Assembly: GCA_020630065.1 (NCBI GenBank)
Contig: JAHDCC010000022.1
Span: 2,568 to 57,612, forward strand
DNA from: Acidimicrobiales bacterium
Lineage (GTDB): Bacteria > Actinomycetota > Acidimicrobiia > Acidimicrobiales > SZUA-35
DNA: 55,045 bases
Reading direction: 5' to 3'
Made by a program: the position numbers and the translations under genes. The notes beneath the pieces are model-generated. The model was not told the origin of the DNA. It saw only the letters and a list, made by a program, of their open reading frames with translations, and did not search any database. This document shows positions 1 to 55,045 of the stretch, piece by piece. How positions within the stretch are numbered: the stretch's first letter is position 1; every line of letters starts with the position of its first letter.

Positions 1-452
1 TGGGTCCGTCTGTTAGCTGTACGTCTGCGGCAGCCGGTGAAGGGCTCGAGACTATTGTTTTCCTTTGACCGCTCGTAGTTCTAGTAACACTGATATGACG
101 TATGGTGGACCGGTTTTGGGGGACAAGAACCAAAAAGTTGTTTCCTGATATTCGGTAGCCAGAGCAGATATTGGTGTGACCTGCGGACCTAAACGAGGGT
201 GCCGATTGGGAGTTCGGTTTTAACAAAAGCTAGATGGAAGCACTGAGGGTTTCAAACGTTAACGCCCTCAACTGGGGTTTCTTCCAACAACTGGCCTTTG
301 GGGCAAGTGGAACTGTCGGCTGAATTGTTTCGGGAAGATGTGCGCTATAACACGCAGTGACTCATGTCTATGTGATTTTAGTTGATTGGTGTCGGTTGTC
401 GGCATATCTTTAAACCGAGTTTGATACCGCCGGGCGACAATGTAGGTACAAC
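1..452. other. Non-coding leader region before the deacetylase/GT2 gene
   Basis: I see no convincing gene, tRNA or terminator in this stretch on either strand. A weak inverted repeat (TGAGGG at 244-249, CCCTCA at 265-270, 15-nt loop) is present, without a T-run. The only supportable element is the promoter candidate near its right end. An upstream gene may end beyond the window edge. Confidence 0.5.
382..410 (+). promoter_or_regulatory. Candidate sigma70-type promoter for the deacetylase/GT2 gene
   Basis: TTGATT at 382-387 and TATCTT at 405-410 are separated by exactly 17 nt. Transcription would start around 417, about 35 nt before the GTG start at 453. Both hexamers match the consensus at 4 of 6 positions, so this is plausible but unproven. 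Confidence 0.4.
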
Positions 453-2552
453 GTGTTAGATAAAGTGGCGAAGCTGGCCACCCGAGGATTGCTCCTCGGG
501 TTTACTTTGGGAGCAGTATTCCTCTTCTTCTTCTTCTCAGTCTTGATGAGTGGACAAAGTAAGATATTTGTTGGGGAGACGTCACCTGGACCAGTCACCG
601 GGACCCCAGCGGGGGAGACCGTCGACTATTCCATCCCTCAGCCTCAACAGCCAGGTCCGGGTGCTGCTGTCCCGACGGTGGCACTCACCTTTGATGATGG
701 GATCCACGACGTCCATACCGAACAGGTGTTGGACAAGTTGGCAGAGTACGACGTCAAGGCGACGTTCTTTGTTGTTGGAAACACCATTCCCGGACGGGAA
801 AGAGTGCTTCAACGTATGATCGACGAAGGTCACGAGGTTGGGTTGCACACCTACAACCACTCACGTCTTGGTGATCTCCCCGATCGTCAAGTTCGTCAGC
901 AATTCAGTTTCAATCAGCAGATGGTTGTTGGAGCGGTAGGCGTCCGCCCCACCATCATGCGGTCGCCGTATTCGTTTGATTCGTTGTCGTTGCCTGAGCG
1001 GGAACTTCGAGCGGTGCAAACAACGATCGACCTTGGATTAACTCCGGTCTTTTCTGATATCGCACCCCGAGACTACACGGGTCTAACGGCCGAAGAAATC
1101 GCCGAGCAGGTCGTGCCTGCCGATAACGAAAATGCGATCCTCACCCTCCACGATGGCGGCGGCGACCGGCAAGCGACAGTCGACTCTCTCGACATCTTTA
1201 TCCCCGAGTTGCAAAGCCGTGGTTACCAGTTTCAAGTAGTTTCTGAATACGGCGGTCTCCCACCTGCAGCTGAGGCCACAACGGTCGAACGTGTGTTGGG
1301 CAGTGCGGTACTTTGGAGCGCCAAACCTTACTCGCTCTTTAAGCTGATAGTAATTCCAACGATTTCTTTTCTCGCTGTCATAATGGTTGTTCGATACTTG
1401 TTGAGCGTGGTACTTGCGATCAAGCAGGAATGGAAAGAACGCCGTAAAGCTCCGGTTCTCGATTCGGGATTTACCCCCGGCGTCTCGTTGATAATTCCGG
1501 CATACAACGAAGAAGTTGGCATACACGACGCGTTGGTTTCGCTCACACAGCTCGACTATGCCGGTGACGTGGAACTCGTCGTCGTCGATGACGGCTCCAC
1601 AGACCGGACCGCCGAAATAGCGAGGCAGGTTCCCGGTGTTCGTGTCATTCAGAAAATTAACGGCGGTAAGGCCTCGGCGCTGAACGCCGGAATCCGTCAA
1701 GCCCGACATGAGATTTGTGTCTTGGTTGACGGAGACACCGTGTTCCCGTCAGATAGTTTGACCCATCTAGTGCAACCGTTTGTCGACCCTAAAGTGGGTG
1801 CCGTTAGCGGTAACCCTAAGGTCGGTAATCGCGTAAACTTCCTAACCCGTATTCAACACCTTGAGTACCTTGTTGGATGTAGCCTCGATCGACGGATGCA
1901 AGACGAACTCAACATGATCTCTTGTATTCCCGGAGCCGTGGGCGCTTTCCGACGAGAAGCCCTGATCGATGTTGGCGGCGTACCTGAAGTTACGTTGGCT
2001 GAAGATACCGATCTGACAGTGACAATGGGGGCCGTTGGTTGGCGGATAGCGTACGCAACCAGAGCCTTGGCGTACACCGAAGTGCCGAGCACGATTGGTG
2101 TTCTTTGGAAACAACGAGTGCGTTGGGCATACGGGGTTCTCCAAGTGATTTGGAAACAACGTAAGTCGCCTCGAAAGGGTTCCCAAAACGTTTACCGTGT
2201 GTCGGTGGTCGTGTATCTGGCCATTATGAATGTCGGGATGGCGCTGTTAGCTCCCCTCGTTGATGTCTTCGCCGCCATTGCCTTGATCCAGGGTCGAGGA
2301 ATCGAAATTCTTTATCTCTGGCTGATGCTGATAGCAATACAGCTGTTCTCTAATTTCTTGGCGCTTGTCCTCGACCGGGAACCTATCACCGGTATCTGGT
2401 ATGCGCCGCTCCAAGTTCTCTTCTACCGGTACTTCAATTTCTTCGTCACGCTCGTTGCCTTACGTTCAGTGCTGAGCGGGCAGCGGGAAGCGTGGAATAA
2501 ACCTAAACGTATCGGACTAAGTACATCTAAAGCTAGGGCTGGCACAGTATGA
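453..2552 (+). CDS. Bifunctional polysaccharide deacetylase / family 2 glycosyltransferase, membrane-bound
   Basis: 699 residues from a GTG start. An N-terminal membrane anchor (about 10-32) is followed by a NodB-type carbohydrate esterase domain (about 75-270): TFDDG at 79-83 carries the catalytic base and metal Asp, and His132 and His136 form the metal-binding pair. A second membrane segment precedes a processive GT2 domain (about 340-600) with the DDGS, DGD, ED and Q-x-x-R-W (QRVRW) motifs of hyaluronan/chitin/PgaC-type synthases. Further membrane helices close the protein. By family knowledge it would polymerise a beta-linked, probably amino-sugar, polysaccharide at the inner membrane and deacetylate it outside. 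The substrate cannot be read from sequence. It overlaps the next gene by 4 nt, suggesting translational coupling. Confidence 0.88.
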   Translation: MLDKVAKLATRGLLLGFTLGAVFLFFFFSVLMSGQSKIFVGETSPGPVTGTPAGETVDYSIPQPQQPGPGAAVPTVALTFDDGIHDVHTEQVLDKLAEYDVKATFFVVGNTIPGRERVLQRMIDEGHEVGLHTYNHSRLGDLPDRQVRQQFSFNQQMVVGAVGVRPTIMRSPYSFDSLSLPERELRAVQTTIDLGLTPVFSDIAPRDYTGLTAEEIAEQVVPADNENAILTLHDGGGDRQATVDSLDIFIPELQSRGYQFQVVSEYGGLPPAAEATTVERVLGSAVLWSAKPYSLFKLIVIPTISFLAVIMVVRYLLSVVLAIKQEWKERRKAPVLDSGFTPGVSLIIPAYNEEVGIHDALVSLTQLDYAGDVELVVVDDGSTDRTAEIARQVPGVRVIQKINGGKASALNAGIRQARHEICVLVDGDTVFPSDSLTHLVQPFVDPKVGAVSGNPKVGNRVNFLTRIQHLEYLVGCSLDRRMQDELNMISCIPGAVGAFRREALIDVGGVPEVTLAEDTDLTVTMGAVGWRIAYATRALAYTEVPSTIGVLWKQRVRWAYGVLQVIWKQRKSPRKGSQNVYRVSVVVYLAIMNVGMALLAPLVDVFAAIALIQGRGIEILYLWLMLIAIQLFSNFLALVLDREPITGIWYAPLQVLFYRYFNFFVTLVALRSVLSGQREAWNKPKRIGLSTSKARAGTV

Positions 2553-3403
2553 CCGCTATCGGAATAGCACCAAATAAAGAATACGAAGATGCGTTTGCGG
2601 CAGAGCTGCAACCGTCAAGCGAGCAGCCGTTAAACGAGCAAGTTTTCGTTACTGAACTTCGGTGGCGCAAAATCACTCTCGCAATTTCTGGCTGGATCAT
2701 AGGTGTAGTATCTATCGTGTTGGCGGCAGCTGTTGCGATAGGGGCATCAGGTGGAGTTAAGCCGGGTGCTCAACCAGTGCGGGTCGATGGTTTAGAAATT
2801 AAGGCTCCAATAAGCGAGCCGGTTGTCTCTGAAGAAGCAGACCAAAGCGTCTCTGATGACGAGACAACAAGAGTGGGTGATACTCAGCGAGTGGCCAATG
2901 CGAATGCTCAGCCTGTCGAGTCCACTGAGAGTGACACGTCAGCTACGCTGTCTGAATTGGCTTTTGTCGAGTCAGACGAATCCGTGCCCGACCTTGAAGA
3001 GTCGACGCCGCCAGAAGAGATAGAGCTCGTGGCAAGTCGGGTTTCGATTGAAGAGCCTTCCGAGGTTGAAGACGCAGCAGAGTCCGCCGCAAGCCAGCTA
3101 GAGACTAAAGAGATTGAGGATGCAGCAGAGCCTGTTGCGAGTCAGCTAGAGATTGAAGAACCGTCTTTGACGGAGGAGTCGGCTAGCGGACTTGAGCCGG
3201 TTCTTGCAGACGATCTAGAGGATGACGGCTCACGTTCTGATGATGAAGATTCGACTCGTGAGGATGATTCTGGCCTCGATGTTTCTGAGCTAACTGAAAC
3301 TACTGAGGCACTTCCCGCCGACGTTGCCGATCCAGACGTTGTCGAGCCAACAGATACCGTCAATGACCCCGAGCCCGAAAACCTGGTTGGGTCCCGAGCG
3401 TAG
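2549..3403 (+). CDS. Acidic single-pass membrane protein of unknown function
   Basis: 284 residues starting inside the stop codon of the deacetylase/GT2 gene (ATGA overlap). A basic stretch (LRWRK, about 37-41) precedes one hydrophobic helix (about 42-66). The remaining 215 residues are low-complexity and extremely rich in Glu, Asp, Ser, Thr and Val, with near-duplicate segments of the type EDAAE-x-x-ASQLE. No catalytic domain is recognised. Coupling to a polysaccharide synthase suggests a cell-surface or periplasmic partner, for example charge shielding or a polymer-interacting scaffold; this is inference. The same frame continues past the TAG stop with 15 more acidic codons to a second TAG at 3449-3451, so the present stop may be a recent nonsense change. 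Confidence 0.7.
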   Translation: MTAIGIAPNKEYEDAFAAELQPSSEQPLNEQVFVTELRWRKITLAISGWIIGVVSIVLAAAVAIGASGGVKPGAQPVRVDGLEIKAPISEPVVSEEADQSVSDDETTRVGDTQRVANANAQPVESTESDTSATLSELAFVESDESVPDLEESTPPEEIELVASRVSIEEPSEVEDAAESAASQLETKEIEDAAEPVASQLEIEEPSLTEESASGLEPVLADDLEDDGSRSDDEDSTREDDSGLDVSELTETTEALPADVADPDVVEPTDTVNDPEPENLVGSRA

Positions 3404-3463
3404 ACCGAAACTCCAGAACTTTCCGATGATGCGGTTGAAGCATCTACCTAGTCGACCAGGTCG

Positions 3464-3793
3464 CTAGCCCCCACCTAAACGGGAGGCATCCTCAATCGTT
3501 AACGTTGACTCGGGGGCATCAGTATCGTGGTCTACCTCGACCTCTAACGCGATCGCCATTCGGTCGAACATGAGTCCGACCTGCGTATCACTCAAAACCG
3601 ACGTGATAGAACCGTGGTATCGGTCGCCGGAGTCGGCGTCAACATCCAAAAAGGCGACATTCATTCCTACTTGAAGTTCGGTGCTGGACGATGGCATGAC
3701 TAACTGGACAGTGGCGAGGCCTTCAAGTTGTTCGAGTAAGATATGGCCATCGATTTGGAGACGATCCTCGTTTGATTCGGCTAACTCTGCCAT
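3464..3793 (-). CDS. Small acidic protein, last gene of the FHA/pseudokinase operon
   Basis: 109 residues when started at the ATG at 3791-3793, which has a clear AGGAG ribosome site about 7 nt upstream; the frame opens further but without such a site. The middle carries alternating hydrophobic residues (LQVGMNVAFLDVD, then YHGSITSV) that look like a small beta-barrel, faintly PilZ-like, but no diagnostic motif is present. The C-terminus ends in Gly-Gly-Gly. It lies 10 nt after the FHA gene on the same strand. I do not recognise a family; the position suggests an accessory or effector protein for the same signalling unit. Confidence 0.6.
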   Translation of the reverse strand: MAELAESNEDRLQIDGHILLEQLEGLATVQLVMPSSSTELQVGMNVAFLDVDADSGDRYHGSITSVLSDTQVGLMFDRMAIALEVEVDHDTDAPESTLTIEDASRLGGG

Positions 3794-3803
3794 TGGCTTG
3801 CTC

Positions 3804-4982
3804 CTATTGGAATGGGGCTGGTACGAACGTGATAAGACTCTGTCCAAGTGAGAACATGGTCTCTTGTGTAAGCTCGATCTCTTCGCCGGGTGAAAGACGA
3901 CGGCGAGAACCGTTGGTCGCAACGACCCACGTGCCATTTCGGGACCCGTCGTCTCGTAGATAGACACCCCAGTCTCGAAGTTCAACTACGGCATGGCTCC
4001 GAGAAAGACTCATAGATGGATCTTCTAGCTGGATGCCTTCGGCGTCTTTGTCTTCCACCAGAGAAGAAACATCTGGGGCTCGACCCAAAACAACCGATTT
4101 CAACAGCTGAATATGGGTTCCGTCATGGTTCAGTCGGAGGTGCCCTAACGTTGGACGTTTGGCTCGTTGAAGAACACGGGTCTCAACTAGCCGATGCCCG
4201 TCAACGTAACAATATGGCGCGTTGGGATGATTGAAGTTATCGCATCGTGGGCAGACAACACCCAATACAAACACATCGGACAGTTCCACGTCGTTTTTGG
4301 CTGGCTCAGGAGGCACCGCTGGTGGGGTTGGCGGTTGTGGCACAGGCGGAGTTGGGGGTGCTGGAGGAACCCGTCGCTCAGCAACATCTGAGGCGTTGTC
4401 GTCGTCATCGGTGCTGGCCGGTTCTTCAGCAACCACTTTGGGTTCATCTGGCTCGGCGTCGTTATTTTCGTCGCCATCGCTGTCTTCATCGCCGTCGTCG
4501 TCTGGCAGATCTTTTGCCTTTGGTTCCACGGGAACAGGGTTTGAATCTTCGATTGGGAGTGGGGTTTGGACGGTGGCGATAAACCCGCTGGCCGAGATAG
4601 TCCCCGACGATAGTGTCTCGAACGGGTCCGGCATTTCGGACCGATGTTCAAGATGACGGCACTCGACAATGTTGACTGATTGAAGTGATAGTCCCGTTAG
4701 GTTTTCGTTAGGTCCAAGCTCGATTTTGATATCGCCAGTGTTGGCAGACAACGTGACCATCATCGGACCCACCGCGTGGAAGTGGTACTGGTCGTTAACC
4801 CAACCGAGTGCCGCCACCCCGCCAACATTGGGCAGCGGTTGGTCTGGGCTTTGTCGAGCCCACGCCGAGAGCGCTTCGCTTTGCTCGGCTGTCGGTGTGG
4901 ACGTCACCAGTACTAGTGTGTGGTCATTACGGTGAAGGACCGCGTCACCTGGAACTGGTTGCACATCGACCTGGTTAAACAT
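3804..4982 (-). CDS. FHA-domain protein with zinc-ribbon-like motif and acidic/proline linker
   Basis: 392 residues from the ATG at 4982, preceded by AAAGGTG; a GTG two codons earlier is possible. The order is an N-terminal alpha/beta region (about 1-140), a low-complexity linker rich in Asp/Glu then Pro (about 150-240), a Cys cluster of the CPRC...CYVDGH type (about 245-270) resembling a zinc ribbon with one Cys replaced by His, and a C-terminal FHA domain (about 290-385). The FHA core residues are visible: LGR, SRSHAVVEL and the terminal DGSRNGTWV. FHA domains bind phosphothreonine peptides. The start overlaps the kinase-like gene by 8 nt, so the two are probably made together. Since that kinase looks inactive, the phosphopeptide source would have to be another kinase, or the pair acts as a scaffold. 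Confidence 0.85.
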   Translation of the reverse strand: MFNQVDVQPVPGDAVLHRNDHTLVLVTSTPTAEQSEALSAWARQSPDQPLPNVGGVAALGWVNDQYHFHAVGPMMVTLSANTGDIKIELGPNENLTGLSLQSVNIVECRHLEHRSEMPDPFETLSSGTISASGFIATVQTPLPIEDSNPVPVEPKAKDLPDDDGDEDSDGDENNDAEPDEPKVVAEEPASTDDDDNASDVAERRVPPAPPTPPVPQPPTPPAVPPEPAKNDVELSDVFVLGVVCPRCDNFNHPNAPYCYVDGHRLVETRVLQRAKRPTLGHLRLNHDGTHIQLLKSVVLGRAPDVSSLVEDKDAEGIQLEDPSMSLSRSHAVVELRDWGVYLRDDGSRNGTWVVATNGSRRRLSPGEEIELTQETMFSLGQSLITFVPAPFQ

Positions 4983-5766
4983 AGGCACCTTTGATTTGGT
5001 CTAGATCCTTACTGACGGCGTCGGACGTAGCGTAACGGTGTTCGGGCTCAACACAATTCTTGATGATAGAAGCGATGTCATCTGGTAGGGAAGGTTCAAT
5101 CGAAATTTTGGCACTGAGTCGGGCTTTGAGAACTTCCTGAACGGCGCCGTTTGGTAGCTCCCCGACAATGTGTTTCCCAGTCAACATGTAGTGTAACGTC
5201 GCTCCTAGCGACCAGATGTCTGAACGGCGAGACCCTCGGTGGCTGCCGCAGAGTAGATCTGGGTCGCTGAAATGAGGTGACCCGATCGGCCCGATCGTCT
5301 TTGTAGCCTCGGAGGGATTGAGGCTGCGAAGCATCCCAAGGTCGCCTAAGACGCCACGGCCGTTTGATTGGAGAATACTTTGGGGTTGAATATTTCGGTG
5401 AACGATCCCAGCTTCGTGCAGCTCGTGGGCTCCTCGGGCAGCGTCGGATACCAGGCCGACAGTGGTTGCGGTGTCAGAGCTGGTTGAGGTTGGCAGAAGA
5501 TGAGGGAACACGGCGTAAAGCACCCCAGAGTCGTGACCCGCATCGAGTAGAGGAGCGATGTAGTCGGAAGAAAGCGACGCTAGAACACGAAGTTCTAGTG
5601 CCATTCGATCGAATTCTTCTGTCCCGGGTCGTAGCGGTGAGGTTTTGACTAGAACTTTCTCGGAGTCGCCTTGTCGGTAACCCACATAGTATTCGGTATC
5701 AGCGATCGAACGTAGGAGTTCCGTTAGCTCGTAGTCGCCTAGGGATTTAAGATTCGGTATCGTCAT
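4975..5766 (-). CDS. Ser/Thr-kinase-fold protein, predicted pseudokinase
   Basis: 263 residues from the ATG at 5766, which lies inside the end of the TSUP gene (20-nt overlap); the frame opens to 5814 but that part is buried in the upstream gene. Kinase-fold landmarks are visible: the beta3 lysine in VLVK (about 41), an alphaC-like Glu (about 58), DLG in place of DFG (Asp about 142), and the DIWSLG helix F motif. The catalytic loop reads HRNIQPQSIL instead of HRDxKPxNxL: the catalytic Asp is Asn (about 125), the following Lys is Gln and the metal-binding Asn is Ser. No glycine-rich loop is evident. No transmembrane segment or extracellular sensor follows. The call of catalytic inactivity rests on family knowledge; nucleotide binding may remain. 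Confidence 0.8.
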   Translation of the reverse strand: MTIPNLKSLGDYELTELLRSIADTEYYVGYRQGDSEKVLVKTSPLRPGTEEFDRMALELRVLASLSSDYIAPLLDAGHDSGVLYAVFPHLLPTSTSSDTATTVGLVSDAARGAHELHEAGIVHRNIQPQSILQSNGRGVLGDLGMLRSLNPSEATKTIGPIGSPHFSDPDLLCGSHRGSRRSDIWSLGATLHYMLTGKHIVGELPNGAVQEVLKARLSAKISIEPSLPDDIASIIKNCVEPEHRYATSDAVSKDLDQIKGAYV

Positions 5767-7036
5767 CTGCTTCTTGGATGTTAAACGACTTGCTAAAGTC
5801 AGGGCGGACATCAACGTTTTGGGGGACGATCACTTGATCGCTTTTGAATTCAGGTGTTCCCACTAGCTTGACTCGAGCGCGAACCATAACCCACATTCCG
5901 CCGATCAGTACAAGGCTTAACACTGCGGCGAAGAGTTGAAGAGAGCGGTCGGTTCGTAGTTCTGATAGGAAAACAATCGTTGAGATAACTTCGGCCAACG
6001 CCAGTCCTACGACGAATCGAACGAGTAACCGGTCACTCAGTTTCGAAGAAACCCACGCTCCCAGTGGTGCGCCCCACGCGACGATGGGTACCGCCGCCAG
6101 CCATAGTCCATAGGCGTCGATACTGGTTGTGGCTGGTGATCCGGTGGCACCAAATTGGAGTTCCCCGGAACCGATCGAAACGGGCTGTTCCGATACTCGA
6201 GTAACGGTGGAACCTGAAATGTCGGTTGCGAGTTGTAGGTCGATTATGGCTAGAGAAATAAAGCCGATCACCGAAACCACGGCCATTATGATCACACTCG
6301 ACGGGACCCCAACTCGAGGGCTCACCCCCGCCACAAGCACAAGAACTATGTAGGCGAACACGTCGGCTCCCGAGCCCACCAGGGCTGAGGTTATACCTCC
6401 TAGGAGACCAAACAGTACAAAGGCGGTTTTCATTCGAATGCCCGGTTCTTGGAGCCTGGTTCGTAGTTCAATGACGGCCGGACGGTATTGAAGCCACAGT
6501 CCTACGGCCATCGAAGCAAGAACGACGGTAAACAGAACTTTGACGTATTCTCCAGGCAGAACAGGTGGCCTGAACGGGGCCGAAGAGTTTGACCAAAACA
6601 GCACGGTCGCTAAAAAGCCTGCGACCGCTGAGGGGGTTACCCAGGCGATGCCCTGCCACGACACTTGGCGTCGGTAAAACAGAATAGACAGACTGGCGCA
6701 GCCCATACCGACCGTTTGGATCGAAAGGGAAAAGAGTCTGGCAACCGATCCGGGTACTCCCAGAACTTTGGTGAAAACGGGGAAGGCGACAACGCCTCCG
6801 CCTTGTGGGGTTGAGCCGGCCACAAAGCTGCCGAAAACCATCGTTATCGCCGATGCCCAATTGTCGACGACGCGATCCCAATGGTCGAATAGCAGTACAA
6901 ACACTATCCAACACACGGTGACCGTCGTCGATAGGGAAGTGCTGAGTAGTTGTCCGCGGCGTTGACGTGCGCTTGCGGTGTCAGCTCCTGAGATTAATAC
7001 CTGTTCGACGTCGATCGGCGACGGACGGGCGGTCAT
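5747..7036 (-). CDS. TSUP (TauE/SafE) family membrane transporter
   Basis: 429 residues with about eight or nine hydrophobic helices in two halves and the glycine-rich signature of the family near residues 70-85 (GSFVAGSTPQGGG), plus a matching second-half segment around GGITSALVGSGADVF. A roughly 40-residue hydrophilic N-terminus and a cytoplasmic C-terminal tail are longer than in minimal family members. TSUP proteins move small anions such as sulfite, sulfoacetate or related organosulfur compounds, but substrates are not predictable here. It overlaps the small membrane protein gene before it by 4 nt and the pseudokinase gene after it by 20 nt, a strong sign of one operon. Confidence 0.85.
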   Translation of the reverse strand: MTARPSPIDVEQVLISGADTASARQRRGQLLSTSLSTTVTVCWIVFVLLFDHWDRVVDNWASAITMVFGSFVAGSTPQGGGVVAFPVFTKVLGVPGSVARLFSLSIQTVGMGCASLSILFYRRQVSWQGIAWVTPSAVAGFLATVLFWSNSSAPFRPPVLPGEYVKVLFTVVLASMAVGLWLQYRPAVIELRTRLQEPGIRMKTAFVLFGLLGGITSALVGSGADVFAYIVLVLVAGVSPRVGVPSSVIIMAVVSVIGFISLAIIDLQLATDISGSTVTRVSEQPVSIGSGELQFGATGSPATTSIDAYGLWLAAVPIVAWGAPLGAWVSSKLSDRLLVRFVVGLALAEVISTIVFLSELRTDRSLQLFAAVLSLVLIGGMWVMVRARVKLVGTPEFKSDQVIVPQNVDVRPDFSKSFNIQEADDDTES

Positions 7037-7464
7037 GTAAATCGGCCGCCGTTAAACCTCCAGCGAGGGAACAGTATCCGGATTGGGCCATTAGCGAAAA
7101 GCCATACGACGATCCAGGTCGAAAAGAAGTGAAGGAAAAAGGTGAGTGGCGGTATGACACGATCGCCGGTCATCACCGCTAACCAAAATGCGGTGGTGAA
7201 AAATTCGGGTATTCCGGTGAGTAGGCCGAATAGGGTTGGCCAGTCTTTTTCCCATCGGGTCTGTTGGAGGCCGTGGTAGATAAGTTCCCATATCACGCCG
7301 ACGAAGGTCACGATTAGGACCGCTACAAAGGTTAGAAAGTACGCGCTTGAAATGCTGGCGCTAAAGGGTTTGATAAACGGGGTGACGAGTAACGTCCATG
7401 TCCCACCGACGATCAAAACGAGAAGAAGTCGGGACTGTATTCTGCCCCATAGTGTTGGTGTCAT
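7033..7464 (-). CDS. Small four-helix membrane protein
   Basis: 143 residues with four hydrophobic segments (about 11-28, 40-63, 81-100, 108-127) and a short basic C-terminus. No named family is recognised. It overlaps the TSUP gene by 4 nt (ATGA) and is therefore probably a partner or assembly subunit of the transporter. The start codon lies at the edge of a 14-nt tandem duplication (7462-7489), so an extra out-of-frame ATG sits 14 nt upstream. Confidence 0.7.
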   Translation of the reverse strand: MTPTLWGRIQSRLLLVLIVGGTWTLLVTPFIKPFSASISSAYFLTFVAVLIVTFVGVIWELIYHGLQQTRWEKDWPTLFGLLTGIPEFFTTAFWLAVMTGDRVIPPLTFFLHFFSTWIVVWLFANGPIRILFPRWRFNGGRFT

Positions 7465-7489
7465 GGTGTTGTTGTCATGGTGTTGTTGT
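7462..7489. repeat. Two tandem copies of a 14-nt unit at a translation start
   Basis: The unit CATGGTGTTGTTGT occurs twice in a row (7462-7475 and 7476-7489), followed by a third partial CATGG. Each copy carries an ATG on the minus strand. The period is not a multiple of 3, so only the first copy supplies an in-frame start for the membrane protein gene. Confidence 0.85.
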
Positions 7490-7518
7490 CATGGAGTTGG
7501 TGCCATTAGTTTTTGGTT

Positions 7519-9027
7519 TCATGGTTGTTGATTCCTCAGCCATTTGAACCATTGGCTCATCGAGCGTAATGGTCCCATGCGTTGCCCAAACCCGTTCGCT
7601 GCGAGGTCGTCGACGATTTGTTGCGCCGCATATTGCAGCCCCAAGAATGAATCCACTGGTGCATACGGTCCGCCGAGAGTCATCGCTCCCGAAGCGTAAA
7701 CTTTGCCGACGCCGGTCCCGGCGCCTTCGACCTCGAAATTTGGTGTTACTTGTAAACGTCCGAAGGTGTTTTTCCGGGCGCCTCCGCTGTTGATCAGGTC
7801 GGTCAAGAGTCGGTCTCGGTCGACGCCTGCTTCGAGGCCGGTGGCGTCGATAATAAAATCAGCATCAACCGAGATCTGGCCGTTCGGGCCTTCAACTACG
7901 GTACGGATGCCTTGCCCTTCAACAGGGTGGATGTCTTTAACTTGCCCTATGAGCTGAACGTAGGAGCCTTGTTGTTGACATCGGTGGAGCTGGTCGGTCC
8001 ATGAGGCGCGTGGGGCCGTGTTCGTCCCGCCCGTTTGCCGAATCAGGTCAGCTCGGCCTTGTTCATGAAGGTTGAGGAGTTGATCTTTGAGTTGCCCGCC
8101 CCACGCCGCTTTGGGGTAGTTGAACGCTTGGTAGGCGAACCCGTTCTTACCGGTTCGAGTGCCCGCTGACGGCGTTTTCTGAGGTCCGGCTACGTAATTG
8201 CGGAAGAGGTGTAGGACTTGTATCGGGCGGCCCGATTCGTGTTGGTCTAAGAGTCGTTGGAGTACCCGTGACGCCACAATCCCGCTGCCCCGTACCAGTA
8301 CTCGTCCTGGGCGTTGAGCTAATGCTGAGTAGATCTGGCTGTGATCTTCGTAGGCGTTAACGACCCGTGAGAGGTCTTTGTGTTTTACCTTATATTCCTG
8401 GAGATCTTGGAGCATCTTAATGCCCGGGTAGCCGACGGCCACGTGAACAAACCGTGTCCGGTAGATGATTCGAGCATTGTGGTCTTTGGGGGTGAAGACA
8501 ACAAAGTAGCCGCCTTCTGCTCGGCGTCGTATCATCCGAACTTGGCCCAGTTTCAACATCTCGTACCAGCCGATGCGGGCGATCTCTCGTTCGACAGATT
8601 GATAGACCTGTGCGGCTTGGGGTGTGTAGTACTCCGAAAAGATAGGTTCGGTGAGAACGGTCCAAAGGGGTCCGAGTTTTTTGGTGGCTGCGGCTTCTCG
8701 AAACGCATAGCTGGGGAACCCCCAAGGGGAATCGAGAACCGAGCCAGCATCAGACCGAAGACGTTCATAGTCCGGGATCTGTGAGTTGTTCGCTAGAGCT
8801 TTATAGGTTGCGTACGGTTTGTCTTGATTGCCGAGCACGGTGATTTGGCTGGTGTGTACGCCTGCTAATCGTAGGTAGTCGACTACCGTGAACGATCCGA
8901 TACCGCCACCGACCGTGACAAACGGTGTGTCGATTAGCTGTATCCCAGATTGTTGAACCAGTTGATCGTTCCAGACGGCCTGGTCGATCATGTCCTGACG
9001 TAGTTGGTCTACAAATTGGCCCGACAA
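7519..9027 (-). CDS. FAD/NAD(P)-binding oxidoreductase, first gene of the minus-strand operon
   Basis: 502 residues from a TTG start with a good GAGGA ribosome site about 9 nt upstream. Near the N-terminus is a dinucleotide-binding GGGIGSFTVVDYL fold (about 41-53); a second Rossmann motif appears around residue 240 (VLVRGSGIVASRVL), and an IIDATGLE motif near 395 is typical of flavoproteins. A C-terminal YASGAMTLGG segment takes the place of the usual FAD-binding GD region. The arrangement recalls flavin monooxygenases and related two-dinucleotide-binding oxidoreductases, but the substrate is unknown. It lies 54 nt upstream of the small membrane protein gene, and no gene lies between it and the divergent ribosomal operon. 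Co-occurrence with a TSUP transporter makes sulfur-compound redox chemistry a reasonable guess only. Confidence 0.75.
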   Translation of the reverse strand: MSGQFVDQLRQDMIDQAVWNDQLVQQSGIQLIDTPFVTVGGGIGSFTVVDYLRLAGVHTSQITVLGNQDKPYATYKALANNSQIPDYERLRSDAGSVLDSPWGFPSYAFREAAATKKLGPLWTVLTEPIFSEYYTPQAAQVYQSVEREIARIGWYEMLKLGQVRMIRRRAEGGYFVVFTPKDHNARIIYRTRFVHVAVGYPGIKMLQDLQEYKVKHKDLSRVVNAYEDHSQIYSALAQRPGRVLVRGSGIVASRVLQRLLDQHESGRPIQVLHLFRNYVAGPQKTPSAGTRTGKNGFAYQAFNYPKAAWGGQLKDQLLNLHEQGRADLIRQTGGTNTAPRASWTDQLHRCQQQGSYVQLIGQVKDIHPVEGQGIRTVVEGPNGQISVDADFIIDATGLEAGVDRDRLLTDLINSGGARKNTFGRLQVTPNFEVEGAGTGVGKVYASGAMTLGGPYAPVDSFLGLQYAAQQIVDDLAANGFGQRMGPLRSMSQWFKWLRNQQP

Positions 9028-9356
9028 TTCTTAGTTCCTCAAAATCTGACAACGAACGAAAAAAGTAACTGGAGCAGGTCGAACGGCCGTCCGCGCTCGG
9101 TTTATGTAGCGATCATCTCCCTCGTTTACGGTAGCGTAGTCAGAAGGTGTTTAGGTTTCGTCACCTAGTGGATCCGGCGAGATTGGTCGGACCGTGACGG
9201 CAAAATCGTTGCGGTCCCGTTACTTATTATGGCTATCAGACCCCTGGGGCTGAGTTCTGAGGAACCACCGTCGTGGACTGCTAAGATCAAGCGGTCTGGT
9301 TAGGAGTCCACCTTCGGCCTCGTAACCTCTAATTGACGTCTGGGTAGGCCTCAATA

Positions 9357-9370
9357 TTCACTTCGGTGAA
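9357..9370 (+). promoter_or_regulatory. Short UUCG-tetraloop hairpin in the rplC leader
   Basis: TTCAC and GTGAA pair around a TTCG loop, giving the very stable C(UUCG)G configuration. It lies 130 nt before the rplC start and upstream of a larger hairpin, so both could be part of one leader structure if transcription starts further upstream. Confidence 0.45.
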
Positions 9371-9402
9371 GTTGACGGAACCGCTTAGCAAAACCGAGTT
9401 TT

Positions 9403-9433
9403 CGCTCCGCTGGACTGCTTTGCCAGTGGAGCG
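9403..9433 (+). promoter_or_regulatory. Strong stem-loop in the 5' leader of the ribosomal operon
   Basis: CGCTCCGCTGG (9403-9413) pairs with CCAGTGGAGCG (9423-9433) in an 11-bp stem with one G-U pair and a 9-nt loop. No T-run follows, so it is not a simple terminator. Ribosomal operons are often controlled by a ribosomal protein binding such a leader (L4 in the E. coli S10 operon), so this is a candidate autoregulatory element. Confidence 0.5.
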
Positions 9434-9499
9434 TTGGCGTGAATGGCATAGGAATCGTTCGGTTCTGAAAGCCCGCTGACGCAGAAAGAAGATCTAGAA

Positions 9500-10144
9500 A
9501 TGAAAAATAAGGCTGTTGTCGGCAAAAAAGTCGGCATGACACAGGTATGGGATGACGACAATCGCGTCGTTCCTGTAACCGTGTTGGAAGTCTCTCCTTG
9601 CAGAATCGTGCAGGTGAAGACAGAAGAATCTCACGGATACTCGGCTATTCAAGTTACCTTCGGCGAGAAAGAGGCAAAGAAATTGTCTCAACCCGAGGCA
9701 GGACACTTCGCTAAAGCAGGTGTCGCTCCCGGAACCGAATTGCTTGAACTCAGACTCGACGATGTTTCAGAATTTGACGCTGGCCAAGAAATAGCGGCCG
9801 ACATCTTCGAAGCCGGTGAAATGGTTGACGCTATCGGTACCAGTAAAGGTAAAGGTTTCGCTGGTGTAATGAAGCGTCACAACTTCGCCGGTCAGCGTGC
9901 CACTCACGGTGCCCACCTCGTTCACCGCATGCCTGGCGCTGTTGGCCAGTGTGCGACTCCTGCCCGCATCTTTAAAGGTATAAAGATGGCGGGACGTATG
10001 GGTAGTGACAAAGTCACGATTCAAAGCTTGAAAGTCGTTCAAGCTGATGCAGAGAAAAGCCTCTTGCTGGTTAAAGGCTCAGTTCCCGGCCCTAAGGGTG
10101 GAACGGTTGTTATCCGCAACGGAATTAAGAAAGCGAGTAACTGA
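9500..10144 (+). CDS. rplC: Ribosomal protein L3
   Basis: 214 residues, normal length. The bacterial L3 signature is visible in the N-terminal GKKVGMTQVW and in the central segment that carries THGAH and ATPARIFKG, which reaches toward the peptidyl-transferase centre. First gene of the ribosomal operon here, whereas rpsJ usually comes first. Its stop codon shares one base with the rplD start. Confidence 0.97.
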   Translation: MKNKAVVGKKVGMTQVWDDDNRVVPVTVLEVSPCRIVQVKTEESHGYSAIQVTFGEKEAKKLSQPEAGHFAKAGVAPGTELLELRLDDVSEFDAGQEIAADIFEAGEMVDAIGTSKGKGFAGVMKRHNFAGQRATHGAHLVHRMPGAVGQCATPARIFKGIKMAGRMGSDKVTIQSLKVVQADAEKSLLLVKGSVPGPKGGTVVIRNGIKKASN

Positions 10145-10767
10145 TGCCTACCGTTAACGTCAAAACTCTCGCCGGTAAAGCAGCTGGTGCTATCGATCTT
10201 GACGAGTCTGTGTTTGGTGTCGAGCCAAACGTACCCGTCATGCACCAGGTGGTCACCGCTCAGCTAGCCGCTCGTCGTGCTGGCACTCAAAGCACTAAGG
10301 GTCGTTCAGAAGTTCGAGGCGGCGGCGCAAAACCTTGGAAACAAAAAGGTACAGGTCGAGCACGAGCCGGTTCTTCTAGCTCTCCTATCTGGATTGGTGG
10401 TGGCATCGCTCACGGGCCGAAGCCACGTAAATACAATCAACGAACCAATAAGAAGATGATCAAGCTGGCTCTCAGCTCAGCTCTGTCTGATCGGGTCTCC
10501 GAAGACAAGCTGATCGTGGTCGACGATCTGTCGTTCGATACTCCTTCTACCAAAGCTGCGGTGAAAGCGATCGAAGCTCTTGGAATCGACGGACGAGTTC
10601 TGGTTGTGGTGGAAGATCTTGATTCCGCTGCGGCTAAGAGCTTCCGTAACATCGAAAAGGTTCAACTCTTGACGGTCGGTCAGCTCAATGCGTACGACGT
10701 GTTGGTGAATGACTACCTTCTGATCACCCAGTCCAGCTTGTTGGGCTCCGACTCCGAGGAAGCATAA
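10144..10767 (+). CDS. rplD: Ribosomal protein L4
   Basis: 207 residues. The long internal loop that lines the exit tunnel is visible (KGRSEVRGGGAKPWKQKGTGRARAG, abbreviated here to its KPWKQKGTGRARAG core, about residues 63-76). L4 is also the classical autoregulator of S10-type operons, which makes the leader hairpins upstream of rplC relevant. One-base overlaps join it to rplC and rplW. Confidence 0.97.
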   Translation: MPTVNVKTLAGKAAGAIDLDESVFGVEPNVPVMHQVVTAQLAARRAGTQSTKGRSEVRGGGAKPWKQKGTGRARAGSSSSPIWIGGGIAHGPKPRKYNQRTNKKMIKLALSSALSDRVSEDKLIVVDDLSFDTPSTKAAVKAIEALGIDGRVLVVVEDLDSAAAKSFRNIEKVQLLTVGQLNAYDVLVNDYLLITQSSLLGSDSEEA

Positions 10768-11060
10768 TGAAGAATCCTCACGACATAATCCTCCGGCCAA
10801 TCGTTTCTGAAAAAACGTACGCCCGGAACGCGGCATACAACGCATACACGTTCGCAGTTGACGCATCGGCCACCAAAGGTCAGATCCGAACCGCGGTCGA
10901 AGCTATCTTCGAAGACGTCAAAGTAGCGAAGGTAAACACGTTGAACCGTAAGGGTAAAACCACACGGAATCGTCGAACCAACACACAGTCGTCTAAGCCG
11001 ACTGTGAAGCACGCGATCGTCACCCTCTCTGAGGGCGAAATAGAACTCTTCACCACGTAG
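10767..11060 (+). CDS. rplW: Ribosomal protein L23
   Basis: 97 residues of normal length, with the typical N-terminal [13 protein letters not shown] and the basic loop [10 protein letters not shown]23 sits at the tunnel exit and is a docking site for trigger factor and SRP. It starts in the last base of the rplD stop and ends 10 nt before rplB. Confidence 0.96.
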
Positions 11061-11070
11061 GGGATATGTG

Positions 11071-11907
11071 ATGGCTATTCGGAAACGTAAACCAAGCAGT
11101 CCAGGACGTAGGTTCCAGACAAGCTCAGACTTCTCAGAGTTGACAACCTCATCTCCCGAGAAGTCCTTGCTCGTCAAGCAGTCTTCTACCGGTGGACGAA
11201 ACAACTACGGTCGTAAGACCGCCCGTCACCGTGGAGGCGGCCACAAGCGCCGTTACCGCGTGATTGACTTCCGTCGGACCAAAGACGACGTTCCAGCATC
11301 AGTCGCTTCGATCGAATATGATCCGAACCGAAACTGCCGGATCGCTCTTCTTAACTATCGAGATGGTGAGAAGCGTTACATCCTCGCTCCTCGTGGTCTT
11401 TCTGTCGGCGACACCGTCACATCGGGAACTACCGCAGATATCAAACCCGGCAACGCTCTGCCGTTGCGCTACATTCCGGTCGGTACCGTAGTTCATGCGG
11501 TTGAACTTCGGCCAGGTGGCGGCGCAAGTCTGGGTCGTTCTGCTGGTACCAGCATCCAGCTGGTAGCGAAAGAGGGCTCAACGGCCACTCTGCGTCTACC
11601 AAGTACTGAGATGCGTCGAGTGTCGATCGACTGCCGAGGTACTGTCGGTGAAGTCGGTAACGCTGAAGCCGAGTTGGTAAAGATCGGCAAAGCCGGTCGA
11701 AGCCGTTGGAAAGGCAAACGACCACAGACCCGTGGTGTTGCCATGAACCCGGTTGACCATCCACATGGTGGTGGTGAAGGTAAATCTTCGGGTGGACGTC
11801 ACCCAGTATCACCTTGGGGTCAGCCTGAGGGAAGAACACGCAAGAAGGGCAAGAAGTCTGATGCCCAGATAATCCGCCGTCGGCGGACCCGTGGAGGTAG
11901 AAGGTAG
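11071..11907 (+). CDS. rplB: Ribosomal protein L2
   Basis: 278 residues from the ATG at 11071, which has AGGGGA about 6 nt upstream; a GTG one codon earlier is the alternative. The conserved [19 protein letters not shown] segment near residues 45-63 and the C-terminal [13 protein letters not shown] motif containing the functionally important His are both intact. L2 is an essential 23S rRNA-binding protein near the peptidyl-transferase centre. Confidence 0.97.
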
Positions 11908-11909
11908 AT

Positions 11910-12188
11910 ATGCCACGCAGTCTCAAAAAAGGTGCATTCGTCGACGACCACCTGCTAAAGAAGGTCGACAAGCTAAACGAAACCAACGACAAGCGAGTCA
12001 TCAAAACATGGTCTCGTCGCTCAACCATCATTCCCGACATGGTAGGTCATACCATTGCCGTGCATGACGGTCGTAAGCACGTCCCGGTTTATATCACCGA
12101 ATCTATGGTGGGTCACAAGTTGGGCGAGTTCTCACCAACTCGCACCTTCAAGTTCCACGCTGGTCAAGAACGGACGGGTCGTCGATAA
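11910..12188 (+). CDS. rpsS: Ribosomal protein S19
   Basis: 92 residues, normal length. Starts [16 protein letters not shown] and contains the conserved [13 protein letters not shown] and [10 protein letters not shown] segments. It lies 2 nt after rplB and shares one base with the start of rplV. S19 binds 16S rRNA in the 30S head with S13. Confidence 0.97.
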
Positions 12189-12808
12189 TGGCAACTAAAA
12201 CCGAAGACCGCAACGGAACATTGGCTAAAGCTCGAGGCATTCGTATGTCTGCCTCGAAAGCCCGGATCGTGCTAGACCTCATCCGAGGAAAACACGTGAC
12301 CGAAGCGGCCCACATCCTAGAATTCTCGGAGCGGCTCGCTGCAGAACCAATTCTTAAGGTTCTACGTTCAGCGATCGCTAACGCAGTTCACAACGATGAA
12401 CTTAACGAAGACGAGCTCTACGTATCTGAATGTTATGCCGACGGTGGCCCAACGCTTAAGCGATTCCGCCCTCGTGCTCGAGGTCGAGCAGGACGCATTC
12501 AGAAAAAGACATGCCACATCACTGTGGTAGTTGCTCGCCTTTCAGAAGAAGATCTTGAAGCCAAACGAGCTCACGAAGAGCGTCAAGCAGAGAAATCTTC
12601 AGCAACATCGAAGAAGTCTGATGCTGCGACTCGTCGTAAGCGAGTGGCTAAGAGCAAGCCTAAGTCGGACGACGCTGTGGCTGAAAAAGAAGCAGTCGAG
12701 AACGAACCGCAAGACGCCGTAGAGGCAGAAGAATCGCCAGTGGACGAGGTTGTCCCTGACGACGCAGCAGAAGATGCTGCCGAAGCTACTTCGGAGGAGG
12801 AAGAGTAA
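12188..12808 (+). CDS. rplV: Ribosomal protein L22 with long acidic C-terminal extension
   Basis: 206 residues, nearly twice the usual length of about 110-115. Residues 1 to about 115 form an ordinary L22 with the exit-tunnel hairpin ([21 protein letters not shown] region). The tail is Lys/Arg-rich at first (about 120-160) and then almost purely Glu, Asp, Ala, Val and Ser to the terminal EEEE. The tail is read in the same frame with no break and the next gene overlaps the stop by one base, so it is not an annotation artefact. Related long, low-complexity L22 tails occur in other actinobacteria; their role is not established. Confidence 0.95.
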
Positions 12809-13722
12809 TGGGTCAGAAAGTACATCCATACGGATTCCGACTTGGTGTAACCACCGAGTGGAAATCTCGCTGGATTGCCGATCGTGAAGAGTACCGGAAC
12901 TTCCTAATCGAAGACTCCAACATCCGTAAGTTTCTTATGGAACAGCTTCCCAACGCTGCGATAAGCCGCATCGAAGTTGAACGCACTGGCGAGAAACTCC
13001 AGATCGACGTTCACACCGCTCGTCCCGGCATCGTTATCGGTCGTAAAGGTTCTGAAGCCGATCGACTGCGTCAAGGACTAACCAAGCTCACCGGTAACTC
13101 AAAGGTGAAGCTCAACATCATCGAAATCAAGCAGCCAGAACTCGACGCTGCCTTGATCGCTCAAGGTGTTGCCGATCAGCTCACCGGTCGTATGGCGTTC
13201 CGTCGTGCGATGAAGCGAGCTATGCAAAACGCTATGAAAGCCGGAGCAAAGGGTATTCGTATCCAATCTTCTGGCCGTCTTGGTGGCGCTGAGATGGGTC
13301 GAACCGAATGGTACCGAGAAGGTCGAGTCCCTCTCCACACCCTTCGGGCCGACATCGACTACGGTCTGCGTGAAGCGCACACCACCTACGGTCGAATCGG
13401 TGTCAAAGTATGGCTTTACAAAGGCGACATCCTGCCGTACAAAGCCAGCAGTGACAAAGCGACACAAGAAGCTGCGATGGCGGCAGGTCAGGCGGCAACG
13501 CCAGCTGCCCCTAAGCCAATTGTTTCGTCTTCTCGTCGCCCAAAGGCAGCAGTTGCTGCACCTGAGGTTGAAGAAGCCGCAATCGAAGAGCCGGCTCCGC
13601 TAGTTAAAGAAGCCGACCCAGCGTTCGAGCGCCTCCTCGCTGAAGAAGAAGCGATCGAAGCGACTCTCGAAAAAGACAAGTCGTCTGAAACGCTGAACTT
13701 CCGCCAAGGGGACGGTGACTAA
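12808..13722 (+). CDS. rpsC: Ribosomal protein S3 with long C-terminal extension
   Basis: 304 residues against about 210-275 in most bacteria. The N-terminal [13 protein letters not shown], the KH domain ([16 protein letters not shown]) and the C-terminal core ([25 protein letters not shown] region) are complete. From about residue 220 the protein becomes Ala/Pro-rich and then strongly acidic ([27 protein letters not shown]). This parallels the acidic tail on L22 encoded directly upstream. S3 lines the mRNA entry channel of the 30S subunit. Confidence 0.96.
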
Positions 13723-13724
13723 CA

Positions 13725-14156
13725 ATGTTGATGCCTAAGAAGGTTAAGCACCGCAAACAACACCGCGGTCGCACAAGAGGTGTCGCCAAAGGCGCTACCA
13801 ACGTTTCGTACGGTGACTACGGCCTACAGGTTCTTGAACCAGGCTGGATTACGTCCCGACAGATCGAAGCTGCTCGTATTGCCATGACCCGCCACGTTAA
13901 ACGAGGTGGTAAGGTCTGGATCAACGTTTTCCCAGACAAGCCAGTTACGTCTAAACCGGCCGAAACCCGCATGGGTTCTGGTAAAGGTAACGTCGAACAT
14001 TGGGTTGCCGTGGTGAAACCTGGTCGAGTTATTTTCGAGCTTTCGTACCCAGAAGACAAGATCGCTCGCGAAGCTATCGACAAAGCGATCCAAAAGTTGC
14101 CGGTTAAGGCACGAGTCATAACTCGAGAGGATGGCTTTGATGGCTGCATTGGCTGA
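13725..14156 (+). CDS. rplP: Ribosomal protein L16
   Basis: 143 residues with the actinobacterial-type start ML-P-(K/R)VKHRKQHRG and the conserved RMGSGKG segment near residue 85. The upstream start at 13725 fits the usual ML-P N-terminus better than the ATG at 13731. L16 helps position tRNA in the A site. The end overlaps rpmC. Confidence 0.96.
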
Positions 14157-14358
14157 CCAATCCGACGTTGACCTACAAGAACAGCGAGATGAGTTCAAGA
14201 AAGAACTCTTTAATCTACGCTTCCAGCTGGCTACCGGTCAGCTTGAAAACACGGCTCGGATCGCTACGGTCCGCAAAGAGGTAGCTCGAATTAACACCGA
14301 GCTACGTGGCCGAGAGATTGCCGCCGCAGAGGCCCTAGCGGCTGAAGGAGATTCATGA
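14140..14358 (+). CDS. rpmC: Ribosomal protein L29
   Basis: 72 residues from the ATG at 14140; an ATG at 14131 in the same frame is also possible, but the GAGAGG ribosome site is best spaced for 14140. The core [18 protein letters not shown] and RKEVARI are diagnostic. It overlaps the end of rplP by 17 nt, and its stop overlaps the start of rpsQ. Confidence 0.94.
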
Positions 14359-14630
14359 TGGCCGAGACAACTACCGATCGGTCAAGTAGTCGCAAAGTGC
14401 GTGAAGGCCTTGTTGTATCAACCAAGATGGACAAGACGGCAGTGGTCGAAGTTACCCGCCGTTCTCGACATCCGCAGTACGACAAGACTGTTCAAAAAGC
14501 AAAGCGCTACTTTGCCCACGACGAAACTAACGACCTAAATGAAGGCGATCGCGTGCGTATCGTCGAGACCCGCCCACTTTCAGCTAAGAAACGTTGGCGT
14601 GTCCTTGAAGTGCTGGAGCGTGCAAGGTGA
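14355..14630 (+). CDS. rpsQ: Ribosomal protein S17
   Basis: 91 residues; either of two consecutive ATGs (14355, 14358) could be used with the AAGGAG site at 14345-14350. The S17 core is clear: [16 protein letters not shown], then HPQYDKTV and [18 protein letters not shown]. The stop overlaps the GTG start of rplN by 3 nt within a GTGA. Confidence 0.95.
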
Positions 14631-14995
14631 TCCAACAAGAATCTCGACTCAAGGTTGCCGACAACTCCGGTGCCAAAGAAGTCCTCTGTATCAAGGTACT
14701 TGGCGGTTCTCGCCGTCGTTATGCCGGTATCGGCGACATCTTCGTTGCGACTGTAAAAGATGCACTTCCGGGTGCAGCAGTCAAAAAGGGCGAAGTTGTT
14801 CGTTGCGTAGTAGTTCGAACCAAGAAGGAACGTCGTCGTCCAGACGGTTCCTACATTCGTTTCGACGAAAACGCAGCGGTTCTGATCGATGATCAGAAAG
14901 CGCCTCGTGGCACTCGTATCTTTGGTCCGGTAGGTCGTGAACTGCGTGACGCTAAGTTCATGCGTATCGTTTCGCTCGCTCCGGAGGTGCTCTAA
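14627..14995 (+). CDS. rplN: Ribosomal protein L14
   Basis: 122 residues, exactly the usual length, starting with [21 protein letters not shown] and the C-terminal GPVGRELRD[14 protein letters not shown] are diagnostic. L14 binds 23S rRNA at the subunit interface and is a docking site for the silencing factor RsfS. Confidence 0.97.
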
Positions 14996-15319
14996 ATGAA
15001 AATCCGTAAGGGAGATAAAGTTCGGGTACTGAGTGGCAAGGACCGCAACACCGAAGGTGTCGTGACCGCCGCTATGCCAGCCAAAGGCAAAGTGATCGTT
15101 GAAGGTGTAAATACCGCTCAACGCCACACGAAACCTCGGTCGGCTGAAGAGCCCGGTGGCATCTTAGAAAAAGACATGCCTATCGATGCGTCAAACGTGG
15201 CTGTAATCAGTCCTAAAGACGGCAAGCCAACCCGTGTTGGTTATGAAATCCAAAAAGACGGTACCAAGATCCGAGTTTGTAAACGGACGGGAGCCGAAAT
15301 TCCGGAGGTGAATGAATGA
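14996..15319 (+). CDS. rplX: Ribosomal protein L24
   Basis: 107 residues beginning directly after the rplN stop. The KOW motif is visible at the N-terminus ([18 protein letters not shown]) along with [11 protein letters not shown] in the middle. L24 initiates 50S assembly. It overlaps rplE by 4 nt. Confidence 0.97.
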
Positions 15320-15885
15320 GTACCAAACTGATTCCTCGCTTTAAAGTCCAGTACAACGAAACCGTACGGGACCAGCTAAAAGCCGAACTTGAACTCAGCA
15401 ATGTGATGGACGTTCCTCGCTTCGAGAAAATCGTCATCAATATGGGTGTAGGTGAAGCGATCCTTAACAAGAAGCACCTTGAAGGCGCGATTAATGACTT
15501 GACGTTGATCGCTGGTCAAAAGCCAGTTGTCACCAAAGCCAAGAAAGCTATCGCTAACTTCAAGTTGCGTGAAGGAAACGCCGTCGGCTGCAAAGTCACC
15601 TTACGCGGCGACCAAATGTGGGAATTCTTCGACCGGCTTGTAACGCTGTCGATTCCCCGCATCCGTGATTTCCGGGGTCTGAGCCCAAAGTCGTTTGACG
15701 GTAGTGGAAATTACACGTTCGGTCTATCCGAACAACTTATGTTCCCAGAGATCAGCTACGACAGCGTAGATGTGAACCGGGGTATGGATATCACCATCGT
15801 TACCACCGCACGTACCAACGCAGAAGGTAAAGCATTACTCGAAGCGTTCAAATTCCCGTTCCGGCGTGAAGGGCAGGCCCAGTAA
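15316..15885 (+). CDS. rplE: Ribosomal protein L5
   Basis: 189 residues. The conserved [27 protein letters not shown] and C-terminal [11 protein letters not shown] motifs are all present. L5 binds 5S rRNA in the central protuberance. ATGA overlap with rplX and a one-base overlap with rpsN. Confidence 0.97.
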
Positions 15886-16070
15886 TGGCCAAAAAAGCAC
15901 TTATAAACAAGCAGAAGAAAACTCCTAAGTTTAAGGTCCGTGGTTACACCCGTTGTAACCGTTGCGGCCGACCACGTGCGGTGTACCGCAAGTTTGGTCT
16001 CTGCAGAGTTTGTTTCCGTGAGATGGCTCATGCCGGAGAAATCCCTGGCGTGACCAAGGCAAGTTGGTAG
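15885..16070 (+). CDS. rpsN: Ribosomal protein S14, zinc-binding type
   Basis: 61 residues, the short form of S14 that coordinates zinc. The ligands are visible in [20 protein letters not shown]. The C-terminal [18 protein letters not shown] is standard. In the actinobacterial and many other Gram-positive S10/spc operons this zinc form occupies the same place between L5 and S8. Confidence 0.97.
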
Positions 16071-16084
16071 GGGGCTGAACGTAT

Positions 16085-16489
16085 ATGTCTATGACAGATC
16101 CAATAGCTGACATGCTCACTCGAATTCGCAACGCCAATACGGCGATGCACGACGAAGTATCGATGCCATCGTCAAACCTGAAACTTGCTCTCGCTGAAGT
16201 TCTTAAATCAGAGGGTTACATTAACGAGTTTGAAGCAGTTGAAAACGTTGAGAAGCCAGGCGCAACCCTGACCATCAACATGCGCTACTCGCCAGAGCGA
16301 GAGCGTGTTATCAACGGAATCAAGCGAATCTCTAAGCCCGGTCTTCGGGTTTATACCAAGAAGGACCAGATCCCTCGTGTTCTGGGTGGACTTGGTGTAG
16401 CAGTATTGTCCACGAATAAGGGACTCATCACCGATCGTGCAGCTCGTAAGGCACGTGTCGGCGGCGAGATTCTCTGCTACGTCTGGTAG
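16085..16489 (+). CDS. rpsH: Ribosomal protein S8
   Basis: 134 residues beginning [17 protein letters not shown]; the ATG two codons later is an alternative start. The C-terminal [26 protein letters not shown] is typical. S8 binds helix 21 of 16S rRNA and in E. coli is the regulator of the spc operon. Confidence 0.96.
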
Positions 16490-16495
16490 GCCACT

Positions 16496-17035
16496 ATGTC
16501 ACGTATTGGTAATTCACCTATTTCAATTCCATCGGGTGTTGACGTCTCAGTATCGGGCCAGCAGGTAACGGTCAAAGGTTCAAAAGGGTCACTTGATGTC
16601 ACCCTTCCTGAATCGATCTCTGCGTCGGTTGAAGATGGCACGGTTACGGTTGCTCGAGCTAACGACGAGACCAAAGCCAAGTCACTTCATGGCCTTAATC
16701 GGTCGTTGGTAAACAACATGATTATCGGTGTTTCCGAGGGTTATCGCAAAGACCTCGAAATCGTCGGTGTTGGTTATCGTGCAGCGGCCAAAGGCAGCTC
16801 AAAACTTGAGATGGCGCTTGGTTTCAGCCACCCTGTGGTAGTCGAAGCACCTGACGGTGTTACGTTCGATGTTCCTGAGCCAACCAAAATTGGTGTCATC
16901 GGAATCGATAAACAAATAGTCGGTCAGGTCGCAGCTGAAATTCGATCTCACCGTCCACCTGAGCCTTACAAAGGCAAAGGCGTCCGTTACGCCGGCGAGC
17001 ATATTATTCGCAAGGCCGGAAAGGCGAGCAAGTAA
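16496..17035 (+). CDS. rplF: Ribosomal protein L6
   Basis: 179 residues with the two duplicated L6 domains; [12 protein letters not shown] at the start and [14 protein letters not shown] near the C-terminus are signatures of the family. L6 lies near the factor-binding site on the 50S subunit. The stop shares one base with the rplR start. Confidence 0.97.
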
Positions 17036-17406
17036 TGAGTCGTTCAACCAGTAAGCGAACAACAAAAAAGCAAGCGCTTCATAACCGTCGTCAACGTCGG
17101 GTGCGGAAGAAGATTTCCGGCACGCCTGAACGTCCACGTCTGGCAGTATTTCGTTCTAACCGGCACATCAGTGTTCAGGTTATTGATGACACCCAAGGCA
17201 AGACTCTCGCATATGCGTCAAGTACAGAAGCTGGCGACAGCAGTACTGGGAACGTCGAGTCAGCTAAAGTTGTTGGCCAGCGGGTCGGCGAACGAGCTAA
17301 AGCTGCCGGTGTCGGACAAGTAATTTTTGATCGTGGTGGTAACCGCTACCACGGCAGGGTAGCGGCGCTAGCCGACGCAGCCCGCGAAGCCGGACTCGAG
17401 TTTTAG
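17035..17406 (+). CDS. rplR: Ribosomal protein L18
   Basis: 123 residues with the basic N-terminus and the core [20 protein letters not shown], ending with the typical [20 protein letters not shown]18 binds 5S rRNA together with L5. It ends 9 nt before rpsE. Confidence 0.97.
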
Positions 17407-17415
17407 GAGCAGATT

Positions 17416-17988
17416 ATGGCTAATGATCGAAACAACGATCGCGGCGATGGTCGCGAGTCACGGGTAATCACCATCAACCGTGTAGCTAAAGTAGTGAAAG
17501 GTGGACGTAGGTTCGCATTCACCGCTTTGGTGGTTCTTGGTGACGGCGCAGGCAAAGTAGGCCTGGGCTACGGTAAAGCTAAAGAGGTTCCTCTGGCGAT
17601 CCAGAAGGGCACCGAGGAAGCTCGCAAGCTCATGTTTGCAGTCCCAATGGCGGCTGGAACTATCACCCACCCCGTTATCGGTGTGCAGGGCGCAGGTCGG
17701 GTTCTACTGAAACCAGCTGCTCCCGGTACTGGTGTTATCGCCGGTGGTGCTGCTCGAGTCATCTTGGAAGAGGCCGGAATTCGTGACGTGCTTTGCAAGT
17801 CATTGGGTTCTCCAAACCAGATCAACGTCGCACGGGCCACGATTAACGCTCTTCAAGAGCTTAAGCGTCCAGACGAGGTTGCTCGTTTGCGAGGTATCCC
17901 GGTCGACGAGTTCACGCCTAAGGGTCTTCTCGACGCATACAACGAATCACAGGGCAAAGGTCCTGCGAAGCCAGTTGAGGTTTCATAA
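17416..17988 (+). CDS. rpsE: Ribosomal protein S5
   Basis: 190 residues with the double-stranded-RNA-binding N-terminal fold ([21 protein letters not shown]), the [12 protein letters not shown] motif and the C-terminal [15 protein letters not shown] segment. S5 contributes to decoding accuracy and mRNA unwinding. The stop shares one base with rpmD. Confidence 0.97.
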
Positions 17989-18167
17989 TGGCAGATCTTA
18001 AAGTAACGCAGATCCGTTCCTCTATCGGAACGAAACCTAAGCAGCGGGGCACTCTTCGTGCTCTTGGTTTAGGTCGCATTGGCAAATCAAACGTATTGGT
18101 TGATCGGGCAGAGGTTCGGGGCATGATTGCTCGCGTTCCTCACTTGGTCTCCGTTGAAGAGGCGTAA
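17988..18167 (+). CDS. rpmD: Ribosomal protein L30
   Basis: 59 residues, a normal length for bacterial L30. The sequence [14 protein letters not shown], then KQRGTLRALGLGRIGKS, ends with HLVSVEEA and matches the family throughout. It is tightly placed between rpsE (one-base overlap) and rplO (8-nt gap). Confidence 0.96.
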   Translation: MADLKVTQIRSSIGTKPKQRGTLRALGLGRIGKSNVLVDRAEVRGMIARVPHLVSVEEA

Positions 18168-18175
18168 GGAGCATC

Positions 18176-18661
18176 ATGAAGATTCATGATCTAAAACCAG
18201 CAGATGGTTCAACCAAACGACGTAAGCGCAAAGGTCGCGGTATTTCGGGCAAAGGCGGCAAGACTGCCGGTCGAGGTACCAAAGGTCAAAAGGCGCGTAA
18301 CACCATTCCGGTTGGTTTCGAAGGTGGCCAGTTGCCACTGCATATTCGTATGCCGAAACTGCGTGGTTTCACGAACCCGTTCCGGGTCGAATACCAAGCT
18401 ATTAACCTTGACACCATTTCTGAGTCAGGTCTTTCCGAAGTAACGCCCGAGGCGTTGTTCGAAAAAGGTCTAGTCAGCAAAGGTTCATTGATTAAGGTTC
18501 TTGGGCGTGGCGAGATCTCTGGCAAAGTTGTTGTCAAAGCTCACGGGTTTTCTGCCAGCGCTGAAGAAGCGATCGTGGCTGCCGGTGGTAGTGTCGAGAA
18601 ATTGCCATTGCCATTTAAAACGCGCCCTGCTGCTTCCGGCAATCAGCATATGAATCGTTAG
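18176..18661 (+). CDS. rplO: Ribosomal protein L15
   Basis: 161 residues with the glycine-rich N-terminus (KRRKRKGRGISGKGGKTAGRG) and the GFEGGQLPLHIRMPK motif. The C-terminal KAHGFSASAEEAI is also typical. L15 is a late-assembly 23S rRNA-binding protein. A 49-nt gap follows before secY. Confidence 0.97.
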   Translation: MKIHDLKPADGSTKRRKRKGRGISGKGGKTAGRGTKGQKARNTIPVGFEGGQLPLHIRMPKLRGFTNPFRVEYQAINLDTISESGLSEVTPEALFEKGLVSKGSLIKVLGRGEISGKVVVKAHGFSASAEEAIVAAGGSVEKLPLPFKTRPAASGNQHMNR

Positions 18662-18710
18662 AACCGCTACAACCTAGCTAGCATCCGACTTCAGGTATGA
18701 GGTAGTAACT

Positions 18711-20033
18711 GTGTCAACTCTGCTCAACGTGATACGCACTGCAGAACTTCGTAACAAGATTCTGTTTACGCTGTTCATGATCGGTATTTACCGACTCGGG
18801 GTCCAGATCCCGTCGCCAGGCGTCAGCCTCGACGGTATCCAGTCGCTTCGAGATCAGTCGACCGAAGCAAACGGTGGCGTTTTCGGTTACCTCAACCTGT
18901 TGACCGGTGGTGGACTCGGTTCGCTATCGATCTTCTCGCTCGGAATTCTGCCCTACATCACGGCATCTATTATCATTCAGATCCTGACGGTGGCGATTCC
19001 TAAACTTGAGGAATGGCAAGCCCAGGGGGCGGTCGGTCAACGTAAAATCACGCAGTGGACACGATACGTGTCGATCATGCTTGCGCTCGTTCAGAGCTCG
19101 GGCATCGTGTTTATCGTTCACCGCAACCCGGAGCAGTTCTTCGGAGTCGATATTGGACTCTTCCCCGAAGCTTCAGTCCTAAACGGTCTGCTAGCGGTTT
19201 GTTGTATCACGGTCGGTACCGCCATCGTGATGTGGATGGGTGAACTGATAACCCAAAAAGGCATCGGAAACGGCATGTCGGTGCTGATCTTCGCATCGGT
19301 CGTTGCCGCTTTGCCGTCAGTCGGCATTCAGATTTACAACCTCAAAGGTTGGCTATGGGTCGCGGTTTCGATTGTTCTGCTCGCCATTCTTTGCGCCGGA
19401 ATCGTGTTTGTTGAGAACGGTCAACGAAAGATCCCTGTCAAGTTCTCTAAGCGGGTCGTTGGCCGAAAGCAGACTGGTGGAAACTCGTCGTTCATTCCTC
19501 TCAAGGTGAACCAGGCCGGTGTAATTCCGGTTATTTTCGCTAGTTCGTTGCTTCAGCTGCCAAGTTTGATCACCAATGCGCTTCCGCAAGACGAAGGCAC
19601 GTGGACCCGTTCCGTTAGTGATTTCATCACCGACAACTTGTTTCAGCCCGACAACCTCGGATACATTCTCGTGTTTGGTCTGATGATCGTCGGTTTCTCA
19701 TACTTCTATAATGCGATTCAGTTTGACCCGGCTCGACGAGCCGATGACCTCCGCAAACAGGGTGGTTTCATACCTCCGATGCGTCCTGGTCCCGAAACTG
19801 AGAAATACCTCACCAAGATCTTGAATCGGATCACGTTTCCCGGTTCCCTTTTCCTTGCGATCGTGGCTTTGATCCCATCGGCGGCTCTCGCACGTCTTCT
19901 GGGATCAGGTAACGGTACTGCCGCTGGCTTCTCTGGAGTATCGGTTCTCATCTCTGTTGGTGTGGCGTTAGAACTGATGAAGCAAGTCAACAACCAGCTT
20001 ATGGCTCGAAACTATGAGGGATTCCTCAAGTAG
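18711..20033 (+). CDS. secY: Preprotein translocase channel subunit SecY
   Basis: 440 residues from a GTG start with GAGG about 8 nt upstream. Ten membrane helices are recognisable, and family motifs include GIYRLGVQIPSPGV near the N-terminus, GILPYITASIIIQ for the second helix and the cytoplasmic loop QKGIGNGMSVLIF. It forms the protein-conducting channel with SecE and SecG; neither partner is in the window. Last gene but one of this ribosomal block, as in most bacteria. Confidence 0.97.
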   Translation: MSTLLNVIRTAELRNKILFTLFMIGIYRLGVQIPSPGVSLDGIQSLRDQSTEANGGVFGYLNLLTGGGLGSLSIFSLGILPYITASIIIQILTVAIPKLEEWQAQGAVGQRKITQWTRYVSIMLALVQSSGIVFIVHRNPEQFFGVDIGLFPEASVLNGLLAVCCITVGTAIVMWMGELITQKGIGNGMSVLIFASVVAALPSVGIQIYNLKGWLWVAVSIVLLAILCAGIVFVENGQRKIPVKFSKRVVGRKQTGGNSSFIPLKVNQAGVIPVIFASSLLQLPSLITNALPQDEGTWTRSVSDFITDNLFQPDNLGYILVFGLMIVGFSYFYNAIQFDPARRADDLRKQGGFIPPMRPGPETEKYLTKILNRITFPGSLFLAIVALIPSAALARLLGSGNGTAAGFSGVSVLISVGVALELMKQVNNQLMARNYEGFLK

Positions 20034-20140
20034 TAGGCTCTTGTGGGGCAAGTCAACCAGGACCTTTTATTCGAATTACCTGGTACTGTTAACTACTCGT
20101 TTTCTTAGCTGTCAGGCACTGCAACGTAGGGAATCCCGAT

Positions 20141-20761
20141 ATGGGTAAAAAAATTCGTTTAGTAATGTTCGGACGGCAGGGCGCAGGCAAGGGCACACAA
20201 TGTGTGCGGATGTCTGAACACTTCGGCGTCGTCCACTTCAGTACTGGAGATGCTCTCCGAGCTGCAGTCGCAGCCGGTACCGAACTAGGTAAACAAATCG
20301 GTGAGATCATCAACAAGGGCGAGTTGGTTGACGACTCGTTGATCATCCGGTTAGTGATCGAACGCCTAAACGAGGACGACATCGTCGAGAATGGGTGTAT
20401 TCTCGACGGCTTTCCACGTACAGTCGGCCAGTCAGAGGCGTTGCTGGCGGCGTTTGCCAGCGGCGAAGTTGCGGGTAGCGCACTTGACTGTGTGATCAAC
20501 CTCGATGTTCCTCTCGAAGAGGTTACCGCCAGGATGAAAGCCCGTGGACGCGACGATGACACGACCGAAGGAATAGCTCGACGTCTGGCCGCCTATGACA
20601 ACGAAACCGTTCCCGTTCTCGACTGGTTTGACGAACAAGGTTTGCTGGTAACCGTCGACGGCCTAGGTGACGAAGCCGAGGTCACCAACAGACTGGTCGA
20701 AGCTATCGAGAGCGCGGTGTACGGTGGCGATTCGGCTGCCGCCGACAGTTCAAGCTGCTAA
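20141..20761 (+). CDS. adk: Adenylate kinase, short-LID form
   Basis: 206 residues. The P-loop is GRQGAGKGTQ (about 11-20), the AMP-site motifs FSTGDALRAA and LDGFPRTVGQ are intact, and the LID is a short loop (KARGRDDDTTE region) rather than the long zinc-binding LID. It phosphorylates AMP to ADP. It follows secY after 107 nt; map, infA and the rest of the usual downstream genes are not next, the infA block resuming only at 31.6 kb. The C-terminus ends in a Ser-rich stretch. Confidence 0.95.
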   Translation: MGKKIRLVMFGRQGAGKGTQCVRMSEHFGVVHFSTGDALRAAVAAGTELGKQIGEIINKGELVDDSLIIRLVIERLNEDDIVENGCILDGFPRTVGQSEALLAAFASGEVAGSALDCVINLDVPLEEVTARMKARGRDDDTTEGIARRLAAYDNETVPVLDWFDEQGLLVTVDGLGDEAEVTNRLVEAIESAVYGGDSAAADSSSC

Positions 20762-20784
20762 ACCACACCTGGTAGTCAGCGTCG

Positions 20785-21189
20785 ATGATTACCCCGGGTC
20801 ATCTTCTTATGATCACGCGTACCCACGTCGAAGACGATATTTCTTCTCTAGCGGTCTATTCGGACTGTGAACGTTACAGGTATTCGCTAACCCGAACCTG
20901 GGACGAGTCCGCCCAACGGGTTGTCTACATCATGTTGAACCCTTCGAAGGCGACCGAACAGCACAACGACCCTACTAATAGAACGCTGCGAGCGAAGATC
21001 TCGAGCGTTAGGATTCGGAGCGTTCTGTGCGGTCAATATTTTCGGATGGCGAGAGACCGATCCGTTCAAGATGCGCAAAGCCTCGGATCCTGTCGGCGCT
21101 GACAACGACCGTGAGATCGAAACAAGCGTCGAATGGGCCGATATTCGCTACTCTCAGCAGCCGCGACGTTGGGTTGAGGCCGAAATATG
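20785..21189 (+). pseudogene. Frameshifted DUF1643-family protein
   Basis: The first frame encodes RYSLTRTWD and VVYIMLNPSKATEQHNDPTNRT, characteristic of DUF1643, and then loses similarity near 20990-21005. In the next frame the expected continuation appears: GFGAFCAVNIFGWRETDP and then KMRKASDPVGADND, running to a stop at 21187-21189. The C-terminal part of the family after this point is not recognisable. A one-base change breaks the gene, and the tail seems eroded. DUF1643 function is unknown. Confidence 0.75.
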
Positions 21190-21349
21190 ATCGACTAGGT
21201 TTCGCGATTTAGGGCGATTCTTGTTCAGAATCGCTAATACAGATCTGGTGCAAAAGGCCCAGTTCAGAAGCCATGGAAGCCCCGTTTGAGGCCTAAAACG
21301 TAACCACTGTGAACTAAAGTTTCGGCTCGAAGTGACGACTGAGCCTGAC

Positions 21350-22648
21350 ATGCGTTCTATTTACGTAATACAACCGTCAAAACTACTACGAACAGTTGCC
21401 ATCGCCGTTTCGACGCTGGTTGTTTCGGTTGGATTGGTGTTCACCGCCGGTCCAGCTCACGCAGCCGAAAGGCGAATAACGTTGCCTGTCGCAGCCGATC
21501 ACCTGTCGAAGGTCCACTGGACCGACACTTGGGGGGCTCCCCGGAGCGGAGGTAGAAGCCACATCGGGGTTGACATCATGGGTCCAAAGATGACTCCGTT
21601 GGTTGCCGTCCGCGACGCCACCATCACGTGGGGTCGGTTTAACAATGGACGAGGAAGCATTGTCCGTATGCGAGACGATGAAGGCTGGGAATACCAGTAC
21701 ATCCATATCAACAACGACACTCCAGGCACCGATAATGGTCGAGCTAGCTGCGAACAAGCGTTCAGCAGTCGGCTCTGCGGGACACTCCAAGGCGGTTCGT
21801 TCCCGAAAGGGGTCCGAGTTACCGAAGGTGAAGTAATAGGATACTTAGGCGACTCCGGCAATGCTGAGTCAACGCCGCCCCATCTCCACTTTGAGGTTTA
21901 CCAGCCAACAGGCTCGGGTGTGACACCGATCAACCCGACCGCGATGGTTGACGCCGCTCGCCGGGCGATCGTCTCGGGTACAACGACGCCACCACCGGCA
22001 ACACCTGTGCCGACACCAACAAAACCGGTCGGCCATTGGTCTAATGCTTCGGTGGCCGCCACCGATACGTTTGCTGTCATTCATGGTCGCAAGCCGAACT
22101 CGGCGGAACTGGCCCGGTTTATTACCGAAGCAGAAAGCACTGGTGTTTGGACCGCTATCGCCAACACCTACGGTGATCAGCTCCCGAGTGCGGAAGTGGC
22201 TCGAACCTATGCCGCATTGTTCGGACGTCAACCCGATATTGCTGGCTACCAACATTGGGTCAAGGCTCGAGGGAATGGGATGACTAACCGCCAGTTGGTC
22301 GCCCGGTTTGTATCTTCAAGAGAGTTCGCGATCCGATACCGAGCCGCAACGACTGAAGATTATGTGAATGCTCTATACCGAAACGCGTTGGGTCGAGAAC
22401 CTGATGCCGCAGGTAAGGCAGCATGGATTTCAAGAATTGACAGCGGTCGGCTGACCAGAAGCGATGTCGCATACGAGTTTGTTCGATCTCGCGAAAGCAC
22501 CATTACTCATCGCGCCGCAACTGAGCTGACCACAATGTCTGTGATCAGGTTTGGTCGTATCCCACCGTCGGCCGATGTGGCTGTTTGGGCTGCGACACGA
22601 ACTAGACGAGATCTTCGTTATTCGACGACTGCCTGGTACGGAAACTAG
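21350..22648 (+). CDS. Secreted M23-family peptidase with C-terminal DUF4214-like repeats
   Basis: 432 residues from the ATG at 21350; a GTG at 21332 extends the N-terminus by six acidic residues and suits a signal peptide less well. A signal sequence (VAIAVSTLVVSVGLVF then AHA-A) is followed by a LytM/M23 domain containing HIGVDI and HLHFEVY, the zinc ligands of the family. A Pro/Thr linker (about 205-222) leads to three DUF4214-like helical units, the clearest being YVNALYRNALGREPDAAGK. M23 enzymes cleave peptidoglycan cross-bridges. A strong terminator follows. Confidence 0.85.
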   Translation: MRSIYVIQPSKLLRTVAIAVSTLVVSVGLVFTAGPAHAAERRITLPVAADHLSKVHWTDTWGAPRSGGRSHIGVDIMGPKMTPLVAVRDATITWGRFNNGRGSIVRMRDDEGWEYQYIHINNDTPGTDNGRASCEQAFSSRLCGTLQGGSFPKGVRVTEGEVIGYLGDSGNAESTPPHLHFEVYQPTGSGVTPINPTAMVDAARRAIVSGTTTPPPATPVPTPTKPVGHWSNASVAATDTFAVIHGRKPNSAELARFITEAESTGVWTAIANTYGDQLPSAEVARTYAALFGRQPDIAGYQHWVKARGNGMTNRQLVARFVSSREFAIRYRAATTEDYVNALYRNALGREPDAAGKAAWISRIDSGRLTRSDVAYEFVRSRESTITHRAATELTTMSVIRFGRIPPSADVAVWAATRTRRDLRYSTTAWYGN

Positions 22649-22653
22649 AAAAC

Positions 22654-22691
22654 GTAAACAGAATATTTATCTGTGTAAACAGAACATTTAT
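22654..22691. repeat. Imperfect 17-nt direct repeat before the terminator
   Basis: GTAAACAGAATATTTAT (22654-22670) and GTAAACAGAACATTTAT (22675-22691) differ at one base and are spaced by 21 nt. They lie just after the M23 peptidase stop codon; no function can be assigned. Confidence 0.8.
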
Positions 22692-22730
22692 GCCCTAGGC
22701 GGAATTGGTCCGCCTAGGGCTGTGTTTTGT
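22692..22730 (+). terminator. Rho-independent terminator after the M23 peptidase gene
   Basis: GCCCTAGGCGGA (22692-22703) and TCCGCCTAGGGC (22709-22720) form a perfect 12-bp stem with a 5-nt loop, followed by a T-rich TGTGTTTTGT. The next gene starts only 6 nt further on, so its own promoter would have to lie in or before this stem, or it depends on readthrough. Confidence 0.85.
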
Positions 22731-22735
22731 CGGCC

Positions 22736-23254
22736 ATGATCAAACGTATCGTTCTGCTTCTCGCTGCTCTGCTCGTTGTCCTCGGTATCGCAGGCTTTCT
22801 TGAACTGCGCGCACTTGACAATAGGACTGACCCGTATGTCGCTGCGGTGGTCGAACGGTTTGATGATGGCCAAATAATGAACACTGAACAAGCCGAGTGT
22901 GTCGGACAAGACGTTCGAGGCAGCATCGACTGGGATGGTGTCTCAGAGCGTGGCTTTTCGGGTGACACCATTTTCGGTGACGGAGAATTCTCGGATCGAT
23001 TTACCCCGTCGGACACCACAGCACTTATCGACGCAATCGATGAATGTCGGGGAGCCGACGAAGTTGTGTTAGCCATCTTCGTGATTCAGCTGGGTATGGA
23101 TCGAGAACAGTTCGCTTGTTTCGCCGACCATATGAACGAAGCCGCCTCTGTCGACCTGCTGCGCCTGATTATTGCCGACGGCGACACCGAAGGCGAGTTC
23201 GTAGACAGCGAAGGAGCAGTGCTGCTGAATTTGTGTGGCCGTGGCGTTCTTTAA
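22736..23254 (+). CDS. Membrane-anchored or exported protein of unknown function
   Basis: 172 residues from the ATG at 22736 (a TTG three codons upstream lies inside the terminator tail). One N-terminal hydrophobic segment (about 4-24) is followed by an acidic extracellular domain with four spaced Cys residues (AECVG, DECRG, FACFAD, NLCGR), which could form two disulfides. No family is recognised. Confidence 0.65.
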   Translation: MIKRIVLLLAALLVVLGIAGFLELRALDNRTDPYVAAVVERFDDGQIMNTEQAECVGQDVRGSIDWDGVSERGFSGDTIFGDGEFSDRFTPSDTTALIDAIDECRGADEVVLAIFVIQLGMDREQFACFADHMNEAASVDLLRLIIADGDTEGEFVDSEGAVLLNLCGRGVL

Positions 23255-23269
23255 TACCCGCTCGGTGTG

Positions 23270-24937
23270 CTAGATCGCCTCACACCATTCGACGGCGTCT
23301 GCCCGGGACTGGGCTACACCGTAGTTCCAGCCGAGTAGCCCGTATTCGGTGACCTGAGTTTTCTTGTCAGAGCAGTACTGCGAAATAGGGCTTAGGTGAG
23401 GGGCTGTGGTGTCGGTGTCGAAACGGTCCTGGTTGGTGACTATGGCCGGTGTAGCGTCACTTGAGAGTCGAAGTAAATACTCCTGGTCTAATTGCACCAC
23501 GCTGGTGTCCCGGCTCAGGTTGGTTGACGCCACGAAGTGATCCGGATTCGATAGGCCAAATAGAATCAGCATGCCACATGCGAATGCTTGCACCGCAGGC
23601 ATCAACTTCGACGGGTTGTATGGCAGTTGTGGCAGCAGCGAGGTTCGAAGTAGCACGCGTTTGCTGAGGATGAGGAGCGTGCCGAGTAGCCACATCAGAA
23701 ACCATGCGACGGCGAGGCGTGTACTGGTCAGACCGTAGGAGCTGATGTAGAGGTTTAGTTTGGATAACGCCACTGCGGTAAGTGCTGCGGTTTCGATGGT
23801 CAGCAGGACGACCCCAACTTTGGCCCAGTTGTGTCGTTGCCCGATTGCCCGTCGAAAGAATCTGCCCGAAACGGCGATTACCGATACAACGATGGCGGCG
23901 ACTGCTACGAGTTGGAAGAAACCTTCTCGCGCGTATTCAGCTCGGGTAAGGCCTTCTGTCCGGCTGATTATTTGGTCTCCGTCGGAAATAACTAGCAGTT
24001 GAACAATGCACCAGACCGCCAAGACTGAGACTAGTCCAACGAACACTAAGAGTAGCTCGATCGGGAATGACTGTTTATTATCTGAAGTATCTGTGGTTGG
24101 TGTTTCGCTGCTGCTGGTTGAACGCGTCGCAGTTAAGAGAAGCGCCGCCGAGATCGGGAAAAACATGACTATCAGGTAGATGTGGGGGAAGGGTGAGTCG
24201 ACGTTTTCGAACGTTGGAAATAGCGACGCGAAGATTTGGTCGCCACTAGCCAACAAGACAACGACGGGTGTTGTTATGAGAGCGGCTAGAGCTAGACCTC
24301 GGACGAGTGGTAGCCAGCTGGACCGTGGAGTCGGCGAACCGTCTGGTTGACTGATGGTGAACGCAATCCAACTAGGTAGTCGGAACAGGTCTCCGACGTA
24401 GGTCGAAATCGAAGTGATTTGTTGTGTTGCGGTTCGAAATGAGAGATCGGCCGACGCCGAAAGTAGCAGGGCGAAAACTAAAAGCCATGTCGGGCTTGCT
24501 ACCACTAGAGCCGACCGGAGAACGAGATTGAAACCGGCAACTACCGCAACTGCAGCGGCGGTGATAGCCGTTGGTGTAAGCGTTCCCGCCCGGTGTTTGG
24601 CAACGAGAATGCCGGACGCTGTTAACACGATGGCTAGGAACCCGCTGATAGAAGCCCAGCTGCTGTGGGTGGCGATATCGAGGCTTACGGCTGCGAGTAA
24701 CGGAAGGGTCACGAGCAGAGGCGACATGGGGATAGCGAACGTTTTCCGAGGTTTTGGTGGCGGCTGGTAGCTGCTCCAGTTCGCTGATCCTTGTCGCCCG
24801 GTAGCCGGTCGCCCGATGGTTGGTTGCCCCCATTGCGGATCTGAGCTTGGTGGTGGCGAGTTGGTGGGCGCTGGGGGTCCAAACACGGGACCTGAACTGG
24901 TTTTGGGCGTCGTTGAACTAGGGTCTTGATCACTCAT
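23270..24937 (-). CDS. DUF4173-like multi-pass membrane protein
   Basis: 555 residues: a Pro/Ser-rich cytoplasmic N-terminus (about 1-65), then about twelve hydrophobic helices, and a roughly 90-residue soluble C-terminus. The segments EYAREGFFQLVAVAAI and YGLTSTRLAVAWFL resemble the DUF4173 family of actinobacterial membrane proteins, whose function is unknown. It begins 19 nt after the histidine kinase gene on the same strand and is therefore probably co-transcribed with the two-component system. Confidence 0.7.
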   Translation of the reverse strand: MSDQDPSSTTPKTSSGPVFGPPAPTNSPPPSSDPQWGQPTIGRPATGRQGSANWSSYQPPPKPRKTFAIPMSPLLVTLPLLAAVSLDIATHSSWASISGFLAIVLTASGILVAKHRAGTLTPTAITAAAVAVVAGFNLVLRSALVVASPTWLLVFALLLSASADLSFRTATQQITSISTYVGDLFRLPSWIAFTISQPDGSPTPRSSWLPLVRGLALAALITTPVVVLLASGDQIFASLFPTFENVDSPFPHIYLIVMFFPISAALLLTATRSTSSSETPTTDTSDNKQSFPIELLLVFVGLVSVLAVWCIVQLLVISDGDQIISRTEGLTRAEYAREGFFQLVAVAAIVVSVIAVSGRFFRRAIGQRHNWAKVGVVLLTIETAALTAVALSKLNLYISSYGLTSTRLAVAWFLMWLLGTLLILSKRVLLRTSLLPQLPYNPSKLMPAVQAFACGMLILFGLSNPDHFVASTNLSRDTSVVQLDQEYLLRLSSDATPAIVTNQDRFDTDTTAPHLSPISQYCSDKKTQVTEYGLLGWNYGVAQSRADAVEWCEAI

Positions 24938-24956
24938 TAGATTCCTTGGGTGCTAG

Positions 24957-26003
24957 TTATGCCAGAGAGGCGACAAGCTCGGTGGGTTTGGTTTCGAGAC
25001 GTCGACGAGGAATGTCGACCACAAAACATGCGCCGCTGGGATGGTTGGCGGAGACTTCGATCTTTCCGTGATGTTGGTCGATGATCTGTTTGCTGATTGC
25101 CAAACCGAGCCCGGCCCCGCCGCCCGATAGCCGGGAAACTCCGTCAGCTTGCCAGAACCGCTCGAAGATACGTTCCCGTTCTTGGGTTGGGATTCCTGGG
25201 CCTCGGTCTCGTACAGCTACTCTGACTCGGCCGCTGTCTTGGGTGGCTACTATCGTCACTTCTTCGCCGCTGGTGGAGAAACGGCAGGCGTTGCCGATGA
25301 TGTTCATGAAGACTTGCCGGAGTCGATGGGGTTGGGCGTCTACGAGTAGGCGTATTGGGGTTCGTACCGTTATTTGTACCGTTGGGTCGGTGAGCATGAC
25401 CTCAGCCGCTACTTGGTGTAGAAGGTCGCCGATGTCGACGGGTTGTGGTTGGCTGGTCAGTTCGGTGTCGGCGTCGAGGCGGGAAAGGTCGAGTAGCTGG
25501 TTGACCAGTACCGATAGGTTTTCGGCTTGGAGGAGCATATGTTCTAGGGTCGAACGTTCGGGTTGGTCGACACCGTCGACCAGGTTTTCTAGGGTTGATC
25601 GGAGGGCTGCGACCGGGGTGCGTAGCTCGTGTGAAGCGTTGGCTACGAACTCTTTTTGGAGTCGGTCGGTTTCGGCTAGTTCGTCGACCATCCGATCGAA
25701 GGCGGTGGCGAGTTGGCCGACTTCGTCTCGTCGGGTTATGTTGATTCGTTCGGTGTGGTCTCCGTTGGCCATGTTGGTTGCGAGTACAGCCATTCGGCGT
25801 AGCGGTGGGGTGAGTCCTCGTGCCAGGAACTGGGCCATCATGAGTGCTAGCGCTCCGGCTACGACTGGTCGTACCCAGATAGGCCAGCCGAGTGTCAACC
25901 CAAGTTGGCTCATGAATGCGGTGACACCGACGGAGGCGACGATGACAATCGAGATCTTGGTTTTGATTGACCTGATCGGGTCGAGTGGACGTAGCCGGTT
26001 CAT
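24957..26003 (-). CDS. Sensor histidine kinase
   Basis: 348 residues. Two N-terminal membrane helices (about 18-34 and 41-58) with almost no extracellular loop are followed by a HAMP domain (about 65-115), a HisKA domain with ASHELRTP containing the phosphorylated His, and an HATPase domain with NIIGNACRF (N box), DRGPGIP (G1) and GGGAGLGLAIS (G2). The tiny sensor loop suggests it detects membrane state, or a partner such as the DUF4173-like protein encoded next. Its start overlaps the response regulator stop by 4 nt. Confidence 0.93.
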   Translation of the reverse strand: MNRLRPLDPIRSIKTKISIVIVASVGVTAFMSQLGLTLGWPIWVRPVVAGALALMMAQFLARGLTPPLRRMAVLATNMANGDHTERINITRRDEVGQLATAFDRMVDELAETDRLQKEFVANASHELRTPVAALRSTLENLVDGVDQPERSTLEHMLLQAENLSVLVNQLLDLSRLDADTELTSQPQPVDIGDLLHQVAAEVMLTDPTVQITVRTPIRLLVDAQPHRLRQVFMNIIGNACRFSTSGEEVTIVATQDSGRVRVAVRDRGPGIPTQERERIFERFWQADGVSRLSGGGAGLGLAISKQIIDQHHGKIEVSANHPSGACFVVDIPRRRLETKPTELVASLA

Positions 26004-26689
26004 GGTTGGCTGCCTTCTTCTGTGTTTGAGGCTGGCGCTAACGCGTAGCCGACGCCGTGGACGGTTCGAATCGGGTTTGTCGAAAACTTTGATCGAAGTG
26101 ATCTGATGTGGGAGTCGACGGTTCGGGTTCCTGATCCGTCTCGATAGCCCCAGACCGTTGCGAGCAGCTGTTCTCTGCTTCGGACTCCGCCTGATGATTC
26201 GCAGAGGGCGCGGAGTAGGTCGAATTCGGTTGGGGTGAGGTGAACGTCGTCGCCGTTTTCGAGTACCCGTCGGGTGGTTGGTTCTATAGTGATGTCGCCG
26301 TGGGTGAAGGGTTCTCCGTCGGTGGCTGTTTCGGCTCTTCGTAGGACGGCTTTGGTTCGGGCCATCAACTCTCGGCTGGAGAATGGTTTGGTGATGTAGT
26401 CGTCGGCGCCTACGCCTAGGCCAACTAGCATGTCGGGTTCGTCATCTCGTGCCGTGAGCATGATGACTGGGATTCGGCGGTGGGTGTGGATTCGGCGGCA
26501 TACTTCGATGCCGTCGAACCCGGGAAGGTTTAGGTCGAGGACTACGAGGTCCGGGGCGAGTTTGTTGGCGGCCTCTACTGCGCTTGGCCCGTCGAAGCAT
26601 GATTCGACGTTGAAACCTTCGCTTCGGAATCGGTTGCTTACTGCCCGGTTTATTGTGGGGTCGTCTTCCACTACCAGAATCAACTGCAT
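26000..26689 (-). CDS. OmpR-family response regulator
   Basis: 229 residues. Receiver domain with the phospho-acceptor Asp in LVVLDLNLPGFDG (about residue 53), the acidic pair near the N-terminus (VVEDD) and the conserved Lys in DDYITKPFS. A winged-helix DNA-binding domain follows, ending in the typical RTVHGVGYAL. Cognate to the histidine kinase encoded directly downstream (4-nt overlap). An 11-nt-period direct repeat lies upstream. Confidence 0.94.
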   Translation of the reverse strand: MQLILVVEDDPTINRAVSNRFRSEGFNVESCFDGPSAVEAANKLAPDLVVLDLNLPGFDGIEVCRRIHTHRRIPVIMLTARDDEPDMLVGLGVGADDYITKPFSSRELMARTKAVLRRAETATDGEPFTHGDITIEPTTRRVLENGDDVHLTPTEFDLLRALCESSGGVRSREQLLATVWGYRDGSGTRTVDSHIRSLRSKFSTNPIRTVHGVGYALAPASNTEEGSQP

Positions 26690-26733
26690 AACTCTACGTT
26701 AGAGCATGGTTGTTGAGGTGTTAGTCACCCGGT

Positions 26734-26750
26734 GTGCAGGTTTTGTGCAG
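26734..26750. promoter_or_regulatory. Direct repeat with 11-nt period upstream of the response regulator
   Basis: GTGCAG occurs at 26734-26739 and again at 26745-26750, 11 nt apart, with a third TGCAG at 26753-26757. OmpR/PhoB-type dimers bind direct repeats with about one helical turn spacing, so autoregulation by the nearby regulator is plausible. The site lies 45-61 nt before the gene start. Confidence 0.45.
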
Positions 26751-26762
26751 ACTGCAGACTGG

Positions 26763-26783
26763 ACTGTGGACTGTGGACTGTGG
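26763..26783. repeat. Three tandem copies of a 7-nt unit
   Basis: ACTGTGG is repeated three times without interruption. It lies beside the 11-nt-period repeat in the control region between the response regulator and the divergent oxygenase gene. It could be a simple-sequence slippage product. Confidence 0.85.
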
Positions 26784-26908
26784 GTTGTCTACCGCTGAGC
26801 TATCTCAATAGGGGGGTGGTCGTTGGTGTCGTAGCTCAGGCTACCCAATGTGTTGAAATGTCGAAGGGTATACTTACTCAAGGCGGCGTGTGAAGGCGGG
26901 TGTGGAAT

Positions 26909-27961
26909 ATGAGTAAACTCTCGAACGAGGTTCGTACCAGAATTGCCCATGAGGTTCTTTCTGGCGTCCCGGACCATTTGATCGTGAACTTGTTGGCTGG
27001 GAATGGGCTTACGAAAGAAGCGGTCGAGGCCGAAATAGCTCAAGCGAAAAACCATCCGTACCTTTCAGGCGCTCAGGTAGTCGTCGACAAACTAGCCGAA
27101 GAGATAGATGACCAAACTCCCGCCGAGCACGCCCGGTTAGCGAATAATCTCAGTTGGCTTTGTGGGACGTTCGAAAAGTTGGCAAACCTGGATCCGGAGT
27201 TCGGAACGATTCAGCGGATCAAACCCATTCCTTTTGATCAGTTTGTCAGTGAATATATAAGTCGTAACCGGCCGGTGATCATTCGTGATGCCATGCACGA
27301 TTGGCCGGCGTATCAGAAATGGTCGTTCGACTATTTCAGAGCCGTCCACGGTGATGTAACCGTCGGAATTCAAGAGGGTAGATCTGGTGATCCGCTCTAC
27401 GAACGTAATTCGGGTCATCTGAAAAGCGCCGCGAAGTTTGCTGACTTTCTCGATCGGGTCGAGTCGACAGAGAAGTCGAACGATTTCTATATGACCGCCG
27501 GGAACATGACGGAGCATAAAAGCGAGCTGACAACCATTTTCGAAGACGCTGACCAGTCGAATATCTTCGGGGAGTATTTCCGTGAACCTCAGGCCGGTTC
27601 GCTTTGGGTCGGCCCACGCGGAACTGTCACGCCGCTGCACTTTGACATGATCAACAATTTCCTTTGCCAGATCACTGGTCGAAAAAGAATTCGGTTGGCT
27701 CCGTCTTGGAGTTTGCCGTGGATGTACAACGACTATCACGTGTATAGCGAAGTGGATCTGTTGCAGGTCGACGCGGCAAGTTTCCCCCAGTTCGAAAAGG
27801 TGACGTTCTTAGATTTCGTTCTTTACCCTGGGGAAATTGTGTTTATACCGGTCGGGTGGTGGCACCATTTAGAGGCGCTTGACCCGTCGATTTCGTTGAC
27901 CCGGAAAACCCTAAACTTGCCATCTCGAAACGGTTTCGGAGATGGTTTCTCGAGAGGTTAG
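26909..27961 (+). CDS. JmjC/cupin-8-type Fe(II)/2-oxoglutarate oxygenase
   Basis: 350 residues from the ATG at 26909; a GTG at 26900 is an alternative with poorer ribosome-site spacing. The N-terminal 100 residues are helical. The cupin-like core carries the metal triad TPLHFD (His and Asp about 244 and 246) and GWWHH (His about 319), and an RDAMHDWPAYQKWSFDYF segment typical of FIH-like cupin-8 hydroxylases. Such enzymes hydroxylate proteins or small molecules; the substrate is unknown. It is divergent from the two-component system and ends next to a converging lipoprotein gene. Confidence 0.85.
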   Translation: MSKLSNEVRTRIAHEVLSGVPDHLIVNLLAGNGLTKEAVEAEIAQAKNHPYLSGAQVVVDKLAEEIDDQTPAEHARLANNLSWLCGTFEKLANLDPEFGTIQRIKPIPFDQFVSEYISRNRPVIIRDAMHDWPAYQKWSFDYFRAVHGDVTVGIQEGRSGDPLYERNSGHLKSAAKFADFLDRVESTEKSNDFYMTAGNMTEHKSELTTIFEDADQSNIFGEYFREPQAGSLWVGPRGTVTPLHFDMINNFLCQITGRKRIRLAPSWSLPWMYNDYHVYSEVDLLQVDAASFPQFEKVTFLDFVLYPGEIVFIPVGWWHHLEALDPSISLTRKTLNLPSRNGFGDGFSRG

Positions 27962-28669
27962 TTAGCCTGCGAGCTCTGTGCGGTCGATAATGTCGTCTAG
28001 TAGAGAGGACGCTAACTCTGCTGTCAGTCCGTCGGATGTTGCGACGATAAGGTCGTCGCCGCTTTCTATGACCCGGCTTTCAGCAAACGCAGTGATGCCT
28101 GTAGGAAGCGGCACCTCGAATGTTACTTTCTTTCCTGACCCTAGAGGGCCGGTGTAGTCTTGTTCACCGACGAAGGTGGAACCCTGTGCTTCGATTTGGG
28201 TTTGCAGGTTTGTAACCATAGCTTCGACTGACAGTGATGCTAATGGGACGGTCACATAGTTGACGGTTGTGCCTTGAGGGGAGATGCCGACCCAGTCGAC
28301 GAGGCTGCTTGAGAGTCGAAGTTGTTCGAACTGGCCTGAGGCTTGGAGGCCTGCTAGAACTGTCGGGTTGGTCTCTGCCAATTTTGCTTCGAGGTCTTCG
28401 CCTTTAACGACCGATGTCCAGCCGTCAGGAACCGTGATGGTAAGGTTTTTGGCTGTTACTTGAGTTCCGTTGGCGTCGCCTTCAGCTTCGGCTGTGGTCG
28501 GCGTGGTTGTTGTTTCTGCAAGTTCGGCTTGTGTTGTCTCGGTTAGAGCGGCTGTGGTTTCAGCAGTATCTTCGCCCTCCCCAGACCCGCACGATGCAAG
28601 GACTAGAGCTGCGACGACTGCGCTGCTGAACAGTTTCATTGCCGATCGGTTGGCACGAAAATTTGTCAT
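27962..28669 (-). CDS. Lipoprotein of unknown function, paralogue A
   Basis: 235 residues. The signal peptide ends in a lipobox LASC (Cys about 26). A Thr/Glu/Ala-rich linker follows and then a globular domain starting around residue 75. Shared with the gene encoded upstream at 28790-29536 are the patterns VPDGWTS(V/I)-KGED, ETNPT-LA-L-A-GQ and VDWVG. No known family is recognised. An acidic surface lipoprotein anchored to the outside of the cytoplasmic membrane is the expected form. Confidence 0.75.
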   Translation of the reverse strand: MTNFRANRSAMKLFSSAVVAALVLASCGSGEGEDTAETTAALTETTQAELAETTTTPTTAEAEGDANGTQVTAKNLTITVPDGWTSVVKGEDLEAKLAETNPTVLAGLQASGQFEQLRLSSSLVDWVGISPQGTTVNYVTVPLASLSVEAMVTNLQTQIEAQGSTFVGEQDYTGPLGSGKKVTFEVPLPTGITAFAESRVIESGDDLIVATSDGLTAELASSLLDDIIDRTELAG

Positions 28670-28712
28670 TGGTATTTACCCGCTTTGCTGTAACTTGTGC
28701 TCAAAGCACACT

Positions 28713-28729
28713 AGCCCCGCTTCGGGGCT
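28713..28729. terminator. Short GC-rich hairpin between the two lipoprotein genes
   Basis: AGCCCCG and CGGGGCT pair in a 7-bp stem around a 3-nt loop. On the minus strand, the transcribed one, no T-run follows directly, so termination is uncertain; attenuation or RNA stabilisation are alternatives. Confidence 0.35.
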
Positions 28730-28789
28730 GTCGGTACCGCGCCTAGCTATATCTGTAATATGTTTGTTGTCGACCGTAGACGCTGGAGG

Positions 28790-29536
28790 CTATGGCCTTA
28801 TTTCGGCTGCTTCGAGTATCTGGTTGAGTTGGTTTTCGGCTTGTTCGGCGGTCATGGCGTCTGAAGTCATCAGCACGAGCCGTTCTTCGACTCGCATCAC
28901 GACACTTTCTCCTGCCCCGGACTCGCCTGACGGGGTGATTAGGTCGAATGTGATTCTGACTCCATCGCCGATTGGGCTTTGGAACGCTTCTTCGCCCGTG
29001 ATCGTGAAGCCTCTGCTTTCGACTCCGGTTCTGACCCCGGCAGCTACTTCACTTACGGGGGTTTCGGCCTCGTCTCCTGGAGCGTACACGATGTTGACCG
29101 AGCCGCCCTGCTGAGGCACACCGACCCAGTCGACGGTGGTGGTGACGGTTTTGAGCAATTCAAGCTGACCGTTCGCTTTCAACGCAGCCAAAATCGTGGG
29201 ATTGGTTTCCTCGAGTGCCGCTTCGATGTCTTCGCCTTTGCTGATCGATGTCCAGCCGTCTGGAACATCGAACACTATGTCTTTGACGATGACTTGGCCT
29301 TCAGCTGCTTCGACTTCTTCGGTGTCGTCAACTGGGGTGTCTTCAACCGGGGAGTCTTCACCGGTTTCGGCGTCGGCGTCAACGGTCGTTTCGGTTTCGG
29401 TCTGGGTCTCTGCGGCGGCTGTAGTTTCAGCGCTGTCGTCGGTTCCGTCAGAACCACACGAGGCAAGTAGTAATACGGCGGCAAGGGCGCTGCCGAGAAC
29501 TTTCGGTCCTACGTGGGTGATACCTGATTTAGTCAT
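28790..29536 (-). CDS. Lipoprotein of unknown function, paralogue B
   Basis: 248 residues with a lipobox LASC (Cys about 27), a long acidic Thr/Glu linker and a C-terminal domain clearly homologous to the one in paralogue A. The two genes lie in tandem on the same strand, 120 nt apart, and probably arose by duplication followed by considerable divergence. Function unknown. Confidence 0.75.
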   Translation of the reverse strand: MTKSGITHVGPKVLGSALAAVLLLASCGSDGTDDSAETTAAAETQTETETTVDADAETGEDSPVEDTPVDDTEEVEAAEGQVIVKDIVFDVPDGWTSISKGEDIEAALEETNPTILAALKANGQLELLKTVTTTVDWVGVPQQGGSVNIVYAPGDEAETPVSEVAAGVRTGVESRGFTITGEEAFQSPIGDGVRITFDLITPSGESGAGESVVMRVEERLVLMTSDAMTAEQAENQLNQILEAAEIRP

Positions 29537-29715
29537 TTGTCTATCCGCTCTTGTCCGAACCTAGTACTCGATTACCATAGCTTTGCTTCGGGGGCTGGGG
29601 AGTCACAGCGGGTGTAACCGTAATATTCGGTTTTCGACGGGGAGGGGACCGCTATAGCCAAAGCGGTGAAGGGGACTAGAGTGGATTGTTTCATACAGGA
29701 ATGGAAGCAGATTCT

Positions 29716-29776
29716 TTCTAAGAATCTTCTAAGCAAGTTCTTTGTGCATCAACTAATTCTTAGGTAGTTCTTAGGT
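29716..29776. promoter_or_regulatory. Two opposed pairs of 11-nt-period repeats
   Basis: CTAAGAATCTT followed by CTAAGCAAG (about 29718-29737) gives two CTAAG boxes 11 nt apart. TTCTTAGGTAG followed by TTCTTAGGTCG (about 29757-29778) gives the reverse-complement box twice, also 11 nt apart. The arrangement is that expected for an OmpR/PhoB-type regulator. The sites lie 12-72 nt before the peptidase start and in the control region of the divergent lipoprotein gene. Confidence 0.5.
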
Positions 29777-29789
29777 CGAACAGGACAAT

Positions 29790-31307
29790 ATGGTTTCTAT
29801 GTATAAGTCTCCCATAGCACTCATTCTTGTCCTGGTGCTTCTCATGATGTCGTGTTCGCCGTCGGCTCCTGAGGCCGAAGATGCCTTAGATAGTGAACAG
29901 TCGGGTCGATCCAGCGGCGAACCCGGCACAGTCGACGACGCCGGTGGGGTCGGGTCCGAGTCGGTAGGCGACGCCTATGTCGATTCGTTTGGCAATGGTG
30001 GCTACGACGTGGAGCACTACGATTTGGCGATGACGTGGAAACCCGATTCGAGTCAGCTTGAAGGTGTTTCCACGATCGAGGCAACGGCGACTGAGTCGTT
30101 GCAGCAGTTCAACTTGGACTTGGTTGGTTTAGCGGTTTCGTCGGTTGACGTCGACGGTCAGGCTGCGTCGTTTTCTCAAGACGACTCCGAGTTGACAATC
30201 ACCCCAAACCAGGTTGTATCAGCCGAGGAACGTTTCTCGGTTGTGGTTTCTTACGCCGGTCAGCCGGTTGAGGGGACTGGTCCTGTCGGCACGTCGGAAC
30301 CTTCTGGTTGGCATACGCGTGACGGGTTCGCATACGTGGTGGGGGAACCCGTCTCGGCTTCGACCTTTCATCCAGCGAACGATCATCCGAGCGACAAAGC
30401 TTCGTTTACCTACCGAATCACCGCCCCGTCCGATTTAACGGTGGCCGCAAACGGCACGTTGGAGTCCAAGGACGAAGGTTCGGATGGTCAGACGACGTGG
30501 GTATTTGATCAGCCGTTTCCGCAGGCAACCTATTTGACGACCATCATCATCGGGACGTTGGATGTGGTCGATGGCGGTCGCAGTGCGAGTGGGATACCGA
30601 TTCGGAACGTGTTTGACACCGAGATCGGGGCCGCCGCGGCACCGGTTTTTGCAAAGCAGCCGCAGATGCTCGACCATTTCGAGGAGCTGTTCGGACCGTA
30701 TCCGTTTGATATCTACGGGTCGGCGGTTGTTAACGATTCGTTCGGCGGTGCGCTCGAAACGCAGACACTATCTATCTATGGGGTCGATGTTGTCGGCTTT
30801 GGGGCCCAAGCTGAACGTATAGTCGCCCACGAGCTGGCCCATCAGTGGTTTGGAAATTCGGTATCTCCAGAGCGTTGGGAAGATATTTGGATAAACGAGG
30901 GCTTTGCCAGTTATGCCGAGGCGTTGTGGCTAGATCATGATGATCCGTCGTTCACGTATCAGAACTGGATCAGGATGACGGCGTTGCTGGCCGGTCCGGA
31001 GCTGCAGCGACCGGTCCATCCGCCTGAACAAGATGGACTGTTCGAGTTGGGGGTTTACACTCGGGGAGCGTTGGCGCTGCATGCGTTGAGGCTTGAAGTC
31101 GGTGACGAGGCGTTTTTCTCTATTCTTCAAACCTGGGCTGAACGATTCGAGGGAGGGACAGCTTCGACCCAAGACTTCGAAGATCTATCTGAGGAGCTGA
31201 CTGGACGCGAACTCGACGGTCTATTTGATGCCTGGCTGCGTTCTAGTCAGGTTCCGCCGGAGCTGGATGGTGTCGATCTGACTAGAGCGTTCTCTGGCTC
31301 TAACTAA
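29790..31307 (+). CDS. M1-family-like zinc metallopeptidase lipoprotein
   Basis: 505 residues. The signal peptide ends in LMMSC, a lipobox (Cys about 22). The N-terminal beta domain starts around residue 70; the catalytic region contains HELAHQWFG (HEXXH) and, 18 residues on, WINEGFASY, giving the third zinc ligand Glu as in M1 aminopeptidases. The C-terminal helical domain is short. An exported surface-anchored peptidase that would trim extracellular peptides. A repeat array that looks like a regulator site lies just upstream. Confidence 0.88.
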   Translation: MVSMYKSPIALILVLVLLMMSCSPSAPEAEDALDSEQSGRSSGEPGTVDDAGGVGSESVGDAYVDSFGNGGYDVEHYDLAMTWKPDSSQLEGVSTIEATATESLQQFNLDLVGLAVSSVDVDGQAASFSQDDSELTITPNQVVSAEERFSVVVSYAGQPVEGTGPVGTSEPSGWHTRDGFAYVVGEPVSASTFHPANDHPSDKASFTYRITAPSDLTVAANGTLESKDEGSDGQTTWVFDQPFPQATYLTTIIIGTLDVVDGGRSASGIPIRNVFDTEIGAAAAPVFAKQPQMLDHFEELFGPYPFDIYGSAVVNDSFGGALETQTLSIYGVDVVGFGAQAERIVAHELAHQWFGNSVSPERWEDIWINEGFASYAEALWLDHDDPSFTYQNWIRMTALLAGPELQRPVHPPEQDGLFELGVYTRGALALHALRLEVGDEAFFSILQTWAERFEGGTASTQDFEDLSEELTGRELDGLFDAWLRSSQVPPELDGVDLTRAFSGSN

Positions 31308-31590
31308 TCGTTACCTTATTTTTTTAGATGTATTTTGAACGGGTGAGGCTTACTGATTTAGCCGAAATTCCGCCAATCGGGCCGTCTTGAGCCCCCTCGA
31401 CGAATATTACTGTTCATAACTCTCCATTGAGTTTGTGCTAAGACTGTGCTCGGGGTTGCAGAGGCATTTATGTTCCCATAGCATAGTCCGTTGGCTCCTA
31501 GGGCTATTTTTCCTTGAAGTCAAGTTGCTTTTAGACTATTAGTCTGGGGGCGGCAATCCGCTTAGTTTATTTCGCTCACGGAGGCGTGTT
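31308..31590. other. Intergenic region before infA
   Basis: A 283-nt gap with no gene. It contains an AT-rich run (TTATTTTTTTAG) after the peptidase stop without a clear stem, and the promoter candidate listed next. No other structure is evident. Confidence 0.5.
31514..31542 (+). promoter_or_regulatory. Candidate promoter of the infA-rpoA operon
   Basis: TTGAAG at 31514-31519 and TATTAG at 31537-31542 are 17 nt apart, about 50 nt before the infA start. A promoter is needed here because this ribosomal block is separated from secY-adk by about 11 kb. Confidence 0.4.
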
Positions 31591-31815
31591 CTGCCAAAGC
31601 AAAAAGAAGATGCAATTGTTCTCGAGGGAACAATAACCGAATCTCTACCGAACGCTATGTTTCGAGTAGAGCTTGAAAACGGCCATAACGTACTTGGCCA
31701 CATATCAGGAAAGATGCGACGACATTACATTCGTATTCTTCCTGGTGACCGAGTTCAGGTAGAACTCACACCTTACGACCTCACACGAGGTCGCATTACC
31801 TACCGTTATAAGTAG
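31591..31815 (+). CDS. infA: Translation initiation factor IF-1, apparently starting at CTG
   Basis: 74 residues of standard IF-1: [14 protein letters not shown], then [32 protein letters not shown] and the C-terminal [13 protein letters not shown]. The homologous N-terminus (Met-Pro-Lys in actinobacteria) falls exactly on a CTG at 31591. A perfect GGAGG lies at 31580-31584, 6 nt before it. No ATG, GTG or TTG occurs in frame between the upstream TAG at 31540 and this point, and the first in-frame ATG is well inside the conserved domain. IF-1 occupies the ribosomal A site during initiation. A CTG start would be unusually weak and might allow feedback control, but a sequencing error cannot be excluded. 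Confidence 0.9.
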
Positions 31816-31918
31816 GTGCTTCTGCGGCGAGTTCTTCGCCAGCGAAGAAACCAAGCAAGCCCGAATTCTAGTTGGCTGCGTTTGCGGCTCGACTCATAAC
31901 TATTACAGGAACCCCCCG

Positions 31919-32032
31919 ATGAAGGTTCGTCCTAGCGTTAAAAAAATGTGTGAAAAATGCAAAATAATTCGCCGTAACAAGCGAGTTATGTGTATTTGTG
32001 AGAACCCTCGTCATAAGCAGAGGCAAGGCTAA
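31919..32032 (+). CDS. rpmJ: Ribosomal protein L36
   Basis: 37 residues, the complete zinc-binding form: [14 protein letters not shown] at the start, [13 protein letters not shown] at the end, with ligands Cys11, Cys14, Cys27 and His32. It lies between infA and rpsM as in most bacteria. Confidence 0.97.
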
Positions 32033-32034
32033 AT

Positions 32035-32412
32035 ATGGCTCGTATTGCTGGCGTCGATATCCCGCGGGATAAGCGCACAATCATTTCACTTACATACGTA
32101 TACGGTGTGGGCCGCTCTCAGGCAGTCACCATCGTCGAGGAGACCGGTATTAACGGTAGTACTCGGGTTAAGGACTTGACCGATGACGAAGTGCAACGCA
32201 TTCGTACATGGCTCGATGAAAACCTCAAGACCGAAGGCGACCTCCGCCGTCAGGTTTCGCAGGACATCAACCGCAAGAAAGAAATTGGTTGCCATGCTGG
32301 CATCCGTCACCGTAAGGGCCTTCCGGTTCGTGGTCAGCGAACCCAAACCAACGCCCGCACCCGCAAAGGCCCCAAGCGGACAGTTGCAGGCAAGAAGAAA
32401 GTTATCAAGTAA
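32035..32412 (+). CDS. rpsM: Ribosomal protein S13
   Basis: 125 residues, beginning [14 protein letters not shown] and ending with the basic [21 protein letters not shown] tail. The [17 protein letters not shown] motif is intact. S13 contacts the P-site tRNA and the 50S subunit. It starts 2 nt after rpmJ and shares a base with rpsK. Confidence 0.97.
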
Positions 32413-32783
32413 TGGCCCGCAAGAAAGACCGCAAGAACGTCACCCACGGTGTCGCTCACATCAAATCAAGTTTTAACAACACGATCATCGCTATCTCTGA
32501 CCGTGGTGGAAACGTTATCTCATGGGCTTCAGCCGGAAACGTTGGTTTCACCGGTTCACGTAAGTCGACTCCATATGCTGCTCAACAAGCCGCCGAAGCA
32601 GCTGCTCGCCGAGCGATGGAACACGGAGTTCGCAAAGTCGATGTTCACGTCAAGGGCCCAGGCTCTGGTCGTGAAACCGCTATCCGTTCTATTCAGAACG
32701 CTGGCATCGAAGTAACAGGAATTAAAGACGTAACACCGGTGCCACACAATGGTTGCCGTCAGCCTAAGCGGCGGAGGGTTTAA
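32412..32783 (+). CDS. rpsK: Ribosomal protein S11
   Basis: 123 residues with the family motifs [24 protein letters not shown] and the C-terminal [18 protein letters not shown]11 forms part of the 30S platform. One-base overlap with rpsM and a 3-nt gap to rpsD. Confidence 0.97.
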
Positions 32784-32786
32784 GAC

Positions 32787-33401
32787 ATGTCACGCTACAC
32801 CGGCCCACGCGCCCGAGTATCACGCCGTCTCGGCACCAACATTTTCGGCACGCAGGGCGAAACCCAAGCTCTTGAAAAGCGACCGTACCCTCCTGGCGTC
32901 CACGGACGTACCCGACGTCGTGGAAACACCAGCGAATACCTGGTTCAGCTTCAAGAAAAGCAGAAAGCTCGCTTGTCGTATGGTCTGACCGAACGTCAGT
33001 TCCGGGTCGTCTATAAAGAAGCTTCTCGCCGTGAAGGTGTAACGGGTGAGAACATGCTCAAGTTGCTTGAGCTTCGCCTCGACAACGTGATCTACCGGTC
33101 CGGTTGGGGATCTACCCGACCACAGGCCCGCCAGTTCGTTTCCCATGGTCACGTGACTGTCAACGGCAAACGAGTTAATATCCCTTCATACCGTGTTCGT
33201 AAGGGCGATCTGATCGAGATTCGTGAGAAGACCCGCACTAACGCGATTGTTCAGTGGAACAAAGACGTGCTTGACCGGACCCCGCCAGCGTGGCTGGAAA
33301 AGACCGGCGATTTCTCTGTCAAAGTTTACGCTGAACCGCTGCGAGAGCAAATCGACATTCCGCTGCGTGAGCAGCTGATCGTCGAACTCTACAGCAAGTA
33401 A
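32787..33401 (+). CDS. rpsD: Ribosomal protein S4
   Basis: 204 residues. The S4 core is clear: YTGPRARVSRRLG at the start, PPGVHGRTRRRG, and an S4 RNA-binding domain with RLDNVIYRSGWGSTRPQARQ. It lacks the N-terminal zinc-binding Cys set seen in some S4 proteins. S4 nucleates 30S assembly and in E. coli represses the alpha operon, in which it lies here as well. Confidence 0.97.
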   Translation: MSRYTGPRARVSRRLGTNIFGTQGETQALEKRPYPPGVHGRTRRRGNTSEYLVQLQEKQKARLSYGLTERQFRVVYKEASRREGVTGENMLKLLELRLDNVIYRSGWGSTRPQARQFVSHGHVTVNGKRVNIPSYRVRKGDLIEIREKTRTNAIVQWNKDVLDRTPPAWLEKTGDFSVKVYAEPLREQIDIPLREQLIVELYSK

Positions 33402-33443
33402 TCATCTCTTAGAACGCATCGATACCCGAAACCGAGGAACCCC

Positions 33444-34385
33444 ATGCTGGTAATTCAGCGCCCCACAGTTGAGCAGCTTGATGATGGCGAGTCGAAACAC
33501 GGCTCGTTTGCTATCGGTCCGCTAGAGCCTGGCTTTGGTCATACGCTCGGCAACTCACTGCGCCGTACATTGCTGTCTTCCGTACCAGGATCAGCTATCA
33601 CTACTGTTCGTTTCGACGACGCCCTCCACGAATTCGACACGATCACTGGTGTTGTCGAGGACGTTACCGACATTATTTTGAACATCAAAGACATCGTTGT
33701 TCGAAGCGAAAACGAAGAGCCTGTTGTTCTTCGGCTCGACGTTAGCGGTCCGGGAGAAGTAACGGCTGGAGATATCTCCTGCCCATCCGACGTTGAAATT
33801 CTCAACCCGGAAGCCCCTATTGCGACGTTGAACGAAAAGGGTCGTGTAGCGGTTGATTTGACTGTCGAACGTGGACGAGGCTGGAGCGCTTCGTCTCGGC
33901 CGACCGAATCTCAGACGATCGGTATCATCCCAATCGACGCTATCTATAGCCCGATTCGTCGGGTATCTCTTCTGGTTGAACCAACCCGTGTTGAACAGTC
34001 AACCGACTTTGACCGCCTGATTCTCGATGTTGAAACTGACGGTTCGATGCCTCCTCGTGACGCGTTGGCTTCGGCTGGTGCAACGTTGCGAACGCTTGTT
34101 CAGCTCGTTGAAGAAATGACAGAAGAACCTGAAGGCCTCACCTTAGGTGAAGCCCCAGCTGCCGCATCTGGCTCTCCTGACCTTGATCTACCGATCGAAG
34201 ATCTTGATCTCACCGAACGTCCACGTAACTGCTTGAAGCGTGCACAGGTGAACACGATCGGTGAATTGTTAACCAAGAACGAAGATGACCTTATGGCCAT
34301 AACCAACTTCGGTGACAAGTCGCTACGCGAAGTCATCGCCAAGTTGGATGAACGTGGGTTGTCGCTGCGCGGAAGTAGATTATAG
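33444..34385 (+). CDS. rpoA: RNA polymerase alpha subunit
   Basis: 313 residues. The N-terminal dimerisation domain begins [11 protein letters not shown] and contains [18 protein letters not shown]. The C-terminal domain (about 245-313) carries [16 protein letters not shown], the alphaCTD that contacts UP elements and activators. A 42-nt gap separates it from rpsD. Confidence 0.97.
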
Positions 34386-34387
34386 AA

Positions 34388-34741
34388 ATGCCAGGTACAC
34401 CAAGAAAGTCTCGTCGTTTCGGCGGTTCGGCTTCACACCAGAAAGCTATGATGGCTAACCTTGTCGCTTCGCTTATTGCGGCTGAAGGCATCGTCACCAC
34501 CGAAGCTAAAGCTAAGGCTTTGCGTCCGGTGGCTGAAAAGCTCATCACAAAGTCTAAGAAAGGTGACCTTCACAACTTCCGTCAGGTTCTTGCCTACGTA
34601 CGCGACGTTGAGATGACCACCAAAATGTTTGATGAAGTCGGCCCTCGTTACGCCGACCGTCCAGGTGGCTACACCCGGATCTTGAAGCTCGGACCTCGTA
34701 AGGGCGACAACGCCCCTATGGCCCGTATCGAGCTTGTCTAA
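34388..34741 (+). CDS. rplQ: Ribosomal protein L17
   Basis: 117 residues: [26 protein letters not shown], shortened here to its [13 protein letters not shown] core, then [22 protein letters not shown] and the C-terminal [26 protein letters not shown] segment. It starts 2 nt after the rpoA stop. L17 lies at the tunnel exit. Confidence 0.97.
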
Positions 34742-34771
34742 GTTCTCTTTACCGAGAGCATAACCAAGACT

Positions 34772-35620
34772 ATGTTAGGAGCAAGCGACGCTGGAGACGG
34801 CGTCGTTTCTCGCGTCCAGGATGACCTGCAGCGGGTACGGATGGTGATCGCCTACGACGGCACCGATTTTCGGGGTTTAGCGAAACAGCCGAACGTGCGG
34901 ACCGTGGTGAGTGAACTAGAACGGGTATTAGACCCGTTCGGCGACGACATCAACATCGTCATGTCGGGGCGTACCGACGCTGGCGTGCACGGCTGGGGCC
35001 AAGTCCTTTCGTTTGATTTGCCTGCGAACGCCGATCTGCGACGCATCCAAAAAAGCGTGAATTCGCGGCTTGGGCCTGAAGTGGTGGTGCGTTCACTGGA
35101 ACAGGCTGAAGCCGACTTTCACGCCCGGTTTGATGCAACAGGCCGGCACTATCGGTATCGGGTGTTGAACCGGCCAGTTCCCGACCCGTTTCTGGCCCGT
35201 TTGGCATGGCATGTCCGTGACCCGTTGGACCTGGCAGCAATGAACGAAGCCGCTCGGCATTTCATCGGGCTGCACGATTTCACGTCGTTTTGTCGCATGC
35301 CGAAGAAAGGCCCCGAATACCCTCCAGTGGTGTTGGAACGAACGATACGGACCGCTGCGTGGTCTGATATCGGCAACGGCGAGCTGCTGTTTGAGATTTC
35401 CGGTTCAGCGTTCTGCCATCAGATGGTGCGCAGCATCGTCGGTTTCTTAGTTTCGGTCGGGTTAGGTAAACGCACACCGGGCGAAGTGCCAGTGGTGCTC
35501 GCTGCCCGCGACCGAAGCGACTCAGAACCGTTAGGTCCACCACATGGGCTAACGTTATGGCAGGTTGACTACGACACCGACTCGGGTGGTCAGGCCGCCA
35601 GCGAACACTACATCGTGTAG
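34772..35620 (+). CDS. truA: tRNA pseudouridine synthase TruA
   Basis: 282 residues. SGRTDAGVH (about 65-73) carries the catalytic Asp69; FHARFDATGRHYRYR and GSAFCHQMVRSIVG are further family motifs. TruA modifies uridines 38-40 in the tRNA anticodon arm. It follows rplQ, a common arrangement. Its end converges with the methyltransferase gene on the other strand with a 4-nt gap. The first 20 residues precede the conserved core and could be shortened. Confidence 0.95.
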   Translation: MLGASDAGDGVVSRVQDDLQRVRMVIAYDGTDFRGLAKQPNVRTVVSELERVLDPFGDDINIVMSGRTDAGVHGWGQVLSFDLPANADLRRIQKSVNSRLGPEVVVRSLEQAEADFHARFDATGRHYRYRVLNRPVPDPFLARLAWHVRDPLDLAAMNEAARHFIGLHDFTSFCRMPKKGPEYPPVVLERTIRTAAWSDIGNGELLFEISGSAFCHQMVRSIVGFLVSVGLGKRTPGEVPVVLAARDRSDSEPLGPPHGLTLWQVDYDTDSGGQAASEHYIV

Positions 35621-35624
35621 TCGT

Positions 35625-36881
35625 CTACGACAGTTCGATTCGGTGGACGGCTACGCCAAGTTCCCGTTCGTCAGCCGAAAGTCCAAGCTTTTTAGGGCTC
35701 CACGAATCGGTATCGATCGAAAGGGTCTCGCATGTTTCGGTGAGGTCAAGGACGACGTCTTGAGACCCGTTTGCTTCGAGCATGATGTCTCGGGTGTCGA
35801 TGTCGGTTTTGATTACGACTTGTTTGTCCAACGGCGAAAAATTCGAAACTTTAAGCTGGGCTCTTGTTGTACCTACAGGCGGATTCACTCGAAGCTCAGC
35901 GAACCCTTTGGTGAACTGAAAGTCGACTTCTTGTTCCGGTTTGTTCCAATGGGCTTCGTTCTGTCTTGACTGGAAATGTTCGCCCGGTTCGTACGTTGAG
36001 CGGGGATGGCGTTTGCGGGCCGTGAACTGGTTGGCGTCGGTCAATTCGGTGAACTGTATTCGGTCACATTCGTAGCCTTGTCGACGTAACACTTCGTAGA
36101 AATAGTCGGTCGAGAAACCAAGTTCGAACCAGCCGAACTGGCAGATGCTGTACACCGACATTGGGTCGAGACGTAAACCCCAAGGGACAGGATTGTGGTC
36201 GAGTATGGGCTCCCCAACGAAATAGAGTCTGCCGTCAACGGTCAAACAGTTGTTGATCAGATTAGCGAGCAGCTCGTTGTGGTACGGGGTGTGATGGAAC
36301 GATTCATAGAATAAGGCACAGTCGAACTTCTCGCCGAGCATGTGGGCTTGGTCAAACGCCCCGACTTTTGTGATTACGTCGACGTGTGCGTCTTGAGCCC
36401 GCAGGTTGATGAGGTCGATGAATCGTCGCTCGATGTCGAGCGCTGACACCTGATATCCGGTTTGGGCTAACGCTATTGTCGTGTTGCCCCATCCGGGGCC
36501 CATGTCGAGCACTTTGGCGGGCGGGTCGACTGGCATGTGTTCGATGAGTTTGCCGATGGCAGCCAGGTGAGCGCCTACCACTTTGTTCGATCCGGTGCCG
36601 TAGGGGTACGGCCGGTATCGTGATTGTTCTACGTTGACGTCGGTAGCTTCGTTGGCTAGCCCGTAGCGTTTCCCTGTCAGCTCTTCATAGAATTTGAGCT
36701 GTTCTTTGATGTAGGTGTCACTAAACGGGTCGAGGGTTTGGAATCGACTGAGGTCGATGTCGATACGAAACTCGCGGAGCCGCCGATGAAGCTCTTCGTA
36801 AGACTGTTGTTGACCTTCGAAACAGTAGGAAGCGAAATTTCGTAGTTCGCTTACTTCGGTCAACCGTTTGGGTTGCGACAC
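35625..36881 (-). CDS. SAM-dependent methyltransferase
   Basis: 418 residues. A helical N-terminal region is followed by a class I methyltransferase core (about 115-240) with the SAM-binding VLDMGPGWGNTTIALAQ and later YESFHHTPYH. The last 120 residues look like a beta-sandwich domain after the methyltransferase core. The combination resembles methyltransferases acting on sugars or polysaccharide chains, but the substrate is unknown. No operon partner: it is convergent with truA and divergent from the next gene. Confidence 0.75.
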   Translation of the reverse strand: MSQPKRLTEVSELRNFASYCFEGQQQSYEELHRRLREFRIDIDLSRFQTLDPFSDTYIKEQLKFYEELTGKRYGLANEATDVNVEQSRYRPYPYGTGSNKVVGAHLAAIGKLIEHMPVDPPAKVLDMGPGWGNTTIALAQTGYQVSALDIERRFIDLINLRAQDAHVDVITKVGAFDQAHMLGEKFDCALFYESFHHTPYHNELLANLINNCLTVDGRLYFVGEPILDHNPVPWGLRLDPMSVYSICQFGWFELGFSTDYFYEVLRRQGYECDRIQFTELTDANQFTARKRHPRSTYEPGEHFQSRQNEAHWNKPEQEVDFQFTKGFAELRVNPPVGTTRAQLKVSNFSPLDKQVVIKTDIDTRDIMLEANGSQDVVLDLTETCETLSIDTDSWSPKKLGLSADERELGVAVHRIELS

Positions 36882-37077
36882 GTAAATTCCCCTTAAAACT
36901 CGACCTGAGTCGAGACCTTAGTCGATTTGTGTTGCCCGTTGGGGGCAAACCACAAAATCATCTGAATCGACGGTTTAGGCATAAAGATGACGTAGAGGGC
37001 TGTTTGTCCCAGATTGAGCGGCGGAAAGCCAGGTGAAGCTGCTCTGGTTTCAGTCGCGTGTGCGAGGGGGCACTAGG

Positions 37078-37728
37078 ATGGGCGAGATGCAGCTCTACAG
37101 GTTCGAGCCGGAAAGCGTAGCCGCCACCTACCGTACTGTCGGTTTCCAAGTGGTCGAAATGGTCGACAGTGTTTCACCCGACCTTTGGGACAACAAAGGG
37201 CTGGGAGGCTGGGACGTGCGAACTCTGGTCGCCCACATTATGAGGTCGTTTACCGGGGTGACCAAATATTTGGCTGCAGGTGAGGGCGCCCAGATCGAAC
37301 TGGTCGGACCGATCAGCTATTACACGACAGCGTTCGCCAGGATCCCGTCGGTAGCGGAAATCGATCGCCGGGCGGTCGAAGAAGCCGCCGCCTTAGACGA
37401 TGACGTTGCCGGACAGTTCAAAACCAACTATGAGGCAGCTGTGGCTGCGGTTGAAGCTGCGTCGGCGGAAGCGCCAGTCAAGTCACCTGTCGGGGTGGTT
37501 TCGTTGGCCGACTATCTTCCGTCTAGGGTCGTGGAGCTGGTTGTACATGGCGAAGATTTGAAAGCGGCGACCGGTATCAAAAAAACCTTCGATGCCGCCG
37601 CAGTCGAAGTGGCGGCCATCATGTGCGGATCGACGGCCGCTCATCGAGGAATAGGGGTTGAAGCGGTGTTGGCGTTAACGGGGCGTCGACCGTTGCCTTC
37701 CGGGTTTGATGTTTTGGGGTTCGAGTGA
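37078..37728 (+). CDS. Maleylpyruvate-isomerase-like (MDMPI/DinB fold) protein
   Basis: 216 residues from the ATG at 37078, which has GAGGGGG about 9 nt upstream; a GTG at 37033 in the same frame is less likely. The N-terminal helical-bundle domain carries WDVRTLVAHI with the first conserved His, and the motif LVVHGEDL contains a further His typical of mycothiol-dependent MDMPI-type metal proteins. These enzymes act on thiol adducts in actinobacteria. The exact reaction is unknown. It overlaps the reductase gene by 4 nt. Confidence 0.7.
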   Translation: MGEMQLYRFEPESVAATYRTVGFQVVEMVDSVSPDLWDNKGLGGWDVRTLVAHIMRSFTGVTKYLAAGEGAQIELVGPISYYTTAFARIPSVAEIDRRAVEEAAALDDDVAGQFKTNYEAAVAAVEAASAEAPVKSPVGVVSLADYLPSRVVELVVHGEDLKAATGIKKTFDAAAVEVAAIMCGSTAAHRGIGVEAVLALTGRRPLPSGFDVLGFE

Positions 37729-38741
37729 AAATTATTCTTGTTGGAGCTGGGGCGATGGGTTGTTTTGTCGCTAGTCGCCTGGCCGTAGTCGACGGTGTTG
37801 ACGTGACGTTAGTTGGGCGTCAACGGTTTGTTGATGCGTTTAACACCCATGGCGGTTTGCGGGTCACCGAAAAGGGTGACGTTTCGATCGTGACCGACAT
37901 CGTGCCGGCAGCCGAAATTGTGGGCGGAGCGGACGTCGCTATTCTTACCGTGAAAAGTTATGACACGGCGGAGGCGGCAGCCGAGTTGGCTTCAGTTTGT
38001 GGCGTCGACATACCGGTTTTGAGTTTGCAGAACGGTGTTGGGAACGAACAAGCTATTCAGTCGGCCGGGTTCTCTCGTGTGCTTGCCGGTAGTTTGACGA
38101 CGCCGGTGAGTGTTTTAGCGCCAGCTAACATCAGGATCGACAAGGCGTCTGCTTCGGTCGGGTTGGCGGCGTGGACCGACTTTGCCGAACCTGACTTGGC
38201 GAAAATTTTTGACGTGTTTGATCGAAGCCAGTTTGAAGCGTCGAGCTATGACCGGGCAGCGAGCCTCAAATGGACGAAGCTGCTGATGAACATGGTCGGT
38301 AACGCTACGAGCGCGATTTTGAATCAGACACCTGACGAGGTTTTTAGCGATTCTCGTCTGGTGAATTTGGAGATTGAGGCGTGGCGGGAGGCGCTACGGG
38401 TTATGGCGGCTGCCGGTATAGCACCGGCCAAAGTCGGTTCGTATCCGTTTAACTTTCTCGGCCCTGCTATCCGTTTTTTGCCGAAGATGGTGATTCGCCC
38501 CATTATGCGTGGGCAGGTTATCGGCGGACGTGGGGAGAAGATGCCGAGTCTGCATATCGATGTGCATCGGGGTAGGGGTCGTAGCGAAGTTGGGTGGTTG
38601 AATGGTGCGGTGGCCCGTTTGGGGGCTGAGGTTGGTGTCGATACGCCGGTTAACCGGCTGTTTGCCGAATCGGTTGAGTCGATGGTTGTGAACCCGGTTG
38701 ACTGGGACCCGAACGCGCTGGTTGAGGCCGCTAGGCGATAG
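37725..38741 (+). CDS. 2-dehydropantoate 2-reductase family protein (PanE/ApbA)
   Basis: 338 residues from GTG. The N-terminal Rossmann motif IILVGAGAMGCFVASRL binds NADPH; LTVKSYDT, LQNGVGNE and SLKWTKLLMNMVGN are family motifs with the catalytic Lys expected in the last. The C-terminal helical domain is somewhat longer than in E. coli PanE. It would reduce ketopantoate in coenzyme A synthesis, but many paralogues reduce other 2-oxo acids, so no gene name is given. Confidence 0.8.
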   Translation: MKIILVGAGAMGCFVASRLAVVDGVDVTLVGRQRFVDAFNTHGGLRVTEKGDVSIVTDIVPAAEIVGGADVAILTVKSYDTAEAAAELASVCGVDIPVLSLQNGVGNEQAIQSAGFSRVLAGSLTTPVSVLAPANIRIDKASASVGLAAWTDFAEPDLAKIFDVFDRSQFEASSYDRAASLKWTKLLMNMVGNATSAILNQTPDEVFSDSRLVNLEIEAWREALRVMAAAGIAPAKVGSYPFNFLGPAIRFLPKMVIRPIMRGQVIGGRGEKMPSLHIDVHRGRGRSEVGWLNGAVARLGAEVGVDTPVNRLFAESVESMVVNPVDWDPNALVEAARR

Positions 38742-38769
38742 GTCGTGTAGAGCCGTGCTTTAGTGGCCG

Positions 38770-39993
38770 TTAGTGAAGTAGGGCTGTAATCGGTATGGCC
38801 CACTTGTGTTTCCCAAACGGTACAACCTTGTTGCCTGTGTAGAACACGTACCCTCGTGAGTACTGCTTTGGGTAAGCGGCTTCGAAACTGTCGATATGGC
38901 GAAAGTCTTGTGGGTTTACTTCACGCTTGCTTTTGACCTCTACACAAACAATGTTGGATAGCGAATCAACCAGGAGGAGGTCGATTTCGCTTCGTTGTCG
39001 GTGTCGCCAATGGTACAAACGAGGCTCTGTCTCTGACCAGCTTGACTGAGTTTTGAGTTCGTTAGCGACAAAGGTTTCTGCTAGGCGGCCGAAGTCTTCG
39101 AAGCTGTCAACGGGGTCGAGTCCTGCAAGTGATGACGCCAGACCGGTGTCGCAGATGTGTAGTTTGGGTCGTTGCATTTCTGTTTTTGCCTGGTTGGAAC
39201 GCCATCCGGGAATTTGTTCGATCAACATCGTCTCTTCCAAGAGATCCAGGTAATCTCCGACCGTTTTCCGGTTGATGCTTTTGCCTTGAGCGAATCGGTT
39301 GACGTTGACGAGTTCACTAGTTGATGCGCAAAGAAATCGGTAGAAAGATTCGATTGTGGTGACGTCCCGGCCTTTGAAGGTAGGGAGGTTCACTACGGTC
39401 TGGATGTATTGGACGCTGCGTTGATGCTGTTGAAGGCGTGACAAGTCGGGGGGAAATCCTGGCATTCCGCCTTTGATAAAGAAGTGAGCAAGGTCGTTTC
39501 GGGTGTATTCGGGAATTGTCAACCCGGTTGGGTCACCAATCGTGAGCTGATCAACGATTGTTGTGGGTTTGCCAGCTTTCTCAGCTTGACTGAATGGGTA
39601 CAGCCGGAATGGGGGCATCGCTCTGCCTGCCAATGGGTCGCTTCCTCCTAGGGAGCTGCGGTGCAAGCGGGCAGAACCAGTTAGTAGGAATCGACCTGGT
39701 GTTGGGTCGGCATCGATTAGCTTCTTGATTGGTAGTGTTAGGTCTTCGACGAGCTGGGCTTCGTCGATAATGGTCCCGAATGGCAGGCTGTGAATGTAGT
39801 CTTCGGGGGAGTAGTTGGCGGCTGAGTAGTCGACCTGGTCTGCTAACGATCGGTATTCGTTGTAGATGCCTTGTTCGATAAGTGATTGGGCCAAGGTTGT
39901 TTTGCCGGTGAGTCTGGCCCCTTCGAGGATAACGACAGGGTCGGTTTGTCTTGCCTTCGAAAGCTTGATTTGGAGTCCTCTAGGTAAAGCCAT
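38770..39993 (-). CDS. AAA-family ATPase with DUF4143 domain
   Basis: 407 residues. Walker A GARLTGKTTL (about 25-34; the canonical form is GARxxGKTTL), Walker B GTIIDEAQL and the sensor LTGSARLH fit the AAA_14 family, and the C-terminal half with SEIDLLLVDSLSNIVCVEVKSKRE is the DUF4143 nuclease-like fold with its Asp and Glu-x-Lys motif. Found singly in many bacteria, often in accessory regions; function unproven. A 23-nt tandem repeat sits just before its start. Confidence 0.85.
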   Translation of the reverse strand: MALPRGLQIKLSKARQTDPVVILEGARLTGKTTLAQSLIEQGIYNEYRSLADQVDYSAANYSPEDYIHSLPFGTIIDEAQLVEDLTLPIKKLIDADPTPGRFLLTGSARLHRSSLGGSDPLAGRAMPPFRLYPFSQAEKAGKPTTIVDQLTIGDPTGLTIPEYTRNDLAHFFIKGGMPGFPPDLSRLQQHQRSVQYIQTVVNLPTFKGRDVTTIESFYRFLCASTSELVNVNRFAQGKSINRKTVGDYLDLLEETMLIEQIPGWRSNQAKTEMQRPKLHICDTGLASSLAGLDPVDSFEDFGRLAETFVANELKTQSSWSETEPRLYHWRHRQRSEIDLLLVDSLSNIVCVEVKSKREVNPQDFRHIDSFEAAYPKQYSRGYVFYTGNKVVPFGKHKWAIPITALLH

Positions 39994-40016
39994 CGTAAAG
40001 AATAATACACTATGAT

Positions 40017-40085
40017 GGTTTTTTTGTATACTCTAAGGCGGTTTTTTTGTCCGCTCTAGGGTGGTTTTTTTGTCCGCTCTGAGGT
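40017..40085. repeat. Three tandem copies of a 23-nt unit with a T-run
   Basis: The motif GGTTTTTTTGT recurs at 40017, 40040 and 40063, exactly 23 nt apart, each followed by a CTCT-containing end (the second and third share GTCCGCTCT). It lies between the DUF4143 ATPase start and the end of the EPS gene cluster, 24 nt upstream of the ATPase gene on its promoter side. Confidence 0.9.
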
Positions 40086-40115
40086 GGCGCTTCGGCCTGG
40101 GGGCTGAGCTGGGGT

Positions 40116-40850
40116 TTAATAGGCGCCGTTGTTGGCGGGCCGCACCATTTGGGCGGCGGTTTTGAGACAGATTTTGATGTCTCCAGGTAGCGTCCGGGTG
40201 GTTGCGTATTCCACTTCGAGCATTGTTCTTTGGTCTAGGCTCAAGTTGTTTCGGCCGGAGACTTGCCAGAGGCCTGTGAGGCCGGGTTTGACCCGTAGGA
40301 GCGTATCGAGCACGGCCTGGTATTCGTCTTGTTCTGCTTCAGTGATTGGGCGCGGCCCGACTAGGCTCATTTCGCCTTTTAGGACGTTTGCGAGTTGGGG
40401 TAGTTCGTCGAGGTTGAGTTTGCGTATCCATTTGCCGACGGCGGTGACGCGGGGGTCTTGTTTGAGTTTGTATGAGGTTTCGTATTCGGCGCGGACTGCT
40501 GGGTCGGTTCGGAGTAGGTCGTTGAGTATTTCGTCGGCTCCGTGGTACATGGAACGAAATTTGTAGGCGTGGAACTTTTTTCGGTTCAGGCCGGTGCGTT
40601 CTGATCGGTAGATGGCGGGCCCTGTGGACGAGAATCTTATAGCGACTGCGACGGCGATCATAATCGGTGTTGTGGCGAGCAGTAGGCAGCTGGCGGCGAC
40701 GATATCAAAGATACGAACGGAGACTTGAGAGGTCTTCGATGGTGGATTCTCGTCGAGCTTGAAGATGGTGGAGCCGAGCTGGATAGTCGGTTCCCCACGT
40801 AGGTCAATTATGAGGGACGAAGTACGCGTCTTAGTCAGCAATGTCATCAA
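40116..40850 (-). CDS. Undecaprenyl-phosphate sugar phosphotransferase
   Basis: 244 residues. A short N-terminal part is followed by one membrane segment (about 50-72) and the bacterial sugar transferase domain: KFRSMYHGAD, LDELPQLANVLKGEMSLVGPRP and the C-terminal GLTGLWQVSGR motif. It lacks the large multi-helix N-terminus of WcaJ-type enzymes. It would transfer the first sugar phosphate of a repeat unit to the lipid carrier. It is the last gene of the polysaccharide cluster in transcription order, after a 309-nt gap. Confidence 0.88.
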   Translation of the reverse strand: MMTLLTKTRTSSLIIDLRGEPTIQLGSTIFKLDENPPSKTSQVSVRIFDIVAASCLLLATTPIMIAVAVAIRFSSTGPAIYRSERTGLNRKKFHAYKFRSMYHGADEILNDLLRTDPAVRAEYETSYKLKQDPRVTAVGKWIRKLNLDELPQLANVLKGEMSLVGPRPITEAEQDEYQAVLDTLLRVKPGLTGLWQVSGRNNLSLDQRTMLEVEYATTRTLPGDIKICLKTAAQMVRPANNGAY

Positions 40851-41159
40851 ACCTTGGATGATTGAGATCGGACTAATTCGAGTAACTAGCTCCGATTCCT
40901 GTGGGCGTGCAGGAATAGCTGATCTTCACGCATTAGCGAGACGACGGCAAGAGTATTCGGTGCCCCATCTATGACTTCGATAGCTTGTGTATGAATGGCG
41001 ATGAAAAGCCAGAGCGTAATAGTTAGGGGCTCATTCCAGGGGGATCTTTGTGCGACCTGAGTAGGAAATGCCTAAGTTCCTACAGGACTTAGGTTTGTTC
41101 GAATTGTTCTGGGGTATCGACGGCAAAGGCCCCCACATCACATTAGGAACGCCGCTGTC
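40851..41159. other. Gap within the polysaccharide cluster
   Basis: 309 nt with no convincing gene. A 36-residue open frame on the + strand (41068-41178) starts behind a weak AGGA, but it resembles nothing known and overlaps the end of the polymerase gene. The gap could hold a promoter for the sugar transferase gene; I cannot identify one. Confidence 0.45.
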
Positions 41160-42623
41160 CTACATGCCGTGGCTGTAGCTTCTTTTCCTGCGGCGCATCA
41201 GGTTCGGATGTGTGCGGAATAGTCTAACTGCGGCAACTAGTATCACTAGTTCCAGAATTCTGACTGATGCTCTTAACTGGTACTGAGACATATAGTAACC
41301 CAGGACAACGCTCGCAGCCGATAGAAGCCCCGTAGACGCAAGCGAGTGTCTGTAACAGCGTCCTACCATCCCTAGCACCACGCCGACTAATGCAGCTGCC
41401 AAAATTGACAAAAACGGACTCACTGCGAGTAGGATGCCCCACCCGTTCATCGGGAACCCTGTATTATTGCCATTGAACTTAAATAGGGCTAGGGACGATT
41501 CGATCTCAGCGTACGCGATACTCCCGGGTCTCGGGTCTAATGAGATTACCGTCGCTTGCCAAGGCTGTTGTAGACGATGTACGACTGCGTTGGTTGTTGG
41601 GAAACCGAGTGTCAACGTACTGAGGGATTCAAGGCTGAAACCAGCGCTGAGAATTTTCGGATCACGGTAGATCTCATGTGTGTATGCAACTAAGCCGTGG
41701 CTGGGAAGGACTCTTAGTTGTAAAGGGAGTGTGTAACCGAATGTTGTTACGAGTCCCAGAACTAGTGACTTTACTATTCGTTTAGATGAGACCACTAGAA
41801 TTGGCAAAAATAGTAGAAGTATCCCGACTCCAAGCCCTCTAGAAGCTCGAGCAAAGCTGAAAGCTAGCGCCACTGAGCCTGCGAGCATGAGAGGCCCTAA
41901 GTAAGGCTCTCGTTTGATTTTCGCTTGTGCAGAGGTGAAACCTAACAGTCCCATAGAGGGGAGAAGGGTAAGTGCGCCGAGCTTGACAAGGTTCTCGTTC
42001 GTAACAACATCGATATAGAACTCGCGTTTGATGAGCCGATCAAACCCGTAACCAGCTGTTGTAATAGCGACAATCGTTAGTAGTGCTCCAGCGGCATGTA
42101 TTGGTTTTAAGCGAGATTTTACTGTCGAAATTGGATCGTGACCTCGTCCGTTAGGTTGAATGATTTGAGCGAAAACGAATGCTGTGGCAGCCCAGCTGAA
42201 GTGCAACCAAGCAAGGTTCTGCCGTTGCTTAGGCATAAGATGAGGTAGTAAAGACACGATGCCATCATGTTGAGTAGGATCTAAAACCTGGTCGTACGTC
42301 AGATATCCGATGATCCCAATCGCTAAGGTAATTGTTGAGAACGTAGCTGCAGGTATCGGAGTAGCTCGTTGGCGGGCTAATTTGGTGCTACCTAGAAGAA
42401 GGTAAATGCTTGCAAGTGTGCGTGCAATCAGCCCAATACTCCCATCTACTCCTAGAGAAATCGCTAGCAGGACTACGCCGCTAACAGCCGAATACTCGGC
42501 AGTAGGTAAGGACGAACGCCTTATTTCACTTGGTGGATATTTTCCTGTCCGACTTTGGCCCATGTTTGTGGTTCTACCTGTGTAAATCGTTGGATTTGAA
42601 GTTTTTCGATAGCATTCAATCAT
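41160..42623 (-). CDS. Multi-pass membrane protein, probable polysaccharide polymerase (Wzy-like)
   Basis: 487 residues with about eleven to twelve hydrophobic helices and a large loop around residues 290-370. Position between a flippase/FkbM block and a sugar transferase, and the overall topology, suggest the O-antigen/EPS polymerase of this locus; sequence motifs of that family are too weak to decide. The start is uncertain: an ATG at 42563 (MGQSRTGKYPP) is an alternative. Codon use looks more AT-rich than in the ribosomal region. Confidence 0.6.
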   Translation of the reverse strand: MIECYRKTSNPTIYTGRTTNMGQSRTGKYPPSEIRRSSLPTAEYSAVSGVVLLAISLGVDGSIGLIARTLASIYLLLGSTKLARQRATPIPAATFSTITLAIGIIGYLTYDQVLDPTQHDGIVSLLPHLMPKQRQNLAWLHFSWAATAFVFAQIIQPNGRGHDPISTVKSRLKPIHAAGALLTIVAITTAGYGFDRLIKREFYIDVVTNENLVKLGALTLLPSMGLLGFTSAQAKIKREPYLGPLMLAGSVALAFSFARASRGLGVGILLLFLPILVVSSKRIVKSLVLGLVTTFGYTLPLQLRVLPSHGLVAYTHEIYRDPKILSAGFSLESLSTLTLGFPTTNAVVHRLQQPWQATVISLDPRPGSIAYAEIESSLALFKFNGNNTGFPMNGWGILLAVSPFLSILAAALVGVVLGMVGRCYRHSLASTGLLSAASVVLGYYMSQYQLRASVRILELVILVAAVRLFRTHPNLMRRRKRSYSHGM

Positions 42624-42715
42624 TGCTGGCTGCGGTATCTTGGGCGTAGATGCGCAGCGTACACAGCTAAAAGAAGCCGTGTTTATATGGGTCGTAGCGG
42701 TTATCTTAAACCCTG

Positions 42716-43405
42716 TTAACCGTTCGCTTCTGTTATGTGGTAAAGGTAGTCGTGATAGGTCATTTGTTCGACCATCCGATACCCGTTTTTGACAAGGTGT
42801 TTGTCTACTAGGTCTAACTTGCGCGCTTCAACTAAGATATAAGTAGGTCGATGACGGTCGAAGTCGATGCCTTCAAGAACTGACAGTTCGTACCCCTCGA
42901 CATCAAGGGACAAAAAATCGATCTGATTGGTCTCGCCGTGTAGATCCAGAACACTGCTTAAGGTCGAAGTCGGGACCTCTACCGAGTAGGTCGAATCCAG
43001 ATGTTGAACTTCTATACCTCGATTAATGTGTTGTTTCGTTTCTTCGACAGTTCCGAAAGATGAGTCGACCGTTGACATTAGGTCAGCGAAGTGCATGGTA
43101 ATAAACGGCTCATTAAACTCTTCTGACACTAGAGCAAAGTTAAATACCGCAGCATTTTCGCGTTCGGAACGGCATTTGTCGAACAGGGCAGGTATTCCCT
43201 CTACTAACACGCCTGTCCAGGCCCGCTTCTTTTCAAGATAGTAGGTATTGCTTTGTGTATAGCCATCGTTTGCGCCTGCTTCGATGAAGAAACCACCTTC
43301 GAAGTCTAGGTACTTTTGTAGTTTCTGATCCAAGTTGTTTAGAGATGGTTGACTTGACCTAACGAACTTTTTCTTTGTCTGTGACAATAGTCGGCGTGTC
43401 TTCAA
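42716..43405 (-). CDS. FkbM-family methyltransferase
   Basis: 229 residues. FIEAGANDGYTQSNTYYLE is the SAM-binding motif I of FkbM proteins and FLSLDVEGYELSVLEGIDF is their C-terminal motif. They O-methylate sugars or other small groups. In this locus it probably decorates the polysaccharide. Separated from the flippase gene by 162 nt and from the polymerase-like gene by 92 nt. Confidence 0.88.
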   Translation of the reverse strand: MKTRRLLSQTKKKFVRSSQPSLNNLDQKLQKYLDFEGGFFIEAGANDGYTQSNTYYLEKKRAWTGVLVEGIPALFDKCRSERENAAVFNFALVSEEFNEPFITMHFADLMSTVDSSFGTVEETKQHINRGIEVQHLDSTYSVEVPTSTLSSVLDLHGETNQIDFLSLDVEGYELSVLEGIDFDRHRPTYILVEARKLDLVDKHLVKNGYRMVEQMTYHDYLYHITEANG

Positions 43406-43567
43406 TTTTTTCCCTATCGGTATTTTTCGCTTGTTTGACTTTCAGACCATAGCTCACGATGCTGAGCTACTTGAGGACTTAGAAATGGTTCGGGATATTG
43501 GCTGAGCACTGCTAGTTCTTTCCTGGAAGCGAGTTTCTTGTTGCATCGAAGGCTGATCAACGGCTGC

Positions 43568-44896
43568 TCAAGTCTGGATTGATCGATTTAGGATTTCTTG
43601 CGTCACGCCATTGTTTCGGCTGCTAGGTCCAGAAACTCGGGCATAGAGATAGACCCAGCAAAGTAACGAACCGACAGCTGAAAGAAGGAAACCGAGAGAC
43701 GCTCCTACAAGGCCATAACTTGCTCCAAGAAGCGGAATCAACGTAATTGCAAGGAAGCCAGATGTTGTGCCTACAATCAGTACACTCCCCTCGAGGCCGC
43801 TTTTGTATGCGAGCGCTCGGATTCCAAGAATCGGTGAACGGACCGAAAAAGAACATGCCACAATGAGTAATACGATTAGGTCGATTTCCACAGAGCCAAT
43901 TTTTAGCGTGTCGAAGACAGCTACGACACCGACCATGCACAATGGGATTGTTGCGAGACCAAGGCTAATTGGGAAGAGCGATTGGCGTAGTCGGCCTATG
44001 TCCCACTGAGATATCTTCCAAAATACTACGATTCCAACTAAGTTGACTGGTCCTACAACTCCCAGGATCAATCTAAACTCGGCCATGGCGACATCCGTGA
44101 CTACACGGCTAAGAAGTAACAGTCCGACTCTCGATAACAACAGTCCAGTTGAAGCCTCAGCTACGAGTGTTTGTGCAGTTACACGTCTTCTCGCTAGGCC
44201 TTCGTATGCGTTTCTCAATGACCCTGGAGTAAGTGCTGCACGGATAAGCGGGAAACCGTGCACAAAGGATGCTGAAATGTGGAACACAAGTAGGATCGAG
44301 ATAGCGGACTCTGGGCGTGTGATAGTCCAACCACCGATGAATACGACGAGCCATCCGAGATCTCGACCAAGCAGGCTAAGCGCGTCCGACCTGGACGATA
44401 ACGCGAATGTTCTAGCAACTTCCACTGACAGGCCGATGGACATAACGGCAGTCGATATGAGTTCCAGGCCAGTTATAGATACCCCTGATATCGCTGAACC
44501 TACCGACACGAAAAGAACGGCGAGAGGTATCGTCGTCAACAGGGTGAGCAGCGATGCTGAACGATTGTTGGTCGCTGATAGTTTTGTTTTGGTAGCGAGC
44601 AGGGCCGACTCCGCAACTCCACTACGCACTAGGCCCACGAGAATCTCGTAGACGATGACTAGAACAGCCAACTTCGCAAACTCGGCCTTGTCTGACCAAC
44701 GAGAGGCAAACAGCAAAGGCAATATCTTCAGAACGCTATTTGACACCTGGCAAATGCCGACATTGAATCCACGGCTGGCCAGTGATCTGATTTTGGATCT
44801 TGGCGCACCGGTTTGTGATTGTTTTTTAGCGTTGGAATTTAAACCTAAACCTCTAGTCAAACCCTTAGTTGGTGAAGAACTATTCAATGCAAGCAC
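43568..44896 (-). CDS. Polysaccharide flippase (Wzx-like membrane protein)
   Basis: 442 residues with about twelve hydrophobic helices, basic N-terminus (about 1-45), no soluble domain. Topology and location are those of the MOP-superfamily exporters that flip lipid-linked repeat units. It starts inside the end of the double glycosyltransferase gene (17-nt overlap), so it is probably translated with it. No short signature motif could be used to confirm the family. Confidence 0.65.
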   Translation of the reverse strand: MLALNSSSPTKGLTRGLGLNSNAKKQSQTGAPRSKIRSLASRGFNVGICQVSNSVLKILPLLFASRWSDKAEFAKLAVLVIVYEILVGLVRSGVAESALLATKTKLSATNNRSASLLTLLTTIPLAVLFVSVGSAISGVSITGLELISTAVMSIGLSVEVARTFALSSRSDALSLLGRDLGWLVVFIGGWTITRPESAISILLVFHISASFVHGFPLIRAALTPGSLRNAYEGLARRRVTAQTLVAEASTGLLLSRVGLLLLSRVVTDVAMAEFRLILGVVGPVNLVGIVVFWKISQWDIGRLRQSLFPISLGLATIPLCMVGVVAVFDTLKIGSVEIDLIVLLIVACSFSVRSPILGIRALAYKSGLEGSVLIVGTTSGFLAITLIPLLGASYGLVGASLGFLLSAVGSLLCWVYLYARVSGPSSRNNGVTQEILNRSIQT

Positions 44897-46913
44897 TCAC
44901 CAGACCGTTTAGCCATTGTTGTGGTCGATACAAGTCCCTAATTAAAGGTGCTTCGTTTAAACTGGCTCTGCGGGTGCGGAGGTTCAAGACTTTGGCTACG
45001 CCAGGAGGGCTCCCGTCATGTTCTAATATATTTTCTGGGAATCGACGGGCTACTTCAATTTCTGGTGAATGACTGCAGTCGGAGTTGACTAAAGCGCCAA
45101 GCCCATGCGCCATAGCCTGTGTTAGGTTGAGCCCCACATATGTGGGGATTACTATGCAGTAGCATCGTTTCATAATCGAATGAAGCTCTTCGTTGCATGG
45201 CAGAAACCCATGGAAGTCAACCCTGTCTGCGATCCCGAGTTCAGTCGCTAACTTGATTGTGTTCAGACGATCCGGCCCATCGCCGACAACGTGTAGCCGC
45301 GTCTCTCCAGGTACCGAAGCAATTGCGTGTAGAGCAACGTCTAGGGCCTTGTTCTTGTCAATCCGGCCGAGGAATAGAAGGTCTTCGCCCTCACCAGAAA
45401 CAACGAATTCGGGGTCCGAGCAAGGGGGGAGTGGATTTGGCGCAGCCACAGATTGTAAGCCCAATTCTCGAAACCTAATCGCCTCGGACTCTGTGTAAGC
45501 CATCCAGCAGTTAGGGAGCCGTTGATATGCATTGCGAACAAACTTCCGCAAACCTCCAGCATCACCGTGATGGTCAAAGTGGCCCCAAAAAATGGTCCGT
45601 CTCCGCAAACACTTCCTAACAAGCGCAATCAGTACCGAATTTAGCCATCGAGGGTTTGCTTCGATCACAAGGGTGTGGGCGGAGAGCATTTTCTTGAATG
45701 ATCCGGTTTGCCATACTAACTGGCGACCTAAGAAAAACCTGTTTCTTGCGAGTTTAGGAGAAACGCCTTCCATGCTTTGAACGGACACGATGTGTTCTTC
45801 AAAGTGTTTGTCGCCCCAAACAAAGCTACATCCGAGGCCTGCTGCCTGACTAAATACTTCGGCCCTATACGGAGCGCCAATGAGCTGTGCTAACAATACT
45901 CGCGACAGTTCGTTAGCCTCCGAACCTTCGGTAAGTAGGCTGGAGAAATGCTCGATCGCTTCTCGGTGGGCAGTATCAAAATTCACTCGGCCTGGTGCAG
46001 ACTGTGTGTTCTGGAAAAGGTTCAGTAAGGCGTCTGTCAACGCTAGAACTTCAGGTTCAGCGGTCGTTATTACCCCACCGAGCTCATCGCTCATCTCTGG
46101 TATGCAGCCTCTAGGCGAAGCGATCGACGGCAACCCACAAGCTGCGGCTTCGTATAAGACCATTGGTGCTGCCTCCAGCTTTGAAGGTAATACTAAAACG
46201 TCTGACCTGCGCATATAGTTGGCCAGCTCAGATGATGAAAGAACACCAACTGGTTTTACGAAACTTTCAGTAGATTTATGTTCACGCCCAGCAAGAATTA
46301 ACTTGATTCGAAGACGACTCAAGCTACGTACTCTGCGGACTGCCTCCACCAAAATATCTTCGCCTTTACCGACGCCAGCGACGCCAGCAAATAGCACCGT
46401 TAAGTCATCAGACCTGGTGTTGTCATGATCTTGGTACAGGAAATCATCCCTCACGAATGCGGCGTTGCTAACCACTTTCCAGTTTCTATTCCCATATATC
46501 GATTCGATTTGCTCGCCCATTATCTTCGACAGGACCAAATGGGTGGCGTTGAATCGACGTGAGCAAATCATTCGCCAAAGGAACGAAGGCTGATAAATCA
46601 ATTTGAAACCATGGTGGTGATGAAGTACCGGAGTGCTGGAAAGTTTCGCGCAAAGTAACAAGGCGAGGACGAATAACATCCGTTCGCCCTGAACACCTTG
46701 TATGTAGAGCGTGTCGTTGGTCGCTTTTAGAACCCTTAGCAAGGCACGGCCATATGAGAACAATTCTCTGTAGGTCCGACCTTCGTCATCGAAACAGTCA
46801 AAGAGCTCTAAATCAAGTCCGAACTCCCTTTCAATTAACTCCATGGCTCGAGTTGTCACCATCCCTGGACCATCAACGGGTGGCGGTATGTTGCCAACTA
46901 CGATTACGCTCAT
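44880..46913 (-). CDS. Double-domain family 4 glycosyltransferase
   Basis: 677 residues, about twice a normal GT4 enzyme. The first half (about 1-350) has a GT-B fold ending in VLVLPSKLEAAPMVLYEAAACGLPSIAS, shown here as its PSKLEAAPMVLYEAAACGLP core. The second half (about 350-677) repeats the fold with DLLFLGRIDKNKALDVALHA and the sugar-nucleotide-binding CIVIPTYVGLNLTQAMAHGLG. Both C-terminal halves keep the E or Q position typical of the EX7E region only in the first domain (EAAPMVLYE); the second reads VGLNLTQAM. It could add two successive sugars. ATGA overlap with the acyltransferase gene. Confidence 0.85.
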   Translation of the reverse strand: MSVIVVGNIPPPVDGPGMVTTRAMELIEREFGLDLELFDCFDDEGRTYRELFSYGRALLRVLKATNDTLYIQGVQGERMLFVLALLLCAKLSSTPVLHHHHGFKLIYQPSFLWRMICSRRFNATHLVLSKIMGEQIESIYGNRNWKVVSNAAFVRDDFLYQDHDNTRSDDLTVLFAGVAGVGKGEDILVEAVRRVRSLSRLRIKLILAGREHKSTESFVKPVGVLSSSELANYMRRSDVLVLPSKLEAAPMVLYEAAACGLPSIASPRGCIPEMSDELGGVITTAEPEVLALTDALLNLFQNTQSAPGRVNFDTAHREAIEHFSSLLTEGSEANELSRVLLAQLIGAPYRAEVFSQAAGLGCSFVWGDKHFEEHIVSVQSMEGVSPKLARNRFFLGRQLVWQTGSFKKMLSAHTLVIEANPRWLNSVLIALVRKCLRRRTIFWGHFDHHGDAGGLRKFVRNAYQRLPNCWMAYTESEAIRFRELGLQSVAAPNPLPPCSDPEFVVSGEGEDLLFLGRIDKNKALDVALHAIASVPGETRLHVVGDGPDRLNTIKLATELGIADRVDFHGFLPCNEELHSIMKRCYCIVIPTYVGLNLTQAMAHGLGALVNSDCSHSPEIEVARRFPENILEHDGSPPGVAKVLNLRTRRASLNEAPLIRDLYRPQQWLNGLVSACIE

Positions 46914-47443
46914 CTGACTCCCTCGACAAGATCATCATCTTCCGTGATGTGCGTCAGGTCGATCCGATTTTGGTTCGACCAAGAGGCCTTCACTACTTCG
47001 TTTTCTTCGACAACCGAGCCGGGTGCGACAAACGCAGTCGCCCCGACCCACGCTCCGCTACAAATCGTGATCGGCTGGTTTCTGAACTCGAGAGAGGGGG
47101 AGTTCCAATCATGGTTGCCGGTACACACCAGCGCCCGTTGAGAGATACAAACGTTACTGCCGACTTTAATCGGCTCAAGATTCAATAAGTAGGCCTCAAC
47201 TCCAACCCAAACGTGGTCGCCGAGCTGCAGTTTCCACGGCCAGTGAATAGTTACGTCTTGTCTAATCAAACAACCGTCACCCACCGAAGCGCCAAACGCT
47301 CTCAGAATTGGCGGCCGTAGTCTGGCCGGTAGCCACCATTTCTTGAAAATAAGATTGCTTGTGACAAACCAGGCGGCTTGCCAACCAAGGCCGCGCCCCT
47401 TGTCGTATCCGTCTCCAGAGAAGTCGGCCAACCTTCGAAGCAT
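46910..47443 (-). CDS. WcaF-like hexapeptide-repeat acyltransferase
   Basis: 177 residues. Starts with the hydrophobic AAWFVTSNLIFKKWWLP segment and continues into left-handed beta-helix hexapeptide repeats (IRQDVTIHWPWKLQLGDH, VGSNVCISQRALVCTGNHDW, WVGATAFVAPGSVV). The HDW motif with the catalytic His is typical of colanic-acid WcaF-type O-acetyltransferases. It probably acetylates a sugar of the repeat unit. One-base overlap with the preceding glycosyltransferase. Confidence 0.88.
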   Translation of the reverse strand: MLRRLADFSGDGYDKGRGLGWQAAWFVTSNLIFKKWWLPARLRPPILRAFGASVGDGCLIRQDVTIHWPWKLQLGDHVWVGVEAYLLNLEPIKVGSNVCISQRALVCTGNHDWNSPSLEFRNQPITICSGAWVGATAFVAPGSVVEENEVVKASWSNQNRIDLTHITEDDDLVEGVR

Positions 47444-48618
47444 CAGAACCGCTCGATCGTCGACGTCTTGACGAAGCGTTCGATCACAGCGTCACGGCTG
47501 AAGTTTCGTTCAGCATATGACCGACCCTGTTTACCAGCGAGTTTACGGTCCTCCGGTTCGTTGACGAACTTGGTGATCGCATTCACCAAATCACCAGCCG
47601 TAGTAGTAGCCACTCCCGCTTCGGCTTCTTCAACAATCTGAGCCGACGGGCAGGCAGAATCCATAAATGCGACGATCGGTCTGCCGGCACAAAGATACGA
47701 AAGAATCTTTGACGGCACGCACGCTTCGGTCGCAGTCGGATCTAGTGTTGCTACGAGCACGTCAGCTGCACCCAACACCTTTGGAAGGTCGTCATAGTCT
47801 TGCAGTCCCCAAAAGTGAACCCGATCACTGGCCGCCAAAACCGGGTCGGACTTTAGTTCGTTGTAGCCGACTCCGGCAGCCGTGAACACGAACTCAAAGC
47901 GTTCGTCGGTCAAAAGCTCTTTGATCGCTATACCCAATTCATGAGAGCGATGTTTCGAACCGAGAGTGCCTGAATACGAAACTCTGAACGACCGCTCGTC
48001 CAGCCCATTCGATGTCGACCACTCGTTGATGCGTGGCTGTACATCAAGATCTTCAACCGGTGCCCAGTTAGGTAAGACAGCGACCGATTCCTGACCCCCA
48101 ATATCTTTTACCCTTTCGGCGAAACCTTCGGAGATGCAAACGACGTGGTCAGCCGAACGTATCTGCTGGGCCTCAAACCATGTCAAAATACGAGCAACCG
48201 TCTTTCCGCTCGTCAACGCAGCCAGATCACTTTGAAAATCTTGCAGCCAGTTAACGTAACGTTGCCCGCGTAGCCTGGCTGCTGTTCGCAAAATGCTCCC
48301 ACTTATAAGTGGGAGCTGGCAAGCAACAATGGTTTCAGATCGCACGCTTCGAGCCAGACGCCAGCCGTATATGACTTCGTCTTTGAATCGTTTGATCGGG
48401 TTGTGTTTCGCAAATGAGTGACCCAAGTCGATACCGTTAACTTCTAAGCCACGCTCGCGTAGTGAGTCCATATTCCCTGTCGGACACATCTCGTTGGACG
48501 AACAGTACGAATACGTCACGTCGTAGCCTTCGTCATGAAGCTGACCTGCCAATGTCGCAGTGAACGGGTGCCCCCCAAAATCAACGATCGAAAGACGTGC
48601 CTCACCGACTGCCGTCAC
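47443..48618 (-). CDS. Family 4 glycosyltransferase (WcaI-like)
   Basis: 391 residues from a GTG that overlaps the GDP-fucose synthase stop. The N-terminal half starts LSIVDFGGHPFTATLAGQL; the C-terminal half has FRVSYSGTLGSKHRSHELG and ADVLVATLDPTATEACVPSKILSYLCAGRP, here given by its PSKILSYLCAGRP core. This type resembles colanic-acid WcaI glycosyltransferases. Directly coupled to genes on both sides. Confidence 0.85.
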   Translation of the reverse strand: MTAVGEARLSIVDFGGHPFTATLAGQLHDEGYDVTYSYCSSNEMCPTGNMDSLRERGLEVNGIDLGHSFAKHNPIKRFKDEVIYGWRLARSVRSETIVACQLPLISGSILRTAARLRGQRYVNWLQDFQSDLAALTSGKTVARILTWFEAQQIRSADHVVCISEGFAERVKDIGGQESVAVLPNWAPVEDLDVQPRINEWSTSNGLDERSFRVSYSGTLGSKHRSHELGIAIKELLTDERFEFVFTAAGVGYNELKSDPVLAASDRVHFWGLQDYDDLPKVLGAADVLVATLDPTATEACVPSKILSYLCAGRPIVAFMDSACPSAQIVEEAEAGVATTTAGDLVNAITKFVNEPEDRKLAGKQGRSYAERNFSRDAVIERFVKTSTIERF

Positions 48619-49604
48619 TAGTTCGACACTTCTTGCTGGCCAGCGGTTCCACGGGCCCGGTCATAGTTATCAACGAACCATTGATAGCTAGCCTCAAGAC
48701 CATTGCGAAGATCAATGGTTGGTTTCCAGCCAAGAGCTTCGATTTTCGAAATATCCAGCACCTTACGTGGCATGCCGTCAGGCTTCGAAGTATCGAAAAT
48801 CAGGTCAGCTTCGGGGTAAACGACATCGCGGATAAGTAACGCCAGATCACCTATCGCTTGGTCGATGCCGGTGCCAACGTTGACATGTTGATCCTCCGAA
48901 TAATGATCCATCAGGAATAAACAGGCCGAAGCCAAGTCATCAACGTGTAAGAACTCACGCATCGCTTTACCTGTACCCCAAATCTCAACAGCGGGGTTGT
49001 TGGCTTTCTTTGCTTCGTGGAACTTACGGATCAGCGCCGGGATGACATGTGACGCCTCAAGGTCGAAGTTGTCGCCAGGGCCGTACAAATTGGTCGGCAT
49101 CGCTGAAATGAAGTCGTGTCCGTATTGCCTTCGGTACATCTCACAAAGTTTGATGCCAGCGATTTTCGCTATTGCATAACCCTCGTTAGTTGGTTCCAAA
49201 AGGCCAGTAAGTAGCTGGTCTTCGGCGATCGGCTGACTCGAGAGTCGAGGGTAAATGCAGCTCGAACCGAGATACAGAAGCTTCTTTACATTCGTCAAAT
49301 GGGCAGCATGAACCACAGTGCCATGAATCATCATGTTGTCGTACAAAAAATCGGCTGGGAAGTTAGAATTTGCTCCAACCCCGCCTACCTTGCCTGCCAC
49401 CAAATACACGTACTCGGGACGGTTTGAAGCAAACCATTTGTTCACCTCAGATTGATGACGTAAATCCAGTTCATCTCGACCGGCTGTCAAGATATTCGTG
49501 TATCCAGCATCGTGTAAAGCTCGTAGTAGCGCTGAGCCGACAAGGCCCCGATGGCCTGCAACGAAAATGGATGCTTCGTAAGGGACCGGCTGCAGGTTAA
49601 TCAC
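48618..49604 (-). CDS. fcl: GDP-L-fucose synthase
   Basis: 328 residues from a GTG start with AAAGGA about 8 nt upstream. The N-terminal [14 protein letters not shown] is the NADPH-binding motif; SSCIYP contributes the Ser and YAIAKIAG the Tyr and Lys of the SDR triad. It converts GDP-4-keto-6-deoxymannose to GDP-L-fucose, so the polymer probably contains fucose or a related 6-deoxy sugar. The partner GDP-mannose dehydratase is not in the window. First gene of the minus-strand cluster. Confidence 0.92.
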
Positions 49605-50121
49605 TTATACGTTCCTTTGAAATCTTGACCAAGTTCGTGCTAAATCGTGGAAGCCCTCACTCCCACTGCGGCAATTCAGCTATGGCGATCCATGAGTTCT
49701 ATCAACTCTCAGGGGTGTGGAGCAAGAGCCTTAAGCGAGGTATCTAGATGCCGTATACGCACTCCAATCGTGTTGAAGGTTGTGGAATTCACCTCTGGAG
49801 CAATCGCACTCCAGAGTGGTCAAACATTGATCTAGGAAGGCAGCAGTAGCGCGCTGGTTGTTGTGGCTATCTTGGCTGACGATGTCTCTGGTGAGGTCCG
49901 ATGTCACTGTCGGCTGAATCTGCACGTGTCATCAGTCATCGAATTAGTCGATAAGTTGAGTCGAATAGTCTTGGCCTCGGTTATTTCAGCGCCGATCTTT
50001 AACGGCCTGTCCCCATATGGGTGCTTGAATGTTCTACTGCGAGTAGCTTCTGAACCTAAAGCAAGTATCGCTGGTTGGGTCAGGTTCGAAGACTTGCTGT
50101 GAAGGCCTCCCCGATCACGGG
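49605..50121. other. Accessory gap after the polysaccharide cluster
   Basis: About 520 nt without an intact gene. It holds an 8-bp hairpin (CTCTGGAG 49793-49800, CTCCAGAG 49809-49816) and, at 50017-50037, a 21-nt stretch that recurs with two mismatches at 52517-52537 (listed separately). Probably degraded coding sequence, but I can identify no gene in it. Confidence 0.5.
50017..50037. repeat. Copy 1 of a 21-nt sequence found again 2.5 kb downstream
   Basis: ATGGGTGCTTGAATGTTCTAC, given by its ends ATGGGTGCT and GTTCTAC, matches 52517-52537 at 19 of 21 positions. On the minus strand both copies can be read as VE-(H/R)-SSTH, followed by a GTG-containing tail, suggesting two relics of one coding sequence. 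Confidence 0.6.
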
Positions 50122-50260
50122 TCATTGAGGATTCCCCGTATTCCGATCACTTTGTTAAGTAGCTTTTGGCGCTGCGTGTTGTTGACTGGTTTCATACGCC
50201 ATCGGGGGGTCTGGTAGCCGAGGGTTGAGTGAAACCTGATCGTCTGACAAACTCTCACCT
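50122..50260 (-). pseudogene. C-terminal fragment of an IS3-type transposase
   Basis: On the minus strand one frame reads RFHSTLGYQTP, the hallmark C-terminal segment of IS3-family DDE transposases. The reading frame then shifts in a run of six C/G bases, and a second frame continues with PMAYETSQQHAA. No N-terminal part, inverted repeats or target duplication are visible. A small relic of an insertion element. Confidence 0.5.
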
Positions 50261-50323
50261 AACACAGGTCTGACCAGTGGCAGGATATTCAGCGAAGGCA
50301 TCGGAAAGATGTAAACTGGAGAC

Positions 50324-50542
50324 ATGTCTTCCGAGCGAGAAACGCTAGCAGTTCGAATGCAAATCTCCTTAGATCTCTACCAAGCGGGCGAAGATATGAT
50401 GCGGCAAAACCTGCGTCGCCGAAACCCCAAACACTCTGAGGTCGAAATAGACAAGGCGCTTCTCGAGTGGTTACAAGGCGAATCAGAACCTGACAAAGGC
50501 GGCCACCCAGGTCGTCGTCGCCTTCGCCCAATCCAACCGTGA
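50324..50542 (+). CDS. Small protein, antitoxin-like
   Basis: 72 residues. The central DLYQAGEDMMRQNLRRRNPKHSEVEIDKALLEWL helix pattern, shown here by MMRQNLRRRNP and EVEIDKALLEWL, resembles small proteins usually encoded in front of AbiEii-type nucleotidyltransferases. No intact nucleotidyltransferase follows: the overlapping frame from 50539 resembles that family only weakly over its first 20 residues and then degrades. An orphan remnant of a two-gene module is the likeliest reading. Confidence 0.55.
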   Translation: MSSERETLAVRMQISLDLYQAGEDMMRQNLRRRNPKHSEVEIDKALLEWLQGESEPDKGGHPGRRRLRPIQP

Positions 50543-50667
50543 CTCGCCTCGGGAAGCTCTTATCTTCGACAGCGGACTCGCTAAACGCGCTATCCCAGCC
50601 AAGAAAAGCATCGTCGCTTGGAGACTTTGCTGCCGATGTCAAGTTGCATAGACCTGCACCCGCCGAA

Positions 50668-51508
50668 TCATTTCTTTGCTGTCTGTTTAGATACGAGTCG
50701 TTTCATCAGACGGCGATTCCTTGTCGGGATGGTCATCGCTGCGTCAGCCCATTGGCTAACGGCCTGTTCCAAAACATCCCAACTAACAGGGTTGTTTGTG
50801 TGGACCGCTCGTCGTAACCCAAGCTCGCCGTTGAGGCGTTTCTGCGATTTCCTGATGTACGAAAGGGCCGCCTGTCGTCCCGCTCCCTTGTCAGCCAGAA
50901 CATCGACCAGACCCAGCTCGAAGAGTTCTTCCGCCGAAAATCGGTCACCGCCGAGAATCATTTTCTCGGCCATCGCGGCGTTCAGTTTGTGAGCGATGAG
51001 ATGGTAGCCGCCCATGCCGGGAAACAGATTGAACATTATTTCTGGGAATCCGAATTGGGTTCCTCGTTCCGCTACGAGAACGTTCGCTGACAATGCAGAT
51101 TCGAACCCACCGCCGAGGGCATCCCTTTCGACCACACTGACAGTTACAACGTTGCCGCCAATGCCGTTGAACCAGCGATACACCAGGTCGATACAGGCCA
51201 GCCCATAGTTATATAGTTTGTGCACGATCTTGGGCTTCGATCGCTTGAACGAAATAGTTCAGGTCCCCACCGTAGTTGAACGCATGTTCGTCGTCAGATA
51301 AGTAAACGGCGTGGGTCAACCCGCACATTGTGTTCGTTTCTACAAAATCAAATGCATGCGCTAACTCCCCGAGCAGTTCGAGCGAATAACATTGCCGCGG
51401 TTCTGCGTTCGTATCTAGAAAAAGTGTGGAACCTTCGATGCGGACTCCCACCGCCCGGTTGTTTTGCCATCGCTCCTGCACTGGTATTCGTTCGGCGGCT
51501 ACATTCAT
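50668..51508 (-). pseudogene. rpfF: RpfF-like crotonase (DSF-type signal synthase), frameshifted
   Basis: Two consecutive frames make one protein. Codons 51508-51209 give about 99 residues ending in FNYGGDLNYFVQAIEAQDRAQ; the sequence then shifts frame near 51215-51225 and continues as YNYGLACIDLVYRWF to a stop at 50668. Joined, the length (about 280) matches RpfF. The catalytic Glu pair is kept: GGGFESAL and, 20 residues on, FGFPEIMFNLFPGMGGY, the same spacing as Glu141 and Glu161 of the Xanthomonas enzyme. RpfF makes cis-2-unsaturated fatty-acid quorum signals. The gene is either inactivated by a single-base indel or shows an assembly error. Confidence 0.7.
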
Positions 51509-51681
51509 TGGTCATCCTGGGTTATCTGTTGATCCCGGCGTTCGGGACTCGTTCAATCAGATACAAGGCGACAGACAAAAGTTCCCAGAACTTCCAAACC
51601 CGCGTAATTCCTCTCACCTCCAATGACGTAGAGCTGTTCGCAAAGCTTCGCGGAGTTTGTGGAGGAACCACCCAGTCAAAT

Positions 51682-51719
51682 TTTGTGTAGTGCTATTGCC
51701 ATGCTATAATTGTGGCATG
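51682..51719 (+). promoter_or_regulatory. Promoter and palindrome at the mazE start; leaderless transcript likely
   Basis: A perfect -10 TATAAT lies at 51705-51710, with a weak -35 (TTTGTG 51682-51687, 17-nt spacer). The start ATG is at 51717, only 7 nt after the -10, so the mRNA probably begins at or next to it. TGCCA (51697-51701) and TGGCA (51713-51717) form an inverted repeat spanning the -10, a natural site for autorepression by the antitoxin. Confidence 0.6.
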
Positions 51720-51956
51720 AGTCGAGTCAGGGTTTCCACCACCGTTTCTGAAGAACTCCTAAGCCAAGCCCGGGCCGCCTGTTCCGGCCTGAACGACGCC
51801 AAACTATTAGACCAAGCGTTGGAAGCGCTGGTGGCTCGTTACCGTTCAGCCGAAATAGACCGTGCCTACTCCCAGGCTTATGGTCAACACCCGATTGAAG
51901 AACCAGATGAATGGGGAGACTTGGCTAGCTTCCGTTCAGCAGCTGGCAATTCGTGA
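51717..51956 (+). CDS. Antitoxin of a MazEF-type module
   Basis: 79 residues from ATG 51717; an upstream extension in the same frame crosses the promoter and is unlikely. The N-terminal SRVRVSTTVSEELLSQARAA resembles a ribbon-helix-helix DNA-binding antitoxin of the actinobacterial type. The C-terminal part (Asp/Glu-rich) would bind the toxin. It overlaps the toxin gene by 4 nt (GTGA). Confidence 0.8.
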   Translation: MSRVRVSTTVSEELLSQARAACSGLNDAKLLDQALEALVARYRSAEIDRAYSQAYGQHPIEEPDEWGDLASFRSAAGNS

Positions 51957-52276
51957 CGAATCTGCCTCGACGGGGCGAAATCTGGTGGTGCGAACTTCCC
52001 GAAATCAGCCGGCGACCAGTCCTAGTTCTATCTCGAAATGCTGCAATACCTCGGCTCGGGCGGGTCCTTATCGCACCTTGCACAACAACGATTAGAGGTC
52101 TTGCTAGCGAAGTGGTTCTCGAAGAAGGTGAGGACCCGGTCCCGAAAACTTCCGCCGTCAACCTCGACTCTATAGAGAGCGTATCGACAGGTCTTTTAGT
52201 GGAACGCATTGGGCAAATCAGCGTTGATCGTCTGCATCAAGTGTGTGCAGCGCTCAAGGTGGCAGTCGACTGCTAA
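51953..52276 (+). CDS. MazF/PemK-family toxin endoribonuclease
   Basis: 107 residues from GTG. The MazF signature is visible: RRGEIWWCELPE, RRPVLVLSRNAAI, VLIAPCTTTIRGL with the conserved Ser/Thr-rich loop, and the C-terminal IGQISVDRLHQV. MazF proteins cut mRNA or rRNA at short sequence motifs to slow growth. Coupled to the antitoxin gene; the module looks intact within a decayed neighbourhood. Confidence 0.92.
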   Translation: MTNLPRRGEIWWCELPEISRRPVLVLSRNAAIPRLGRVLIAPCTTTIRGLASEVVLEEGEDPVPKTSAVNLDSIESVSTGLLVERIGQISVDRLHQVCAALKVAVDC

Positions 52277-52480
52277 CTACAGGTCGTTGAGTAGCGATTC
52301 CAGCTCGGCGGCCAACGCACGACGAGAACGATTCTGTCGCATCCACTGCTTACCAGCTTCCCCCAACTTGGCTCGTACCGAACCATGTAAAGCCTGAATA
52401 CGACGCACGCCGTCAGCGATCTCGTTCGGGCCGACCGCTTAGCGACACCATCACCAACAAATGGTCTCTAACCCTGATTG
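52277..52480 (-). pseudogene. C-terminal remnant of a family 4 glycosyltransferase
   Basis: On the minus strand the frame ending at 52277-52279 reads GPNEIADGVRRIQALHGSV, then AKLGEAGKQWMRQNRSRRALAAELESLL, a typical GT4 C-terminal helix region. A stop interrupts this frame at about 52437, and the adjacent frame continues with a PFVGDGVAK-like segment. The catalytic part is missing or scrambled. It points the same way as the polysaccharide genes upstream and may be an eroded member of that cluster. Confidence 0.55.
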
Positions 52481-52516
52481 CCCTGACGGGTAAGTGTCGT
52501 GACCCGTCCCCCAAAC

Positions 52517-52537
52517 ATGGGTGCTCGAACGTTCTAC
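52517..52537. repeat. Copy 2 of the 21-nt sequence
   Basis: Matches 50017-50037 at 19 of 21 positions. On the minus strand it lies just upstream of the glycosyltransferase remnant and reads VERSSTHVWGTGHD in one frame. Confidence 0.6.
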
Positions 52538-52751
52538 TACACCAAGCAGTGCTGGACGTTCGAAACAGCGAAACCAGCCAGAGAGGGACTTCGAAAACTG
52601 ATGGCAACGATCCTGAAGCCGGTAATAAGGAAACATCGGGGTTCAGTTAGCTCAGGCGCAAGCCCCGACTGCTTCGAAGACCTACAGTTCTCTCGCCACT
52701 GTAGAATCGGGTTAGCGGTGGCTTCGCAAAGCGGGTACAGGAGGGCGCAAA

Positions 52752-53411
52752 GTGGCTATAAAGGTTAAAGAATCGTACGATTTCGGCTCACAATTATCAG
52801 CCGATCCTCTAGTCGTTGTCGAAGATGCGGTTCTGTCCGCTGGAGAATGTGAACACATCATCGACCTAGCTCGGGGCCGGTTGGAAGCAGCGAAAGTTAG
52901 CGCCGCCGAAAAAGGGGTGTTCAGTCCGGGGCGCACAGGAAGTAACTGTTGGTTGAATCACCTTCAAAGCCCAATCGTTTGCGACGTGATCACGCGTATC
53001 TCAAACATGGTTGGGATCCCTGCCGCGAACGCCGAATCGTTGCAAGTAATTCACTACGCCGAATCTCAAGAGTATCGACCCCATTTCGATGCCTATAACA
53101 CGTCGACCGAGCGAGGCGTGAGATGTACCGCGAAGAGCGGTCAACGTATGGTTACGGCGTTGCTGTACCTCAATACTGTGGGGCAAGGCGGAGGTACAGG
53201 TTTCCCCGAGTTAGGCATCGAAGTGCCAGCTGTCGAGGGCCGAATTCTGGTGTTTCATAACACTCTGCCCGGCACGACCGAGGTCCACCCTTTGTCGATG
53301 CACGGCGGGCAGCCGGTGACGGTGGGTGAGAAATGGGCCTGCAATCTATGGTTCCGTGAGCGCGTCACACAGGTTGATAGAACGTCGAATCTGCGTCTGT
53401 CTCTCGACTAG
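52752..53411 (+). CDS. Prolyl-4-hydroxylase-like Fe(II)/2-oxoglutarate oxygenase
   Basis: 219 residues from a GTG with AGGAGGG about 6 nt upstream. The metal triad is visible as EYRPHFDAYN (His111, Asp113) and MHGGQPVTVGEKW (His184), with Lys194 in position to bind 2-oxoglutarate. RMVTALLYLN and GGGTGFPELG are typical of the P4Hc family. No signal peptide, so it acts in the cytoplasm. The next gene on the same strand, 172 nt on, encodes a secreted protein with long Pro-Glu repeats; hydroxylation of those prolines before export is an attractive idea but only inference. Confidence 0.88.
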   Translation: MAIKVKESYDFGSQLSADPLVVVEDAVLSAGECEHIIDLARGRLEAAKVSAAEKGVFSPGRTGSNCWLNHLQSPIVCDVITRISNMVGIPAANAESLQVIHYAESQEYRPHFDAYNTSTERGVRCTAKSGQRMVTALLYLNTVGQGGGTGFPELGIEVPAVEGRILVFHNTLPGTTEVHPLSMHGGQPVTVGEKWACNLWFRERVTQVDRTSNLRLSLD

Positions 53412-53583
53412 GCATTTTTTATTCAGAAATTGTCCCCCGAATATGGTTCGTCAATCGTTGTACTTCAAGATGCGCTACTTTTCGGATCTCACCGAGAGGT
53501 AGACTCAACCCATCGGCGGTCGAAACCGTCCCGGTGGCTACGAAAAATTTAGTTCGGTTATCTTGACAAGTGGGAGTCAATAA

Positions 53584-55045
53584 ATGCCAGCCAATGCGGA
53601 CAATTTCGATCCGAGAGCGCCACAACGCGACGATCAACACAGTCGTCGGTTTGATTTCTTTGCCCATATTGCTGATCCGGTTGAGACTGGAAACGGGCAT
53701 GTGCAGGAGGCGTGGATTGAGGACCGCATGCGGCAGCGTTGGGCTATCGCTCAGACCGAGAACGTCGCCCCGGTACCTGAAGCTGTTCCTGTTGTTTCGC
53801 AAACTGCGGTAGGCGCCGACGACGCTAAGTTAGAGGCATTGGCTGAGGTTCATTGGCTAGCGACTGAGAAGCGTCGTTTCCTTTCGAGCGCGAGTCGTGT
53901 TGCGAGTGTTCCGAAGTTGGCGAAGGTTGCTGCGGCTGCGGCTGTCGCTGTCCCTATTGCTCTCACGTTGGGTTCTGCGCCCGCAGCCGCCGACCCTCCA
54001 GGGGCTCCAAATAACACCGGTACTGGCCAGACCTCAACCTCTAACCAGCCGGAACCTGAGCCGGAGCCAGAACCGGAGCCAGAGCCAGAACCTGAGCCGG
54101 AACCAGAACCTGAGCCTGAGCCAGAACCGGAGCCTGAGCCAGAGCCAGAACCGGAGCCAGAGCCAGAACCTGAACCTGAGCCAGAACCGGAGCCGGAGCC
54201 TGAGCCAGAACCAGAACCGGAGCCAGAGCCAGAACCTGAACCTGAGCCAGAACCGGAGCCTGAGCCTGAGCCAGAACCAGAACCGGAGCCTCAGACTGGT
54301 ACGGGTGATCATCATCCCGATCCTGAGCCAGAACCGGAGCCTCAGACTGGTACGGGTGATCATCATCCCGATCCTGAGCCGGAGCCGGAGCCTGAGCCTG
54401 AGCCGGAGCCGGAGCCTGAGCCGGAGCCTCAGACTGGTACGGGTGATCATCATCCCGATCCTGAACCGGAGCCGGAGCCGGAGCCTGAGCCTGAGCCGGA
54501 ACCAGTACCAGAGCCTGTTTCTGATGAGCCCGCGCCTCTGAATCCAGGTCAGAATCCTGGAATGGAGCCTGAAACGCCTGAAACGCCTGAAACGCCGGAA
54601 GAGCCTGAGACTCCTGAAGATCCTGAGACTCCTGAGACTCCGGAAACGCCTGTTCTGGGTCAGCCAGGACCTGAGACGCCTGGTGCTGGACTGCTTGGTC
54701 CGGTTTTGGATCCTCCGGTGTCGGAGGATGACCCGTTTGATCTCGGTCTAGATCCGGAAACACCGGAAGAGCCTGAGACTCCGGAAACGCCTGAATCTGC
54801 ACCGGAACCTCCTCCAGGTGTCCCCGACGGCGCCGTCCAACAAGCCGACGGGAGTTGGACCCATTTCAATGGAGAATCAACTACCCAATGGGGCCCTGAA
54901 GGTGATTTTCAAGGCTTGGCGCCTGATGAAGCAGACGATTCTCCGCCATCAATAGATCCTGATCCTGATCCTGATCCAGGACCTGAAACTCCTGATACTC
55001 CTGAGACTCCGGAAGAGCCTGAGACGCCTGATGCTGGACTGCTTG
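53584..55045 (+). CDS. Exported Pro-Glu/Pro-Glu-Thr repeat protein, partial
   Basis: At least 487 residues; the frame runs off the window. It starts at ATG 53584 behind GGGAG. The first 105 residues are hydrophilic and lack a classical signal at the very start; a hydrophobic stretch then begins around 113 ([16 protein letters not shown]) and ends with APAAA at 132-136, which looks like a signal-peptidase site. From residue 156 follow long EP/PE runs, with the segment [13 protein letters not shown] inserted three times (DNA starts 54292, 54343, 54430), and then PET/PEE/PED repeats to the edge. A short folded-looking segment ([19 protein letters not shown]) interrupts near 415-440. Probably a cell-surface spacer or adhesin; the end and anchor are not visible. 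Confidence 0.75.
54292..54465 (+). repeat. Three copies of a [11 protein letters not shown]-coding unit in Pro-Glu repeats
   Basis: The unit CAGACTGGTACGGGTGATCA (first 20 nt shown) continuing to CATCCCGATCCT starts at 54292, 54343 and 54430. Spacings of 51 and 87 nt are multiples of 3, so the frame is kept. The paired His and nearby Asp residues could bind a metal. Confidence 0.85.

Follow-up and report, generated by a model that had tools for sequence, protein, structure and literature searches.

Genes encoding proteins with long Glu-Pro runs adjoin one subfamily of prolyl 4-hydroxylase (P4H) in three separate contexts: in the stretch of Acidimicrobiales DNA analysed here (hereafter the window; 55,045 nt), in Gilvimarinus, and in Marinobacterium together with the related genome G435. 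The most likely substrate of the window P4H is the apparently exported protein encoded next to it, and we consider the chances about evenly balanced that the two form an enzyme–substrate pair. Judged from sequence, what would be new here is the genetic linkage of a P4H to Glu-Pro-repeat surface proteins in bacteria, the peptidyl P4H kind itself being known; a survey of the open-licence PubMed Central literature by title and abstract found no bacterial P4H linked to a Glu-Pro-repeat surface protein.

Bacterial proteins are held to be largely free of hydroxyproline, and few natural bacterial P4H substrates are known; a passage of PMC8968730 states that most bacteria cannot produce hydroxyproline. 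Glu-Pro runs are frequent in exported proteins, and if the pairing holds, some of them would gain a function. Linked enzyme and repeat pairs are present in the named, cultured-type bacteria Gilvimarinus xylanilyticus HB14 and Marinobacterium weihaiense A346, so that the question is directly testable.

A predicted prolyl 4-hydroxylase and its repeat-rich neighbour

The window corresponds to bases 2568–57612 of contig C13 in a 3.7-Mb genome of 81 contigs. On its + strand, a complete ORF at 52752–53411 (GTG start, 219 aa) encodes a P4H-like 2OG-Fe(II) oxygenase, followed after 172 nt and on the same strand by the gene for a Pro/Glu-repeat protein with an apparently exported product (53584–55045, ATG start, 487 aa visible). 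The window ends where contig C13 ends (57612), and the open 3′ end of the repeat gene is thus absent from the assembly. Both genes, their strands and their spacing had been given in a preliminary description of this DNA and were confirmed by the ORF calls; the positions that it assigned to His111, Asp113, His184 and Lys194 in the enzyme were likewise correct. When the pair was searched for promoter and operon signals, a single promoter-like match turned up, on the opposite strand, and a single terminator-like match, within the repeat gene; these numbers did not exceed those from shuffled sequences.

The oxygenase matched Pfam family PF13640 (2OG-FeII_Oxy_3) at 3.9e-13. Its best sequence match was the Bacillus anthracis P4H (2.8e-27), followed by the algal P4H (1.8e-25) and human collagen P4H alpha-2 (5.6e-25), with the P4H of Paramecium bursaria Chlorella virus-1 (PDB 5c5t) matching more weakly (7.7e-10); all nine PDB sequence matches at E 0.001 are P4Hs. 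An AlphaFold2 model, obtained with a 35-row alignment of relatives (pLDDT 91.7), shows the enzyme with the predicted double-stranded beta-helix fold of P4Hs, and its best 35 structural matches are P4Hs, headed by the algal P4H in complex with (Ser-Pro)5 (3gze_A; Z 29.3, rmsd 1.7 over 193 residues, 32% identity).

The iron triad His-X-Asp...His and the 2-oxoglutarate Lys are present as H111, D113, H184 and K194, which are kept in 64, 64, 63 and 63 of 64 aligned homologues, respectively, the exceptions being gaps in one fragment. A passage of PMC7948501 names six residues (Arg, Trp, Glu, Tyr, Arg, Trp) that P4Hs share for catalysis or for binding the substrate, and this set aligns to R61, W67, E95, Y108, R132 and W200 of the window P4H. 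R61, E95, R132 and W200 are kept in 64/64 aligned homologues and Y108 in 63/64, while W67 is kept in at least 90% of the 35-row alignment. Because the closest fold is that of an enzyme bound to (Ser-Pro)5 and the substrate-binding residues are kept, an extended X-Pro repeat suits the fold and groove of the predicted structure. In preparing the P4H alignment and tree, a 93-aa piece (L051) was left out of the tree and the duplicates L187 and L189 were dropped; L064 is a P4H fragment only. From the model and the alignments, the oxygenase is predicted with good support to be a cytosolic prolyl 4-hydroxylase of the small algal/B. anthracis type.

Among the known systems, Chlamydomonas reinhardtii P4H-1 (PDB 3gze, 2jig) resembles the window enzyme in being single-domain, in having the closest fold and in sharing its peptide-binding residues. 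According to passages of PMC9676403, it was crystallised with the X-Pro repeat peptide (Ser-Pro)5, over which its substrate loops close. Unlike the algal enzyme, the window P4H has no signal peptide visible by eye, and its neighbour contains Glu-Pro rather than Ser-Pro. The targets reported for Chlamydomonas P4H-1 are glycoproteins of the cell wall, which it modifies in the secretory pathway. The B. anthracis P4H (PDB 3itq, 5hv0, 5v7y) is likewise bacterial and single-domain, although it has Phe in the alignment where the window enzyme has Trp67; it is described for collagen-type synthetic peptides in a passage of PMC8968730, and for EF-Tu in the title of PDB 5v7y. The Chlorella virus-1 enzyme differs from the window P4H in being viral and more distant in sequence. 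It is said, in a 1999 JBC report, to have been proposed to act on proline-rich repeats encoded by its own genome, one of them with Pro-Glu; its gene is not known to adjoin those of the proposed repeat targets.

Of the 487 residues visible in the repeat protein, 126 are Pro and 97 are Glu. The protein begins with a ~110-residue N-terminal extension, continues with an Ala-rich, hydrophobic, signal-like stretch that ends in AAAD (53914–53994, + strand), and then enters the Pro/Glu-rich region. The preliminary description had called the protein exported. A signal-like stretch is indeed present, but it is internal (approximately residues 111–137) rather than at the very N-terminus; both 'exported' for this protein and 'cytoplasmic' for the P4H are read from sequence by hydropathy and eye. 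Two paralogues in the same genome, on contigs C41 and C54, align with the N-terminal part of the protein, including the signal-like stretch; one alignment covers ~71 residues at 41% identity (E 1e-5) and the other ~94 residues at 36% (E 5e-5). One of the two paralogues likewise abounds in Pro/Glu/Thr repeats.

Pure Glu-Pro runs of 40, 9 and 7 units are followed by Pro-Glu-Thr repeats. The 40-unit run occupies 54052–54291 (+ strand) and varies at synonymous positions only. A run scan for (Glu/Asp)-Pro placed two more runs, of 10 and 8 units with a 10-residue-type linker between them, at 54370–54504 (+ strand), and the Pro-Glu-Thr/Asp-Pro repeats, inside which the contig ends, extend from approximately 54570 to 55040 (+ strand). 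The 56 Glu-Pro units of the gene use six synonymous hexamers, pointing to a coding repeat. A plain DNA satellite without coding constraint was judged unlikely, as 6, 6, 7, 6 and 6 synonymous hexamers were counted in the window, Gilvimarinus, Marinobacterium and two G435 genes, respectively, a count that reflects synonymous diversity rather than an unbiased substitution rate, the units having been preselected as Glu-Pro. The sole Pfam match of the protein was to PF05887 (Trypan_PARP), below its cut-off; kinship with trypanosome procyclin was rejected, this being a composition match.

Linked loci in other bacteria

A scan of 84,980 species genomes yielded 44 P4H loci, mostly in Actinomycetota, gammaproteobacteria and cyanobacteria. 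At two of the 44, the product of the same-strand gene directly upstream of the P4H looks exported and contains a long Glu-Pro run. The neighbour in Gilvimarinus xylanilyticus, separated from the P4H by ~130 nt, encodes a 446-aa lipoprotein (by its lipobox) with 58 Glu-Pro units and a CBM15 domain (3.5e-28). In Marinobacterium weihaiense, the gap is ~70 nt and the neighbour encodes a 1361-aa LapA-type adhesin with 53 Glu-Pro units, which carries the NF033682 retention module (93.4 bits, cut-off 50).

A search of 193 M. weihaiense relatives added genome G435, where the order is adhesin, P4H, adhesin and then SapC, all on one strand. The two adhesins contain 34 and 25 Glu-Pro units and carry a homologous retention module (69–70% identity). 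In M. alkalitolerans, the C-terminal half of a similar adhesin adjoins the P4H, the contig being broken upstream, and another contig ends in a retention module with Glu-Pro repeats; the latter is perhaps the other half of the P4H-adjacent adhesin.

Gene order varies: the P4H precedes its partner in the window, follows it in Gilvimarinus and M. weihaiense, and lies between two adhesins in G435. The linked partners (the CBM15 lipoprotein, the LapA retention-module adhesins and the window protein) are unrelated except for export and the run. The Marinobacterium and G435 partners are LapA-type adhesins with Glu-Pro spacers that carry the module, whereas a Pfam scan gave no sign of a module in the visible part of the window protein, which shares only the Glu-Pro run with them.

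Adjacency, run length and charge

Across 87 P4H loci, (Glu/Asp)-Pro runs of at least 8 units were found in the scanned DNA (0.81 Mb) at four: the window, Gilvimarinus, Marinobacterium and G435. The five run-bearing genes at these loci (two at G435) are all immediate, co-directional neighbours of the P4H. No such run was present in the scanned DNA of the remaining 83, some of which are short contigs or 1.5-kb flanks. The 87 loci form 68 clusters at 90% identity and include near-copies and one split gene that is counted as two loci (L125, L126); for 21 of them, at <40% identity, the flanks were of 1.5 kb only. The viral relatives of the P4H (4 loci) contained no Glu-Pro runs. Matches were also found in 17 plasmid and 17 phage records, of which the best plasmid match was inspected.

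In the 44-locus set, 0.031 Glu-Pro neighbours were expected by chance in 88 slots and two were seen (L040, L053), with a P of about 5e-4 that, like the P-values for co-occurrence, charge and run length below, is post hoc, comes from small samples and ignores shared ancestry. The estimate takes the density of PF05887 places in the 44 P4H-bearing genomes (49 in 139 Mb) and assumes one gene per kb. Recurrent adjacency in this set is therefore beyond chance. In the reverse view, 37 of 59 loci from a repeat search had runs of at least 8 units, and none had a P4H-like frame in its ~1.5-kb flanks.

The linked runs are long, at 25–58 units with a median of 40, compared to 21 and 19 for unlinked runs of at least 8 units (P 8e-4, the two G435 genes being counted separately). 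The substrate-binding loops are more basic in the five linked P4Hs (+3 to +8) than in 53 others (mean +1.7; P 0.005). The catalytic-domain charges of the linked enzymes are +5, +4, –1, –4 and –6 against a mean of –6.4 (P 0.008); the value of –6 is that of the window P4H and lies at the family average. These charge comparisons omit six distant sequences and count L053 and L058 separately. The higher positive charge of the linked P4Hs is as an anionic substrate would favour.

Co-occurrence at the genome level was assessed with PF05887, a noisy, composition-driven proxy whose matches always lie below its cut-off; among 14 control genomes it matches between 3 and 7, according to the threshold, and the 53-unit run of Marinobacterium reached no better than 1e-4. 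At E 1e-4, PF05887 matched 41/140 and 85/187 P4H-negative relatives (no P4H match at the E-value limit of that search). By this noisy proxy, the P4H-bearing genomes gave 5/8 versus 41/140 (P 0.06) and 5/6 versus 85/187 (P 0.08), or 4/7 (P 0.13) and 4/5 (P 0.14) without the genomes that had prompted the search; the excess is suggestive at most in the full counts and not significant in the reduced ones. Eighteen of the 44 P4H-bearing genomes, 13 of them Actinomycetota, have no PF05887 match at E 1e-3. Because of the noise in this proxy, Glu-Pro runs were measured directly on DNA.

Glu-Pro runs in retention-module adhesins

Retention-module adhesins are present in 69 of the 193 genomes, and 30 loci were examined. 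Five of the 30 have a Glu-Pro run behind the module, representing 3/3 P4H-positive and 2/27 P4H-negative genomes (P 0.002, uncorrected for kinship). The two P4H-negative cases are G436 and G437. The G436 adhesin has 28 Glu-Pro units with SapC directly behind it and no P4H between, and the genome gave no P4H match at E 1e-40; G437 has the run and no P4H match, its contig ending inside the adhesin. The same five genomes also give the best module matches, and the association may therefore reflect kinship alone.

Since G436 and G437 keep their runs and gave no P4H match, Glu-Pro spacers do not need the enzyme; nor does the enzyme need Glu-Pro spacers, given the 83 of 87 loci without such a run. 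The pairing looks like a repeated, optional specialisation, and the word 'dedicated', which the preliminary description had applied to the system, is too strong for the family.

Distribution and phylogeny of the P4H

A P4H was found in 8 of 148 relative genomes (E 1e-8) and in 8 of 395 genomes of the class (E 1e-20), the source genome included in both counts; in one relative, the P4H gene is split by ~40 kb of DNA. No clear orthologue of the repeat protein was identified in the 148 genomes, the only match being a weak one in G069 (7e-4) with two stop codons. The other P4H loci fetched from these relatives (including G089 = L026, G101 = L039, G571 = L033 and G750 = L043) contain no Glu-Pro run of at least 8 units in the scanned DNA. 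Conservation of the pair among close relatives, which the preliminary description had proposed as a check, was thus not observed.

The linked P4Hs are not grouped on the tree: the label needs four changes (3–4 in bootstraps), and a single clade of linked enzymes appears in 0% of 200 bootstrap trees. Taken by themselves, however, the branches with strong support require no more than a single change, and 49 of 500 label shuffles gave a change count as low as that observed. Several end branches are long, and the joining of G435 to L007 may be an artefact. A single origin of the linked P4Hs with later losses is possible.

Proposed mechanism and alternative explanations

We propose that the cytosolic P4H would hydroxylate prolines of the disordered Glu-Pro runs, and perhaps of the Pro-Glu-Thr repeats, before export, in a reaction that would use O2, Fe(II) and 2-oxoglutarate. 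The modified proteins would then leave the cell by routes suggested by protein type, namely Sec for the window and Gilvimarinus proteins and type I secretion for the adhesins. Speculatively, the added hydroxyls could make the polyproline-II spacer of a cell-surface stalk stiffer, or render it more hydrated, and they may serve as a handle for glycosylation. That the Glu-Pro repeats are hydroxylated, and where, we infer from adjacency and active-site fit; what the cell would gain is speculation. The enzyme–substrate pair of the preliminary description accordingly stands in part: the adjacency is beyond chance and the active site is suitable, but the hydroxylation of the repeats itself is a matter of inference.

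More tentatively, and on balance we doubt it in this full form, independent recruitments of a P4H, several in number and spread over actinobacteria and gammaproteobacteria, may have made it a dedicated modifier, dependent on oxygen, of very long Glu-Pro spacers in surface adhesins and lipoproteins. Such proteins would be the bacterial equivalent of the cell-wall proteins that are rich in hydroxyproline. If so, oxygen and iron supply would tune cell-surface stiffness, adhesion or further (glycosyl) decoration.

The P4H family must have other substrates, as follows from the 83/87 loci without a run and the 18/44 genomes without a PF05887 match. The window enzyme could accordingly be a housekeeping or regulatory prolyl hydroxylase that acts on another protein, such as EF-Tu, beside a Glu-Pro-repeat neighbour that is incidental. 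We regard this explanation as a serious one, though somewhat improbable. Most P4H homologues lie in other contexts, for example behind acyl-CoA dehydrogenase-like genes (L022, L023, L051, L063) or between CofE-like and ABC-transporter-like genes (L050, L055, L057), as judged by eye, and the 18 genomes without a PF05887 match are consistent with a general role. A passage of PMC4543633 describes Pseudomonas PPHD as a prolyl hydroxylase of EF-Tu, and the title of PDB 5v7y indicates the same for a P4H sharing the B. anthracis sequence. An incidental neighbour leaves unexplained, however, why the Glu-Pro genes in the flanks are always immediate neighbours, in P4Hs that do not group together, and why the runs at linked loci are longer.

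Both genes might instead be passengers of variable, horizontally moving DNA in which genes for surface proteins and P4Hs often meet. The patchy occurrence of the P4H (8/148 and 8/395 genomes, own included), the P4H gene of one relative split by ~40 kb, and the toxin, possibly decayed hydratase and exopolysaccharide-type genes upstream of the window pair would all fit such a history. Nevertheless, inspection by eye showed no integrase or other mobility gene next to the linked pairs of Gilvimarinus, Marinobacterium and G435, and the neighbours are specifically proteins with Glu-Pro runs, 5/5 of them co-directional; we therefore consider this account improbable. The 2OG oxygenases differ in substrate despite similar sequence, and on this general ground the enzyme could be a P4H by looks only, acting on a free amino acid, a small peptide or another residue. 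This is very unlikely, given that 9/9 PDB sequence matches and the best 35 structural matches are P4Hs and that the peptide-binding residues are kept.

Genomic surroundings of the window pair

Just upstream of the P4H and repeat genes lie a gene for a PemK/MazF-like toxin and an enoyl-CoA hydratase gene that is possibly decayed. Further up, at 40–49.6 kb of the window and on the opposite strand, is an exopolysaccharide-type cluster that nothing ties to the P4H/repeat pair; it includes a glycosyltransferase, a GDP-sugar epimerase-type protein and an FkbM methyltransferase (three proteins were scanned, the others being read by eye).

Prolyl hydroxylase homologues and repeat proteins in other loci

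A gene on the Thioalkalivibrio sp. K90mix plasmid pTK9001 (locus L250, positions 7728–9596) encodes a prolyl-4-hydroxylase-like oxygenase (P4H) of the same subfamily as that of the window (53% identity). It is fused at its C-terminus to a tubulin-tyrosine-ligase-like domain with a match exceeding the Pfam cut-off (PF03133, 6.9e-6); a single chain here combines a hydroxylase with a possible ATP-grasp ligase.

In genome G193, the P4H gene is present in two pieces (L125 and L126), which share a strand but are separated by ~40 kb, and DNA has apparently been inserted into it. The genes adjoining the two pieces appear phage-like by eye. The P4H gene of a Rickettsiales bin (L034) is flanked, as read by eye, by a pseudopilin-like gene and flagellar-type genes; another contig of the same genome encodes an RTX-type protein with a Glu-Pro run of 48 units (L065).

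Within the genome of the window, two proteins encoded on other contigs (L003 on C41 and L004 on C54) have in common with the repeat protein part of its unusual N-terminal region and internal signal-like stretch. The three perhaps constitute a small family of exported proteins that is specific to this lineage.

Other genes of the window

Upstream of the P4H gene are a small ORF and, after it, a PemK/MazF-like toxin gene (PF02452, 5.5e-17) with overlapping ends (51657–52276), which probably form a toxin–antitoxin pair, the small ORF having no match in the Pfam scan. At 50668–51508 (− strand), a 185-aa ORF containing a partial enoyl-CoA hydratase domain (PF00378, profile positions 87–173 of 251) shares an overlap with a 99-aa ORF for which the domain scan gave no match; the two are possibly one gene split by a frameshift.

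An exopolysaccharide-type cluster (40119–49604, − strand) includes FkbM methyltransferase, glycosyltransferase and epimerase genes identified by Pfam, together with sugar transferase-like and flippase-like genes assigned by eye. Operons for ribosomal proteins, which also include secY- and adk-like genes and have other genes lying in between, were recognized by eye at 9500–20758 and 32035–34738.
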